Source of the DNA: Caenorhabditis remanei
Taxonomy: Eukaryota; Nematoda; Chromadorea; Rhabditida; Rhabditidae
Reading direction: 5' to 3'
Assembly: GCF_010183535.1 (NCBI RefSeq)
Contig: NC_071332.1
Coordinates: 21,328,001 to 21,392,000 of the forward strand
Length of the DNA stretch: 64,000 nucleotides
Within the stretch, counting starts at the first letter, position 1. Each line of letters begins with the position of its first letter. Below are positions 1-64,000 of this stretch, piece by piece. The notes below the pieces were generated by a model. That model worked only from the letters and a program-made list of their open reading frames with translations, had not been told where the DNA came from and ran no database searches. The position numbers and the translations under genes are program-made.

Positions 1-1145
1 AATCTCATTAAGAATTTTTGGAGTGGTATGTTCCAATAACGTTAGAAGGTTTTGAAAACTGCAATTCTCGAAATGAAGTAGTTTTACACAGATACCAAAT
101 GTCAGTCTAGTGGAGAAGATATCCATGATCTGCTCATCGGTGTCCTCTCGAAAGAAGTCGAATCGAATACTTCTCAAGTCAAGTTTGGGGTGGTTTAAGA
201 CTATCAACAGTTGCGTCATGGCTTCCTGCAATCGATTATTTCCAGAAAATATAAATTTGAGAGATCCCTCGAAGCTGAGAGAGATTTCAGACGGTGTAGA
301 TTTCAGAACAATTCCATCCACTTTTAAAGGAACCATGTCATCAATATCACGGAGAGAAGAGGATTTCGTTCGGATAATAATTCTGTAATTATTATTGGCT
401 CTATTCCAGTCTAAACCACTTTTTGGGATTTTAAGGGACGTTTAAACATTTCCAAGCGCTGTTGGAACCTCAAAGAACGTTAAAATGTTTTGAGGGACGT
501 ATAAATGTTTTAAGCATACTTGTCAACCCGGCCGAAACGGGCCGACACGGGCCGGCACGTGACTCGCTTCAAACTCAATATTATGAGCTGAAAAATATAC
601 CAAAATGTAGATCTCGACGAGTTCAATGTCCGTGACCCACTACGGGCCGGATGGCTATTCGTTAATGTGCCGCGGGCAGGGCTAGAATGGCTTTTTTGGG
701 CCATTTTTTGAGTTTTTTGGCACTTTTTCCCGGCCCGCGGCACAATAACAAATAGAGATCCGGCCAGTAGTGCGTCGCGAAGATAGAACTCGTCGAGATC
801 TACATTTTGATATATTTTTCAGATAATAATATTGAGTTTGAAGCGAGTTAAGCGGCGGCCCGGTTTGCAAGTATGGTTTTAAGTGACGTATAATTATGTT
901 TGGGATGTTAGAGTTTTCAAAGGACATCTAAACTGGAATAGAGCCTTATTTTTTCAGGTTTTAAAAAATCGGGATATTTGGAAAATGACTACTCACCTCT
1001 CCTTCAAATCCATTTTCCGTATGAATCCCCGAACAATAAACTCTGGAATATCTATCAAATCTTTTTCAACCAACTCTGGTTTATTCGAGAAACACAACAC
1101 TGAATAGAGCAGAATTCGATAAAGATATCGAAAAATCGATATCAT
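1..1145 (-). CDS. F-box/FTH (DUF38) protein, 3' end outside the window
   Basis: Minus-strand gene with two visible exons. Exon 1 (997-1145) encodes an F-box with the core LVEKDLIDIPEFIVRG. It ends in a GTGAGT donor in phase 2 and joins in frame to exon 2 (1-382), which begins IIIRTKSSSLRDIDDMVPL and stays open to the window edge. The FTH-like part shows the alternating hydrophobic pattern of Caenorhabditis fbxa proteins (for example MTQLLIVLNHPKLDLRS). F-box proteins of this kind are presumed substrate adaptors of SCF (SKP1-cullin) ubiquitin ligases; the substrate is unknown. The 614-bp intron (383-996) is almost filled by nested miniature elements. The start is the first ATG in frame upstream of the F-box; a more upstream exon cannot be excluded. 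Confidence 0.7.
397..945. mobile_element. hAT-like MITE in the F-box gene intron
   Basis: The ends are inverted copies: GGCTCTATTCCAGT at the left, and its complement ending GGAATAGAGCC at the right. Flanking octamers TTATTATT (389-396) and TTATTTTT (946-953) match at 7 of 8 positions, as expected for an old 8-bp target duplication of hAT-type elements. The interior has degraded copies of the GGGACGT-TAAACATTT unit also seen in the better copy at 29175-29801. A second element (515-875) is inserted in it. Confidence 0.7.
515..875. mobile_element. Nested GC-rich palindromic hAT-like MITE
   Basis: Termini CATACTTG and CAAGTATG are flanked by a perfect 8-bp duplication GTTTTAAG (507-514 and 876-883). 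The interior is a long imperfect palindrome (CGCTTCAAACTCAATATTAT and its complement; TAGATCTCGACGAGTTC and its complement) with GGCCCGG-rich ends. It sits inside the MITE at 397-945. The ORFs in it are by-products of the palindrome. Confidence 0.8.
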
Positions 1146-2602
1146 CGCTCGACTCAACCAGAGAATCATTTGTGGTAGATAGACGGCGTAATGAGTTGTC
1201 GAGTGGCGGGCGTGAACGAAACGAAGAAAAAAAGAAAACAGCTCGAGTTTTTGGCTCCATAGGGACTAATAGGTGGGTGTTTCTTTTGTTATCGTGATAT
1301 ATATGTAATTATAAATTTTGAGTTTCTTGGAAATAGAGAAAAACAAAAAAGATATCATCTATTCATGAAAAATACGTATACTTGAAAACATGGAAGGCGT
1401 CAAAGGAGCGCCAGAGAATGTCGACTCAGAATGTGCCAATTTTGATTGATTTTGAGCAAATGTTGAATTGTTTTGTGCCAAATTTAAATGATTTTGAGCA
1501 GAAGCAAAAATATGGAAGATAAACCCAAATTTAATGTAGCGAAAAAATCACCGTGTTACTCACTTTTTCGATGGAAAATGCCTATTTTCAGACTTAAAAT
1601 CACAGTTTTCAGATTAAAATATTGATTTTCAGCTAATTTTTATGTGAAATATTCGAAAAAAATGTGATTTTATGCTTAAAATGAGAAAAACTTGGAAATC
1701 AGTGCTTCCTCGTTACCAAAACCCATCGCTCTCGCTCTCTGCGTCTCTTCGATCGTCATAGTCTCTTCTCGGGTTTCGGTGGAGCGCGGTTACTGAATTT
1801 GAGTCAAGATGATAGGAAAATACCGAAAATTGGTGTTTTTGAGTTGTTTTTTCAGGGAAAAAGTTCAGAAATGTATGAAAATCTTGATTTTTAGCTTAGA
1901 ATTCTGGTTTTTGAGTTGAAAATTGTCAGAAATTAGGTTTTTAACTCAAAATATTCCATTTTTTCCAATTATTTTCGCGCGAAACCGGAAGCTCAGTGAA
2001 GCGCGTTTGCACACAACTTGCACGTTGCCAATTGAGTCGCCGATCAGCATAATGCGGCCTTTGTATAACGTGGGTACAGTAAGACGAACGATAGGGAGTC
2101 AAATTTTTCGAATGAAGCTAGCTTTTCTTCCATTTTTCTCGCTATTTTCGAGAAAACTTTGCACAAAAAATATCGAATTCATTAAAAAAGAGAAAAATAC
2201 AAATTTTTAATACACAAAAAAAATTTTTTTGGATGAATTTTTTGAATTTCGCGCTAATTTAACGCTAATTTTTTTGGAGCGCAGTTGCTTCATATGGGCA
2301 TTCTATGACCCTGTGAAAAACCACATTTTCTCGTTCGAATTCTTAGAATAGAAAGATTTTTTGAAATAGAAACGAATCAAATGGTGTTTAGCTAAAAATT
2401 TCAAAAATAAGATGATTTTCAGATGATTTTTATGAGAAAAATGTGTATTTTGGGAATTTTTTTAGAATGGAAATTCGAAAAATTTGGTTTTAGTGACAGT
2501 ATTTTTCTCAAGTTTCACATTATTTTGCAGATAGGAGAGAATAACTCCCGTTAGTTTACCAGCGAAGAAAATAGGAGTTTCGAGTTGCTTACAAATTATT
2601 CA
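1146..2602. other. AT-rich intergenic DNA, no gene seen
   Basis: This is low-complexity sequence with many short 'ttttcagattaaaat' units. It includes one copy of the GCGCGTTTGC motif near 2000 and a diverged one near 2280, of the kind found upstream of the F-box genes further on. The 95-codon plus-strand ORF at 1923-2210 has no recognisable domain and is judged non-coding. Confidence 0.6.
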
Positions 2603-3711
2603 TCAACAAAATAATGGGATACAACACAAAAATGAACTTGAAAATGGTAAAGTCAAAATGAGAAAGAAGACAGAAAACCCGGAATAGACCATATTAAAGA
2701 TGTGATTTTTAACTTTCTCAGCCTGCAATTTCCCGAATGAAGGTGTTTTTACAGTAAGGGATTTTTGCTCAAATTATTCAATTTTCATTTTTTTCCGAGC
2801 AGCTCAGTTAGTCATTCTCATTCTCACCTCTGCAGTTTTGGCAGCAGCAGCAGCAGTCGGAGCATCATTGGAAGTGGCAGTTGGCGCCGAAGACGTGGAG
2901 GGTCCCTGAAACAAAAAAACATTTAGATTTCTGAAGATCGAATAAGCGATTTGATTCGAATGAATTCGAGAAGAATACAGATTCGACGTCGGAGACGATA
3001 ATTAATGTATCGAAATGCCGGGAAAAGACAAAAAACTGAAATTTCAGAGATTTGGATGCAATTTGAAGGGTTTTTAGAGCGGAAAATTGAAAATTTATCG
3101 ATATTTTGACTGAAACAACCGGGAAATTGGAATTTTTTGACGATTCGATGTAAAATTTCTCAAAAAACACCAAAAAGTCATCGAATAGCCAAAAATTCCA
3201 ATTTTCCAGCTTTTTCCAGTCAAAAATATCGATGAATTTTCATTTTTCCGCTCTGAAAAACCTCAAATTGCATTCAAATCTCTGAATTCTCAGTGGTTTT
3301 TCCTATTTTCCCGGCATTTCGTCGCCTCCTCCGTCTCCTCAAACCCATCCGAATCCATCCATCGCTTCTGAAATAATACTAAATTATAATTTTTCTCAAT
3401 TTTTTATCGGTGAAACCCTTTTTGACTCCGATTCCACCGTTTCTTGGTGTCCTCCATCCGACTCGTCCATTCGACTGAAAAAATATCATAAATTTCAGTC
3501 ATTTTTCATTAAGAATTACCTCGAAAGCGTCCTCGCTGCCAGCTCCTTTTCTTGAAAAATCTGAAAATGATGAGAATAGAAAATGCGCTCCACTGAGACA
3601 GTGAGAAAAGAGTGTGTGGAAATGAGAGACGGAGACATTTTCAGATTTCCGGTTGGAATTACTCACGGTGATTTTTTTGCTACATTTCCCGTTGACAAAT
3701 TTTCGCCCCAT
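2603..3711 (-). CDS. Possible small multi-exon gene, product unknown
   Basis: Several minus-strand segments have splice sites in compatible phase: 3667-3711 (MGRKFVNGKCSKKIT), 3520-3560, 3417-3474 (acidic, ESDGGHQETVESESK) and one from 3367 downwards (KRWMDSDGFEE). A distal pair follows: an exon of about 78 bp near 2831-2908 encoding an Ala/Ser/Thr-rich stretch (PSTSSAPTATSNDAP), then a last exon ending in a stop at 2603-2605. I could not join the first group to the distal pair in one frame, because the region between is occupied by an inverted repeat. No domain is recognised. It may be a real hypothetical gene, two fragments, or a decayed gene. Confidence 0.3.
2976..3340. repeat. Imperfect inverted repeat
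   Basis: The segment around 2976-3160 (AAATGCCGGGAAAA, TTTCAGAGATTTGGATGCAA) reappears as its complement around 3185-3340. It forms a roughly 160-bp stem with a short centre. The repeat includes a diverged inverted copy of the putative exon near 3320-3367 of the gene around it. Confidence 0.6.
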
Positions 3712-5064
3712 GGTGCGCGGAAAAATGGGCGGGGCTAAGGAATCAGAAAGATGCAACACCGCGGCACAGAAAAATGAGGTTAATAAACTGCAGAGGGAGT
3801 TTTATGAAAAGTGTTCGTTTGGAATCTAAAAATGGAGGATAGGTCAACAATTGTTCGAAAAAGAGATTTAGGTTATGAAACCGGAAAGTTTCAAGTGGAA
3901 AACATCTAAAATTTGACAATTCAGCTGCGTTCATCTGTTCTTCGGTGAAAAGAGGCGTAAAAAGTGCATTTTAATATTCAATTCACCTCGATTCTAATAA
4001 CAATTTTAAGACATCTAGGAGACAATCTGATAAATGAATTGTTGTTAACTCCTATTTACATTTACAATCACACAAGAACAGTTTTTGAGATAAAAATAAA
4101 AAAACAAAGTGGTCTAATTTTCGCCCATGGGTTGGCCACCAAAAAACTTCAGAATTCGTCGAAAAAAAAACGACTGAAAATGTTCCCCTGTCGTTTGAAG
4201 CGAACTATGGTTCATTTCAATCCCACTGAATTAGCTTTTTGGACGATTTTCGTAACTTTTCCATTTTTATTACTGAGATCTCACAAAAACATGTATAACT
4301 TTTTTCACAGAATCGTTCTGAAAAATTGTAAATACAGATCTGAAATCAGTGCGAAATTGCCGTTTTAGTGATATGTGTCTCGACCCATAAATCGGGATCT
4401 TTCCCTAGTTAAATTACACGAAAAAGCTGAGCTCCTTCGTGCACTTCCTCAAATCTAGGCCATTTCAAAAACTAGGCCATTGGGTTTTAATTTCAGCAGA
4501 ATCTCGTTTTCTATATGAAGGAGTCATCAAAACAAATGGAATTTTTTTCTACAAAAACTAGATCTAAACAAAAATTTCCTATGGAAGCGTTTTTTGAAAA
4601 TTTTGATCGAAAATTTCCCGATTTTTTTTTGAAAAATATTTCTTAAGAACAATTTTTTGTAGGTTTCGAAGGTTGTTGAAAAATATACTTGAGGAAAAAT
4701 ATGAAAAATTTTCAGAAAATACATTTTTGGACAAAAATTTGTAGTGAAAAAAGTTCAAAAATTCAAATCCGGGCCGACCGGGCCGGGTCAAAACCGGGCC
4801 GAGCCAAAACCGGGCCGGCCTGGCCGGCCCGGAATCTTGCTAGTCTGATTTTTACCGAATTTCGAGGTAAGCTGAACCAATTTTGTGGGACTTCGAGCCA
4901 ATTTTCTGTAGTTTTGAGCCGATTTTGAACTATTTCGAGCCATTTTGAGCTAAATGTGAGTGATTTTGTGATCGAAATAGGGTTTTAAATATATTTTATT
5001 GCTAAAATAAGATTATCAAAATTATAGAAAATGAATACGGATCCTAATTTATAAATACAAGCAA
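3712..5064. other. Intergenic DNA with a dispersed repeat
   Basis: No convincing gene. The 134-codon plus-strand ORF at 3964-4368 has no domain, no splice partner and biased composition. The right part is taken up by the GC-rich repeat at about 4540-4850. Confidence 0.6.
4540..4850. repeat. GC-ended dispersed repeat, copy 1
   Basis: An AT-rich body (TTTCTTAAGAACAATTTTTT, then AAAATATACTTGAGGAAAAA) leads into alternating GGGCCGGGCC. Nearly the same body and GC-rich end occur at about 21,030-21,317, so this is an interspersed repeat family. Related GC-rich ends occur at 16,960-17,110 and 31,400-31,690. Confidence 0.75.
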
Positions 5065-6152
5065 TTATCTCTGAAAGAATCCAACTTCACCAATATCCTC
5101 AATTACATCCTTTCCTGCATACTTCTCTGCGACAACAAGTCTTCTGAACTTGAACAAATTGAGACAAATACCGATTGCTAGAACATCTGACGAGTTGGGA
5201 ATTCGAAAATACATTTTTGAAAGTGAATCCTCTTCTAGATCCCCTGAATCCTTTTCCATTCCTAGCAAATCCATAAATTCTTGCAACTCGGGAAATTGAG
5301 GGAAGTAGGACTTGAATTTTTGATGGCGTGGATTTCTGAGGAATGCCTGGATAAAGGAAAAATGAAGATAAATCTGATTTTGAGGATTTTAAATTCGCTT
5401 ACATCTCTCAACACAATTAGATCCTTCAAAAAAAGTCGCTCCACACAAACGGTGACTTTCCGAAAATGAAGCAATCGTCTGAAATGCGTTGAGCTGTCCA
5501 CATTAACATTGCCATCCAATTCTTCAGCACTACGCCATTGTTCCAGGCGCTCATACTCATCCAGTTGTTGTGTACTATCACGAAATAAAAGAATATGAAT
5601 TGATTTCAGAGTGAGTGGCTCCACAGCCGATAGAATTTGAAAGACTTGTCGTTGAAAGTCACAAAAAATCCTTAGAAACTTCACTGGAAGATTTGTATCT
5701 CGTGATTGTAGGATTTCGCAGATCCTTTTTAAACCCAGACAATTGTTTCCTTCAACTACACAAAGCCTATCCAGCACACCTTTTTGATAGCGAATGTTCA
5801 GTTCAAAGTCTCGACAAAAAATCTCACGATAGTCCTGTCCGACAAGTCTCTTCTGGTTGACGAGACAATTTTGGTTAAGATTACTGTATGAAATTGTCTC
5901 CTGTCCAGCTGGTGTTCCAGAATCATATACCACTTTCAAGTCATCATCCGCTGTAATCGTGACACTAGAAAAGTCATGGGTTGGTGGACGAGTCTCTATG
6001 AGGTTTCGGAGTCGTTGGTTTACTTTTCGGAGGTTTGAACTGAAAATGAACAATTAAGATAATTATACCCCAAAACCAACTCACATTCCACGAAGATCCA
6101 ATTTTCCAGCAATCTCCAACAGGTCATCATCATGCAGGTCGAGTAAACTCAT
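5065..6152 (-). CDS. F-box/DUF38 protein, 328 aa
   Basis: Three exons: 6085-6152, 5403-6039 and 5065-5346. All splice sites are consensus and phases agree. Exon 1 is the F-box start (MSLLDLHDDDLLEIAGKLDL). Exon 2 carries the rest of the F-box helix (NLRKVNQRLRNL) and the DUF38/FTH-like body with the landmarks FELNIRYQKGVLD, ERLEQWRSAEEL and LLHFRKVTV. Exon 3 is the conserved C-terminal part (YFRIPNSSDVL ... EDIGEVGFFQR). Presumed adaptor of an SCF ubiquitin ligase. It is the most distal and most diverged member of a nine-gene cluster that extends to 20.7 kb, and the reading frame is intact. Confidence 0.88.
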
Positions 6153-6444
6153 TTTTTGAAATTGGTGACCAAAAATTGTTGACAAAAAACTATTACACTG
6201 TATCACGCCACATTTATGTTATCAGTGTTTACTCTCTTGTTAAGGATGAGAAATTTCAACACATATTGTTCAGTGTTGAAATGTGCCTGTCTTGTAGAGC
6301 GCGTTTGCTGAGCTCAGGATATAAGAGCTTGGTAGACCACAGGCTTTTTCAATACCTTTTAATAATAGTTCAAATGTATATCGAGACAGTCTTTATTGCT
6401 CATAACAAGATCATCATAATTATGTATTTAGAAAATAAACGCAA
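6153..6444. promoter_or_regulatory. Upstream region of the 5.1-kb F-box gene with GCGCGTTTGC motif
   Basis: The motif GAGCGCGTTTGC (about 6299-6310) lies some 150 bp upstream of the start codon of the gene at 5065-6152. The same motif lies upstream of most members of the cluster (near 8169, 9760, 11345, 12936, 14964 and 21387). That recurrence suggests a shared promoter element or transcript 5' region; the function is inferred only. Confidence 0.4.
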
Positions 6445-6715
6445 TTATCTCTGAAAAAATTCAACTGTTCCAATATCCTCAATTAATTCCCACCCGGCAT
6501 ATCTCTCTGCTTCGGCACGTCTACAAAAAGTGCAACAATTTCGAGCGAAACGGATTAAGAGAACATCCGACGAGTTGGGGATTCGGAAGTATTTTGCCAT
6601 AAATCTACTATTTGTTTGATCTGCTGGGGGGACTCCCAACAGACGAAGAAATTCATCAAATTCGGGAAACACGGTGGTATGGAAGGAAAAACATTCGAAG
6701 AATGGATTGGAAAGG

Positions 6716-6997
6716 TGTGCTCGATTGTACTTTGTACATCTCCCACTTTCTTTTCCCCGCTCCCATCAGATATGATTCATAGGCTTTTAGTCGTGAATCA
6801 TTCTTTCTATCTGTTTTAATTGAATTCCTTCACCCACACACTTTCTGTTTGGCTCCGCCTCTGCCCAGTATAAAAGCAGAGGCGAGAGCTTATCTTTTAT
6901 CTTTTAATAAAGGTTTAATTACCCAAGTTTGAGGTTTACGGAGGTTTCCTGAGAATACAAGTCGAGCACGTCCCCACTGAGAACATCGTTCATCATA
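6716..6997 (+). mobile_element. 282-bp insertion carrying a TATA box and an SL1 sequence
   Basis: The segment is absent from the four paralogous exons and is bounded by the short duplication AAAGG (6711-6715 and 6998-7002). It has no terminal inverted repeats. It contains a TATAAAAG box near 6873 and, about 40 bp further on, an exact SL1 leader. The source is unknown; it could be a transposed promoter or leader region, or a chimeric insertion formed during repair. Confidence 0.6.
6912..6933 (+). other. Exact 22-nt SL1 spliced-leader sequence
   Basis: The 22 bases that begin GGTTTAATTACCC and end AAGTTTGAG are identical to the Caenorhabditis SL1 leader. The next bases are GTTTACGG, not the GTAAAC donor and snRNA body of a normal SL1 RNA gene. 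No Sm site of the AATTTTTGG type follows closely. It is therefore not a standard SL RNA gene. Confidence 0.8.
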
Positions 6998-7570
6998 AAA
7001 GGGACGGCTGAAAAAGAAAGAGAATGACTGTGAAATTAAAAAATCTCTTACCTTTCGCAACAAAAGCACATCCTCCAAACGAATTTCATTCGCCCAAATA
7101 TTGACTTCCCGAAAGTGTAACAATTTTCTAAAACACGCCGAGCTTTCTATCATGATATTACTGGTAAACTCTTCGGCACTACGCCACTGCTCCAGCTGCA
7201 AACAATTATCATCGAACTGTTGGATTTCATCTCCTTCACTCATAAAAGTCGCAATTGTTTTCAGAGAAGTTGGATCCAAAAACTGAAGAATTTTGAACAG
7301 GCCTCGTTGAAAATTGCCTCGTAAGAAAATCTTTTTAACTTGGAGCATTTTGTTTCGAGATTTTAGAGTTTTGAGAATTTTCTTAGCCACTGGATCCTCC
7401 GCGTGTTCAAAATTGATGGAAAACTCATCCACTACACCCTTTTGATACCGAATATTCACTTCGAAGTCTCGTCCAGCCTGATCCCTGTCATCATACAGAA
7501 TTGTTTCTGATCCAGTCGCTGACTCGTATATCACTTGTGTTCGTGGATGATAAATTCTTCCTCCAATAGA

Positions 7571-10500
7571 GATTTTGGTGAAGTTATTAGTTGGTGGACG
7601 TAGGTCGAGAAGGTTTCGAAGTCGTTGATTCACTTTGCGGAGGATTGAGCTGAAATCAAATAACTCTGATTATACGGGAAAGAACATGATTCAGATATTG
7701 TTGGGAAGCAGACAATGTAAAATTATGTTTTCCGATTTTGTCTGAAATCGAAATAAACCATACTTGTCAAGGCCCAATGGTCCGGGGTTTGGAAATTTTT
7801 TGAAGGACCGGTGCGGCCCGAAGACACGGCTTTAAAAATATCAATTTTTAAAATAATTTTTCAATTTTTCATCAAAAATGTTAACATTTTTTATAATTTT
7901 TCAGAATTTCTTCTAATTCCGAATGATAGTCGAAAATTTGAATTTTGGCACCATGTACAAGTATGAAAACCCTTAATATTTGACTAGGAATATACCAAAT
8001 TCACTTCAAACATTTGAAAAAACCGACTCACATGCCACGAAGATCCAATTTCCCAGCGATCTCCAGCAGATTATCATCAGGCAGGCCGAGAAGATTCATT
8101 TTCTGAAAAAGTGCATTCGTTAAGTTCTAAAATCCATCAAAAATGTCTGAAATGTCCCTGTCTAGCAGAGCGCGTTTGCTGAGCTTCGGCTATGAGAGGT
8201 AGGTAGACCACAGGCTTTTCTAGTACCTTTTAATAATAATTCAAATATTCATCAAGACAGACTTTATTGCTCAAAATAACATTATCATAATTATTTAAAA
8301 AATTAACAAGCAATTATCTCTGAAAAAATTCCACTGTCCCAATATCCTCAATTAATTCCCACCCGGCATATCTCTCTGCCTCGGCACATCTAGAAAAAGA
8401 GCAAAGATTTCGAGCGAAACGGATTAAGAGAACATCCGACGAGTTGGGGATTCGGAAGTACTTTGCGATAAATCTACTATTTGTTTGATCTGCTGGGGGG
8501 ACTCCCAACAGACGCAGAAATTCATCAAATTCGGGAAACACGGTGATATGGAAGGAAAAACATTCGAAGAATGAATTGGAAAGGGACGGCTGAAAAAGAA
8601 AGAGAATGACTGTGAAATTAAAAAATCGCTTACCTTTCGCAACAAAAGCACATCCTCCAAACAAATTTCATTCGCCCAAATATTGACTTCCCGAAAGTTT
8701 AACAATTTGCTAAAACACGCCGAGCTTTCTATCATGATATTACTGGTAAACTCTTCGGCACTACGCCACTGCTCCAGCTGCACACAATTATCATCAAACT
8801 GTTGGATTTCATCTCCTTCACTCATAAACGTCGCAATTGTTTTCAGAGAAGTTGGATCCAAAAACTGAAGAATTTCGGACAGGCCTCGTTGAAAATTGCC
8901 TCGTAAGAAAATCTTTTTTACTTGGAGCATTTTGTTTCGAGATTTTAGAGTTTCGTGAATTTTCTTAGCCACTGGATCCTCCGCGTCTTGGAAATTGATG
9001 GAAAACTCATCCACTACACGCTTTTGATATCGAATATTCAGTTCGAAGTCTCGTCCAACCTGATCCTTGTCATCATACATAATTGTTTCTGTTCCAGTCG
9101 CTGACTCATATATCACTTGTGTTCGTGGATAATAAGTGATTCCTTCAACAGAGATTTTGGTGAAGTTATTAGTTGGTGGACGTAGGTCGAGAACGTTCCG
9201 AAGTCGTTGATTCACTTTGCGGAGGATTGAGCTGAAATCAAATATCACTGATTATACGGGAAAGAACATGATTCAGATATTGTTGGGAAGCAGACAATGT
9301 AAAATTATGTTTTCCGATTTTGTCTGAAATCGAAATAAACCATACTTGTCAAGGCCCAATGGCCCGGGGTTTGGAAATTTTTTGAAGGACCGGTGCGGCC
9401 CGAAGACAAGGCTTCAAAAAATATCAATTTTTCAAACAATTTTTTCAATTTTTCATCAAAAATGTGAACATTTTTTATAATTTTTCAGAATTTCTTCTAA
9501 TTCCGAATGATAGTCGAAAATTTGAATTTTGGCACCATGTACAAATATGAAAACTCTTAATATTTGACTAGGAATATCCAAATTCACTTCAAACATTTGA
9601 AAAAACCGACTCACATCCCACGAAGATCCAATTTTCCAGCGATCTCCAGCAGATTATCATCAGGCAGGTCGAGAAGATTCATTTTCTGAAAAAGTGCATT
9701 CGTTAAGAATACAAAAAGCCGTGAAATCCATTAAAAATGTGGGAAATGCCCGTCTAGCAGAGCGCGTTTGCTGAGCTCAACCTATGAGAGGTAGGTAGAC
9801 CACAGGATTTTTCAGTACCTTTTAATAATAATTCAAATATTTATAGAGACAGTCTTTATTGCTCAAAATAACATAATCATAATTATCTATTTAGAACATA
9901 AACGCAATTATCTCTGAAAAAATTCAACTGTTCCAATATCCTCAATTAATTCCCATCCGGCATATCTCTCTGCCTCGGCCATTCTACAAAAAGTGCAACA
10001 ATTTCGAGAGAAACGGATTAAGAGAACATCCGACGAGTTGGGGATTCGGAAGTACTTTGCCATAAATCTACAATTTGTTAGATCTGCTAACGAGCTTCCT
10101 AACAGACGCAGAAATGCATCTAGTTCGGGAAACACGGTGATATGGAAGGAAAAACATTCGAAGAATGGATTGGAAAGGGACGGCTGAAAATGAAAGAGAA
10201 TGACTGTGAAATTAAAAAATCGCTTACCTTTCGCAACAAAAGCACATCCTCCAAACGAATTTCATTCGCCCAAATATTGACTTCCCGAAAGTTTAACAAT
10301 TTGTTAAAACACGCCGAGCTTTCTATCATGATATTACTGGTAAACTCTTCGGCACTACGCCACTGCTCCAGCTGCACACAATTATCATCAAACTGTTGGA
10401 TTTCATCTCCTTCACTCATAAACGTCGCAATTGTTTTCAGAGAAGTTGGATCCAAAAACTGAAGAATTTCGAACAGGCCTCGTTGAAAATTGCCTCGTAA

Positions 10501-10746
10501 GAAAATCTTTTTTACTTGGAGCATTTTGTTTCGAGATTTTAGAGTTTCGTGAATTTTCTTAGCCACGGGATCCTCCGCGTCTTGGAAATTGATGGAAAAC
10601 TCATCCACTACACGCTTTTGATATCGAATATTCAGTTCGAAGTCTCGTCCAGCCTGATCCTTGTCATCATACATAATTGTTTCTGTTCCAGTCGCTGACT
10701 CATATATCACTTGTGTTCGTGGATAATAAATGAATCCTTCAATAGT
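7571..10746. repeat. 3,176-bp tandem duplication, unit 1
   Basis: This block recurs, to the eye without differences, as 10747-13922. It holds exon 1 and the start of exon 2 of the broken gene, the whole 8.3-9.7 kb gene, and most of the 9.9-11.3 kb gene. The end points fall in the homologous exon 2 stretch GATTTTGGTGAAGTTATTAG that all members share, as expected from unequal crossing over between paralogues. Confidence 0.9.
8314..9682 (-). CDS. F-box/DUF38 protein, 313 aa (array copy C)
   Basis: Exons 9615-9682, 8634-9231 and 8314-8589, with consistent phases. F-box MNLLDLPDDNLLEIAGKLDL; DUF38/FTH body with FELNIRYQKRVVDE, QLEQWRSAEEF and LLNFREVNI; last exon with VFPEFDEFLRLLG, YFRIPNSSDVLL and EDIGTVEFFQR. 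Presumed SCF ubiquitin-ligase adaptor with unknown target. Intron 1 (9232-9614) carries a degraded piece of the ACTTGTCAAGGCCC repeat family. The gene is repeated, apparently unchanged, at 11490-12858. Confidence 0.9.
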
Positions 10747-11275
10747 GATTTTGGTGAAGTTATTAGTTGGTGGACGTAGGTCGAGAAGGTTTCGAAGTCG
10801 TTGATTCACTTTGCGGAGGATTGAGCTGAAATCAAATAACTCTGATTATACGGGAAAGAACATGATTCAGATATTGTTGGGAAGCAGACAATGTAAAATT
10901 ATGTTTTCCGATTTTGTCTGAAATCGAAATAAACCATACTTGTCAAGGCCCAATGGTCCGGGGTTTGGAAATTTTTTGAAGGACCGGTGCGGCCCGAAGA
11001 CACGGCTTTAAAAATATCAATTTTTAAAATAATTTTTCAATTTTTCATCAAAAATGTTAACATTTTTTATAATTTTTCAGAATTTCTTCTAATTCCGAAT
11101 GATAGTCGAAAATTTGAATTTTGGCACCATGTACAAGTATGAAAACCCTTAATATTTGACTAGGAATATACCAAATTCACTTCAAACATTTGAAAAAACC
11201 GACTCACATGCCACGAAGATCCAATTTCCCAGCGATCTCCAGCAGATTATCATCAGGCAGGCCGAGAAGATTCAT
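9908..11275 (-). CDS. F-box/DUF38 protein, chimeric array copy D
   Basis: Exons 11208-11275, 10228-10825 and 9908-10183; 313 codons, open throughout. Exon 1, intron 1 and the first ~40-80 bp of exon 2 are identical to the gene at 6445-8099 (including the variant MNLLGLPDDN). The rest of exon 2 and exon 3 are identical to the gene at 13084-14860 (including LGSSLADLTNCRFMAKYF). The switch lies within 10747-10786. The gene is thus the fusion product of the unequal crossover that made the 3,176-bp duplication. The domain plan is as in its neighbours. Confidence 0.88.
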
Positions 11276-13922
11276 TTTCTGAAAAAGTGCATTCGTTAAG
11301 TTCTAAAATCCATCAAAAATGTCTGAAATGTCCCTGTCTAGCAGAGCGCGTTTGCTGAGCTTCGGCTATGAGAGGTAGGTAGACCACAGGCTTTTCTAGT
11401 ACCTTTTAATAATAATTCAAATATTCATCAAGACAGACTTTATTGCTCAAAATAACATTATCATAATTATTTAAAAAATTAACAAGCAATTATCTCTGAA
11501 AAAATTCCACTGTCCCAATATCCTCAATTAATTCCCACCCGGCATATCTCTCTGCCTCGGCACATCTAGAAAAAGAGCAAAGATTTCGAGCGAAACGGAT
11601 TAAGAGAACATCCGACGAGTTGGGGATTCGGAAGTACTTTGCGATAAATCTACTATTTGTTTGATCTGCTGGGGGGACTCCCAACAGACGCAGAAATTCA
11701 TCAAATTCGGGAAACACGGTGATATGGAAGGAAAAACATTCGAAGAATGAATTGGAAAGGGACGGCTGAAAAAGAAAGAGAATGACTGTGAAATTAAAAA
11801 ATCGCTTACCTTTCGCAACAAAAGCACATCCTCCAAACAAATTTCATTCGCCCAAATATTGACTTCCCGAAAGTTTAACAATTTGCTAAAACACGCCGAG
11901 CTTTCTATCATGATATTACTGGTAAACTCTTCGGCACTACGCCACTGCTCCAGCTGCACACAATTATCATCAAACTGTTGGATTTCATCTCCTTCACTCA
12001 TAAACGTCGCAATTGTTTTCAGAGAAGTTGGATCCAAAAACTGAAGAATTTCGGACAGGCCTCGTTGAAAATTGCCTCGTAAGAAAATCTTTTTTACTTG
12101 GAGCATTTTGTTTCGAGATTTTAGAGTTTCGTGAATTTTCTTAGCCACTGGATCCTCCGCGTCTTGGAAATTGATGGAAAACTCATCCACTACACGCTTT
12201 TGATATCGAATATTCAGTTCGAAGTCTCGTCCAACCTGATCCTTGTCATCATACATAATTGTTTCTGTTCCAGTCGCTGACTCATATATCACTTGTGTTC
12301 GTGGATAATAAGTGATTCCTTCAACAGAGATTTTGGTGAAGTTATTAGTTGGTGGACGTAGGTCGAGAACGTTCCGAAGTCGTTGATTCACTTTGCGGAG
12401 GATTGAGCTGAAATCAAATATCACTGATTATACGGGAAAGAACATGATTCAGATATTGTTGGGAAGCAGACAATGTAAAATTATGTTTTCCGATTTTGTC
12501 TGAAATCGAAATAAACCATACTTGTCAAGGCCCAATGGCCCGGGGTTTGGAAATTTTTTGAAGGACCGGTGCGGCCCGAAGACAAGGCTTCAAAAAATAT
12601 CAATTTTTCAAACAATTTTTTCAATTTTTCATCAAAAATGTGAACATTTTTTATAATTTTTCAGAATTTCTTCTAATTCCGAATGATAGTCGAAAATTTG
12701 AATTTTGGCACCATGTACAAATATGAAAACTCTTAATATTTGACTAGGAATATCCAAATTCACTTCAAACATTTGAAAAAACCGACTCACATCCCACGAA
12801 GATCCAATTTTCCAGCGATCTCCAGCAGATTATCATCAGGCAGGTCGAGAAGATTCATTTTCTGAAAAAGTGCATTCGTTAAGAATACAAAAAGCCGTGA
12901 AATCCATTAAAAATGTGGGAAATGCCCGTCTAGCAGAGCGCGTTTGCTGAGCTCAACCTATGAGAGGTAGGTAGACCACAGGATTTTTCAGTACCTTTTA
13001 ATAATAATTCAAATATTTATAGAGACAGTCTTTATTGCTCAAAATAACATAATCATAATTATCTATTTAGAACATAAACGCAATTATCTCTGAAAAAATT
13101 CAACTGTTCCAATATCCTCAATTAATTCCCATCCGGCATATCTCTCTGCCTCGGCCATTCTACAAAAAGTGCAACAATTTCGAGAGAAACGGATTAAGAG
13201 AACATCCGACGAGTTGGGGATTCGGAAGTACTTTGCCATAAATCTACAATTTGTTAGATCTGCTAACGAGCTTCCTAACAGACGCAGAAATGCATCTAGT
13301 TCGGGAAACACGGTGATATGGAAGGAAAAACATTCGAAGAATGGATTGGAAAGGGACGGCTGAAAATGAAAGAGAATGACTGTGAAATTAAAAAATCGCT
13401 TACCTTTCGCAACAAAAGCACATCCTCCAAACGAATTTCATTCGCCCAAATATTGACTTCCCGAAAGTTTAACAATTTGTTAAAACACGCCGAGCTTTCT
13501 ATCATGATATTACTGGTAAACTCTTCGGCACTACGCCACTGCTCCAGCTGCACACAATTATCATCAAACTGTTGGATTTCATCTCCTTCACTCATAAACG
13601 TCGCAATTGTTTTCAGAGAAGTTGGATCCAAAAACTGAAGAATTTCGAACAGGCCTCGTTGAAAATTGCCTCGTAAGAAAATCTTTTTTACTTGGAGCAT
13701 TTTGTTTCGAGATTTTAGAGTTTCGTGAATTTTCTTAGCCACGGGATCCTCCGCGTCTTGGAAATTGATGGAAAACTCATCCACTACACGCTTTTGATAT
13801 CGAATATTCAGTTCGAAGTCTCGTCCAGCCTGATCCTTGTCATCATACATAATTGTTTCTGTTCCAGTCGCTGACTCATATATCACTTGTGTTCGTGGAT
13901 AATAAATGAATCCTTCAATAGT
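10747..13922. repeat. 3,176-bp tandem duplication, unit 2
   Basis: Second copy of the block at 7571-10746. Homology continues to about 13962, where the right-hand parent gene (GAGAACGTTCCG) departs from the chimera (GAGAAGGTTTCG). No base difference was noticed between units, so the event is very recent or the copies have been homogenised. Confidence 0.9.
11490..12858 (-). CDS. F-box/DUF38 protein, 313 aa (array copy E)
   Basis: Duplicate of the gene at 8314-9682, shifted by exactly 3,176 bp: exons 12791-12858, 11810-12407 and 11490-11765. The predicted protein is the same. Two genes coding one protein would raise dosage of this adaptor unless one copy is silent. Confidence 0.9.
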
Positions 13923-14860
13923 GATTTTGGTGAAGTTATTAGTTGGTGGACGTAGGTCGAGAACGTTCCGAAGTCGTTGATTCACTTTGCGGAGGATTGA
14001 GCTGAAATTAGAGAAACTTTGAACGTTGAAGAAAAAAATCTATAATTCAGATATAGTTGGGCAGCACTCAATGTGATTTGACAGATTTTGTATATGACGG
14101 ATAGAGTTGAACTTTTTCTATAAATTCGACCGCAAATTGACCTTGAGAATTCGAAAACTGCAATAAAAATCTGCTAAATGCTCACGTGAACCGAGTTATG
14201 ACCCGTCAAACTTTTCAATTTTTTTATGTGGTTAAGCTTTTCACTAATAGTCTATCGAAACTTGTTTGACGGGTCATAACGAAATCACGTGACCATTTAG
14301 CATATTTTTATTGCAGTTTTCGAATTCTCAAGGTCCACATTACCTGCGGTCAAATTTATTGAAAAAGTTTAACTAGGTCCGTCATATACTTCCTTTGTAA
14401 GATCGATATAAACTTATTTATTTGACTTTAAATTAAACCAAACAAAAACCGGTGAAAATCGATTTTTTTCGATCGCGTTTTGAAAAAAAAAACAGATTTC
14501 ATTCGGTTGCCACCCGCAAAATATGATAAAAACGTGGCAAACCGCCGCATTGTTTAAACGTTCAGAAAAACCCGGTGAAAATCGGTAAAAATCGAAAAAT
14601 CGAAGAAAAACCGGTGTCTTAACCGATTAAAACCGAAGAGAATCGGGTTTTGTTTTTTTAAACGGGAAAAACTGATCAAAATTAATTTTTCCCCGAAAAA
14701 AAACCGATTATTTTTCTAAAAACCCTACTTAGAATATACCAAATCCACTTCAAGAATAAAAACACCAAAAAATCGTATTAAAATCAACAAACATTCCACG
14801 AAGGTCCAATTTCCCAGCAATCTCCAGCAGATTATCATCAGGCAGGTCGAGCAAATTCAT
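13084..14860 (-). CDS. F-box/DUF38 protein (array copy F)
   Basis: Exons 14793-14860, 13404-14001 and 13084-13359. The F-box is MNLLDLPDDNLLEIAGKLDL, and the body and tail match copy D. The first intron differs from all its neighbours: it is longer (791 bp), contains a palindromic MITE (14091-14388), and its donor is GTTTGTTG rather than GTGAGT. Efficient splicing is therefore less certain. It is the right-hand parent of the tandem duplication. It is divergent from the plus-strand gene at 15468, with which it shares a ~600-bp upstream region. Confidence 0.8.
14091..14388. mobile_element. Palindromic MITE in intron 1
   Basis: Left end TATATGACGGATAGAGTTGA; right end reads AACTAGGTCCGTCATATA, so the termini are imperfect inverted repeats. 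Inner arms also pair (GAATTCGAAAACTGCAATAA with its complement; ACCCGTCAAAC with its complement). It has no coding capacity. It is absent from the introns of the other array members, so it was inserted in this copy only or lost elsewhere. Confidence 0.7.
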
Positions 14861-15467
14861 TTTCTGTAAAAAATCAAGTTTTAAATCGAAAATGAGTCGT
14901 AAAATAATCAAAACAGGCGAAAAATAAATAAGAAAACAACGAAAGAAAAATGAAAATTGTTGTTGTCTAGCGGAGCGCGTTTGCACGTCTCTGCGTCTCC
15001 GTTTTCTCAAGGTTCTCTACACCATCTGGCGCGCCTCTGACGCGGTTTCTCTAAACGACCAATAAATTTGATTATAGGTACTTTCGACTACGAAGAGTCC
15101 ATTTCTGCAGCCAAAACCTGCTAAATGTCTCTGCGAACCGAGTTATAAGCTCTCAAACTTTAGTTTTTTTTTCACATGGAATTCAAAATCGGTAAATAGT
15201 ATACGCAAGATATACTCTTTTTTGGAACGTATATTGCTGGGGGACACAAATACGGCCGATTTCGGTAGAGCACATGATAATTGAGCTCTAGCGCTGAGAA
15301 AAGGGGGAAGCTTAAGAGAGGGACATTGGTTCCGCTTCTCTATTTCTCTATTTCTCTTTGTGTCTCTTGTTGTGAGCAGATGTCCCATCTCAAGCCAAAT
15401 GCGGTAAACATTCTATTCAATACTCCAGTTGCTCTTCTCTTTCTTATTCTGAGCATTTTCTGTTCAA
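14861..15467. promoter_or_regulatory. Divergent upstream region between two F-box genes
   Basis: This region separates the minus-strand gene ending at 14860 from the plus-strand gene starting at 15468. It contains AGCGGAGCGCGTTTGCACG (about 14960-14978), close to the minus-strand start, and CT-rich tracts just upstream of the plus-strand start. No other gene is seen. Confidence 0.45.
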
Positions 15468-16545
15468 ATGAGTCTACTCCACCTACCCGATGAACTATTG
15501 CTGGATATAACCGATAGGTTGGATTTTCGCGGAATGTAAGTATATTATTGCCCTATTCCTTGTAACTCACCACTTTTCAGCTCCAACTTCCGAAAAGTGA
15601 ATCGCCACCTTCGATCTCTTCTCGATACGTATCCGCCGACACATAACTTCAGACACCTTGGCATAGAAACACACCAATATGGCGTTGAAGTGAGTTATAC
15701 ATCACAAAATGGAACAGAATACGATAATATGTACAAGACGGAAAATGCCAAAATCAATTATAATGGCAACAAAGAAATCATTGGAGAAGATTTTGTGAAG
15801 ATGTTCGGTCGAGACTTCAAGTTGGCCCTATCCTACCAGAAATCTCCATTGCCTACACTTATTCTAAATGCGGAAAAACAAACTTCAGGTGGAGAAGAGA
15901 TCGCAACAATTCTAAAATCCCGTTCTAAACCACTACCAGTTAAAAATCTGGAGCTGATTGTGAACAATCAAAGTGAAGCGCTCATCATTCTCCCTTTTGT
16001 GGACCCAAATGTTTTGGAAGCTATTCAATTGTTTCAACTTGAGCAGGGTCAGGATAAACCACATGTGCCGTTAAAACCCGAGGAGTTTGAACATCTAACA
16101 CCGTGGAAGTCTGCGCCTTTATTGTTTTCTGATTTCTGGATTCAAGACACCTCGAGTCTCCATCATTTTCTTCATTTTCAAACAGTCATCGTTAGGGCGG
16201 AGAAAGTGTATTTGAAGGATTTGTTCATGCTGAGAGATGTAAGTTTTGGTAGAGTAGAAAAAACAACTATTTTACCGTCTTACCTTACAGATACTCCTCA
16301 ACAAGACCCACTCACTTATCGATATCTCATTTGAGTATTCTGAGTTCCCTGGATTGGATTCAATTGGACAAATGCTGAATGTAGATGTAGGTGCAGGACT
16401 GCCAGAACACGCCTACTACAAAATTCCAAACTCTAATGACTATCTGGTAGTCTCCGTTAATTTCTTCATGATTCGTTTTGAACGACTTGATTCTGAATAT
16501 GTTCAATATGTTGAAGATACTTCTTCAGACTTTTTTGTGGTTTGA
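15468..16545 (+). CDS. F-box/DUF38 protein, 326 aa
   Basis: Exons 15468-15535, 15581-16238 and 16291-16545; all introns are short with TTTCAG or TTACAG acceptors. F-box MSLLHLPDELLLDITDRLDF followed by NFRKVNRHLRSL. DUF38/FTH-like body with FKLALSYQKSPLP, FEHLTPWKSAPLL and FLHFQTVIV. The tail has YYKIPNSNDYLVV. It is the only plus-strand member of the cluster and is clearly diverged from the tandem array. An AATAAA signal at 16567 lies 22 bp past the stop. Presumed SCF adaptor. Confidence 0.9.
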
Positions 16546-17475
16546 TTTGAAAAGTTTACTTTGAGTAATAAAGGATCTTTTCGTTACTTCAGCTCTTGTG
16601 TTGAGAAAAGGGGTATACTCAGAGGAAGAGGGGGGGAAAGCTGATGGAGAAAATCCGTCCCTCTTATTATGCACGAGCAGATGTCCCTTGTCTCCCCCAA
16701 ATGCGGGAAACACTATGCAATTAGCCAGTTTTGGTGCCATTCGCCATCCTCTAATTCTTATGTTGATCAGACTTGCAAAATCTCACCCCGGAACCAAAAA
16801 ATGTGCATAATTTTTTACAAATTGCTTCGAAATTGTTTTGAAATTTTTGTCAAAAATTGTCAAAAATCTCACGTAGGCCTGAGATTCTATCTATATTTAG
16901 AAATATAGTTCAAAATTCGATTTTTTGCAAAAAATTGAAATTTTCAAATTTTTGTACTGTAACCCGGGCCGCCCTGGTCAGGCCGGTGAAAAATCTCAAA
17001 TCAGCGCGGCCCGGCTCGTTGAAAGTTTTATGATGATCATTTTTATACTTGTCAAGGCCCAGCCCGACCCGGCAAGGCCCGAGAAGGCCCGTCAAGGCTC
17101 GGCTTCCTAAAATGAACCAAATTTTTTCAATCTTTTATTGAAAATGTAAAAAATTTGATGATTTTTCAGAATTTCTGCATATTCTGGATCATAGTCGAAA
17201 GTTGGACTATTTTCGAGAAACTTTGAATTTTGAGTTTTGACGCTAATTATCCGGCCTTTGGGACTTGACAAGTATGCATTTTTTAAATTCTAACGTTTCC
17301 AGAGAATGAGGTTACTCAAGTTACCCGTTGACTGTTGTTTTGTAAATTGAAGGTCACAGTAACCCAGGTTTCCAATTTAGATTTAGTAATTATCCTTGCT
17401 TAAATAACTTGTCATGTTCTTTATTAATCAAAAAAAATTGCAAATGAAAAAATCAAACGGAACGACGGTTGCGTT
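16546..17475. other. Intergenic DNA with GC-rich MITE remnants
   Basis: After the polyadenylation signal of the upstream gene there is AT-rich sequence, then GGCCCGG-rich DNA (about 16960-17110). A region from about 17046 (TACTTGTCAAGGCCC) to 17275 (GGGACTTGACAAGTATG) has inverted ends of the same family as the element at 515-875. No gene is seen. Confidence 0.6.
17046..17275. mobile_element. GC-ended hAT-like MITE
   Basis: Terminal sequences ACTTGTCAAGGCCC and GGGACTTGACAAGT are inverted repeats. They are flanked by CATTTTT on both sides, compatible with a target duplication. No coding capacity. Confidence 0.6.
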
Positions 17476-18860
17476 TCATTGAAATGGTGTTAAACACATG
17501 CTCATCCTGGTCATCGAAAACCTTCTTCGGACTTTGAAGTGGACACGAGGCCACTGGTCAGTCTCCACCTCCAACAAATCCTTAAACTCCTCTTCCTCAG
17601 CAAAATTGACATAGTGTACAGTGAACTCGTTGAGTCGAGAGCTGAGAATGGCCTGGAATACACATTAATGTCTTGGGATTTTTATCTACAAACTTACATC
17701 TCGCACGGCAAGCAAGTCCCTCATGAAGAGATTGTCCACACTAATTTCAGCCTTTTTGAAATGTAACAGATGAGAGAAAACTTGGGAATTCTCATGATAG
17801 ACAGTACTATAGAATGATTTCGCGGCCCTCCATTGCTCCAGATGCTCAAACTCCTCGAATCGAAACGGGATGTACCTTTCTTTTCCGTTAATATGAATCC
17901 TCTCCAGAGAGCTTACATCCAGGTGTGATAGGAACTGAGATACCTGATTTGAATTGGTCAATTGCATTAATAAAGATCTTGTGGCCAATGGTCTGACTCG
18001 TGATTCCAAAATATTGGAGACTTTTCCAGCTGAGTCATTAGCACCGTCTTCTTGGATAACTATGAAATCATCCAATACTCCCTTTTGGTAACGCAGGTTA
18101 ATTTCTAAATCTCTGATATAAAAATCCACGAAATCTTGTCCAGGAAACAGTTTCCCGTTAACCTGACAACCATCATCTCTTTTCATGTATGCTACCGCCT
18201 CATGATGAGCTCCTCTTGACTCGAATATAGTAGTCATGACTTCTTGTTCAATAGCGACGGTGATACAGGAGAAGTTTTTAGTTGGTGGGAGCGATGTGAG
18301 AAGTGAACGGAGTTGAGGGTTGACTTTTCGGAAGTTTGAGCTGAAATTGAAAAAAAAAATGGAAGTACCGTTCTAAAGGTTACCAACTTTGGCGATTTTC
18401 AGTAGAAAATGACCAAGTGTATTTCGGTGTCACCTGGTTGCCCGACGAAATTTATTTTGTATGTGTTGGAAAGAGCAAAAATAGCTCATTATTTTTGTAG
18501 TTGACCACTTTTTCGTAGTGACACTATTATGAAAGTTAGAGGTTGTCGAAGCCATATCTCCCTGTGAATTTTGGAGCGTTTCACTTTGACACGCTGTATT
18601 TTTCAAGGTAGTGTCCCTACAAAAAATGGCCAACTACAAAAATTTTGCCCTATTTTTGATCTGTCCATCCCATACAAAAATTAGTTTGTCGGACAATTAG
18701 GTAACACCGAAATACACACTCTCAAACTTAGTCATTTTCCACTGACCACAGGCAAAGTTCATGACTTTTTCAGCGGTACTGTATGCACTTACATTCCACG
18801 GAGATTGAGTTTCCCGGAGATTTCTAATAGAAGATCATTAGGTAGGTTGAGCAGGGACAT
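17476..18860 (-). CDS. F-box/DUF38 protein, 295 aa
   Basis: Exons 18793-18860, 17698-18340 and 17476-17652. F-box MSLLNLPNDLLLEISGKLNL, then NFRKVNPQLRSLL. Body with LEINLRYQKGVLDDF, FEHLEQWRAAKSF and LLHFKKAEI. The last exon has AILSSRLNEFTVHYVNFAEE and ends with a basic tail. This C-terminus (NFAEEEEF) differs from the IPNSSDVL type of the array and is shared with the gene at 19717-20717, so these two form a second subfamily. Intron 1 carries a palindromic MITE. Presumed SCF adaptor. Confidence 0.88.
18390..18750. mobile_element. Palindromic MITE of the 'GTTGTCAACTACAAAAA' family
   Basis: Inverted ends: AAAATGACCAAGTGTATTTC with GGTGTCACC on one side, GGTAACACCGAAATACAC with TCATTTTCC on the other. 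The interior has a stretch (TTTTTGTAGTTGACCACTTT) that recurs in both orientations at many places in the window (19,370; 19,560; 21,990; 31,260; 31,720; 32,550; 34,940; 35,110). Confidence 0.65.
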
Positions 18861-19716
18861 TTCTGCTGAGGGGCTTGTGTGACGACGACGTCTGGTTGTG
18901 TGGTGTAGCACAAGAGAGAGACAAATATCGATCAGACGAGAGCTCGAAGCGTTTGTGACAACAAGACAACTCGAAAGAGAAGGAAGGTTTGGGTAACCAA
19001 GGAAACGTAGAGTATTGAGAGAGTGCTCTCCGGCTCTAGCTTCCCCTTGAGATAATCTGGTGCCTGGCACGGACGAATAAGGTGTAGAGAATGGTCTCCA
19101 CTCAAAAAATCAGCACCAAGACCACGAGACAGTGACCTTCCCGCAGTCACAAGAATTCGAGGAGTCACAAGACTATAATTGGAAGATTGTTCAAAAAGAT
19201 ATTTCGAATTAGTAGAACCTCTCCTTGTTACTATAAAAAGGGACACAGAAGGCATGAGGAGAAGACAACCTCTCTGCGTTCTCAACACTCTCTCACGTTG
19301 AAGGCCGGCAGCAAACTGATTAGCTTTAAGAACCCCTAGCTGAAAACTGGGCAGAGCTATCAAAAAGTTGTCAACTACAAAAATTATCAGCATAAAATGC
19401 TCTACTACATTGCAATCAACCACTTTTAGATATCTCTGCCTGCAAGAAGGAGACGCAGACAGTTCGACACTCTGGTTTCTCTACTCTGACTCTCACTTCT
19501 CGTCACTCTGCCACCTATCTTTAAAGGCGCATATCTCAAAAATGGGCGGATTTATCGAAAAGTTATCAACTACAAAAATGTAGCGTATGAAATTCTCTAC
19601 ATTTTCGTAGTTGACCATTTTGTAGTAAATTCGAGGGTTGCATGGATACAGGTCACAAATTTTGAGCACAATGTAAAATGATCGTGATCTTTATTAATAT
19701 TCAAAAAAAGACCAAG
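18861..19716. other. Intergenic DNA, repeat fragments only
   Basis: This stretch contains CT/GA-rich tracts and two partial copies (about 19360-19440 and 19550-19625) of the family with AAAAGTTGTCAACTACAAAA. A 163-codon minus-strand ORF (18932-19423) has no domain and overlaps repeats, so it is not called. Confidence 0.55.
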
Positions 19717-20717
19717 TTAAAGAAGATCTTGCTGTAATGAAACAGCCTGAAATTTCTGTGGGGAAGGTTCAGTCGTCTCCAATCTCTCTCGGTGTGTGAA
19801 ACATACAGTAGGCCATTTATCCTTCTCCATTTTTACCAAGTTTACAAACTCCTCTTCTTCAGCGAAATTTGTATAGTTTACAGTGAAGATGCTGAATTTG
19901 GAGACATCGTTGAGAATGACCTGGAACCGGAATCAATTGAAATATATCAAAAGTTTTTGTAGGCTACTAACATCTCTTAGAGGGAGTAGGTCCTTCATAT
20001 AAAGATTGTGCACATGAACGTCTACAGTATCCAAATGAATCAAACGTGAGAGAACTTCGGAATCCCCAAGATAGACCGTACAACAAAAGTGTTCCGCGGT
20101 CTTCCATTGCTCCAAATGCTCAAATTCCTCGAATCGAAGTGGGATGTCCCTTTCTTTGCAGTTCAGGCAAATATCCCTAAGAGAGGTTGCATCCAAGTAC
20201 GGGAGGAAGTTGGATACCTCATTTGAGTTGGGTACTCGCAACACGAAATTCTTTGTGGCCAGTGGCTTGACTCGTGACTTCAGAATAGTGGAGACTTTTT
20301 TAACGACTTCATTATTATCATCGTCCTCCACTACGAACTCTCTCAATTTGCCTTTTTGATAACGTAGACTTATTGCAAAATCCTGGAGAGCAATCTCCAG
20401 AAAATCCTCGCCAACGAGCGTCTTCTGGTTAACCAAACAACCATCTCCAGTTTTTTTGTATAATATCCCTTGGCGTTCCCAATCTGACTCAAAATTCACG
20501 GAAATCGAGTCATCTTCCTTTATAATTGAGATTTCCAAGAAGTTATTGGTGATGGTTGGGAGTTTGCGAAGACGGGGATGCACTTTTCGGAAGTTTGAGC
20601 TGAAATTGGATGAACATGGATCTGGAAGTAGTTCTTAATGTATACTTACACTCCACGAAGGTCAAGTTTTTCAGAAATCTCTGAGAGCATGTCATCCGGT
20701 AGGTCGAGTAGCTCCAT
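19717..20717 (-). CDS. F-box/DUF38 protein, 299 aa
   Basis: Exons 20650-20717, 19972-20599 and 19717-19920. F-box MELLDLPDDMLSEISEKLDL, then NFRKVHPRLRKL. Body with FAISLRYQKGKLREF, FEHLEQWKTAEHF and LIHLDTVDV. The last exon (VILNDVSKFSIFTVNYTNFA) ends QQDLL. The donor of exon 2 is GTTAGT, slightly off consensus. Closest relative in the window is the gene at 17476-18860. Presumed SCF ubiquitin-ligase adaptor. Confidence 0.88.
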
Positions 20718-21029
20718 CGATGGAAAAGGAAAAAAATGGAAGAATGGAATAGAGAAGACTCAGGAGCTTAGCAACGGATTAAGAGAAAGAGAGAGAGGAG
20801 ACGCAGAATTTTGAGCAAGTGGCCAGATAGCAGTCATCTTTTTAAAAGCAGACATACTCGGAGCCAAGAGCAGGCACACTTCTCAAAAGGTGACAAGAAA
20901 GGGCAAGGGGGCGGCATAGTGGCGGTTAACCGTAACCCAGAACTCTCATAAACTTAAAATCTGAAAATTTTTCGCAACACTCAAGCATGTCATAACAATT
21001 TTTGGGGAAAGCGTGAGTAAAAAGCAGAC

Positions 21030-21317
21030 TTACAACGGGCCGGGCCGGGCCGAAATTAAAATTTCTCCGGCCCGGCCCGGTGGGCCCGGAAGTTCAGTAC
21101 TGAAAAAAATTCAAATTTTTTTTTTCGAAAATTTTCCGATTTTTTTGAAAAAATATTTCTTAAGAACAATTTTTTGTAGGTTTCGAAGGTTTTTGAAAAA
21201 TATACTTGAGGAAAAATATGAAAAATTTTCAGAAAATAAATTTTTGGACAAAAATTTGTAGTGAAAAAAGTTCAAAAATTCAAATCCGGGCCGACCGGCC
21301 CGGCCCGGAATCTTGCA
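21030..21317. repeat. GC-ended dispersed repeat, copy 2
   Basis: GGGCCGGGCCGGGCC at the left, CCGGCCCGG at the right, and an AT-rich body nearly identical to 4600-4780 (TTTTTGGACAAAAATTTGTA). The two copies are in the same orientation. Confidence 0.75.
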
Positions 21318-22214
21318 ACTCTGGTAAAAAAATGCTGAAAACCGACGGAAACCAATGAAAAACATTTTTTGAAATAACAGGTGTCCAGCGGAGCGCGTTT
21401 GCTCACCACCAAAGGAAGTATTTAGTTTTCGTCGATTTTCTTCATACTTTCACCAATTTTCACCAATTTTTACTAATTTTCACCTATTTTCAGTGGTTCT
21501 TTCTTCTTTCAAACTCTTTTACCCTAACTCTGACAATATAGTACCCCTCCAACTGTTTCTATTGCTACAATGTCGTTTAATGAGAATGTTGATATTGGTA
21601 GAGTTATTGGTTGGTGGTTGGGCGGTTAGGAGTTCAATAATCAATTCAATAATCGTCGATTTTTCCATACTTTCATCAATTTTTACCCATTTTCATCGGT
21701 TTTTTTGTTTTAAAGACTTGTTTTCGATTATTATTTAGCCTAATTCGAACAATATCAACCTTTCACAATGTTTCTTATGCTGCGTCTCCTCCCTTTCTCT
21801 TTCATTTCTATCTAGACAACGCTCGGAGGCAGGATTAGTGGCAAAGACAGCTGATGGGGCAGAGATGTCTCCTCCTTTTTACGGGTGAACGACCTCTAAT
21901 TGGTATCCTTTTGCATTCACAGGCTATATAAATAAGATGAACATGCTAGTATCAATTTTCACTCTTCTATTGGGAGTGTCCGTACAAAAAATGTTGTCAA
22001 CTACAAAAATGAGGCTCTATTTTTATTCTGTATAATTTGTACATAATTTACTTTGTTGGCCAATCAGATACCGTTATACCCTCTGGTCATTTTCAACTGA
22101 AAAAGACCAAATTTTATTTCTTACTGTACGGTACTGTATGTACTTAAATAGAGTTGTATCGAAACCATTCTTATACTGTTCTAATTCGAAAAGACGGTTC
22201 TTATTAGAGATTAC

Positions 22215-22262
22215 CAATGGTCACTGGCAAACGGATTACCTGCCGTCTGCCAGTGACCATTG
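22215..22262. repeat. 15-bp perfect stem hairpin
   Basis: CAATGGTCACTGGCA (22215-22229) and its exact complement TGCCAGTGACCATTG (22248-22262) enclose an 18-nt loop. The function is unknown. Confidence 0.7.
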
Positions 22263-23056
22263 TGTAAATATGTTTGACCAATGCAGTTTTCCTCCTCCTG
22301 CGTCTCTCTTCTACCACTCAACGTATGATTCCCCCGTTTGCCTCATTTCGTAGCAAACGTGTCTCTGGTCGTAACCTGACTCCTTGATTCTCAATTTTAT
22401 TCAGTACGTGGCATAAATCATTGGAAAGCTGAGAAAAGGCTGATTCGAAATGTATATTCAGTTTTTGCCCTCGATGCCCGGTTTCCAAAAAAAAACGAGG
22501 TCAAAATTCAACAAAAAGGACACATTGTGACACGCGACAAATTTTTGCATTTTTTTTCGTTATAATTTTCAAATGTTTGTAACTTTCTGCAAGCAAACCA
22601 AATTTTGGGATTTCTAGACATTTAGACTTTCGGAAACACTGACAGATAGATAGGCACAAAATTTGTGTCTTTGGTGCAGCCTTAGGATCAAAAGTCTATA
22701 GGAAATTTTTTGAATAAAAATGACTACTGCGTTTTTTCTTCAAATCCTCCTTATTCTTTGAAAATTTAATCAAAATTTAATATAATTATGACGATATTGA
22801 CTCGGTTTTTCATATAAACTACGTTTGAAGGTACTTGAAGCCTTAAGCCTCAAGCTATGGGCCTAAAAAAGTAATAATTATCTATTTTCCGCCAACTTTA
22901 ACCTTGTTTTTCTTGAATACCAGGCTTCAAGGGCAAAAACTGAATATATGTTTAAATCAAAAAATTTTCTCAGCTTTCGAATGATATTTGTCATGACCTA
23001 TAACTCTAGGCCGACTCCATGACCTTCCTTAATGAGATTCCATTTCCAGAATCGTC

Positions 23057-24802
23057 ATGGCTCCCCTCCCTGACTCCTTCAAACACGACCCACACTTCCT
23101 GAAATCCTGCATTCTCTACGAGGCACTCCACAAGAAGCCTGTCTTCCAATCCTACCGAAATTTCTGTGAAAAAATCGGAGACGATGCGATGAGTTACTAT
23201 GACTTCGAGTATTGGTACTGCCGGTTCTACAATGGAGAGCTGGATTTCGAGCATGATTGGAGCACTGACCCACCACACCACACGTTTCCACAGCTGCCAG
23301 CGGAAATTCATGATATGATTCTGAAAAATCTGAATTGTAAAGCGAAGTGAGTCGTTTATATCTTACTGATTTACATCATTGAAAAGCTGAGAAAACGCTG
23401 ATTTCAAAAATATATTCAGCTTGAACCCTTAAGGCCTGATATTTGAGAAAAACAAGGTTAAAGTTTGGAAAAGTAAAAAATTATTGCCTTTTTAGGCCTA
23501 ATGCTTGAGGCTTAGGGCTCCAAGTACCTTGAAATGTAGTTTATACAAAAAACCAAGTCAAGACCTTCAAAATTATATTAATACCTTAAGATTTGGAGGA
23601 GTTTTCATATAGTTAGAAGGATTTGAGTAATATATTTTTTATGTTTGAAATTTTGTTCAATAAAATTCGATTATGTTTCCAGAACAAAGATTTTCGCGTA
23701 TCACAAAGGTAATAATCTATCATTTCATGTAAAACTTTGACCTCGCTTTTCTTGAATACCAGACCTCAAGGGCAAAAACTGAATATTTATGTATATATTC
23801 AAAATCAGCATTTTTTCAGCTTTCCAATGATATAAGTCACGTCCCATATCTCCATAGTAACTCGGTGACACACACCTCAATTCTCAACATATTTCAGAAT
23901 AAACATGAGACGTGTGTGCAAGCGGATGAAGCAGATTATCGGCAACCAAGTGGTCATGTATAATCAAATAAGCGTATCTCTGGGTGGAAATTCTCTTTGT
24001 GTCAAATTAAATGACAAAAAATGTGTCGAGTACCAAAAGGACACTAGCAACAGTTGTGTTATTCGGCGACCAGGAAAACCGGATCAAAAAGAGAGCACTG
24101 GATTCATTGAGACTGCTCTACAAGATATGTCGTTTTCCCTTCGCTTCCTGAACATTCGGACCCAACATCTGACTATTGACCTAGAAAAAGACGCTCCGTT
24201 GGATTTTCTCAACACTCTGGCTAAATATTTTTCAAAAAATCGGGTCCTTGCACGTCACATTGCCATTTTGATAAGTAAGAAGACCGATTGTCCAAAAATT
24301 TTGGAACTTATGGAACCGGGATTCTTAGAAGATATATTTATCGGACATCATACAAAAAGATGCGTTTCGAATTGGGCTGACAGCATTTATGAGCTGGATC
24401 AGTGGAAGCAAGCGACTCACGCGGACCTCTCGGATTATATAAAACTAGATTGCAATCAATTAAAGCATTACTATCATTTGAAACATTTTGAAGTGGAACT
24501 AAAGGATTTCACAATGGAACAAGCAGACGTTATTAGAAATGTAAGAAGTTCAAATTATAATTAGTTGGGCAATTTACTATTTTCAGAAGCTAATTTCTCT
24601 TCCGCAGTTCGAATCATGCAAAATCTACGCTCCTGGTTTTAGTGCACCCCGTCTCAAGACATGGGAACTTAAAGAACTTCCGGAAACTGGAACTGGAACA
24701 GAGTCTAAAATCTATCGCTATTCTAGAGCGGATACGGATAAAATTCTGGATATCGAGTTTCTTGGTCAACATTTCTTCTCGATGAGTAGAAAAAATGGAT
24801 GA
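23057..24802 (+). CDS. HTH_48 + F-box + FTH protein, 382 aa
   Basis: Exons 23057-23346, 23898-24540 and 24587-24802. The first ~70 residues (FLKSCILYEALHKKP, then YYDFEYWYCRFYNGELDF) match the HTH_48 domain, a helix-turn-helix related to the N-terminus of mariner (Mos1) transposases. It is known as a fusion in many Caenorhabditis fbxa genes. It is followed by an F-box (FPQLPAEIHDMILKNL, continuing RRVCKRMKQII in exon 2) and an FTH/DUF38 region (ELDQWKQATHADL, LKHFEVELKDF). Intron 1 (551 bp) contains repeats also found just upstream of the gene. Presumed SCF adaptor; the role of the transposase-derived domain is unknown. Confidence 0.9.
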
Positions 24803-24826
24803 TGGATTTATGAATAATTTTTTTAT

Positions 24827-27154
24827 TCAAGTTCTTAATGAAAACACTTTTGAATTAGTAGCCGATAAATCCGAAGCTGTATGAACTCGATTCTTGTTTC
24901 TCCTCACAAAATTCAATATAGCCATGCGATAATCCTTAATGAAATACATTGGTACAAAGGCATCCATGAATGGTTGAGTAGTGATCAGCGGGAGGATCAC
25001 AACTTCTACCGGTCCCATATTCATTTTAAGAATCGGGAAGCATAACAGAATTCCAGCCGGGATGAACATTAGGAATACTGGGAATAGGGTTTGGGCGATT
25101 AGGGAGTGGAAGAGTTGCCGCTGCATTTCTAGCGTCCGTTGGGATATTGATTGAAGCTCCCGCGCGGATTGAATGAGCTCCCGACGGAGACGGAGCCAGC
25201 AGTAGATGATGGTAAAGAACCCAGAGGTCTGTAACCAAAATTAAGGTAATACTGTCATAAGGAAATAGTATATCAAAACTCACAATAATAACTCCTAGAT
25301 TCGCTAAAAACAAGAAATCACGGATACTAGCATATTCTTGGCCGGTGATTCTATTTATTCTCTGAAACTACACATAATTAAGCCACCAATTAACTTGTGA
25401 CCTACATAGAACCAGGAACTTGCATATGTACAGTAGCGAGCATAAGTGAGCACCCCTTCATACTTTTATATGTAACTCTGTTGAATCGTGTCCGTTTTGC
25501 ATAAACTTTTTTTGAAAGAAAGCCAAAGTATTCAGCAATAAGAAAATATGTTTTTTGAAAAATTTGCGTTTGCTGATTTTTTCGATAATCGATTTTTCCT
25601 GATCTTGATTTGAAAATTCGAAAAAAAACTTTTTATTTTTCTCTTGGAGATATTGAGTTTTTAGTTTAAAAATGTTGGAAAACACTCGAATAAACAAAAA
25701 ATTATGTTGAATCGGCTTCTCAACTCCTGAGAATCGTGCTAGAGCTCCAGAAGTCAAAAGTAGTGCCTTCGGGGAAATCATCATAACTCATCAAAAAATT
25801 TTCAAAATTTTTTGAAACATGTACCAAAATACGTATCTTGAGTTTTTCTACAAACCAACATTAAAAAATTACAATTTTAGAAAAAATAATTTTTCAAATT
25901 TTTTTCACTCAAAAATTATTTTATTCTCATTTTTTCTCAATTTCCGTTATTTTCTGGCTATAACACGAACAAGGAATACATACATGTGTTTTGTTATTTG
26001 TGATAAAACACTTTGCATACAGTTTTTGTAACGTATGTACGTTTTATAGCCAGAAAATAACGGAAATTGAGAAAAAATGAGAATAAAATTATTTTTGAGT
26101 GAAAAAAATTTGAAAAATTATTTTTTCTAAAATTGTAATTTTTTAATGTTGGTTTGTAGAAAAACTCAAGATACGTATTTTGGTACATGTTTCAAAAAAT
26201 TTTGAAAATTTTTTGATGAGTTATGATGATTTCCCCGAAGGCACTACTTTTGACTTCTGGAGCTTTAGCACGATACTTAGGAGTTGAGAAGTCGATTCAA
26301 CATAATTTTTTGTTTATTCGAGTGTTTTCCAACATTTTGAAACAAAAAACTCAATAACTTCAAGAGAAAAATAAAAAGTTTTTTTTCGAACTTTCAAATC
26401 AATATCAGGAAAACCGATTATCGATAAAATCAGTGATGAAAATTTTTTTTAAAAAACTTATTTTCTTATTGCTGAATACTTTGGCTTTCTTTCAAAAAAA
26501 AGTTTATGCAAAACGGACACGATTCAACAGAGTTACATATAAAAGTATGAAGGGGTGCTCACTTATGCTCGCTACTGTATAATCCTTGACATCATTTAAC
26601 CCATAGTTTTCAGCCATCGTCTCCTGGATATGACCCTCTACCTCTGGATTCTCCCCTGCCACAAATATAGCAACAATCCACCATTCTAGGCTAACAACCA
26701 GAAAAATTATAATAAGAATGTTGCAATACGGCCAGGAGAACAATTCCAAGCGGTGTGGCTTACATACAGCAAGATAGCGATAGACAAAGTGATAGACTAG
26801 AAGGAGCATGATCATACCGTAACAGGCACAATATAGAGCTTAAATTTGAGTTAAGTGAATAATTCCGATGAGTGGCTTACCGATATACCAAAAACTAATA
26901 TTTCTCGGCAAGCCTAACTGATTCCTACTGAATATAATATAGGCACCATCAAAAAAGTGGAGCGTTAGTTGATTGGTAACATCAAGGATAATAAAAACGA
27001 CACCGAATACAGAAAATGTAAGCATTAGGTTTTTGTAATTACCCATGGATCGAGAGCTCTTTCGGATGATGAGAACGATTAGTAAAATGTTAGCACATAG
27101 AGATAAAGAAGGTTTAATGAAGCAGGTAATGAGGGAGAAGGTCATGTTGAGCAT
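24827..27154 (-). pseudogene. Str-superfamily chemoreceptor gene split by a mariner-like element
   Basis: Exons 26881-27154, 25406-26838 (interrupted), 25284-25361 and 24827-25228. The N-terminus has SMGNYKNLMLTFSVFGVVF and the C-terminus has LFHSLIAQTLFPVFLMFIPA and MYFIKDYRMAIL, all typical of nematode 7TM Str receptors. Exon 2 is interrupted at a TA by the 1,147-bp element 25431-26577. Without the element and one TA, exon 2 would be 284 nt, exactly the length in the intact paralogue at 27459-28678. Apart from the insertion the frame is open, so the gene was disabled recently. An alternative upstream ATG exists at 27229. Confidence 0.85.
25431..26577. mobile_element. 1,147-bp fold-back Tc1/mariner-like element
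   Basis: Both ends are inverted copies beginning CAGTAGCGAGCATAAGTGAG. The element is flanked by TA duplications (25429-25430, 26578-26579). CAGT termini with a TA target are the hallmark of Tc1/mariner elements. Nearly the whole length is palindromic about position 26004. The two apparent ORFs, 25819-26031 (+) and 25994-26188 (-), are mirror images and do not resemble transposase, so it is non-autonomous. Confidence 0.9.
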
Positions 27155-27458
27155 TTGAAAGAAAACATATTTGAATTCAGGGTCTCTCTGGTTTTTATAA
27201 ATGTAAAGTGTATTTACTTCATTTCCCACGTACTTGGTTCCGCCTTATCAGAGTTTATCTCCAGTAACAAGAACTTTTCAAACTTAGAGATCAACTCAGG
27301 ACTTGATTAATTTGGCCTGGGAGTTCTGATAATACGAGTTCTATGCGTAAAAAAAGCGTGAGAATGAACTGGTGAGAACTGGAAGGAATTTCCTGGTTTG
27401 AAATGATCCAGTATAAATGAAAAAAATTGATTGAATATTTGTTTATGTACAAAACTAA

Positions 27459-28678
27459 TTACGCTCTCAATGAAAACACTCTAGAATTAGTTGCCGACCG
27501 ATCCTCGACCAAATCCGATGCCGTGTGAACTTTCGCTCGATTCTTGTTTCTCCTCACAAAATTCAAAATAGCCATCCGGTAATCCTTAATAAAACACATT
27601 GGTACAATGGCATCCATGAACGGTTGAGTAGTGATCAGCGGAAGGATCACAACTTCTACCGGTCCCATATTCATTTTAAGAATCGGGAAGCATAACAGAA
27701 TTCCAGCCGGGATAAACATTAGGAACACTGGGAAAAGGGTTTGGGCGATTAGGGAGTGGAAGAGTTGCCGCTGCATTTCTAGCGTCCGTTGGGATATCGA
27801 TTGGAGCTCCCGTGCGGATTGGATGAGCTCCCGACGGAGACGGAGCCAGCAGTAGATGATGGTAGAGAAGCCGGAGGTCTGTAACCACAATTTAGGTAAT
27901 TTAGCAACAAAAAAAAATAAAACTCACAATAATAACTCCTAGATTTGCTAAAAACAAGAAATCAGGGATACTAGCATACTCTTGGCCGGTGATTCTATCG
28001 ATTCTCTAAAATTATTATAAAATTTTTGGATTTCAAACAATTTCAACAAAATTCTGACTTACATAGAACCAGGAACTTGCATATGTATAATCCTTGACAT
28101 CATTCAACCCATAGTTTTCAGCCATTGTCTCCTGGATATGCCCTTCTACCTCTGGATTCTCCCCTGCCACAAATATAGCAACGATCCACCATTCCAGGCT
28201 AACAACCACAAAAATTATAATAAGAATGTTGTAATACGGCCAAGAGAACAATTCCAAGCGGTGTGGCTTACATACAGCAAGATAGCGATAGACAAAGTGA
28301 TAGACTAGCAGAAGCATGATCATCCCGTAGCAGGCACAATTCAAGGCTGTAATTTTTTTGTTCTATTTTGTCCACGAGGAGTACACGGAGGTGTCACTTA
28401 CCGATATACCAAAAACTAATCCTTCTCGGCAACCCTAACACATTCCTACTGAAGATTATATAAGCGCCATTGAAAAAGTGAAGCATAGGTTGATTTGTGA
28501 CATCAATGATAGCAAATACCACACCAAAACTTGAGAATAAAAGCATAAGGTATTTATAGTTGCCCATGGATCGAGGACTCTTTCGGATGATTAATGAGAT
28601 TAGGAGGGAATTGCCAAGGATGGCTAGCAGGGCGTTGAAGTAGCAGGAGATGAGAGAGAAGGTGAGTTTGGTGAACAT
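27459..28678 (-). CDS. Str-superfamily 7TM chemoreceptor, 352 aa
   Basis: Exons 28402-28678, 28063-28346, 27928-28005 and 27459-27878, phases consistent. It shows the Str pattern: an N-terminal helix LAILGNSLLISLIIRKSPR, then MGNYKYLMLLFSSFGVVF; LVYHFVYRYLAVCKPHRLEL in the middle; LIAQTLFPVFLMFIPAGILL and IKDYRMAILNFVRR at the C-terminus. Such receptors act in chemosensory neurons as G-protein-coupled odorant or pheromone receptors; the ligand is unknown. It is a tandem duplicate of the broken gene at 24827-27154, with very similar exon 4. Confidence 0.92.
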
Positions 28679-28938
28679 GGGTGTTGGCTGAAAATGTGAA
28701 ATGTTGGTGTCAAGGGAGGGGTTTCATGGTTCGAAAAACATAGTGATGTTATAATGTTCTGGTTGGGTGAGATGGAAAGAAAAAATAAAAGATAACGAGT
28801 TCATAGGACGTAGTAGGCAAAGCATATGTTGAGCTTGTGATTTAGCCTTGCCATTTGGATGATTTTAGGCTTAAAGGCTTTCAGATTTAAACTTTAAGCT
28901 TAAAGGGGGCGGGGCTTAATTCAAGGCTTAAAGGCCTT

Positions 28939-28992
28939 ATGGGGTTATTCACCTCCGGAAAAAATGTTTTTTCCGGAGGTGAATAACCCCAT
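28939..28992. repeat. 26-bp perfect palindrome
   Basis: ATGGGGTTATTCACCTCCGG followed by AAAAAA (28939-28964) is exactly complementary to 28967-28992, with only TG between the arms. It could extrude as a cruciform or mark the centre of a fold-back insertion; no function is known. Confidence 0.85.
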
Positions 28993-29174
28993 CATGGTTT
29001 CAAGCCTGAATAATTTTAGGCATTGCTCGGTATTAGCGTTAAAAATGAAGGATTTTTGAGCCATAAACCATTTTTTTAAAGTTAAAAATGGTTAAAAAAT
29101 GAAAAATTAAGAAGTTCTGAGTTATCCAGTTAAAAATGTCCCGTTTTAAACTGAAAAATCATATAAAATCCCTT

Positions 29175-29801
29175 GGCTCTATTCCAGTTTAGATGTCCTT
29201 CAAAAACTCAAGCGTCCCTTAAAACACTTAAACGTCCCTTGAAACACTTAGACGTCCCTCGAAACACTTAGACGTCCTTTCAAACTCTTATTTTTTTTAA
29301 ACGTCCTTTCAAAAGTTCAGACGTCCCAAAAAACGTTTAAACGTCCCATAAAATGTTTAGACGTCCCTTGAAATCCCAAAATATAGTTCTGAAGATTTAA
29401 ACGTCCCAAAAAACAATTAGACGTCCCAAAAAACATTTAACCGTCCCAAAAAATATTTAGACGTCCCTTGAACACTTTCAGTGGCTTTTAGTGTTGAAGG
29501 GACGTCTAAACATTTTTTGGGACGTTTAAACGTTTTTTGGGACGTCTAAATGTTTCCTGGGACGTCTAATTATTTAAAACCAAATTTTCGGACTTCAAGG
29601 GACGTCTCAATATTTAATGGGACGTCTAAACATTTTTTGGTACGTCTAAATGTTTTTTGGGACGTTTAAACATTTTTTAACATATTTGGGATCCGAAAGG
29701 ACGTTCAAATGTTTCAAGGGACGTCTAAGTGTTTCAAGGGACGTCTAAGTGTTTTTTGGGACGTTCAAGTTTTCAAAGGACATCTAAACTGGAATAGAGC
29801 C
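29175..29801. mobile_element. hAT-like MITE with minisatellite interior
   Basis: Terminal inverted repeats start GGCTCTATTCCAGTTTAGAT. The perfect 8-bp duplication AATCCCTT flanks it (29167-29174, 29802-29809). The interior is a run of about 20-bp units: CCCTTGAAACACTTAGACGT type in the left half and GGGACGTCTAAACATTTTTT type in the right half, so the satellite itself is arranged as an inverted repeat. Same family as 397-945. Confidence 0.85.
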
Positions 29802-30551
29802 AATCCCTTTAAATTAGCCAAAATTACGTTCTTGATTCAGAAACTGCATTTTGAGTCCCGAAAAATGACAAGAAATCGGTTTTTTTATGCAAAATCAGAA
29901 TTTCATGCTGAACACAGATGAGATATGTGTATTTTCAGATTTAAAATAGCTGGAACCCTCCAGTTTTTGGGTTAAAATGGGGATTTCAGATGGAAAATGT
30001 CAATTTTGAGTAAAAAAAAGCCCAGAAATGTTTTTTTTTGAGTTGGAGACCCGATTTTTCTGCTGAAAATTAGTTTTTAGGAATCTGCGCTGAAAATTGA
30101 GTTTTATGTTGAAGCTGAAAATCAAGTTTTAGCCGAAAATGACAATTTTTTACCTTAAAAAACTAAGAAGTGGTCTCAAAGTCTCTATGCCCTCATCTTT
30201 GAATTTCAGTTTACGCCTCACCGCTTCTTGATCAGATCACGAAGAGAAATGCTTTGAGAGATCAACGAAAAGGAACAAAATATCATAACCAGAGATCAAC
30301 TCAGTGGTTCCTGTACTTGAGGAAGTAGACTAGACACTCTCATGGGAATTCTAGTTTTGTGTGAAATTATTGTGATGATATGAATTCTTTTACGCATGAA
30401 TGAGAGAGAACATGAGGAAATTATGATGGTGATGAAAAATGGGTTCCGGGGATCTGAGATACACGAAAGTAGGAACTTTTGACTAAAAAATCGAGAACTT
30501 ATATTCAAAAAGGCATCATTAAAGACATTTTTTCAAAATCAAGACTTGATC

Positions 30552-30734
30552 TCAGGAACCAAAATGGGTATTGACGATGTTCTCGACATGAATAGCAGAT
30601 AATTCGTCTGTAAAAAGTGATGTTGGGTGTCCAGGGACACTCCTATACATCAATGTTTGTCCAGTTGTCCATTTCTTCCCATAGCCAACTTTCCCAGTGA
30701 GCATTCTACACAAGACAGGCGGTTCGGGGCACAT
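30552..30734 (-). other. 60-codon ORF upstream of the F-box gene, conserved in an inverted copy
   Basis: The ORF begins MCPEPPVLCRMLTGKVGYGK and includes YRSVPGHPTSLFTDEL. The inverted copy near 35395-35570 keeps most residues but has a TAG in place of a tryptophan codon. It may be a remnant of a gene that was divergent from the F-box gene, or only conserved upstream DNA. Confidence 0.3.
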
Positions 30735-30770
30735 TTATTGATTTTAAGATTTTGCACCCCAAAAAAATTG

Positions 30771-32858
30771 ATGAATTCCAAATTTCCGCTGCTACGTCTC
30801 CCCGCCCTCCCTTTAAACAAAATTTTAGCTCATTTCAATGTTTTTGAGATGTAAGTTTCAGTTAAATTATTGTTATAAACTTTTGATTTCAGAGTATCTC
30901 TATCAGTATGCAGTAATCGATGTAAAAATCGGTGCATGCAATTCCGAAATTCGACTAAACTGAAGAAACAAATTGAGAAATTCCATGTGGAATTTTTGAC
31001 TTCTTGCAAAATTCGAATCAAATTCTATCCATCGCTGACGCAAGAGTTGGTTTTTGTATTGAAAAAATTGGAAGAGTCAGAACATTTGAATAACTATAAG
31101 AATGTTAAAAATGATCTGTATATTAATGGGGACTGGAAACCAAATCGTCGTACGATCGGTCATGCCGAATGGTATCCGTTGTGAGTTTGAATTTGAATGT
31201 CCCATATTTTTCGGAGTTCAAATATTTTTAGTTGGCTGTGTAGATGACTTCATAAGCTTCATTTTTGTAGTTGACAATTTTTGGATAGCTCCGCCTACTT
31301 TTAAGATACGCGTGTTTTTGAAGATGGGCGGCCATAGTGAGGGGAGAGAGGGCGAGGGGGAAGAGGCAGCAGATAATCTGGATGTAACATCTTTAACAGA
31401 ATTGTCAAAAATCGGGCCGGCCTGGCCCGGCCTGGAAATTTTCGAAAAAAAAGAGTAAAAATGCTTAAATTATCATACATATTCATATTTTGATTCATAT
31501 TTAAATGTTTATTCGAAAACTATACTTTTTTCAAAAAAGTTCAAAAAATCTCCAAAAATTTCCAAAAAAAATTCAAAAACTCAAAATGTTTTCAAAACAT
31601 GTTTCAAAACCGGCCGAGCGGGCCGGGCCGGGCTACGGGCCGGGCCGAGATTTTTCCTGATTTTGGCCCGGCCCGTGACAAGTCTGATCTTTTAAGGCGC
31701 ATATCTCAAAAGTGCTATCAAAAAGTGATCAACTACAAGCATGTAACTCCAGGTCTGACTGATATGCATGATAAAAATTAGAAAGAAAAAAAAAGTAACG
31801 CCCGTCATTGTTTTAAAACTTTGTTTTTCTCATTATTAATAGAGTTTTTTTTCAACAAAAAATTGTTTTCAGCACTAAACCATACGTTTCGGAATATTTA
31901 CTAACAGTTCACCATTTGAATAGTTCTGCCAGTTCTGCTACATTAACATGGGTCTCTTACCTGTCCGATTTGTTCTCGGTCCCAGCAACATCTCTTGCCA
32001 TCAATTATAATTGTTTTGGGACAGAAGACATCGATAGAATCATGGAATGCCACTGCTCGCTTACAAGTTTTGAAATTGATAGTGATATCAGTCAAGAAGT
32101 AGATCAAAAACTTGCGATTTCAATTCTAGAACGTCAAAATGCCACGAAAGAGCTAAAGATATCTTTGAAACCTACTAACGAGACCTTTCAATTCGATCTC
32201 AACTCTTTCCACAACATTCCAGAGTATCTAGAAATTGGATATTCGTTTTGGGTCAAGTGGGAACAGGTTTTCGATTTGAGATCTAATGCCAATTATCTCC
32301 TGAGATCGAACTTTTCAAATTTTCATTTCAAAGACTTGGTAGAGAAGTGGAAAGGTGGCTGGACACCGAAATGGAATCGTATTATGATTGAAGCTAACGA
32401 AATTCTGGATATCGACTCATGGATTACAGATCCTGTAATTAATCTCAGTGCGAGAGAAATCGATAGCAGACATTTAATGATTATGTGAGTCTTTTTAATG
32501 GGATAACCATCAAACATGGTCAGGTTGTGTAGATAAATAATAGAGCTATATTTTAGTAGTTGAGCACTTTTGATAACTCCGCCCACTAACAAAAAATCTA
32601 CTCAAAAAATTAATTTAGAATTTATTATTTTAGAATCTTTTCAGAAACCCCGTCATCCATGCATACAAATTCCAAGACAAGTGCAACTACCCATTCGGGG
32701 AGATTATAAAAAATGGGTATAATATCACTCGCTGCGATAAATCAATTGCAACAGTCACTGTCGAGAACCAAAAAATTGGATGGTTCATAATTCAGAGCAA
32801 TGAACCGAATGCTGGACACTTTGTTTATTCCCATAAGCGAACTTACTATTGTAATTAA
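30771..32858 (+). CDS. F-box/FBA_2 protein (fbxb type), 397 aa
   Basis: Exons 30771-30850, 30893-31180, 31873-32484 and 32645-32858; phases agree at every junction. Exon 1 is the fbxb-type F-box (FPLLRLPALPLNKIL). The body shows FBA_2 features: a mid-region beta pattern, then FSNFHFKDLVEKWKGGW, corresponding to the family's 'edlN-Flk-W' segment, and a C-terminal region ending YSHKRTYYCN. Presumed substrate adaptor of an SCF ubiquitin ligase. Intron 2 (692 bp) is filled with dispersed repeats. AATAAA is at 32898. Exon 1 and its upstream region are duplicated in reverse near 35.3-35.6 kb. Confidence 0.88.
31200..31760. repeat. Dispersed repeat fragments in intron 2
   Basis: Two pieces of the 'TTTTTGTAGTTGACAATTTT' family (about 31255-31300 and 31690-31745) flank GGCCCGG-rich sequence (31410-31680), which has the same GC-rich character as the repeats at 4.5 and 21 kb. 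Confidence 0.6.
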
Positions 32859-33371
32859 ATTGCTTTTTTGTATTCTTCTGATATTTAATATAATTTTAAT
32901 AAAGCATGCCACTCATCTTGCTTTTTCAGACCATGTTGGGAAGGTGCTCAACTGTTTATTTATAGAAAATATTACGTAGAGCTAACAAGTAAAAACTTGC
33001 TAGAAATTTGAAGGTAGTAGTCGAGGGCTGAAACTCTTGCTGGAAGTTTTTTTTTTTGAAAAGCAAATTAGATCAGAACGGTATCAATTTTTATATAGAA
33101 GCAAGGTTACGAGTTTAAAGAATCACTAATGTAAAATTATGAAAATTTTATATTTCAAATTTCAAAAACTTGAACCTTGCGGAAAAACAAAACGTGAACT
33201 TTGGGAAAACTGTAGTTTTCGAGGGAAAATCTCTATGAAGATTAACCATAGCATCCCAATCAAAACAACAGAGAGAATTCACTGAGAATGGGTAAATTTC
33301 GAATTAGAGAAAAAAAATGTACGAAATAAATCCCAGACGAGTCCCGTCGCAATCAATTCAACCTTGGAGAA
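32859..33371. other. Intergenic, nothing recognised
   Basis: The polyadenylation signal of the F-box gene is at 32898. The rest is AT-rich DNA without an identifiable gene or repeat. The kinase gene starts at 33372. Confidence 0.6.
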
Positions 33372-34573
33372 ATGATAGAAAACAAAGAGGAACAACCGAA
33401 ACGAAATGACACAGAGGGAGATTCTGATGAAACACCACTGAATCTGAGAATGCAAGATAAGATCGAAAAATCGGGTTTTGTGAAACTTCCAGGTGTGTCG
33501 CACGGCTTGCGTTTGTTATTTAAAGTTGCAAGCATGAACTGGGACAATACCTTAATTTTAAGAAAGTGTACATACGCATCATTTACATTCTGTATTTCAG
33601 GATGCAACGAATTCAAATACGACTGGAATGATTACACGTTCATTAAAGAGTTAGGCACGGGAGCGTCAGGAAGCGTTTTTTTGTATGAACTGAAAAAACA
33701 GAAGGTTGCTATCAAAATGATTCATAGAGCTCCCGGACTTCCACAACATTCAGAAATGTTTCTGACCGAATTAAAGATTTTGGAAAGTTTGAAATCTCCA
33801 TTCATCATTCAGATATTTGGTTATCTTCTGTCGGAAGTGAGTTAAAAAACGCTATACATTGAAAATTCGAAAAGTACTTCAGAAGGAAATGAAACTCATT
33901 CTGGAGCCTATGAAAATGAGCGTGGAGTCGTTGATTAAACCGAATGAGCTTTTGCCAAAGCAAGTGGTTAGAATGATCATATACAAAGCCATCTGTGGTA
34001 TAGAGTTTTTGCTCACTCAAGTAAAAACCAATCACAAAACAGAAAAATACATGTTTTCTTTTCAGAATCTCCTTCATTCCGACATCAAGCCTTCCAACAT
34101 GCTTTTGGACGAAAATGGAGAAGTGAAACTATCAGATTTTGGAATTTCAATCGATTTTACAAAAAAGAAATATTCCGGCGGCACTTTGATTTATACTCAT
34201 CCGGATGTTATTGGATCTTTCTTGACTCCAGATGTGAAGTTTGATTTGTGGTCCATTGGTATTAGTGCAATGGAATTATGGCAAGGCACCCACCCATTTG
34301 AGAGTGTCAAAACCCAAATCCAGCTTGTGAATTGTATACAGTCTTGGGAACCTTCAATTAGGCGGAAAGTGAGTTTTCATTGTTTTTATGGAAAACACTA
34401 AATTAATTTTTTAGGATGACGGTTATGAGGAGATTCTGGATTTCGTTTTAATTTGTTTAGATCGAAATGACGACAAATTGTCAATAAATAAAGTAAAGGA
34501 ACACTCTTACTTTCGCCAGTTCGATGTCAACGATAAAGAACCGTATATCTGGATCAAAAACAAGTTCGAGTGA
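33372..34573 (+). CDS. MAPKK-like (STE7 group) protein kinase with altered HRD motif, 318 aa
   Basis: Exons 33372-33492, 33601-33836, 33883-34020, 34066-34368 and 34415-34573. Glycine loop LGTGASGSVF; VAIK lysine; helix-C glutamate in LTELKILE; catalytic loop LLHSDIKPSNMLLDENGEVK; DFG in LSDFGISID; then HPDVIG where APE is expected, and DLWSIGISAMELWQGTHPF. The closest recognisable group is MAP kinase kinases (KPSNML, DFGIS). HRD is HSD: the catalytic aspartate is kept but the arginine is lost, so regulation by activation-loop phosphorylation is probably changed. The N-terminal ~70 residues are short and charged. It is compact for the family. AATAAA at 34738. Confidence 0.88.
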
Positions 34574-35838
34574 ATTATTTCATCAGCATTTTCTCAATTG
34601 CAATCTAAACTTCTCTACTGATAATCTTTATTCCTCCGTCTGGTCATCTCTGTCAAAACTCTTCCATCTCAACAAAATTCGATCAACCGGTAATTGATCT
34701 CATTAACAAAACTCATTTGGTTGATAGATCCTGTCAAAATAAAGAAGAATTTATTTTTTAACTCATTATTTTAATCAGACATGCAAGTATATTATCTGCT
34801 AGACAGGTGATTTTGAAGGTTCTCGGGGCTCGGGGGGACGCAATACAAACGAGCAAACATGACAAACTTTGAGAGGGTGTTACGGTATGAATGATTGACC
34901 CATAAAGAAAATTATGTATAAACCAAACAGAACAAGTCAATAACTCCATTTTTGTAGTTGACAACTTTTTTGTACGAACATTCCCTAGCATGTTATGTAT
35001 CGACAAAGTCTTTTCTGCTTAAAATTGACCAATTTCAGTGCAAAATGGTGCGATTTTAGAGCTGTCCACTTAAAATGACCGTAACTCTCTAGGGAGCGTT
35101 CGTACAAAAAAGTTGTCAACTACAAAAATAAAGCTTTACCTTTGTTCTGTAAGATCTATAAATATTTTTACTTTGTCGGACAACCATTGATACCGTAACA
35201 CATTCCTAAAGTTGGACAATTTCAATCATCTGAAAATGTCCAAAGTTCATATACGTTTGCACGGCCCTGTATGTACATCTCAAAAACATTGAAATGAGCT
35301 AAAATGTTGTTTAAAGGGAAGGCGGGAAGACGTAGCAGCAGAAATTTGGAATTCATCAAAATTTTTGGGGTGCAAAATCTTAGAATCAATTAATGTGCCC
35401 CGAACTGCCTGTCTTGTGTAGAATGCTCACTGGGAAAGTTGGCTATGGGAAGAAATAGACAACTGGACAAACATTGATGTATAGGAGTGTCCCTGGACAT
35501 CCAACATCACTTTTTACAGACGAATTATCACCTATTCATGTCAAGAACATCGTCAACATAGATTTTACGTTCAGAGATTCATTAAAGTCTTTTTTATCTT
35601 TTTTTAAATATCATTTTCATTTCCCTCCAAATACTCACATGCGCGCTCTACCGAAAAAGTGATCTTATGAACCCAGCGGTTTTTTTTAGGTTGATTTGGT
35701 GGATCGATGCCTTATAATTTCAAACAGACATAAATATCAAGTATATCATCTGCTAGACAGGTGATTTTGAAGGTTCTCGGGGGGACTTGTGGGGGAAGCA
35801 ATGAAAGCGAGTCAAAAATCTTATTCTAATTTTTTTCC
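34574..35838. other. Intergenic DNA with repeats and a displaced F-box exon
   Basis: A MITE-like repeat with TTTTTGTAGTTGACAACTTT and its complement (about 34860-35280) is followed by the inverted F-box promoter/exon copy. A ~65-bp direct repeat (TATCTGCTAGACAGGTGATT) occurs at about 34793 and 35748, just upstream of the Str gene. Confidence 0.6.
35283..35590 (-). pseudogene. Inverted copy of fbxb exon 1 and its upstream region
   Basis: Read on the minus strand, 35283-35365 repeats exon 1 of the gene at 30771 with substitutions (LLRLPAFPLNNIL) and still ends at the splice-site position, but GTACATAC replaces the GTAAGT donor. The remainder (to 35590) repeats 30552-30770. No downstream exons accompany it, so it is an orphan F-box exon. 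The two inverted copies bracket the F-box gene and the kinase gene. Confidence 0.75.
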
Positions 35839-37968
35839 ATGCTCTCCACCATCATATCTCAAATATTCACCTATTTACTCCCTCTCCTTTCCTGGTTGTG
35901 CAATGCCATCCTTATCTTTCTGATCCTCCAAAGAAGTCCCCAGGCACTGGGAGGCTATAAGTATCTTATGCTGATTTTCAGCGTGTTTGGTGTAGCTTTT
36001 GGAGTGATCAATGTCACGAGTCAACCGAAACTTCATTTCTATCAAGCAGCCTATATAATATTTAGTGAGAATCCATTGGGATTACCCAGAAAAGTGTCTT
36101 TTTGGTATCTAGGTAACGTTTTGTGCGGGGTTTTTCCATTTTCATACACATTTTCCAGCTCTCAACTGTGCTATGTATGCGATGACTCTCTATCTTCTGG
36201 CATTTCATTTCGTGTACCGATACCTTGCTGTTTGTAAGCCACATAAGCTACAATGGTTCACTTATCCGTATTTTTTGGTGATGATTGGCATATTTCTGAT
36301 GGTTACTTTCGATTGGTGGTTTATGGCGGTGTGGTTGGCAGGGGAGGATGAGGAGGTGGAGGAGTATATTAGGTAGGTTATGTGCGCTCCATTGAGAATA
36401 TCAATTTGAGATATCAAGACGTGTACTCCTCGTGGACAAGTGGAAATTTCAGGGTTTTGAAGTGTAGGCGGATTTTTGACTGGTTTTCAGGTTTTTAGAT
36501 CAAAACTTCCAATTATACAATTTTAACTCTTTTATAGAAAAAAACGGTAAAAAATTAATCAAAATCAAGGTTAACGTGTGTACTCCTCGAGGACAACTCA
36601 AAGGATGGAAACGAATTTTTAGGCGTTTTAGGCTATTCCAACAGTGTGTTTTGTGGGGTTTTGTTGATTTTCAGTCGATTTTTTGCCCGTTTTATGCTCT
36701 TTGCTAAAAAATTATTGCAAAATGCGTAAAACCTCAGGGAGCACGGCCTCAACTTCAAAATCCGAAAATTTCAACTTGTCCACGAGGAGTACACGATACT
36801 AATCCTCTTTTTGGCCGTTTTCTGGGTATTTTTAATATTTTGTTTTGGCTTTTTCTATGAAAACGAAAAAAATTGTATAATTGAAAATTTAGATTTTAAA
36901 AAAACTCCGAAATCATCAAAACCCACCTCAACTTCAAAATCCCAAAATTTCCTCTTGTCCACGAGGAGTACACGACTCCTATCTCTGTCAATTTTATTTT
37001 TCTCATTGTCAATAGAGCATATTTGCTGACTAAATACTTTGAATTTTTAACTTTAGAGAATCCGCTAAATAATAGAACCCATTTCCAGTGACAGCATGCG
37101 TCAAACCTTCAACTTGACTTGCCAGGACTATACCTATGCGGCGTCGCTTTTCTATGTGAGTTTCTAAAAAGTGTTGTATATCATTAGAAAGCTGAGATCA
37201 TGAGGATTCTGAATTAGTTTTCAGATTTGAGATAGTTAGAACGGGGGCGGAGTTACAAGACCATTAGTGTCGCTAACCTAGTCGCTATCTCCTTTTCTAT
37301 GTGAGTTTTTGATATTGCATTGATTATGATATATGACTGAATAGCTGAAACTATGAGGATTCTGAATCCATTTTTAGATTTAAGATAGGTCCTAAGGGGG
37401 CGGAGATACGGTAGCTACGAAATTTTTAATAAAAATTTTCAGCGCAAAAACCCAATCACCGGCATGGAATCCGCTAGCCTTCCTGATTTCCTCTTCGTGC
37501 TCAACCTGGTTCTTATTATAGTGAGTCAAAACATCACCTGCTTTAAGAATTCTCATAAATTTTCAGACTTCTGGCTTCTCCATAATCACATATTGCTGGT
37601 TCAAACTCCACACCGTGTTCCTCAAAACCAAAATTCATTTCCATTTCCGTCCGTCCCAATCCCGTCGGACACTCGAAATGCAGCATCAACTATTCCGTTC
37701 CCTGGTCGCCCAAACCCTGTTTCCTGTGTTCTTGTTATTTTTCCCAGCGGGTGTCCTTCTAGGTTTTCCGGTTTTCAAATTCGAGCCGGGACCCCTTGAA
37801 GCCATGATATTACCGCTTATTGCGACGGAACCTGTGATAGATTCTCTGGTACCTATGTATTTTATAAAGGATTACCGGAAGGCTATCAGAGGGGTGTTTA
37901 GAAAGGGGGTGGGGGCGGAGAGGTCGACGACTATGTCACCGGGGAACGTTAGGGTGCATCCGATATGA
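35839..37968 (+). CDS. Str-superfamily 7TM chemoreceptor, 344 aa
   Basis: Exons 35839-36112, 36159-36372, 37089-37155, 37443-37520 and 37567-37968. N-terminal helices (LLSWLCNAILIFLILQRSP, then LGGYKYLMLIFSVFGVAFG), central FHFVYRYLAVCKPHKLQWF, and C-terminal LVAQTLFPVFLLFFPAGVLL with MYFIKDYRKAIRG. The plan equals the receptor at 27459-28678, but its exon 2 is split here by a 716-bp intron. That intron contains repeated TTGTCCACGAGGAGTACACG units. Presumed chemosensory G-protein-coupled receptor; frame intact. Confidence 0.9.
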
Positions 37969-39153
37969 TAGCGACTTAGGACAACTGAAAATTCATCATC
38001 GATACAAAATCTCTTGCAACTCCGCCCCCTTTCTACCTATCTCAAATTTGAAAACTGATTTAGAATCCTCACGTGTTCAACTTTCCAGTCATATACATAT
38101 ACAATTCAATATGTGAAGTTTTGACTCACTATAATAAGAACCAGGTTGAGCACAAAGAGGAAATCAGGAAGGCTTGCGGATTCCATGCCGGTGATTGGGT
38201 TTTTGCGCTGAAAAAGAATTTAAATTTTTTTTTTAATCGAGTAGCCCGGAATTGAGCCCCGTATTTCAGCTCCCTTTTGACCTATCTCAAATCTGAAAAC
38301 GGATTCAGAATCCTCATAGTTTCAGCTTTTCATTCATATGCAACACTTTTCAGGAACTCACATAGAAAAGGAGATAGCAAATAGGATAGCGACTTAGGAT
38401 AGCTAAAAATTCATTCTCTGCACTAATCGTCTTGTAACTCCGCCACCTTTCTACCTACTTGAAATTTGAAAACTGATTTAGAATCCTCACATGTTCAACT
38501 TTCCAGTCATATACATATACAATTAAATTTCAAAAACTCACATAGAAAAGCGACGCCGCATAGGTATAGATAGTCCTGGGAAGTCAAGTTGAAGGTTTGA
38601 CGCATGCTGTCACTGGAAATGGGTTCTATTATCCGGTTTTTAATATCAAAAATTTCAATTATACAATTTTAACTAAGCTTTCATTGTAAAAATGTTATAA
38701 AATTTTGAAAAAAAAACACAGAAAACGGACAAAAACAAGGTTAGTATTGTGTATTCCTCGTGGACAAGTGAAAATTTAGGTTTTTAGAATTTGAACAGTT
38801 TTTGATCGTTTTTTTGTTGGTTTTTTTGCAGAACTTTTAATAAAATGTGTGTATCCATGCAGAACTAACAAAAAATAGCAAAACATAGGCAGAAATACGA
38901 TGAAATTCCACTGATAATGGTCAGAAACAGACCTAGGGCGGTTGGTTACCAGTTTTGTACCTAAAACCCCGTTCTAGATAGTTGTAATCCTTCCCAGTTT
39001 CATTCATTTCATTCCACATCCGTTATCATCTTCAGAAAGTTTGCTCCACTGGCAATTCTTAATTTCTACGTGACCCCGCCTCACCCCCCCCCTTGTTATT
39101 CCACGTATCTTCTTTTTCAAGTTTTTCTTATTCCTTTATTTTCCCTCATAAAA
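37969..39153. other. Intergenic DNA built largely from an inverted copy of the Str gene
   Basis: About 38105-38640 is the inverted partial copy described separately. The rest contains CTCCGCCCCCTTTCTACCTA and GATTCAGAATCCTCA repeats, which also occur in the Str introns and in introns of the next gene, and a poly-C tract before the next start codon. Confidence 0.6.
38130..38612 (-). pseudogene. Inverted copies of Str exons 3 and 4
   Basis: 38130-38207 is an inverted copy of exon 4 (37443-37520), still 78 nt with its CTCAC donor complement. 38542-38612 is an inverted copy of exon 3 (37089-37155) but has four extra bases, which shifts the frame. Flanking intron sequence is also copied. No other exons are present. 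Confidence 0.8.
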
Positions 39154-40378
39154 ATGTCATCGGACTCGAGTACACCACAACAAACAACATCTAAATCAAA
39201 AAGTAAAGAGGATGACCGCCTTCTCACACTCAAACCATCCACCTCTGAAGCTGAAGCCACTATATACAATCAGCGAATGTTCTGGAATCTCGAGGAGGTC
39301 ATGACTTATATAGGTTAGTCCCCGACGCCTAGACACCGCCCATTTTCATTCCCAGGCGCCCGCTACCCATACTACCGTACCACCGTTCTCCCTATCTGCA
39401 TCGTCTACTTCTTCATCTATTTTGCGTCTCGTGTCATCTTGGAAACCAAGAAAATGAGTCTGAACGAGGTGGCTGAAAACAACGGGACCCATGAGTTCTT
39501 CTACTCGAAATGTCTGCCGAACAACGAGGATGACTCGCTGAAAGTTGCGGAAAAAGCGGACTTCCTGCATGTGGAGATCCCAAAGGGAGAGCTTACTATA
39601 GTGATGAATGCGTTGTTCATGTTCGCGACGACTACTATCAGCCCAAGGATTATGGTACTCGTGTGTATTGGGATGAATAGTTTGTGCTATTTCATCATGT
39701 CGCATTTCCCGACGCAGTTGCAGATGATGATTTATTTGTCGCAGATTTTTACGGAGGTAAGCAACTAGAAATTAAATTTAAACACAAATCCAGAATCCTT
39801 AAAATTTCAGCTTGCTAGAAATATAAGTTTTCTCAAAAATCTTTTTGTTAGTCTTGTGTAGTTCTCGTGGACAACAGTTGTGGGTTTTAACCTGTAACTT
39901 TCCCTTTAAAACCGATGTATCCCCGGTCAACCTTTGACCGATACCAATTTTTAAAACAGATTCAGAATCCTCACGTTTTCAGCTTTCTACCTATACCAGT
40001 TTCAAATATTTTCCATAAAAAGTAGCATGGCTAGAAAGCTGAAAACGTGAGGATTCTGAATCTGTTTTCAAAATTTTAAAACGTAAAAAACTCGCTGAGA
40101 TATAGGGGAGTTTGTGAGATGCGCTTTTCACTCTTTTCAAGTCCTGTGTGACAACAGCCCTTGACTTTGACGGGAACCGGTAGGAGATACATTTTTATTT
40201 TGAAATCTTGTATGGCTAGAAAGCTGAAGACGTGAGGATTCTGAATCTGTTTTTCGGTTTTCGATATGTTGAAAACTAGCAGAGATACATAATCTTTAAA
40301 AAATACACCTTCAGATCTACCGTATCGTCGCCACTGTCACCATCGCCGAGTCCGTCCCAAAATTCCATCGGGTGCCTG

Positions 40379-40384
40379 CACTGG
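40379..40384. other. Left 6-bp target-site duplication CACTGG
   Basis: CACTGG directly precedes the element and is repeated at 59247-59252 after it. Six base pairs is the target duplication length of Maverick/Polinton elements. Confidence 0.9.
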
Positions 40385-41126
40385 AGTAGTGTTCGGGACA
40401 AAAATTCTCCCCACCCGATGAGTCATCATGAGATAAGATCTCCGAAAATGAAGGGATACACCGTGTCGGAGATAAGATCTATGGAGGGATACCCCGTAGC
40501 GGAGATTACAATCTCCGCGGTTATGATAAGTTATGATAAGTCATTATGATAATTAATTATGATTATTAATTATGATTATTAATTATGATTTTTTTGAATG
40601 AAATTTCAAATTTTTTCACAATTTATTAAAATTTTGCACATTTTTAGATTTTGGCTAGAAATTTCAGAAAAAGAAAACTTTTTACGCCTCAGGAAAAAAG
40701 TTTTTGCATTTTTGAAATTTTCACTTCATAATGCTCATGGCCTAGAAATCCAATTGTTAGGCCGAGTGCAATTGTAGGTATAATGCCCAGGTAAGTTCCT
40801 TCCAGTCGGGGATACTGTACATTATTGAAGAGACAGGAGAGACGACAGAGAAATGTACGAACGGGCACCGACACAAGATTTTTAAATTATTCTCGTGTAG
40901 GTGGTCGAGATTAAAATCTAACTCTTCACGTTGAAAAAAAAAAGACAAATCATTCAATGTCAAAAATCTGTTCGTGAGCCGACACAAGATTTTAAATGTT
41001 TCTTGTGTCGGAGGTCGAGATTAAAATCTAACTCTTCACGTTGAAAAAAAAAAAAGACAAATCATTCAATGTCAAAAAAAAAGACTGTTCGTGACCATGA
41101 AAATCTTTATTGCAAAAAAAACTTAT
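40385..41126. repeat. Left terminal region with sub-repeats, no gene
   Basis: The terminal 170 bp contain repeated GGAGATAAGATCT and GGGATACACCGTGTCGGAG units, then AATTATGATTATTAATTATG repeats. Two direct copies of about 112 bp follow (about 40871-40982 and 40983-41096; shared GTCGAGATTAAAATCTAACT and ACAAATCATTCAATGTCAAA). Such subterminal repeats are often binding sites for replication or transposition proteins; that role is inferred. Confidence 0.65.
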
Positions 41127-41734
41127 TCAATCCAAAATTCTTGCATATCCTCTATTGAGGTCCACACATCGATTACACATTTTAAGAATCATTCGACCTT
41201 CTTCAAACGTCCAGACCAGCTTTCCAGCACAACACTTCATCACAGCTACATCCAGCTTCCCTTTTGACTTGTCAAGAACTCTGAGTGGTGTATCTGAAAT
41301 ATCAAGATGAATAAAAACTTTGCATACAGAAAACAAGTACCGTCAAAGCTAATTTCTCCAAATTGTTCTCGCGAAACCTTCTTTGGTTTTGTTGCACGAG
41401 TTCTCGAGACGGGAACTTTCTTGACAGGCGTTTCCAAGAGTTGTTTTCTACTCTTGAAGAGCTTCTTTATCATTGACACTGCAAAAGACAATAATTTTAA
41501 AGCAACTGGCGAATCGTTCTTACCTGAATCTTTTTGCGAGTCTGGAATCGATTCTCCGTCATGTTCAGAAACAAATTGGCTTGATGGAGGGGAATATTGG
41601 TCGAGAGGAAGCGGAATTTGCAAAGGCTGAACCGTCGGGAAAACAGTAGGACTTGGGTTCAGGAAATCCATGAGAGCAATAAAAACAGTCACCGGTTTGT
41701 ATCGAGGAAAAAAAGCAAGAATGAAGCTTTTCAT
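41127..41734 (-). CDS. 171-aa basic protein of unknown function (left copy)
   Basis: Exons 41524-41734, 41341-41478 and 41127-41293; 516 nt in one frame. It starts MKSFILAFFPRYKP, a hydrophobic, possibly membrane-active N-terminus. A Pro/Ser-rich linker (PSPTVFPTVQPLQIPLPLDQ) follows, then a strongly basic segment (MIKKLFKSRK, VKKVPVSRTRATKPKKVSRE) resembling a nuclear-localisation or nucleic-acid-binding stretch. A compact C-terminal part has four cysteines or paired hydrophobics (DVAVMKCCAGKLVWTFEEGR, LKMCNRCVDLNRGY). A TATA-like TTATACAC lies about 60 bp upstream. No family recognised. Neighbour of the F-box gene, same strand. Confidence 0.7.
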
Positions 41735-42141
41735 AACTTTACAGGAAACAATGCTGACGTCAGAAAGTGGGCGGAGCCAAAAGTGTATAAAAAATCTAAT
41801 ACACCAAAAATATAACTTTTTGCTGTATGCAGAATAATATGAATTCTCTGAGATCAATTAGAACCTATTCTGCGCATACAATGTGTACAAAGCCGTCAAG
41901 AAGATTCATATTTGAATTTCGAACGGACATGTCAAACAGCACCTCATTTATAATTCATTGTGAATAAAGTTCTCGTTATAAAAAATTTATTCTTTCACTA
42001 TGGAAACACTCAATCAGCACATGCGACAAGTGAGGAAGCAGATTCAAATGAGAAAACATACAAAGAGTGCTGTATTTGAGCACATCTACTCATAGATCTA
42101 CTTTTTTGTCCGGTGACGTTTTTCTCTATCAATTAACAATT
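41735..42141. other. Spacer between the basic-protein and F-box genes (left)
   Basis: Non-coding. It contains the upstream region of the basic-protein gene and the 3' flank of the F-box gene, including the 13-bp segment that is missing in the right arm. Mirror: about 57503-57896. Confidence 0.6.
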
Positions 42142-43135
42142 TCATCTGATTGTCATACACATGTACATGTCCTCCACTTGTTTTATTCTTTCAATACTTG
42201 CTTTGACCCCATTGCGGTTTTCAATGTAGATGGTCTTCATTCGGTATAGTGGTCTGCAATATTGTAAACGGTTACTCTAGAGATTGTCTACTCATACTTT
42301 ATGGGAATCTTACACTCGCAATCTTCATACACTGACATACCAGCCAAAAGTTTTTGCCATCGTAGACTGACGTAAAACTCTATTCTACGTAATTTGTCAA
42401 AGCAACCATCATACCATCTTCTCAAGAACTGATTCATATCTTCATTGGAGATTACCCCATACAGATGTATGTTGGCACAATTCATATCCAGTAAATTCCT
42501 CAATGTTCCTGGTATGATGATTTCATCCAAATCAAACACCCTCTCATAAACCAACTCGTCTAGAGTGTCCAAGTCTACAGATAATGCTTTTGAGACTTGA
42601 ACACTCTCCAAAAATCGAGTCACACTGAAACTTTTGACAGGATTCTTCAAAGAGATTGAACATTTCTCAACGAATATGTTGGATAACCATTTGGTAACGT
42701 ATTCAACTTCTTCTTGTTTTTCAAGATTAAGACTCAGTCTACCAATACTTTGGATAGAGCACAAATCCATCAATTGGTTTGCAATTTCAAATCCATCAAA
42801 CAGAACGTTATTCGACCAGCGACAAAGACTGTTCTTTCTAGATCTTTCGTTCATTGCACCAACGCTTATGATACCCTTTACTTCTGGACACGCGTTGCGG
42901 TAAATGGTTATATCGAATTCATTATCGCTATCAAACTCTATTGACAACGAGTATTGTCGTCTTATTGCACTTTTGACATAGCCTGATGCTTTCTTTGAGC
43001 AAAATGATAATGCGACCCTGCAAAAACATCAAGTTTTTTCTGCTAAAAAATACAAACTTACATGTCATGTGGACTCATCTGCAGAAGAATATTTTTCAAC
43101 ACGAGGTATGGGAAGCACAAAAGTGGGAGAGGCAT
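42142..43135 (-). CDS. F-box/FBA_2 protein carried by the element (left copy), 301 aa
   Basis: Exons 43062-43135, 42298-43017 and 42142-42253; 906 nt, all phases agree. F-box PLPLLCFPYLVLKNILLQMS, continuing MVALSFCSKKASGYV. The FBA_2 domain is recognisable from CRWSNNVLFDGFEIANQLM, SIGRLSLNLE, VISNEDMNQFLRRWYDG, and a last exon LYRMKTIYIENRNGVKASIE. This is a typical Caenorhabditis fbxb-type gene, presumed SCF ubiquitin-ligase adaptor, so it is host-derived cargo in a mobile element. No disabling change is seen. Upstream it has two similar ~230-bp blocks (see 43150-44110). Confidence 0.88.
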
Positions 43136-43149
43136 CGCAATGGTGTAAG

Positions 43150-44110
43150 ATGTTGAACTCCACATAAAAAATCAAAGTCACAGACGTAAATGTGTTGTAG
43201 AACTGCTAAATGGCTAAAAATATATCTTTAACATCAGAGGCATATGGAAGCTGACAGTATCATACCGTTCGTTTGAATTATTTGAATAAATGTTTCACCT
43301 ATCTCAGATCAGATCTATAGATATCCTGGCGCCCTCATTAGTGCACAAAAGAACGCTACGCACATGTCAATGATTGACACCTCCCTTCTCCCCCCTCAGG
43401 GACAATTAGGTCATTTAAAAGGAGGCTAATATGCGAAATCTTCATTTTTCCGTCAAGAAACTAGAAATGGAACCCGTTCCAAACAACTTTTTCTTTAAGA
43501 TGTCGAACTCCACATAAAAAATCAAAGTCACAGATGAGTTGTGGAAATGGTAAATGACTGAAAATATAACTTTTACTTGAATCAGACGTTGTCAAGGAAT
43601 AACAAATGTTGATCTAAAACTGTCATAGAACAAAAGTGAAGTACTATGAAATAGTAATGTTGCAAGTCTCTAAAAACAGCACATTCATATTCCTTTACCC
43701 CTAACTCTAGCAACACTCCAACACCACCGACCGGTAAATGAGTTGCCGCGGTGAGCGGTGACGAATGTTCGGTCTACCTAAACGGTGGTGAGTAAAACGA
43801 ACCCCTTGCAAAGACTGTTCCATACTATTCTTTCTACAGAACAAGGACAGTTTTATGTTAAAAAAATGGGTATCTGAATAGATACCTATAATAATCCTAA
43901 ATGAAACCACACTCAATGCGTTCAAATCAATTTCATTACTCCTTTCTTTTCCACTTTTTGGTATATTGCCAGAATAATTCCACCTTTTAAAAAATTATTT
44001 GAATACTGTTTTCACATATCTCTGATCGCATCTATAGATACCCCTCATTACAGGCGCCCTCCTAAGTGCGCACAAAGAAAGCGCTACGCACATGTCAGTG
44101 ATTTATGACA
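43150..44110. repeat. Duplicated upstream module of the F-box gene (left arm)
   Basis: Two diverged direct copies. CTCCACATAAAAAATCAAAG occurs at about 43160 and 43507. The block ending ACGCTACGCACATGTCA, with TCTATAGATA and GGCGCCCTC, occurs at about 43300-43380 and 44012-44100. Mirror copies are in the right arm (about 55535-56495). No gene lies between; a hairpin module sits at 43719-43805. Confidence 0.6.
43719..43805 (+). repeat. Hairpin-prone module, copy 1 of 6
   Basis: Core CACCACCGACCGG ... GCCGCGGTGAGCGGTGACGA ... CCGGTCTACC ... GGTGGTGAGTAAAACGAACC. The outer CACCAC/GTGGTG and inner CCGG/CCGG-type segments can pair. This copy is the most diverged of the three in the left arm. Confidence 0.75.
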
Positions 44111-44129
44111 TTTTCTCCACTAGGTTTTT

Positions 44130-44465
44130 TTTTTCAGATGAATATTATTGAATCAACAAACTTTTCCGAGAAAAAACAAAGATATTCCCAGTGGATAGAA
44201 TGTTGAAGCGACATCTCCAGATTATACGTCATCACATGTGAAAAGCTTACCAAATTATAAGTGTAAAAAATATACAACAAAAACTTTGGATGGTACCTTC
44301 TTCATAGTTCGCAACGTGGAATTGACACATATGGATGAGGAGAAGCAACACTTGATGGATAAAATAAAAACAAATGTGGAAGATGACGGAGAGACGCGAG
44401 AAGGGGAGCATGAGGAAAGAGAAACGCATGACAAATTTTCAAATTGCGCGCTGTCAATGTTTCCG
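44130..44465 (+). pseudogene. Coding-like remnant, function unknown
   Basis: From about 44200 the plus strand is open for ~110 codons (LPNYKCKKYTTKTLDGTFFI, RNVELTHMDEEKQHLMDKIK, then acidic). The upstream part is in other frames with stops, and no splice partner was found. It may be a decayed exon. Mirror: about 55179-55514. Confidence 0.3.
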
Positions 44466-44934
44466 CACCGGTTTTTCTTCTTCTCTCTCGTTTCCACACC
44501 GGTTTTCTTCTTCTCGACAAGGCGGAGCTTGGAAGCACAATAAATAAGACACAACAAGGAGGCGATTTCTTCATTCTAAGAAACACTACTGAATGCGTTT
44601 CGCCCGATTATGTATGATTATTTTTGAATTCTAATTTTATGTTTTTTTTTGCACTGGCGGTTTCGAACAATGGAGGTTGGAGGTTAGTTCTGGATCAGTT
44701 CCATTAAAAGAATAACAATATTTTACTAGACTTCAAAAAAAAACTTTTTCATGTTAGTAATAATGGACAAAGTAAATCCCGTAAAAAATATTTCATATAG
44801 GTGCACTCAGTTGCAAGAGTTTGGTGCACAATATCTCAATCTCATACTAAAGACTGGAATTAAAGCAATTTCTTTTTCTGCGCTTCAAGTCTTTCAAGTT
44901 CACTGTTATTCCAACTAAGACCTTTATTTCAGAC

Positions 44935-45717
44935 ATGTCCTCCTCTCAAAAGCTGTTCAATCACGTTCCAACTACCACCTTCGTCAAAACCGAGGATTCT
45001 GTCGATTCTGAGAATTTCCCAGTCAGGGCGATTCCATACACCAGAGAAGAGCTCTTTTCTCGGATGGAGTTCAGATGAAATCCCCGAGTTCCAAGGGTCA
45101 TCGTCACCAATCAAATCAAAGAGGAGTCTCAAAACTCATTCGATGCCTTTGCGCCAAATGAGTTGTTGGATTCAGCTCCTGAAGTCACCCCAGCCATCGA
45201 TGGACATCAAGAAGACCTCTTCAACTCAGAATTGGTAGAAAGAACACTTGAAATGTTCATGGATGCTGCGAGCAGAGGACAAACTCTCAATTTGGTATAT
45301 TATTTTTTCTTTTTCATTAATTTTTTGACAAGACCAATTTATTGCTGAACACTCTCACTGATTTTTTCATTTAGACACTTTCAGTTTCTATCATTCAGTA
45401 CTTGTTTTTTTTGTTTTGCAACTGTCAATTGATAAGTATCACTATCATTGAGTCATCCCTCCCCATATAATATTATTAAGAATAAGTGAATACACCATAA
45501 TATTCATTCAATTTTACAACTTTAGCTATCAATAATTCATTTTTCAGAATCCGGATCCAGAAGAAGTCTTGACTGATGAGGACCTGTAGGAGGAAGATGC
45601 CTCAGCCAGGATACCGATCCGGATTATTATCCAGATACGCAAGAGCAGCGAGACCGTCCATCAGACTTCAGAATCCCACGTTCCGCCTCACGTGACCCAC
45701 TCGATTTGGACTATTAA
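44935..45717 (+). pseudogene. Broken acidic ORF (left arm)
   Basis: The ATG at 44935 directly follows TTTATTTCAGAC, a good trans- or cis-splice acceptor. The frame (MSSSQKLFNHVPTTTFVKTE) has an in-frame TGA at 45076, then stays open (LFNSELVERTLEMFMDAASR) to a GTATAT donor at 45295. The second exon (from 45548) has a TAG at 45587 and needs a frame change to reach its acidic end DPLDLDY. It is acidic and Ser/Pro-rich, with no known domain. The same stops occur in both arms, so decay preceded palindrome formation. Confidence 0.5.
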
Positions 45718-46213
45718 AAAATATTGAAATTTATAATTAAAATACATTCTGTATGTTTATAAATTTAATTTGAAAAACGATCTTATTTGCATCACTTCAC
45801 CAGATTCTAACTAGCAATAAATTATTGTGAAAAGCAACAACTGTTAATTTTCTCACTGTTGAATTTTTAAAATTCATCCAAGACATTTCCACTTCTTCAG
45901 CCTACAATCCGCAGTGTACACCGGGAGAGGTCCGAATATTCATATTCGGAGGCATTTGCTACTAGAGAATGGAAATGTAGTTCCCATCTGGTTTGGATTC
46001 CTTCTTGGCTTGTCATTTTTTGGTTTGTCATTGACTTCTTTCTCCTTCACATGACTAATTGCGCTTTCGTGTTGTGATTGAAAACATTGATTGTGCAACA
46101 ACGAGAGCGATCGAAATGTTCTAATTGGACAAAACACAGAGAAAATATTGCAAAATAATGATAAAAGCGTATGGCAAGAGAAGAATTCAAAAAAAAAGGA
46201 AAACGAGAACGAT

Positions 46214-46639
46214 CCACGAATTCAACTCTACACTGCTCTGGAAAGAATTGCATCTGACCGTCTCATTTATTGTGGTAACGTGTATTTTTATAAAAAGCGA
46301 GAAAATGAACATCTTTCAGACACGGATTCTGTTATATTCCGTCAGGACAGAGGAACAGATTTACTCGGAGATTTGAAAGGAGAAAGTCTCAGAATGATGA
46401 CCAACGAGATTGCATCGGGTTGTGAATTGGTAAAAGTGGTCACGATAGCATCAAAAGTATATGGAACACTGGGTAGAAGAACTGCCACAGGAGAAGAAGA
46501 CTATTTCGTCAAGGCAAAAGGGGTGACTCTAAACTCGGAAACGGCCAAAAAAGTGAATTTTGATATGGTCCCCTTTCATACAGTCTTGTACGTTGGCAAG
46601 TTTCATTCTCTTTGTTCTCAAGCACGAGCAAGCAGATAG
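46214..46639 (+). pseudogene. Family-B DNA polymerase C-terminal fragment (left arm)
   Basis: Two exons, 46214-46274 and 46320-46639, join to give RIQLYTALERI ... YCDTDSVIF, the palm motif C (DTDS) of B-family polymerases. A run resembling GDLKGE, then VKAKGVTLNSETAKKVNFD follows, as in the region after motif C of protein-primed PolB of Maverick elements. The exonuclease domain, motifs A and B and the thumb were not found, so it is a fragment. The intron falls exactly between tyrosine-cysteine and the first aspartate of the motif. Its presence identifies the element's ancestry; it cannot encode an active enzyme. Confidence 0.75.
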
Positions 46640-46760
46640 GGCAGAGCAACAGAAAGAGAAAGTAGCCTCTGTTTTTTTTTTACCGAAAATCACGCTGCCC
46701 CTTTTCCATCTTTTTCAAATCTTCTCCTATGGGCATGCATAAATAAAGAAGAGAAGAGGT

Positions 46761-47477
46761 CTACTGGCAGGGTTGAAAGAAGACGAAAACCGGAAGAATA
46801 CGTGCAACAGAAAGTAAAAAAAGTAAATTTATTGCTTCAATGTTTTGAGATGCATGAATAATAAAGGAGAAGTTAAAACAAATGAGAAAAAAAAAACAAG
46901 AATGAACATTGAAGTTCGATGTGAAGCCAGGGTACGATTGCATCAAATCCACAATCGGCATGTCATCCGGATGGAACAGTGTGGACTTCACTGAAATTAA
47001 TTAATAAGATTAATTATGCGAATACTACAACTCACTTTCGGTGACCATATAAAAACTTGGCTCTTTGTTTGTTCCCTGGAGACTTTTGACACCTTTTGAT
47101 GCACCCAGAGCAGAGTAACGGCATCCATGGTCATAAGAAACCATCTTCAAACTAAAAAAATTGAAATTATATTTTCATATGGATAAAAGCAAGGTTACTT
47201 GATTCCCGAAGTATCGAGCAGGTAGTGGACACAGTTTCCAACGGTGATAACATTCTTGCTGAAAAACAAAATATAATGTTAGTACAGTTTGTTATGAACG
47301 TACTTCGAATATGCTGGTCCACTGAGCAAAAAACAGATAACAAGCAGAAGCAGAGAATAAAATATAATATAAAGGAATTAATTGAATTTCAAAATAATCA
47401 GAAAAAGGGTTTTGACGACCGCTCACATAGTCATCTTGGCACACATATCATCTTCAGCTTTCGAACGGAAGACATTT
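46761..47477 (-). CDS. Multi-exon coding remnant of unknown function (left arm)
   Basis: Five segments with matched splice phases: 47427-47477, 47304-47321, 47199-47258, 47036-47151 and 46761-46990. Predicted pieces include FRSKAEDDMCAKM, NVITVGNCVHYLLDTSGINL, MVSYDHGCRYSALGASKGVK and LFHPDDMPIVDLMQSYPGFT. The 5' start was not found, and the last exon runs into hydrophobic low-complexity sequence, so both ends are uncertain. The fold (invariant-looking Cys, His and Gly) is not recognised. It is convergent with the polymerase fragment. Confidence 0.45.
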
Positions 47478-47689
47478 CTGAAATTAAAGATGTTCGTTGA
47501 ATCGACATTGAATTTGAAAGAGTTCTATGCGCAGAAAAGAAGTGATAATCAGAGACAAAAACATAGATTCCGAGTGTCCGAAAGAATAAATGTGCAGCTG
47601 TTCTAAAAGAAAATTAATGCATTTACCCAATCAGCCAAAAACTCGACTTGCAGGTAGAAGAAAAAAACGTTACCTACTTTACTAACCCT

Positions 47690-47787
47690 AAAACATCCCA
47701 ACACCACCGACCGGTAAATGAGTTGCCGCGGTGAGCGGTGACGAATGTCCGGTCTACCTTAACTGTGGTGAGTAAAACGAACCCCCC
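47690..47787 (+). repeat. Hairpin-prone module, copy 2 of 6
   Basis: As copy 1, with additional conserved 5' flank (GTTACCTACTTTACTAACCC). GTGGTGAGTAAAACGAACCC at its right end resembles a 5' splice site. Confidence 0.8.
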
Positions 47788-47799
47788 TTGCCGATATCA

Positions 47800-49516
47800 T
47801 ATACATTCTCAATGACTGGTAGCGAGTTAGGTCAACTATGTGAGCTCACTAGAGGAAAACACTCGTAGAGGAAACATTAGAAAAAAGAGCGGTCAGTCAA
47901 TTTATGGCACATGTTAGCTACCGTGACACGGGTTTTTTTTTTGTCTGAACAGGAAAAAAAAACAGTTCATGATTTCCGTTGTCTAAAAAAAGAATACATC
48001 GAGATGGGTAAAACACTGAGACTTTTTAGAAATCTGTGCTATCAAAACTGTTACTCACCTTCAAAAAACAATTAGAAATAATCCAAGAATTCAAAAATAA
48101 TCAATAATATAGTACATCGTCTCGACTCCTATTCAAAAAGAAGTCTGAATAATTATTTTTTGCACTCTAAAAAACAGAAGAATTAACCAACTCACCTAAG
48201 AATATTCCTCAATGCAAGAAGAATGAATGAGAAGATGAGCGGATGGTAGGATTGTCCAGTCTCCGTGTTCTCTGTTGTATCACGACGTTCCCGCCCACTC
48301 TCACTTTTTTTTTCACATATTGAAAATGTGTTCGATACATGTGGATGAGTATACGTCTCGTGTTCTCTGGGTCTCTCCAACTCTCTACTCTATACATCTA
48401 TCAGTTCAAAGTGACTGTACATGTCTGTATCAAAATGAATGTTTAACATGTCGCTGACATCCAGATGCAAGACTGTATGGAAAAAAAACTTTCAATATTT
48501 ATCACGCCGATACTGATAATTTCACACTGTATATACTGCATAGACTACAAATCCCATCTTATACACGATTACGAGTATTAATAAATTTCTTTTCAAAAAT
48601 TATTTTCTTCACTACAAATAAAAATACAACTTTATAAAAAACTGTTAGTGTCTTAAATTCCAACTACGCACCCCCCACACCAAAAACAAAAACTTGGGAT
48701 TACAACATAATCAGCTAGCGCAAACTATTTGCAATTCAATACACATTTCAATGTAATTCATTGCAAAATTCTGAACAACCTATAAACACCACAAAACTCG
48801 TATCATTTTCAAGAAAAATCATGACACGGCCCCTCATTTTAAACAAACCACCCCATTTTCAGACACCACGTATGTATTTTGTGCAATCCCATCAAATTTA
48901 TAAGCTACCATACGTATAGTTTGTGGTACGTTCAGAACATAACTGTTAAGTTTGTCATTTGTATCTAACAAGTTATAAGCTACATCTGAATGCCCGGGAA
49001 CACCATTTTTTTTTCACGACACAAACTTTTATTGTTCAACCATGTTCATAACCCCAGTCAAAGTGTCTTTTTTTTGCGGGAATTCACACATGGTCTCCCA
49101 TTTTGATCTTCGCCAACCCGGGGGTCGGCATGTTTTATCGGAAAATCTCCGCGCCTCACATCAATGGACTTCTTTTCGATTCCTCTCTTGACTAATTTTT
49201 TTGTTCCCTGACACTACACTTTGCAAAACATTCTTATAACGACGATTGTATTTTTTCATAAGTTTTTTTCGATTTGCTCTCAAGTACATTTCAAGTCACT
49301 TTTTAGGACTGATTAAAGTAATGAAATGTTTTCTCGAGTAATGATTTGACTTCAGAGTTGTAAAAAATCTTTACCATCATCACTAAAAAATATTGACTGA
49401 TGGATATCCTTTCCTCAAACACTTGAGACAATGTCAACGTAACATCCTTTACTTTTTGTGTCAGTAAGGGTACGACTTCTCAATGCTATGTCTTCGTGTT
49501 TTAATATTTGTGCAGG
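47800..49516. other. Inner part of the left arm without a recognised gene
   Basis: It contains short overlapping ORFs of about 60 codons around 48192-48457 without domains, a poly-T/A-rich stretch, and unique DNA (GGGGGTCGGCATGTTTTATC region near 49130). Mirror: about 50128-51845. Confidence 0.55.
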
Positions 49517-49640
49517 GAGGGTTCGTTTTACTCACCACAGTTAAGGTAGACCGGACATTCGTCACCGCTCACCGCGGCAACTCATTTACCGGTCGGTGGT
49601 GTTGGGATGTTTCAGGGTTAGTAAAGTAGGTAACGTTTTT
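49517..49640 (-). repeat. Hairpin-prone module, copy 3 of 6
   Basis: Inverted relative to copies 1 and 2. It lies about 80 bp from the unpaired centre. Confidence 0.8.
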
Positions 49641-49720
49641 TTCTTTCTTTCTTTTTTTAACACTTGTTAGGATAAAAAATCACAGTAATCAATGTTTATT
49701 GTTAATTATTAATAAGTCGT

Positions 49721-49923
49721 GAAAAGTAATTAGATCAAAAACATAATCAAGAAGTATACACATGTACTTATATCAAATTGATGTCTATTTTCAATAATTT
49801 CTAGACTTATACTGAAAAATCCAATAAACATTATAATACTAACATTTCAGTATGTGGGGGGAGCTAACTGTGTGAGGAATAAACGAATGTTCGCATTCTA
49901 TGTCACCTATCTATATTCGCTTT
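49721..49923. other. 203-bp unpaired centre of the palindrome
   Basis: This unique AT-rich sequence (starts GAAAAGTAATTAGATC, ends ATATTCGCTTT) is not repeated in the arms. It could be the loop of a snap-back intermediate from which the palindrome was copied. No ORF or known motif. Confidence 0.9.
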
Positions 49924-50003
49924 ACGACTTATTAATAATTAACAATAAACATTGATTACTGTGATTTTTTATCCTAACAAGTGTTAAAAAAAGAAAGAAA
50001 GAA

Positions 50004-50127
50004 AAAAACGTTACCTACTTTACTAACCCTGAAACATCCCAACACCACCGACCGGTAAATGAGTTGCCGCGGTGAGCGGTGACGAATGTCCGGTCTACCT
50101 TAACTGTGGTGAGTAAAACGAACCCTC
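50004..50127 (+). repeat. Hairpin-prone module, copy 4 of 6
   Basis: Mirror of copy 3 on the right side of the centre. Copies 3 and 4 are head-to-head around the 203-bp loop. Confidence 0.8.
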
Positions 50128-51845
50128 CCTGCACAAATATTAAAACACGAAGACATAGCATTGAGAAGTCGTACCCTTACTGACACAAAAAGTAAAGGAT
50201 GTTACGTTGACATTGTCTCAAGTGTTTGAGGAAAGGATATCCATCAGTCAATATTTTTTAGTGATGATGGTAAAGATTTTTTACAACTCTGAAGTCAAAT
50301 CATTACTCGAGAAAACATTTCATTACTTTAATCAGTCCTAAAAAGTGACTTGAAATGTACTTGAGAGCAAATCGAAAAAAACTTATGAAAAAATACAATC
50401 GTCGTTATAAGAATGTTTTGCAAAGTGTAGTGTCAGGGAACAAAAAAATTAGTCAAGAGAGGAATCGAAAAGAAGTCCATTGATGTGAGGCGCGGAGATT
50501 TTCCGATAAAACATGCCGACCCCCGGGTTGGCGAAGATCAAAATGGGAGACCATGTGTGAATTCCCGCAAAAAAAAGACACTTTGACTGGGGTTATGAAC
50601 ATGGTTGAACAATAAAAGTTTGTGTCGTGAAAAAAAAATGGTGTTCCCGGGCATTCAGATGTAGCTTATAACTTGTTAGATACAAATGACAAACTTAACA
50701 GTTATGTTCTGAACGTACCACAAACTATACGTATGGTAGCTTATAAATTTGATGGGATTGCACAAAATACATACGTGGTGTCTGAAAATGGGGTGGTTTG
50801 TTTAAAATGAGGGGCCGTGTCATGATTTTTCTTGAAAATGATACGAGTTTTGTGGTGTTTATAGGTTGTTCAGAATTTTGCAATGAATTACATTGAAATG
50901 TGTATTGAATTGCAAATAGTTTGCGCTAGCTGATTATGTTGTAATCCCAAGTTTTTGTTTTTGGTGTGGGGGGTGCGTAGTTGGAATTTAAGACACTAAC
51001 AGTTTTTTATAAAGTTGTATTTTTATTTGTAGTGAAGAAAATAATTTTTGAAAAGAAATTTATTAATACTCGTAATCGTGTATAAGATGGGATTTGTAGT
51101 CTATGCAGTATATACAGTGTGAAATTATCAGTATCGGCGTGATAAATATTGAAAGTTTTTTTTCCATACAGTCTTGCATCTGGATGTCAGCGACATGTTA
51201 AACATTCATTTTGATACAGACATGTACAGTCACTTTGAACTGATAGATGTATAGAGTAGAGAGTTGGAGAGACCCAGAGAACACGAGACGTATACTCATC
51301 CACATGTATCGAACACATTTTCAATATGTGAAAAAAAAAGTGAGAGTGGGCGGGAACGTCGTGATACAACAGAGAACACGGAGACTGGACAATCCTACCA
51401 TCCGCTCATCTTCTCATTCATTCTTCTTGCATTGAGGAATATTCTTAGGTGAGTTGGTTAATTCTTCTGTTTTTTAGAGTGCAAAAAATAATTATTCAGA
51501 CTTCTTTTTGAATAGGAGTCGAGACGATGTACTATATTATTGATTATTTTTGAATTCTTGGATTATTTCTAATTGTTTTTTGAAGGTGAGTAACAGTTTT
51601 GATAGCACAGATTTCTAAAAAGTCTCAGTGTTTTACCCATCTCGATGTATTCTTTTTTTAGACAACGGAAATCATGAACTGTTTTTTTTTCCTGTTCAGA
51701 CAAAAAAAAAACCCGTGTCACGGTAGCTAACATGTGCCATAAATTGACTGACCGCTCTTTTTTCTAATGTTTCCTCTACGAGTGTTTTCCTCTAGTGAGC
51801 TCACATAGTTGACCTAACTCGCTACCAGTCATTGAGAATGTATAT
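50128..51845. other. Inner part of the right arm without a recognised gene
   Basis: Mirror of 47800-49516. A possible non-coding exon ends AACATTGAGGAATATTC-like sequence near 51450 followed by GTGAGT, which could be a 5' exon of the remnant at 52167; unproven. Confidence 0.5.
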
Positions 51846-51856
51846 GATATCGGCAA

Positions 51857-51954
51857 GGGGGGTTCGTTTTACTCACCACAGTTAAGGTAGACCGGACATT
51901 CGTCACCGCTCACCGCGGCAACTCATTTACCGGTCGGTGGTGTTGGGATGTTTT
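51857..51954 (-). repeat. Hairpin-prone module, copy 5 of 6
   Basis: Mirror of copy 2. Confidence 0.8.
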
Positions 51955-52166
51955 AGGGTTAGTAAAGTAGGTAACGTTTTTTTCTTCTACCTGCAAGTCG
52001 AGTTTTTGGCTGATTGGGTAAATGCATTAATTTTCTTTTAGAACAGCTGCACATTTATTCTTTCGGACACTCGGAATCTATGTTTTTGTCTCTGATTATC
52101 ACTTCTTTTCTGCGCATAGAACTCTTTCAAATTCAATGTCGATTCAACGAACATCTTTAATTTCAG

Positions 52167-52883
52167 AAATGTCTTCCGTTCGAAAGCTGAAGATGATATG
52201 TGTGCCAAGATGACTATGTGAGCGGTCGTCAAAACCCTTTTTCTGATTATTTTGAAATTCTAATAATTCCTTTATATTATATTTTATTCTCTGCTTCTGC
52301 TTGTTATCTGTTTTTTGCTCAGTGGACCAGCATATTCGAAGTACGTTCATAACAAACTGTACTAACATTATATTTTGTTTTTCAGCAAGAATGTTATCAC
52401 CGTTGGAAACTGTGTCCACTACCTGCTCGATACTTCGGGAATCAAGTAACCTTGCTTTTATCCATATGAAAATATAATTTCAATTTTTTTAGTTTGAAGA
52501 TGGTTTCTTATGACCATGGATGCCGTTACTCTGCTCTGGGTGCATCAAAAGGTGTCAAAAGTCTCCAGGGAACAAACAAAGAGCCAAGTTTTTATATGGT
52601 CACCGAAAGTGAGTTGTAGTATTCGCATAATTAATCTTATTAATTAATTTCAGTGAAGTCCACACTGTTCCATCCGGATGACATGCCGATTGTGGATTTG
52701 ATGCAATCGTACCCTGGCTTCACATCGAACTTCAATGTTCATTCTTGTTTTTTTTTTCTCATTTGTTTTAACTTCTCCTTTATTATTCATGCATCTCAAA
52801 ACATTGAAGCAATAAATTTACTTTTTTTACTTTCTGTTGCACGTATTCTTCCGGTTTTCGTCTTCTTTCAACCCTGCCAGTAG
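52167..52883 (+). CDS. Multi-exon coding remnant of unknown function (right arm)
   Basis: Mirror image of 46761-47477: exons 52167-52217, 52323-52340, 52386-52445, 52493-52608 and 52654-52883. AATAAA at about 52809 suggests transcription could end inside the last segment. Clean splice sites argue for a once-real gene. Confidence 0.45.
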
Positions 52884-53004
52884 ACCTCTTCTCTTCTTTA
52901 TTTATGCATGCCCATAGGAGAAGATTTGAAAAAGATGGAAAAGGGGCAGCGTGATTTTCGGTAAAAAAAAAACAGAGGCTACTTTCTCTTTCTGTTGCTC
53001 TGCC

Positions 53005-53430
53005 CTATCTGCTTGCTCGTGCTTGAGAACAAAGAGAATGAAACTTGCCAACGTACAAGACTGTATGAAAGGGGACCATATCAAAATTCACTTTTTTGGC
53101 CGTTTCCGAGTTTAGAGTCACCCCTTTTGCCTTGACGAAATAGTCTTCTTCTCCTGTGGCAGTTCTTCTACCCAGTGTTCCATATACTTTTGATGCTATC
53201 GTGACCACTTTTACCAATTCACAACCCGATGCAATCTCGTTGGTCATCATTCTGAGACTTTCTCCTTTCAAATCTCCGAGTAAATCTGTTCCTCTGTCCT
53301 GACGGAATATAACAGAATCCGTGTCTGAAAGATGTTCATTTTCTCGCTTTTTATAAAAATACACGTTACCACAATAAATGAGACGGTCAGATGCAATTCT
53401 TTCCAGAGCAGTGTAGAGTTGAATTCGTGG
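53005..53430 (-). pseudogene. Family-B DNA polymerase C-terminal fragment (right arm)
   Basis: Mirror copy of 46214-46639, exons 53370-53430 and 53005-53324, identical in predicted sequence. Both copies lack the rest of the polymerase. Confidence 0.75.
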
Positions 53431-53925
53431 ATCGTTCTCGTTTTCCTTTTTTTTTGAATTCTTCTCTTGCCATACGCTTTTATCATTATTTTGCAATATT
53501 TTCTCTGTGTTTTGTCCAATTAGAACATTTCGATCGCTCTCGTTGTTGCACAATCAATGTTTTCAATCACAACACGAAAGCGCAATTAGTCATGTGAAGG
53601 AGAAAGAAGTCAATGACAAACCAAAAAATGACAAGCCAAGAAGGAATCCAAACCAGATGGGAACTACATTTCCATTCTCTAGTAGCAAATGCCTCCGAAT
53701 ATGAATATTCGGACCTCTCCCGGTGTACACTGCGGATTGTAGGCTGAAGAAGTGGAAATGTCTTGGATGAATTTTAAAAATTCAACAGTGAGAAAATTAA
53801 CAGTTGTTGCTTTTCACAATAATTTATTGCTAGTTAGAATCTGGTGAAGTGATGCAAATAAGATCGTTTTTCAAATTAAATTTATAAACATACAGAATGT
53901 ATTTTAATTATAAATTTCAATATTT

Positions 53926-54709
53926 TTTAATAGTCCAAATCGAGTGGGTCACGTGAGGCGGAACGTGGGATTCTGAAGTCTGATGGACGGTCTCGCTGCT
54001 CTTGCGTATCTGGATAATAATCCGGATCGGTATCCTGGCTGAGGCATCTTCCTCCTACAGGTCCTCATCAGTCAAGACTTCTTCTGGATCCGGATTCTGA
54101 AAAATGAATTATTGATAGCTAAAGTTGTAAAATTGAATGAATATTATGGTGTATTCACTTATTCTTAATAATATTATATGGGGAGGGATGACTCAATGAT
54201 AGTGATACTTATCAATTGACAGTTGCAAAACAAAAAAAACAAGTACTGAATGATAGAAACTGAAAGTGTCTAAATGAAAAAATCAGTGAGAGTGTTCAGC
54301 AATAAATTGGTCTTGTCAAAAAATTAATGAAAAAGAAAAAATAATATACCAAATTGAGAGTTTGTCCTCTGCTCGCAGCATCCATGAACATTTCAAGTGT
54401 TCTTTCTACCAATTCTGAGTTGAAGAGGTCTTCTTGATGTCCATCGATGGCTGGGGTGACTTCAGGAGCTGAATCCAACAACTCATTTGGCGCAAAGGCA
54501 TCGAATGAGTTTTGAGACTCCTCTTTGATTTGATTGGTGACGATGACCCTTGGAACTCGGGGATTTCATCTGAACTCCATCCGAGAAAAGAGCTCTTCTC
54601 TGGTGTATGGAATCGCCCTGACTGGGAAATTCTCAGAATCGACAGAATCCTCGGTTTTGACGAAGGTGGTAGTTGGAACGTGATTGAACAGCTTTTGAGA
54701 GGAGGACAT
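53926..54709 (-). pseudogene. Broken acidic ORF (right arm)
   Basis: Mirror image of 44935-45717 with the same stop codons and frame change. Confidence 0.5.
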
Positions 54710-55838
54710 GTCTGAAATAAAGGTCTTAGTTGGAATAACAGTGAACTTGAAAGACTTGAAGCGCAGAAAAAGAAATTGCTTTAATTCCAGTCTTTAGTAT
54801 GAGATTGAGATATTGTGCACCAAACTCTTGCAACTGAGTGCACCTATATGAAATATTTTTTACGGGATTTACTTTGTCCATTATTACTAACATGAAAAAG
54901 TTTTTTTTTGAAGTCTAGTAAAATATTGTTATTCTTTTAATGGAACTGATCCAGAACTAACCTCCAACCTCCATTGTTCGAAACCGCCAGTGCAAAAAAA
55001 AACATAAAATTAGAATTCAAAAATAATCATACATAATCGGGCGAAACGCATTCAGTAGTGTTTCTTAGAATGAAGAAATCGCCTCCTTGTTGTGTCTTAT
55101 TTATTGTGCTTCCAAGCTCCGCCTTGTCGAGAAGAAGAAAACCGGTGTGGAAACGAGAGAGAAGAAGAAAAACCGGTGCGGAAACATTGACAGCGCGCAA
55201 TTTGAAAATTTGTCATGCGTTTCTCTTTCCTCATGCTCCCCTTCTCGCGTCTCTCCGTCATCTTCCACATTTGTTTTTATTTTATCCATCAAGTGTTGCT
55301 TCTCCTCATCCATATGTGTCAATTCCACGTTGCGAACTATGAAGAAGGTACCATCCAAAGTTTTTGTTGTATATTTTTTACACTTATAATTTGGTAAGCT
55401 TTTCACATGTGATGACGTATAATCTGGAGATGTCGCTTCAACATTCTATCCACTGGGAATATCTTTGTTTTTTCTCGGAAAAGTTTGTTGATTCAATAAT
55501 ATTCATCTGAAAAAAAAAACCTAGTGGAGAAAATGTCATAAATCACTGACATGTGCGTAGCGCTTTCTTTGTGCGCACTTAGGAGGGCGCCTGTAATGAG
55601 GGGTATCTATAGATGCGATCAGAGATATGTGAAAACAGTATTCAAATAATTTTTTAAAAGGTGGAATTATTCTGGCAATATAACAAAAAGTGGAAAAGAA
55701 AGGAGTAATGAAATTGATTTGAACGCATTGAGTGTGGTTTCATTTAGGATTATTATAGGTATCTATTCAGATACCCATTTTTTTAACATAAAACTGTCCT
55801 TGTTCTGTAGAAAGAATAGTATGGAACAGTCTTTGCAA

Positions 55839-55925
55839 GGGGTTCGTTTTACTCACCACCGTTTAGGTAGACCGAACATTCGTCACCGCTCACCGCGGCA
55901 ACTCATTTACCGGTCGGTGGTGTTG
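55839..55925 (-). repeat. Hairpin-prone module, copy 6 of 6
   Basis: Mirror of copy 1, with the same diverged positions (AAACGGTGGTG complement). Confidence 0.75.
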
Positions 55926-56508
55926 GAGTGTTGCTAGAGTTAGGGGTAAAGGAATATGAATGTGCTGTTTTTAGAGACTTGCAACATTACTATTTCATAG
56001 TACTTCACTTTTGTTCTATGACAGTTTTAGATCAACATTTGTTATTCCTTGACAACGTCTGATTCAAGTAAAAGTTATATTTTCAGTCATTTACCATTTC
56101 CACAACTCATCTGTGACTTTGATTTTTTATGTGGAGTTCGACATCTTAAAGAAAAAGTTGTTTGGAACGGGTTCCATTTCTAGTTTCTTGACGGAAAAAT
56201 GAAGATTTCGCATATTAGCCTCCTTTTAAATGACCTAATTGTCCCTGAGGGGGGAGAAGGGAGGTGTCAATCATTGACATGTGCGTAGCGTTCTTTTGTG
56301 CACTAATGAGGGCGCCAGGATATCTATAGATCTGATCTGAGATAGGTGAAACATTTATTCAAATAATTCAAACGAACGGTATGATACTGTCAGCTTCCAT
56401 ATGCCTCTGATGTTAAAGATATATTTTTAGCCATTTAGCAGTTCTACAACACATTTACGTCTGTGACTTTGATTTTTTATGTGGAGTTCAACATCTTACA
56501 CCATTGCG

Positions 56509-57502
56509 ATGCCTCTCCCACTTTTGTGCTTCCCATACCTCGTGTTGAAAAATATTCTTCTGCAGATGAGTCCACATGACATGTAAGTTTGTATTTTTTA
56601 GCAGAAAAAACTTGATGTTTTTGCAGGGTCGCATTATCATTTTGCTCAAAGAAAGCATCAGGCTATGTCAAAAGTGCAATAAGACGACAATACTCGTTGT
56701 CAATAGAGTTTGATAGCGATAATGAATTCGATATAACCATTTACCGCAACGCGTGTCCAGAAGTAAAGGGTATCATAAGCGTTGGTGCAATGAACGAAAG
56801 ATCTAGAAAGAACAGTCTTTGTCGCTGGTCGAATAACGTTCTGTTTGATGGATTTGAAATTGCAAACCAATTGATGGATTTGTGCTCTATCCAAAGTATT
56901 GGTAGACTGAGTCTTAATCTTGAAAAACAAGAAGAAGTTGAATACGTTACCAAATGGTTATCCAACATATTCGTTGAGAAATGTTCAATCTCTTTGAAGA
57001 ATCCTGTCAAAAGTTTCAGTGTGACTCGATTTTTGGAGAGTGTTCAAGTCTCAAAAGCATTATCTGTAGACTTGGACACTCTAGACGAGTTGGTTTATGA
57101 GAGGGTGTTTGATTTGGATGAAATCATCATACCAGGAACATTGAGGAATTTACTGGATATGAATTGTGCCAACATACATCTGTATGGGGTAATCTCCAAT
57201 GAAGATATGAATCAGTTCTTGAGAAGATGGTATGATGGTTGCTTTGACAAATTACGTAGAATAGAGTTTTACGTCAGTCTACGATGGCAAAAACTTTTGG
57301 CTGGTATGTCAGTGTATGAAGATTGCGAGTGTAAGATTCCCATAAAGTATGAGTAGACAATCTCTAGAGTAACCGTTTACAATATTGCAGACCACTATAC
57401 CGAATGAAGACCATCTACATTGAAAACCGCAATGGGGTCAAAGCAAGTATTGAAAGAATAAAACAAGTGGAGGACATGTACATGTGTATGACAATCAGAT
57501 GA
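56509..57502 (+). CDS. F-box/FBA_2 protein carried by the element (right copy), 301 aa
   Basis: Exons 56509-56582, 56627-57346 and 57391-57502, the mirror image of the left copy with the same predicted protein. Donors GTAAGT and GTATGA; acceptors TTGCAG. Having two intact inverted copies means that transcription reading from one arm could pair with the other, or that dosage is doubled. Confidence 0.88.
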
Positions 57503-57896
57503 AATTGTTAATTGATAGAGAAAAACGTCACCGGACAAAAAAGTAGATCTATGAGTAGATGTGCTCAAATACAGCACTCTTTGTATGTTTTCTCATTTGA
57601 ATCTGCTTCCTCACTGATTGAGTGTTTCCATAGTGAAAGAATAAATTTTTTATAACGAGAACTTTATTCACAATGAATTATAAATGAGGTGCTGTTTGAC
57701 ATGTCCGTTCGAAATTCAAATATGAATCTTCTTGACGGCTTTGTACACATTGTATGCGCAGAATAGGTTCTAATTGATCTCAGAGAATTCATATTATTCT
57801 GCATACAGCAAAAAGTTATATTTTTGGTGTATTAGATTTTTTATACACTTTTGGCTCCGCCCACTTTCTGACGTCAGCATTGTTTCCTGTAAAGTT

Positions 57897-58504
57897 ATGA
57901 AAAGCTTCATTCTTGCTTTTTTTCCTCGATACAAACCGGTGACTGTTTTTATTGCTCTCATGGATTTCCTGAACCCAAGTCCTACTGTTTTCCCGACGGT
58001 TCAGCCTTTGCAAATTCCGCTTCCTCTCGACCAATATTCCCCTCCATCAAGCCAATTTGTTTCTGAACATGACGGAGAATCGATTCCAGACTCGCAAAAA
58101 GATTCAGGTAAGAACGATTCGCCAGTTGCTTTAAAATTATTGTCTTTTGCAGTGTCAATGATAAAGAAGCTCTTCAAGAGTAGAAAACAACTCTTGGAAA
58201 CGCCTGTCAAGAAAGTTCCCGTCTCGAGAACTCGTGCAACAAAACCAAAGAAGGTTTCGCGAGAACAATTTGGAGAAATTAGCTTTGACGGTACTTGTTT
58301 TCTGTATGCAAAGTTTTTATTCATCTTGATATTTCAGATACACCACTCAGAGTTCTTGACAAGTCAAAAGGGAAGCTGGATGTAGCTGTGATGAAGTGTT
58401 GTGCTGGAAAGCTGGTCTGGACGTTTGAAGAAGGTCGAATGATTCTTAAAATGTGTAATCGATGTGTGGACCTCAATAGAGGATATGCAAGAATTTTGGA
58501 TTGA
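57897..58504 (+). CDS. 171-aa basic protein of unknown function (right copy)
   Basis: Mirror copy with exons 57897-58107, 58153-58290 and 58338-58504. Open frame and splice sites are the same as in the left copy. The ATG chosen is the first after the TATA-like sequence at about 57841; a 41-residue upstream extension is open but would begin before the TATA-like sequence. A later ATG (MDFLNPS) is an alternative start. Preservation of a spliced frame suggests the gene was functional when the palindrome formed. Confidence 0.7.
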
Positions 58505-59246
58505 ATAAGTTTTTTTTGCAATAAAGATTTTCATGGTCACGAACAGTCTTTTTTTTTGACATTGAATGATTTGTCTTTTTTTTTTTTCAACGTGAAGAGT
58601 TAGATTTTAATCTCGACCTCCGACACAAGAAACATTTAAAATCTTGTGTCGGCTCACGAACAGATTTTTGACATTGAATGATTTGTCTTTTTTTTTTCAA
58701 CGTGAAGAGTTAGATTTTAATCTCGACCACCTACACGAGAATAATTTAAAAATCTTGTGTCGGTGCCCGTTCGTACATTTCTCTGTCGTCTCTCCTGTCT
58801 CTTCAATAATGTACAGTATCCCCGACTGGAAGGAACTTACCTGGGCATTATACCTACAATTGCACTCGGCCTAACAATTGGATTTCTAGGCCATGAGCAT
58901 TATGAAGTGAAAATTTCAAAAATGCAAAAACTTTTTTCCTGAGGCGTAAAAAGTTTTCTTTTTCTGAAATTTCTAGCCAAAATCTAAAAATGTGCAAAAT
59001 TTTAATAAATTGTGAAAAAATTTGAAATTTCATTCAAAAAAATCATAATTAATAATCATAATTAATTATCATAATTAATTATCATAATGACTTATCATAA
59101 CTTATCATAACCGCGGAGATTGTAATCTCCGCTACGGGGTATCCCTCCATAGATCTTATCTCCGACACGGTGTATCCCTTCATTTTCGGAGATCTTATCT
59201 CATGATGACTCATCGGGTGGGGAGAATTTTTGTCCCGAACACTACT
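58505..59246. repeat. Right terminal region with sub-repeats, no gene
   Basis: Mirror image of 40385-41126, with the two ~112-bp direct repeats at about 58535-58760 and the AATTAATTATCATAATTAAT tract near 59045-59095. AATAAA for the adjacent gene lies at about 58520. Confidence 0.65.
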
Positions 59247-59252
59247 CACTGG
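59247..59252. other. Right 6-bp target-site duplication CACTGG
   Basis: Second copy of the host hexamer; the interrupted exon resumes with TCCTGATAGAG at 59253. Confidence 0.9.
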
Positions 59253-61253
59253 TCCTGATAGAGCTAGGTTAGTGTCTATCTTCCGATTTTAAGTTATAAA
59301 AATTTCTTATATTTTCAGTCCGCACCGCGTCCCGTTCCCTCTCCACCGTCTTCGTTCGTCTCCCGTCTGAAGTCTCGTTGGATATGACCTATAGTCTAGA
59401 AATCTTCGGATTCCTCATGATTTTTATGGGATTTTTGGCTTATTAGTGGGTAAAAGCGGCTAAGGATTAACGAGAATTAAGAATTCCAGCACATTCCACG
59501 ACTCACTCTTCAGTTTGCTTGCCAGAAGTAAGACGGATCAAATGCAAGACCGGCTCACCCACATTTTCGACAAATCGGATATCCTATTGGCTCCAGACAC
59601 AGTCATCGATCAGATCGCATTCGAGAATTTTGAGAATAACACAAGCGCCATCGAGATTCTTACGAAGACCCTGAAAACGTTTAAACTGATTCAAGAGGTC
59701 CTTGTGTGCGGTCTGATTTCCGGCGCGAGCCTGGCGGTGAACTCATTTGCGGAGGCGGAGATCAACCGGCATGCCGAGGTGATGTTCTTCGAGAAGACAC
59801 TTATTCCAGGACCGACTTATTTGATCTCGAGCCTCTTGCTGATTATGATGAGCTTCTTGATGCCGAAGAAGCGGATTCTGCCGGTGATTATAGTGATACC
59901 GGTGCTGTTCTTCTTGGCGTCGGCGATTTTTATGATCCCCGCGTATTTTAAGGAGTTGGATAAGTGTTCACAGCATTGGGTTGTTAGTTGTAAGTGGTTT
60001 TTCTCAAGTTTAGAGAGCTTAGACGTTTTGAAACCGAGTTACAGTGACCAAACCTTACAAGGATCAAAACTTACAGTGACATTTTGAAACTAGACATTTT
60101 AAAAAGCTTCCAAACTTTTGGTTTCAAAATGTCATAGTTGCCAAATGTCTCGGTTACGAAAAGTCCCAGAGGTGATATTTTGATCCTTAGAGACTATTTG
60201 AAAATTATAGAAAATTTAATTTCCAATAATTCTACCGTATCTCAATCATTTTCGTGTCAAGCCCCACGAAACTTATATTTTTGGAATCAGCTAGTGGAGG
60301 AGGTTCGAATGAGTATAATTTTGTTTTTCTCCTTCATTTTGAAATTATTCTTTTGGATAGAAAGACACACAAACAGACCGATCAAAAACTCATCTAGCAG
60401 TCGTTTTTTCCTACCATATCTCAATCATTTTCGTGTCAAGACCCATGAAATTTATATTTTTGGAATTCGAACGTTTAGGGGGTTGAAATAAGTTAAATTA
60501 TGCCCCACTCCCCTTTTTTGTAAACTTTCCGGATGCATAGACACACAGACAGCCAAAAAAAGTGAAAAACCACAACTCTTACCATATTTGACCGATTTCG
60601 TGAAAAAAACAAGAGTTACACTGACAAAACTTACAGTGACAAAAATTAATTTTTGGTTTCAAAATGTCATAGTCACCAAATGTCCGTCGGTTTCAAAATG
60701 TCCTTTCCTCCCTTTTCCAGCTTCCGCCTTCCCCCTGTTCCTATCAGTCGGTATACTCACCTCAGCTCTGACCGATGTCATCCGATTCCTTGTCAAACTC
60801 CATTTGCTGGAAGTGATGCCTGTTCTCATCCGTGTCCCCATTATCTCATTGCTCTTTTTTGTACAGTACTCGTTTGATGGAAATGTTCGGGATGTGAGTT
60901 TTAGGGTTTCTAGCATTAGATTTTTCAATAAGGATTTTTTTTTTCAATTAAGCAAAATCAAATTTTCCAGCTCTACGCCACTAATAGCATTGGTGGTGAG
61001 ACAATCCTCGTTCTGATTACAGTACTCTCCATGCTTGTGCTTTTGATAACTCCACGGAAGAAAAATGAAATGAATGTATACTTTTCCGAGTATACGGTAA
61101 GCTAAAATGTCAAAAGATCCATCCGAGATTCGTTTTTTTTTTAGAACAATGACAAGGAGAGACAACTTCCGCCGGCGCCGAAACGTATTGACTAACTTTC
61201 TAACTGTTAACAGATTTATTCATTTCAAATTCAGCACAGTACAATAAAATCTT

Positions 61254-62342
61254 TTAACACTGATAGACGAATTTGCAGAGCTGAGCTGGGGTGGCATCGA
61301 GGTCGTCGTCGAGTTGATCGGCAATCTCGATGAGGGATTTGATGAGTTTTTGGCAGATGGAGGGGGCGTGACAGTTTTTCTGGAAAAAATAGGATTGGGT
61401 TCTAGGTATAAGATTTCAGATTTTGGTACTTAGATTTGAGGTTCTGGGATTTAGGATCCTAGATTCTGATACTGAGATGCAGGGTTCCGAATTTCGGTGC
61501 TTAGATTTGGGAGCGCTGATTCTGTGACCCAGATTTAGGCTCCGAGATCTAAAATCCTGGATTTAAACACCTTGGATTCCGGTACTTAGATTTAGACTCC
61601 TAGATTTAGGCTCCTAGGTTTAGGCTCCTAGATTTAGGCTCTTAGATTTAGACTCTCAGATTTTGGAGACTTTAAAAATGTGGATTTTCGGATAAAAATC
61701 CAAGATTTTTGCTCAAAAATCGTCAAAGTTCCCCATTTTTGACTCGAAAACAGAAAAAACACATGTTTGACGCATTTATAAGACGATTTTTCTTGTTCTG
61801 GCAAGTTTGTAAACATAAAATCCGTCATTTTCGCAAATATTTAGGGCAATTTTTAATAATTTATAGTCATTTTGGGGGAGTTTGGCTCTCAGATTCCAAA
61901 GTCCAGATTCGTGCCCTCAGATTTAGAATTCCGGATTTAGGCTACAAGAATTAGGCGCCTAGATTTAGGCTCTCAGATTTAAGGCCTTGAATTACTGCCC
62001 TCAGATTTAGGACCCCGTTATCTGGTCCTCAGAATCCAAAATCTACATTTTCGTCCTCAGATTCAGAACTCCGGATTTAGGCTCCCAGGTTCCAAAGCCG
62101 ATATTCTGCTTCTCAACTTCAAGATGCTGTCTCTTAGATTTAAAATCCTAAATTCGCGCTCCCCAACTCACCTTAACATGTTTATTGACGATATTCTCGA
62201 TCTGCTCGGTCGTCAATTCCGCCGTATACGCCAACTCCTTCGAATCCTTGATAGATTTCACCGAGGCCTTGCAGATGCCGCATTTGTCATCAGCGGATAC
62301 GGTAGCGACAAAGAAGACGAGGAATAAGAAGAAGAGCTTCAT
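61254..62342 (-). CDS. Saposin-like (caenopore-type) protein, 98 aa
   Basis: Exons 62172-62342 and 61254-61379. Signal peptide MKLFFLFLVFFVATVSA, then a saposin-B domain with the usual six cysteines: CGICKASVKS, KNCHAPSICQKL and the final QLCKFVYQC. Nematode SPP proteins are small secreted, membrane-permeabilising factors, mostly intestinal and used against ingested bacteria. The length is typical for the family. The intron (61380-62171) is a minisatellite. The gene is convergent with the interrupted membrane-protein gene; their 3' ends are about 60 bp apart. Confidence 0.9.
61400..62110. repeat. Minisatellite in the saposin-like gene intron
   Basis: Irregular tandem units of about 10-20 bp around GATTTAGGCTCCTA, GATTCTGGTACTTA and TCAGATTTAGG. 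The centre (61680-61870) is unique AT-rich DNA. Confidence 0.8.
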
Positions 62343-62580
62343 GACAGCTTGATGGTTTCTTGAGGTATTGGGGATGGTTTTTATAAGAAGTTGGGTGTGG
62401 GAACTTCATTATCATATTGGTGTAGGGGATGTTTGATCAGTTGATCACAGTGAAAAATGGAAATTTCTATATGGAAATTTTGTTGCATATCAAATGAGTG
62501 GGTGGGAAGATTTGTTGGCAACTGCAGCTTCTGCTCTCCTATACTTCATATCAGTTCATTCTATACTTATTATACTTATC

Positions 62581-62921
62581 ATGAAGACCTCCACTATCAT
62601 TTTCCTGTGTCTTATCACGCTCACCATCGCCACGGACCTCCAGGAGGCACAGGGCCAGTTTTGCTCCACATGCAACAAGAATTGGGAGGAGAAGGTCCCG
62701 AAAAGTTGGGCGGAAGTCACTGCTTACCTGGTAAGAACCCCTTAGTTTTAGTTTTTTTTAAACACGATTTTCAGAATCTCGCCTGTTTCCAACTCCATGC
62801 AACTCTCAAGCCACGTTGCATGGCCCTCGTCAATGACTTCAATATTGGAACGATGTTCGACACGTTCCGCCCGCAACTCATCGATTTTGGAAACGCTGTT
62901 TGTGATATGTATTGTAATTAA
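62581..62921 (+). CDS. Saposin-like (caenopore-type) protein, 98 aa
   Basis: Exons 62581-62730 and 62775-62921. Signal peptide MKTSTIIFLCLITLTIA, then six cysteines in saposin spacing (QFCSTCNKNW; ACFQLHATLKPRCMALV; NAVCDMYCN). Diverged from the gene at 61254-62342 but the same length and one-intron plan. The two genes are divergent, with about 240 bp between start codons. Presumed secreted, membrane-active defence or digestive factor. Confidence 0.88.
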
Positions 62922-62958
62922 GTAATTAACTGATTTATTGCCCTTGGGGAATTAAAAA

Positions 62959-63093
62959 TTAACAGAAATAAAGAGCGTCACAGATTTGAATAGTGGTTGC
63001 ATTGGTGCCGGCTGGCCAGTACTCTGCGAAGAGTTTGAAGCAAGGTTGGCCAAGGGATGGCATGTGATGGGCGAGGGAGGTGCAGAGGGTGGT
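62959..63093 (-). CDS. Saposin-like protein, last exon only
   Basis: One 135-nt exon, in phase 0 after the acceptor TATTCCAG, encodes TTLCTSLAHHMPSLGQPCFK ... QICDALYFC: the second half of a saposin-B domain with its four cysteines. No first exon with a signal peptide was found up to 64000, so it lies outside the window or has been lost. The stop lies 37 bp from that of the convergent neighbour. Confidence 0.7.
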   Translation of the reverse strand, partial: TTLCTSLAHHMPSLGQPCFKLFAEYWPAGTNATTIQICDALYFC

Positions 63094-63725
63094 CTGGAAT
63101 ACAGGAGATTGGTTGGGATGCGGGTACAGTATCCTTTGCCTATGCTACAGTATCCATAGCCAATGCTACACTCGCCTGTATATATGATGTGGCATATTTG
63201 AGTCGCGTTGCGTGCGCGTCGCGGTTTCAAATTTGGCACTGGAGCGACGGAGCGTGTCTCCTCTCTCACACTGCTGCCTCAATTTGTCTGAAAACTGGCT
63301 GAGATACCAAAAAAGGTATGTTGAGCTAGAATTTGTTCGCAGAAACACCAAAAAATTAAAAGTGATGCACAGTTTGATAATAATAATAAAGGAATCTCGC
63401 AGGACCAAAATTGAAATTTGGTCAATCAAATTGTTGGCTCAGATACTAAATAAGATATGTTGAATAAGAATTTGTTAAAATTTTCTGAGATTGTTGAATT
63501 CGGGAGTCCTAGAGCTCTTGCTACCTCGCATTGACATAATTTCGTTGTTAATAATCCAAAACTCCTGAAAATTGGCGCAGGAATTTGAAATACGTTCATT
63601 TTTTCATGTTACTACTTGCCACGTATGCGCAAAATGGTTGTTTTGAGGTATATGGACAAAAAAAAGGGAAAAAAAGTCATATGGTACATTTTGGCCCATT
63701 TTGGTGCGCGTTGAGCTTTTTTGAC
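63094..63725. other. Non-coding, no gene recognised
   Basis: AT-rich DNA with repeated CTACAGTATCC and TGAGATACCAAAAAAGGTAT-like segments near 63130-63440. It would be intronic if the saposin-like exon at 62959-63093 has a first exon beyond the window. Confidence 0.5.
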
Positions 63726-64000
63726 CATTTTTGAGAATTCTAGAGCATTCTAGAGCATTCTAGAGCATTCCAGAGCATTCTTGAGAATTTTTGAGAATTC
63801 TAGAGCATTCTAGAGCATTCTGGAGCATACTTGTAAATTTTAAAGCATTTTAAAGCATTCTTGTAAATTCTAGAGAATTCTAGAGCATTCCAGAGCATTC
63901 TAGAGCATTCTGAAGCAGTCGAGAGCATTCTTGTGCATTTTTGTGAATTTTAGAGCATCCTAGAGCATTCTAGAGCATTACTAAACATTTGTGTGCATTT
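63726..64000. repeat. 10-bp minisatellite, runs out of the window
   Basis: Tandem CATTCTAGAG units with variants (CATTCCAGAG, CATTCTTGAG). Confidence 0.9.

What the first reader, a model, noticed from the sequence alone, without database searches (positions are those of the whole stretch)
40385..59246. An 18.9-kb Maverick-derived element that is one giant palindrome
Seen: two 9.3-kb arms, reverse complements of each other, around a 203-bp centre; ends AGTAGTG/CACTACT; perfect 6-bp duplication CACTGG. Known: Mavericks/Polintons have 6-bp duplications, AG termini and inverted repeats usually below about 1 kb, and use protein-primed PolB replication. Inference: a linear replication intermediate snapped back or switched template and copied itself into an inverted dimer, which then integrated as a unit. 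An element whose whole length is inverted repeat is not a form I know to be described for Mavericks.
Basis: partly seen in the sequence, partly recalled or inferred. Interest (0 to 1): 0.92.

Follow-up and report, generated by a model that had tools for sequence, protein, structure and literature searches.

The report
Giant palindromic Mavericks in a nematode
In this roundworm genome a virus-like jumping element exists as an 18.9-kb mirror image of itself, the same mirror form sits at other sites, and mirror-image copies of its relatives' DNA-copying gene turn up at about twenty places, which points to an overlooked inherited form of these elements rather than a one-off accident.

Summary
Window 40385-59246 (18,862 bp) is two 9.3-kb arms, 99.8% identical, around a 203-nt centre, with AGTAGTG ends and a perfect CACTGG duplication. 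It is Maverick-derived: conventional relatives in the same genome (Caenorhabditis remanei) share the ends and 6-bp duplications and encode PolB, integrase, an A32-type ATPase and a jelly-roll capsid protein. The arm comes from the PolB half; the capsid half is absent beyond the shared end.

It is not a one-off. A 99.55%-identical palindrome sits on chromosome 3 with its own duplication. A third, more diverged, shares the centre. A fourth, from another Maverick family and read only in part, also folds the PolB half. Of 76 detected PolB copies, 40 lie in 20 mirrored convergent pairs. Arms change together: 20 substitutions symmetric, 4 private. Dimers match full-length relatives in length (18.86-18.87 versus 18.75-18.96 kb), although 4,485 of 9,351 arm positions do not align to the third palindrome.

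Best reading: an old, heritable, capsid-less palindromic Maverick form mobilised in trans as a unit. Arm homogenisation is shown; packaging in a helper's capsid is inferred.

The parts
40379..40384 (.). left copy of the 6-bp target-site duplication, CACTGG
59247..59252 (.). right copy of the 6-bp target-site duplication, CACTGG
40385..49720 (+). arm A of the palindrome (9,336 nt of clean pairing; weak pairing runs on to 49735)
49721..49923 (.). centre (203 nt; 173 nt if weak pairing is counted); homologous centre in the chromosome 3 copy and, at 88% over the matched stretch, in the chromosome 2 copy
49924..59246 (-). arm B of the palindrome (9,323 nt; lacks 13 nt present in arm A at 42016-42028)
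40385..40977 (+). terminal segment corresponding to the ~590-bp terminal inverted repeat of conventional relatives (mirror image at the other end)
41246..41857 (-). open frame next to the end; a stretch of about 160 residues is almost unchanged in an ORF of the conventional relative (L013:951-1484); no Pfam match; mirror copy 57774-58385 (+)
42288..43028 (-). FBA_2 exon of an F-box gene; lies where the conventional relative has a PIF1-helicase-like ORF; mirror copy 56616-57356 (+)
43497..48562 (.). middle of arm A (5,066 bp) in the place of a 5,119-bp PolB-bearing middle of the chromosome 2 palindrome; 855 of 5,066 positions still align to that arm; holds pieces similar to sequences elsewhere in the genome
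46215..46563 (.). remnant similar (94%) to the stretch at the 3' end of the PolB region of relatives
48956..49471 (.). remnant similar (77%) to the integrase ORF of the relative L013; no open frame of 70 aa or more on the integrase strand here
49512..49645 (+). M repeat near the centre; other copies in the element at 43701-43805 (-), 47658-47791 (-), 49999-50132 (-), 51853-51986 (+), 55839-55943 (+)

Best explanation
The element is a non-autonomous, palindromic Maverick derivative: two copies of the PolB-side half of a Maverick joined tail to tail around a short centre. It belongs to an old lineage that is copied and inserted as a complete dimer. Shown here: the palindrome; insertion as a unit at two sites with separate 6-bp duplications; a common centre in three loci; arms that change together; loss of PolB, integrase and capsid genes from this copy; many mirrored PolB loci in the genome. 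Inferred: it is replicated and integrated by proteins of conventional Mavericks or of PolB-bearing palindromes; its length stays close to the full-length element because the DNA is packaged in their capsid, as adenovirus vectors of half size are packaged as dimers; arms are kept identical by copying or repairing one arm from the other, in the replicating hairpin, on the chromosome, or both.
For: Palindrome with duplications at two sites and no inverted similarity of the flanks (the C3 flanks share four short direct-orientation matches several kb out). Same centre in three loci; the C2 arm end maps 15 nt past the point where clean pairing stops in C5. Conventional relatives C4:19300610-19319564 and C1:13155410-13174163 with the same ends and 6-bp duplications; in the first, PolB, PIF1, rve and A32-type matches and a double-jelly-roll capsid protein by fold. 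Arms of C5 and C3: 20 substitutions and 10 indels outside the centre are the same in both arms of a dimer and differ between dimers; private to one arm are 4 substitutions and one 13-nt deletion (C5) and a few single-base length changes (C3); no arm-specific difference outside the centre is shared by the dimers. Lengths: dimers 18,862, 18,874 and 18,867 (the last is left arm twice plus centre, before a 2,590-bp deletion) against 18,955 and 18,754; second-family dimer about 20.68 kb against 20.96 and 21.13 kb between homologous points. Mirrored PolB: 40 of 76 copies, 20 of 20 pairs convergent. Capsid-gene DNA within 18 kb of 0 of 19 mirrored loci (C40 left out) and of 10 of 36 unpaired copies, Fisher p = 0.010. 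A chimera (C4:24293135-24310790) joins 5.7 kb of palindrome-type arm (96%) to about 12 kb of conventional Maverick (99.96-100%), which suggests that both forms have been copied in one nucleus.
Against: No virion, extrachromosomal form or mobilisation was observed. The length match rests on one independent pair of dimers in family 1 (C5 and C3 are near-copies) and one partly read dimer in family 2. My advance prediction that this fourth palindrome would be 18.86 kb failed; the family-specific comparison was made afterwards. Two more family-2 copies come out at about 21.6 kb by extrapolation, so that family is not tight (arithmetic). The chimera is 17,656 bp. Outer PolB-to-PolB spacing in mirrored loci varies from 7.6 to 14.5 kb (C40 left out). 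With C40 counted the capsid contrast is 1 of 20 against 10 of 36, p = 0.076. Capsid absence rests on one DNA search with its own detection limit (weakest matches listed 65-66%), and some unpaired copies lie on short contigs. For 9 of 20 mirrored loci only one matched stretch supports the mirror. Ends and duplications were seen for C5, C3 and C2 only, and C2 has no direct duplication.
Confidence: 0.65

Rival explanations
1. Chromosomal gene conversion alone explains the arm identity. An inverted dimer formed once, spread by ordinary transposition, and arm-to-arm conversion on the chromosome keeps each copy symmetric; the equal lengths are chance and no capsid is involved.
For: The chromosome 2 palindrome lies in an unrelated foldback element and its flanks (about 803 bp) have also become inverted copies with no direct duplication left. 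Maintenance of inverted repeats in C. elegans, C. briggsae and C. remanei, with gene conversion as one proposed cause, is published (PMC1803023: abstract and 12 of 30 passages seen).
Against: Does not explain lengths equal to full-length relatives in family 1 although the middle 5 kb differs, nor why PolB loci are so often mirrored and convergent in 20 of 20 pairs.
Confidence: 0.25
2. One reading: a replication intermediate snapped back shortly before this insertion and the dimer is a one-off.
For: The palindrome and the single flanking duplication fit.
Against: Same centre in three loci, one diverged 6-7% over its longest shared stretch; 20 mirrored PolB loci.
Confidence: 0.04
3. Assembly artefact: fold-back reads or collapsed haplotypes made the mirror images.
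For: Contig C40 looks mirrored at contig scale (89 kb between PolB copies), so such errors may exist in this assembly.
Against: The palindrome ends at AGTAGTG with a direct duplication and without inverted flanks at two loci; arms differ by real changes. By the same rule 3 of 27 capsid-gene hits are mirrored (5 if the two C40 hits are added) against 40 of 76 PolB copies; p = 0.0002 for 3, 0.0006 for 4 and 0.003 for 5.
Confidence: 0.04
4. A conventional Maverick inserted first and a chromosomal inverted duplication then mirrored half of it in place.
For: Large inverted duplications centred on short inverted repeats are known (recalled).
Against: Such an event should mirror flanking DNA and should not leave a direct 6-bp duplication at both outer ends; it would have had to happen identically at two sites.
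Confidence: 0.02

Closest known systems
Maverick/Polinton elements of Caenorhabditis
   Same: AG termini, 6-bp target duplication, about 19-kb length; relatives with the same ends encode PolB, rve integrase, ATPase and jelly-roll capsid protein
   Different: This copy is a full-length palindrome without detected PolB, integrase frame or capsid gene and carries an F-box gene; conventional relatives have inverted ends of about 590 bp
Half-size helper-dependent adenovirus vectors packaged as dimers (PMC4189039, 12 of 13 passages seen)
   Same: Linear genome with inverted ends, without viral genes, brought near full length by dimer formation, including inverted dimers
   Different: Laboratory constructs with a helper virus; here integrated, inherited, with arms that stay alike; packaging not shown
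Foldback (FB/Galileo-type) transposons (recalled; a Galileo paper seen in a listing)
   Same: Most or all of the element is inverted repeat
   Different: Here Maverick termini, 6-bp duplications and Maverick gene remnants
Conserved inverted repeats of Caenorhabditis gene pairs (PMC1803023)
   Same: Arms stay alike while sequence drifts between species
   Different: Host gene pairs at fixed loci (2.2-kb arms in the example read), not mobile

Membership tests
Maverick/Polinton | 6-bp target-site duplication | tested here: met
   CACTGG here; direct 6-bp duplications at 5 of 6 family-1 loci whose two ends were found in inverted orientation; the C2 locus has none
Maverick/Polinton | AG...CT terminal inverted repeats | tested here: met
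   AGTAGTG/CACTACT, shared with PolB-bearing relatives
Maverick/Polinton | protein-primed PolB gene | tested here: not met
   No PF03175 match within the C5 element (91 of 322 candidates scored) and none in 10 of its ORFs; only a 349-bp remnant next to the PolB 3' region. Matches exist in the C2 and C4:3.92 palindromes and in conventional relatives
Maverick/Polinton | rve integrase gene | tested here: not met
   77% DNA remnant without an open frame of 70 aa on that strand; rve match in a 361-aa ORF of relative L013
Maverick/Polinton | capsid protein and packaging ATPase genes | tested here: not met
   The arm matches the capsid half L014 or L015 only in the outer ~600 bp, both strands. Hence filed as a non-autonomous Maverick derivative, not as a Maverick
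Satellite / helper-dependent element | lacks replication and capsid genes but keeps the helper's ends | tested here: met
Satellite / helper-dependent element | replicated and packaged by a helper | not testable with these tools
   length match is indirect only
Foldback transposon (FB/Galileo) | own type of ends and target duplications | tested here: not met
   Ends and 6-bp duplication are those of the PolB-bearing relatives; FB-type features are recalled

The most novel reading that the evidence does not exclude
Palindromic PolB elements are a distinct, widespread class of replicon: the whole genome is self-complementary, each displaced strand folds into one long hairpin that is copied from its single open end, and PolB is present in both arms. 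The PolB-less dimers at C5 and C3 are their parasites, held to capsid length by conventional Mavericks. About half of the detected PolB copies of this genome would belong to that class.
Probability: 0.3. Interest if true: 0.92.

Novelty: new variant of a known kind. Interest (0 to 1): 0.83.

Why it matters
If right, protein-primed mobile elements of animals have a stable, inherited inverted-dimer form, for which the closest case I found is a laboratory adenovirus vector. Two questions become testable: whether Mavericks are packaged in particles with a size limit, and how a 19-kb palindrome survives in a germ line while its arms stay identical. It also warns that repeat libraries and short-read assemblies of nematodes could fold or drop such elements.

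Tried and rejected
A functional reading of the F-box gene from dN/dS (0.74, 18 differences, C5 against C2) is inconclusive. A prediction that the fourth palindrome would end at 18.86 kb failed; it belongs to a longer family. The idea that the centre is a generic MITE was dropped: the M core occurs 19 times in the genome at up to 3 mismatches, all in palindromes, the chimera or a truncated arm. RNAalifold of 8 M copies shows a strong fold but 0 of 32 pairs with a double change, so no covariation support. Rfam: one match in the arm, below its gathering score. PDB sequence searches of three L014 ORFs gave nothing useful. PMC12368964 was checked for palindromic Mavericks (6 passages): it mentions Mavericks only by density at cod inversion breakpoints.
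Full report
What is there. The window is C5:21328001-21392000 of a 130.47-Mb assembly in 186 contigs. Of four proteins that match the element's F-box ORF, all are named as Caenorhabditis remanei; two bear GCK72 tags on contigs of 19,935,723 and 17,877,849 bases, the lengths of C2 and C3 here. The genome is thus C. remanei, by recall strain PX506. The element spans 40385-59246, with arms 40385-49720 and 49924-59246 and a 203-nt centre; weak pairing narrows the centre to 173 nt. The ends read AGTAGTG and the flanking CACTGG is direct and perfect. The flanks do not resemble each other.

Relatives. A search with the outer 617 bases found 29 matches; six pairs of them, the window's included, lie in inverted orientation 16-19 kb apart. 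I fetched the five other loci as separate halves plus three fragments. C4:19300610-19319564 (18,955 bp, GCCATT) and C1:13155410-13174163 (18,754 bp, GACGTT) are conventional: inverted ends of about 590 bp and an inside that is not inverted repeat. In C4:19.30 one half (L013) carries PIF1-like helicase, PolB and rve matches, the other (L014) an A32-type ATPase match and a 446-aa protein 72% identical to C. elegans F54H12.2. AlphaFold gives that protein mean pLDDT 74, and Foldseek puts it with capsid proteins of iridovirus, PBCV-1 and mavirus (best E 8e-16, TM-scores about 0.5-0.6). The C1 copy is 97-98% similar in its PolB half. They are Mavericks.

Other palindromes. C3:13391583-13410456 (18,874 bp, duplication CTTATT) is a palindrome with arms 99.946% identical, 99.55% identical to the window's arm. 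C2:16880632-16896908 has arms of 9,341 and 6,751 bp (a 2,590-bp deletion on one side), otherwise 99.8-99.9% identical. It is 93% similar to the window's arm over the longest shared stretch (2.5 kb) and 70-95% over others. Its centre matches the window's centre (88%), and its arm end maps to 49735, 15 nt past the end of clean pairing in the window, so I take the three dimers to share one origin. C4 around 3923443 is mirrored in each of four probed stretches, out to 3912700/3934175. It belongs to a second Maverick family: its outer stretch matches the PolB-side ends of C6:16.52 and C6:21.21 up to base 800, against base 624 on their capsid side.

Genome-wide. The PolB family search gave 131 matches (a lower bound: 91 of 322 candidates scored). 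I clustered them into 76 gene copies. Forty of 76 form 20 pairs with the same profile range and length on opposite strands within 100 kb; all 20 are convergent. In 11 of 20 pairs two or three stretches can be compared and their midpoints agree exactly; in 9 the mirror rests on one stretch. The C2 and C4:3.92 palindromes are among the 20; C5 and C3 hold no PolB match and are not. Four loci share a spacing of 13,137-13,180 bp, which suggests one mobile dimer family. C40 is mirrored at 89 kb and has a capsid-gene hit on either side; I treat it as a possible assembly effect. Capsid-gene DNA lies within 18 kb of 0 of the other 19 mirrored loci and of 10 of 36 unpaired copies (p = 0.010; with C40 1 of 20, p = 0.076). 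By the same rule 3 of 27 capsid-gene hits are mirrored (5 with the two C40 hits), against 40 of 76 PolB copies (p between 0.0002 and 0.003), so mirroring is not a general habit of the assembly.

What the arm is made of. Of 9,351 arm positions (to 49735) 4,866 align to the C2 arm and 2,841 to the conventional half L013. With the capsid halves L014 and L015 the arm shares only the outer 600 bp. Shared with C2 are mainly the outer 3.1 kb and parts of the inner 1.2 kb. The middle 5,066 bp stands in the place of 5,119 bp that carry PolB in C2 (855 positions still align). It holds stretches similar to C2:14866628-14868735 (77-82%) and to several C6 sites (88-91% at best). An F-box gene exon (FBA_2; F-box plus FBA_2 in annotated homologues) sits where L013 has the helicase-like ORF. 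Integrase survives as a 77% remnant.

How the arms behave. Aligning all four arms of C5 and C3: 20 substitutions and 10 indels outside the centre are the same in both arms of a dimer and differ between dimers (the listing's eleventh indel lies at the cut end of the slices); 12 of the 20 substitutions are in the outer 180 nt. Private to one arm are 4 substitutions and a 13-nt deletion, all in C5, and three single-base length changes in C3; at one further site the base inserted in C3 differs between its arms. No arm-specific difference outside the centre is shared by the two dimers. So arms are homogenised. The C2 locus indicates that this can happen on the chromosome, since its foldback-element flanks are symmetric too, and PMC1803023 reports such maintenance in the genus. 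Whether the replicating hairpin also homogenises arms is open.

Length. Family 1: 18,862, 18,874 and 18,867 (C2 reckoned before its deletion) against 18,955 and 18,754 for conventional copies; the chimera is 17,656. C5 and C3 are not independent. Family 2, between homologous points: about 20.68 kb for the dimer, 20.96 and 21.13 for two conventional copies, about 21.6 for two more by extrapolation. I had predicted 18.86 kb for the family-2 dimer and was wrong. Adenovirus vectors of 15 kb are packaged as direct and inverted dimers (PMC4189039, passages); a capsid limit is therefore my preferred, unproven, reason.

Novelty. Ten library searches were made, eight of them with Maverick or polinton among the terms (the others 62, 67). 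I saw 12-20 listed rows each, often of many more papers; no listed title or abstract start reports palindromic Mavericks. Two papers were asked for terms: PMC11071308 has no 'palindrom' or 'inverted repeat', PMC4028283 no 'inverted repeat' ('palindrom' not asked). The nematode polinton survey of 2023 is not held, and the 2023 work on Caenorhabditis Mavericks and gene transfer is recalled only, so prior notice there cannot be ruled out.

Noticed in passing
window 49512-49645 and five more copies; L046, L017, L018, L011, L026: The M repeat, about 80 nt nearly invariant and strongly folding, has 19 genome matches of its core at up to 3 mismatches, all in palindromes (C5, C3, C2, C4:3.92), the chimera C4:24.29 or a truncated arm on C6. 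Role unknown.
   Followed up: partly
G000:C4:24293135-24310790 (L011, L012): Chimeric Maverick with intact duplication: 5.7 kb of palindrome-type arm joined, with no microhomology that I can see, to about 12 kb 99.96-100% identical to C4:19.30; the capsid-gene end is lost.
   Followed up: partly
G000:C2:16879829-16897711: Palindromic Maverick nested in a foldback element; the flanks (about 803 bp) are mirrored too and there is no direct duplication.
   Followed up: partly
G000:C40 around 100909: Contig-scale mirror symmetry (89 kb between PolB copies, a capsid-gene hit on either side); possible assembly inverted duplication.
   Followed up: no
window 25429-26579, 29173-29803, 3011-3321, 14090-14389, 37069-38632: Several further self-inverted (foldback-like) stretches of 0.3-1.6 kb in the same window.
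   Followed up: no
window 6998-14074: Large direct repeats, copies about 93-99% identical.
   Followed up: no
window 63733-63979: 10-bp minisatellite GAGCATTCTA, about 25 copies.
   Followed up: no
G000:C6:21141774 and 21145510 (L020): The same Maverick end with 338 identical bp of end and flank occurs twice 3.7 kb apart beside a truncated arm.
   Followed up: no
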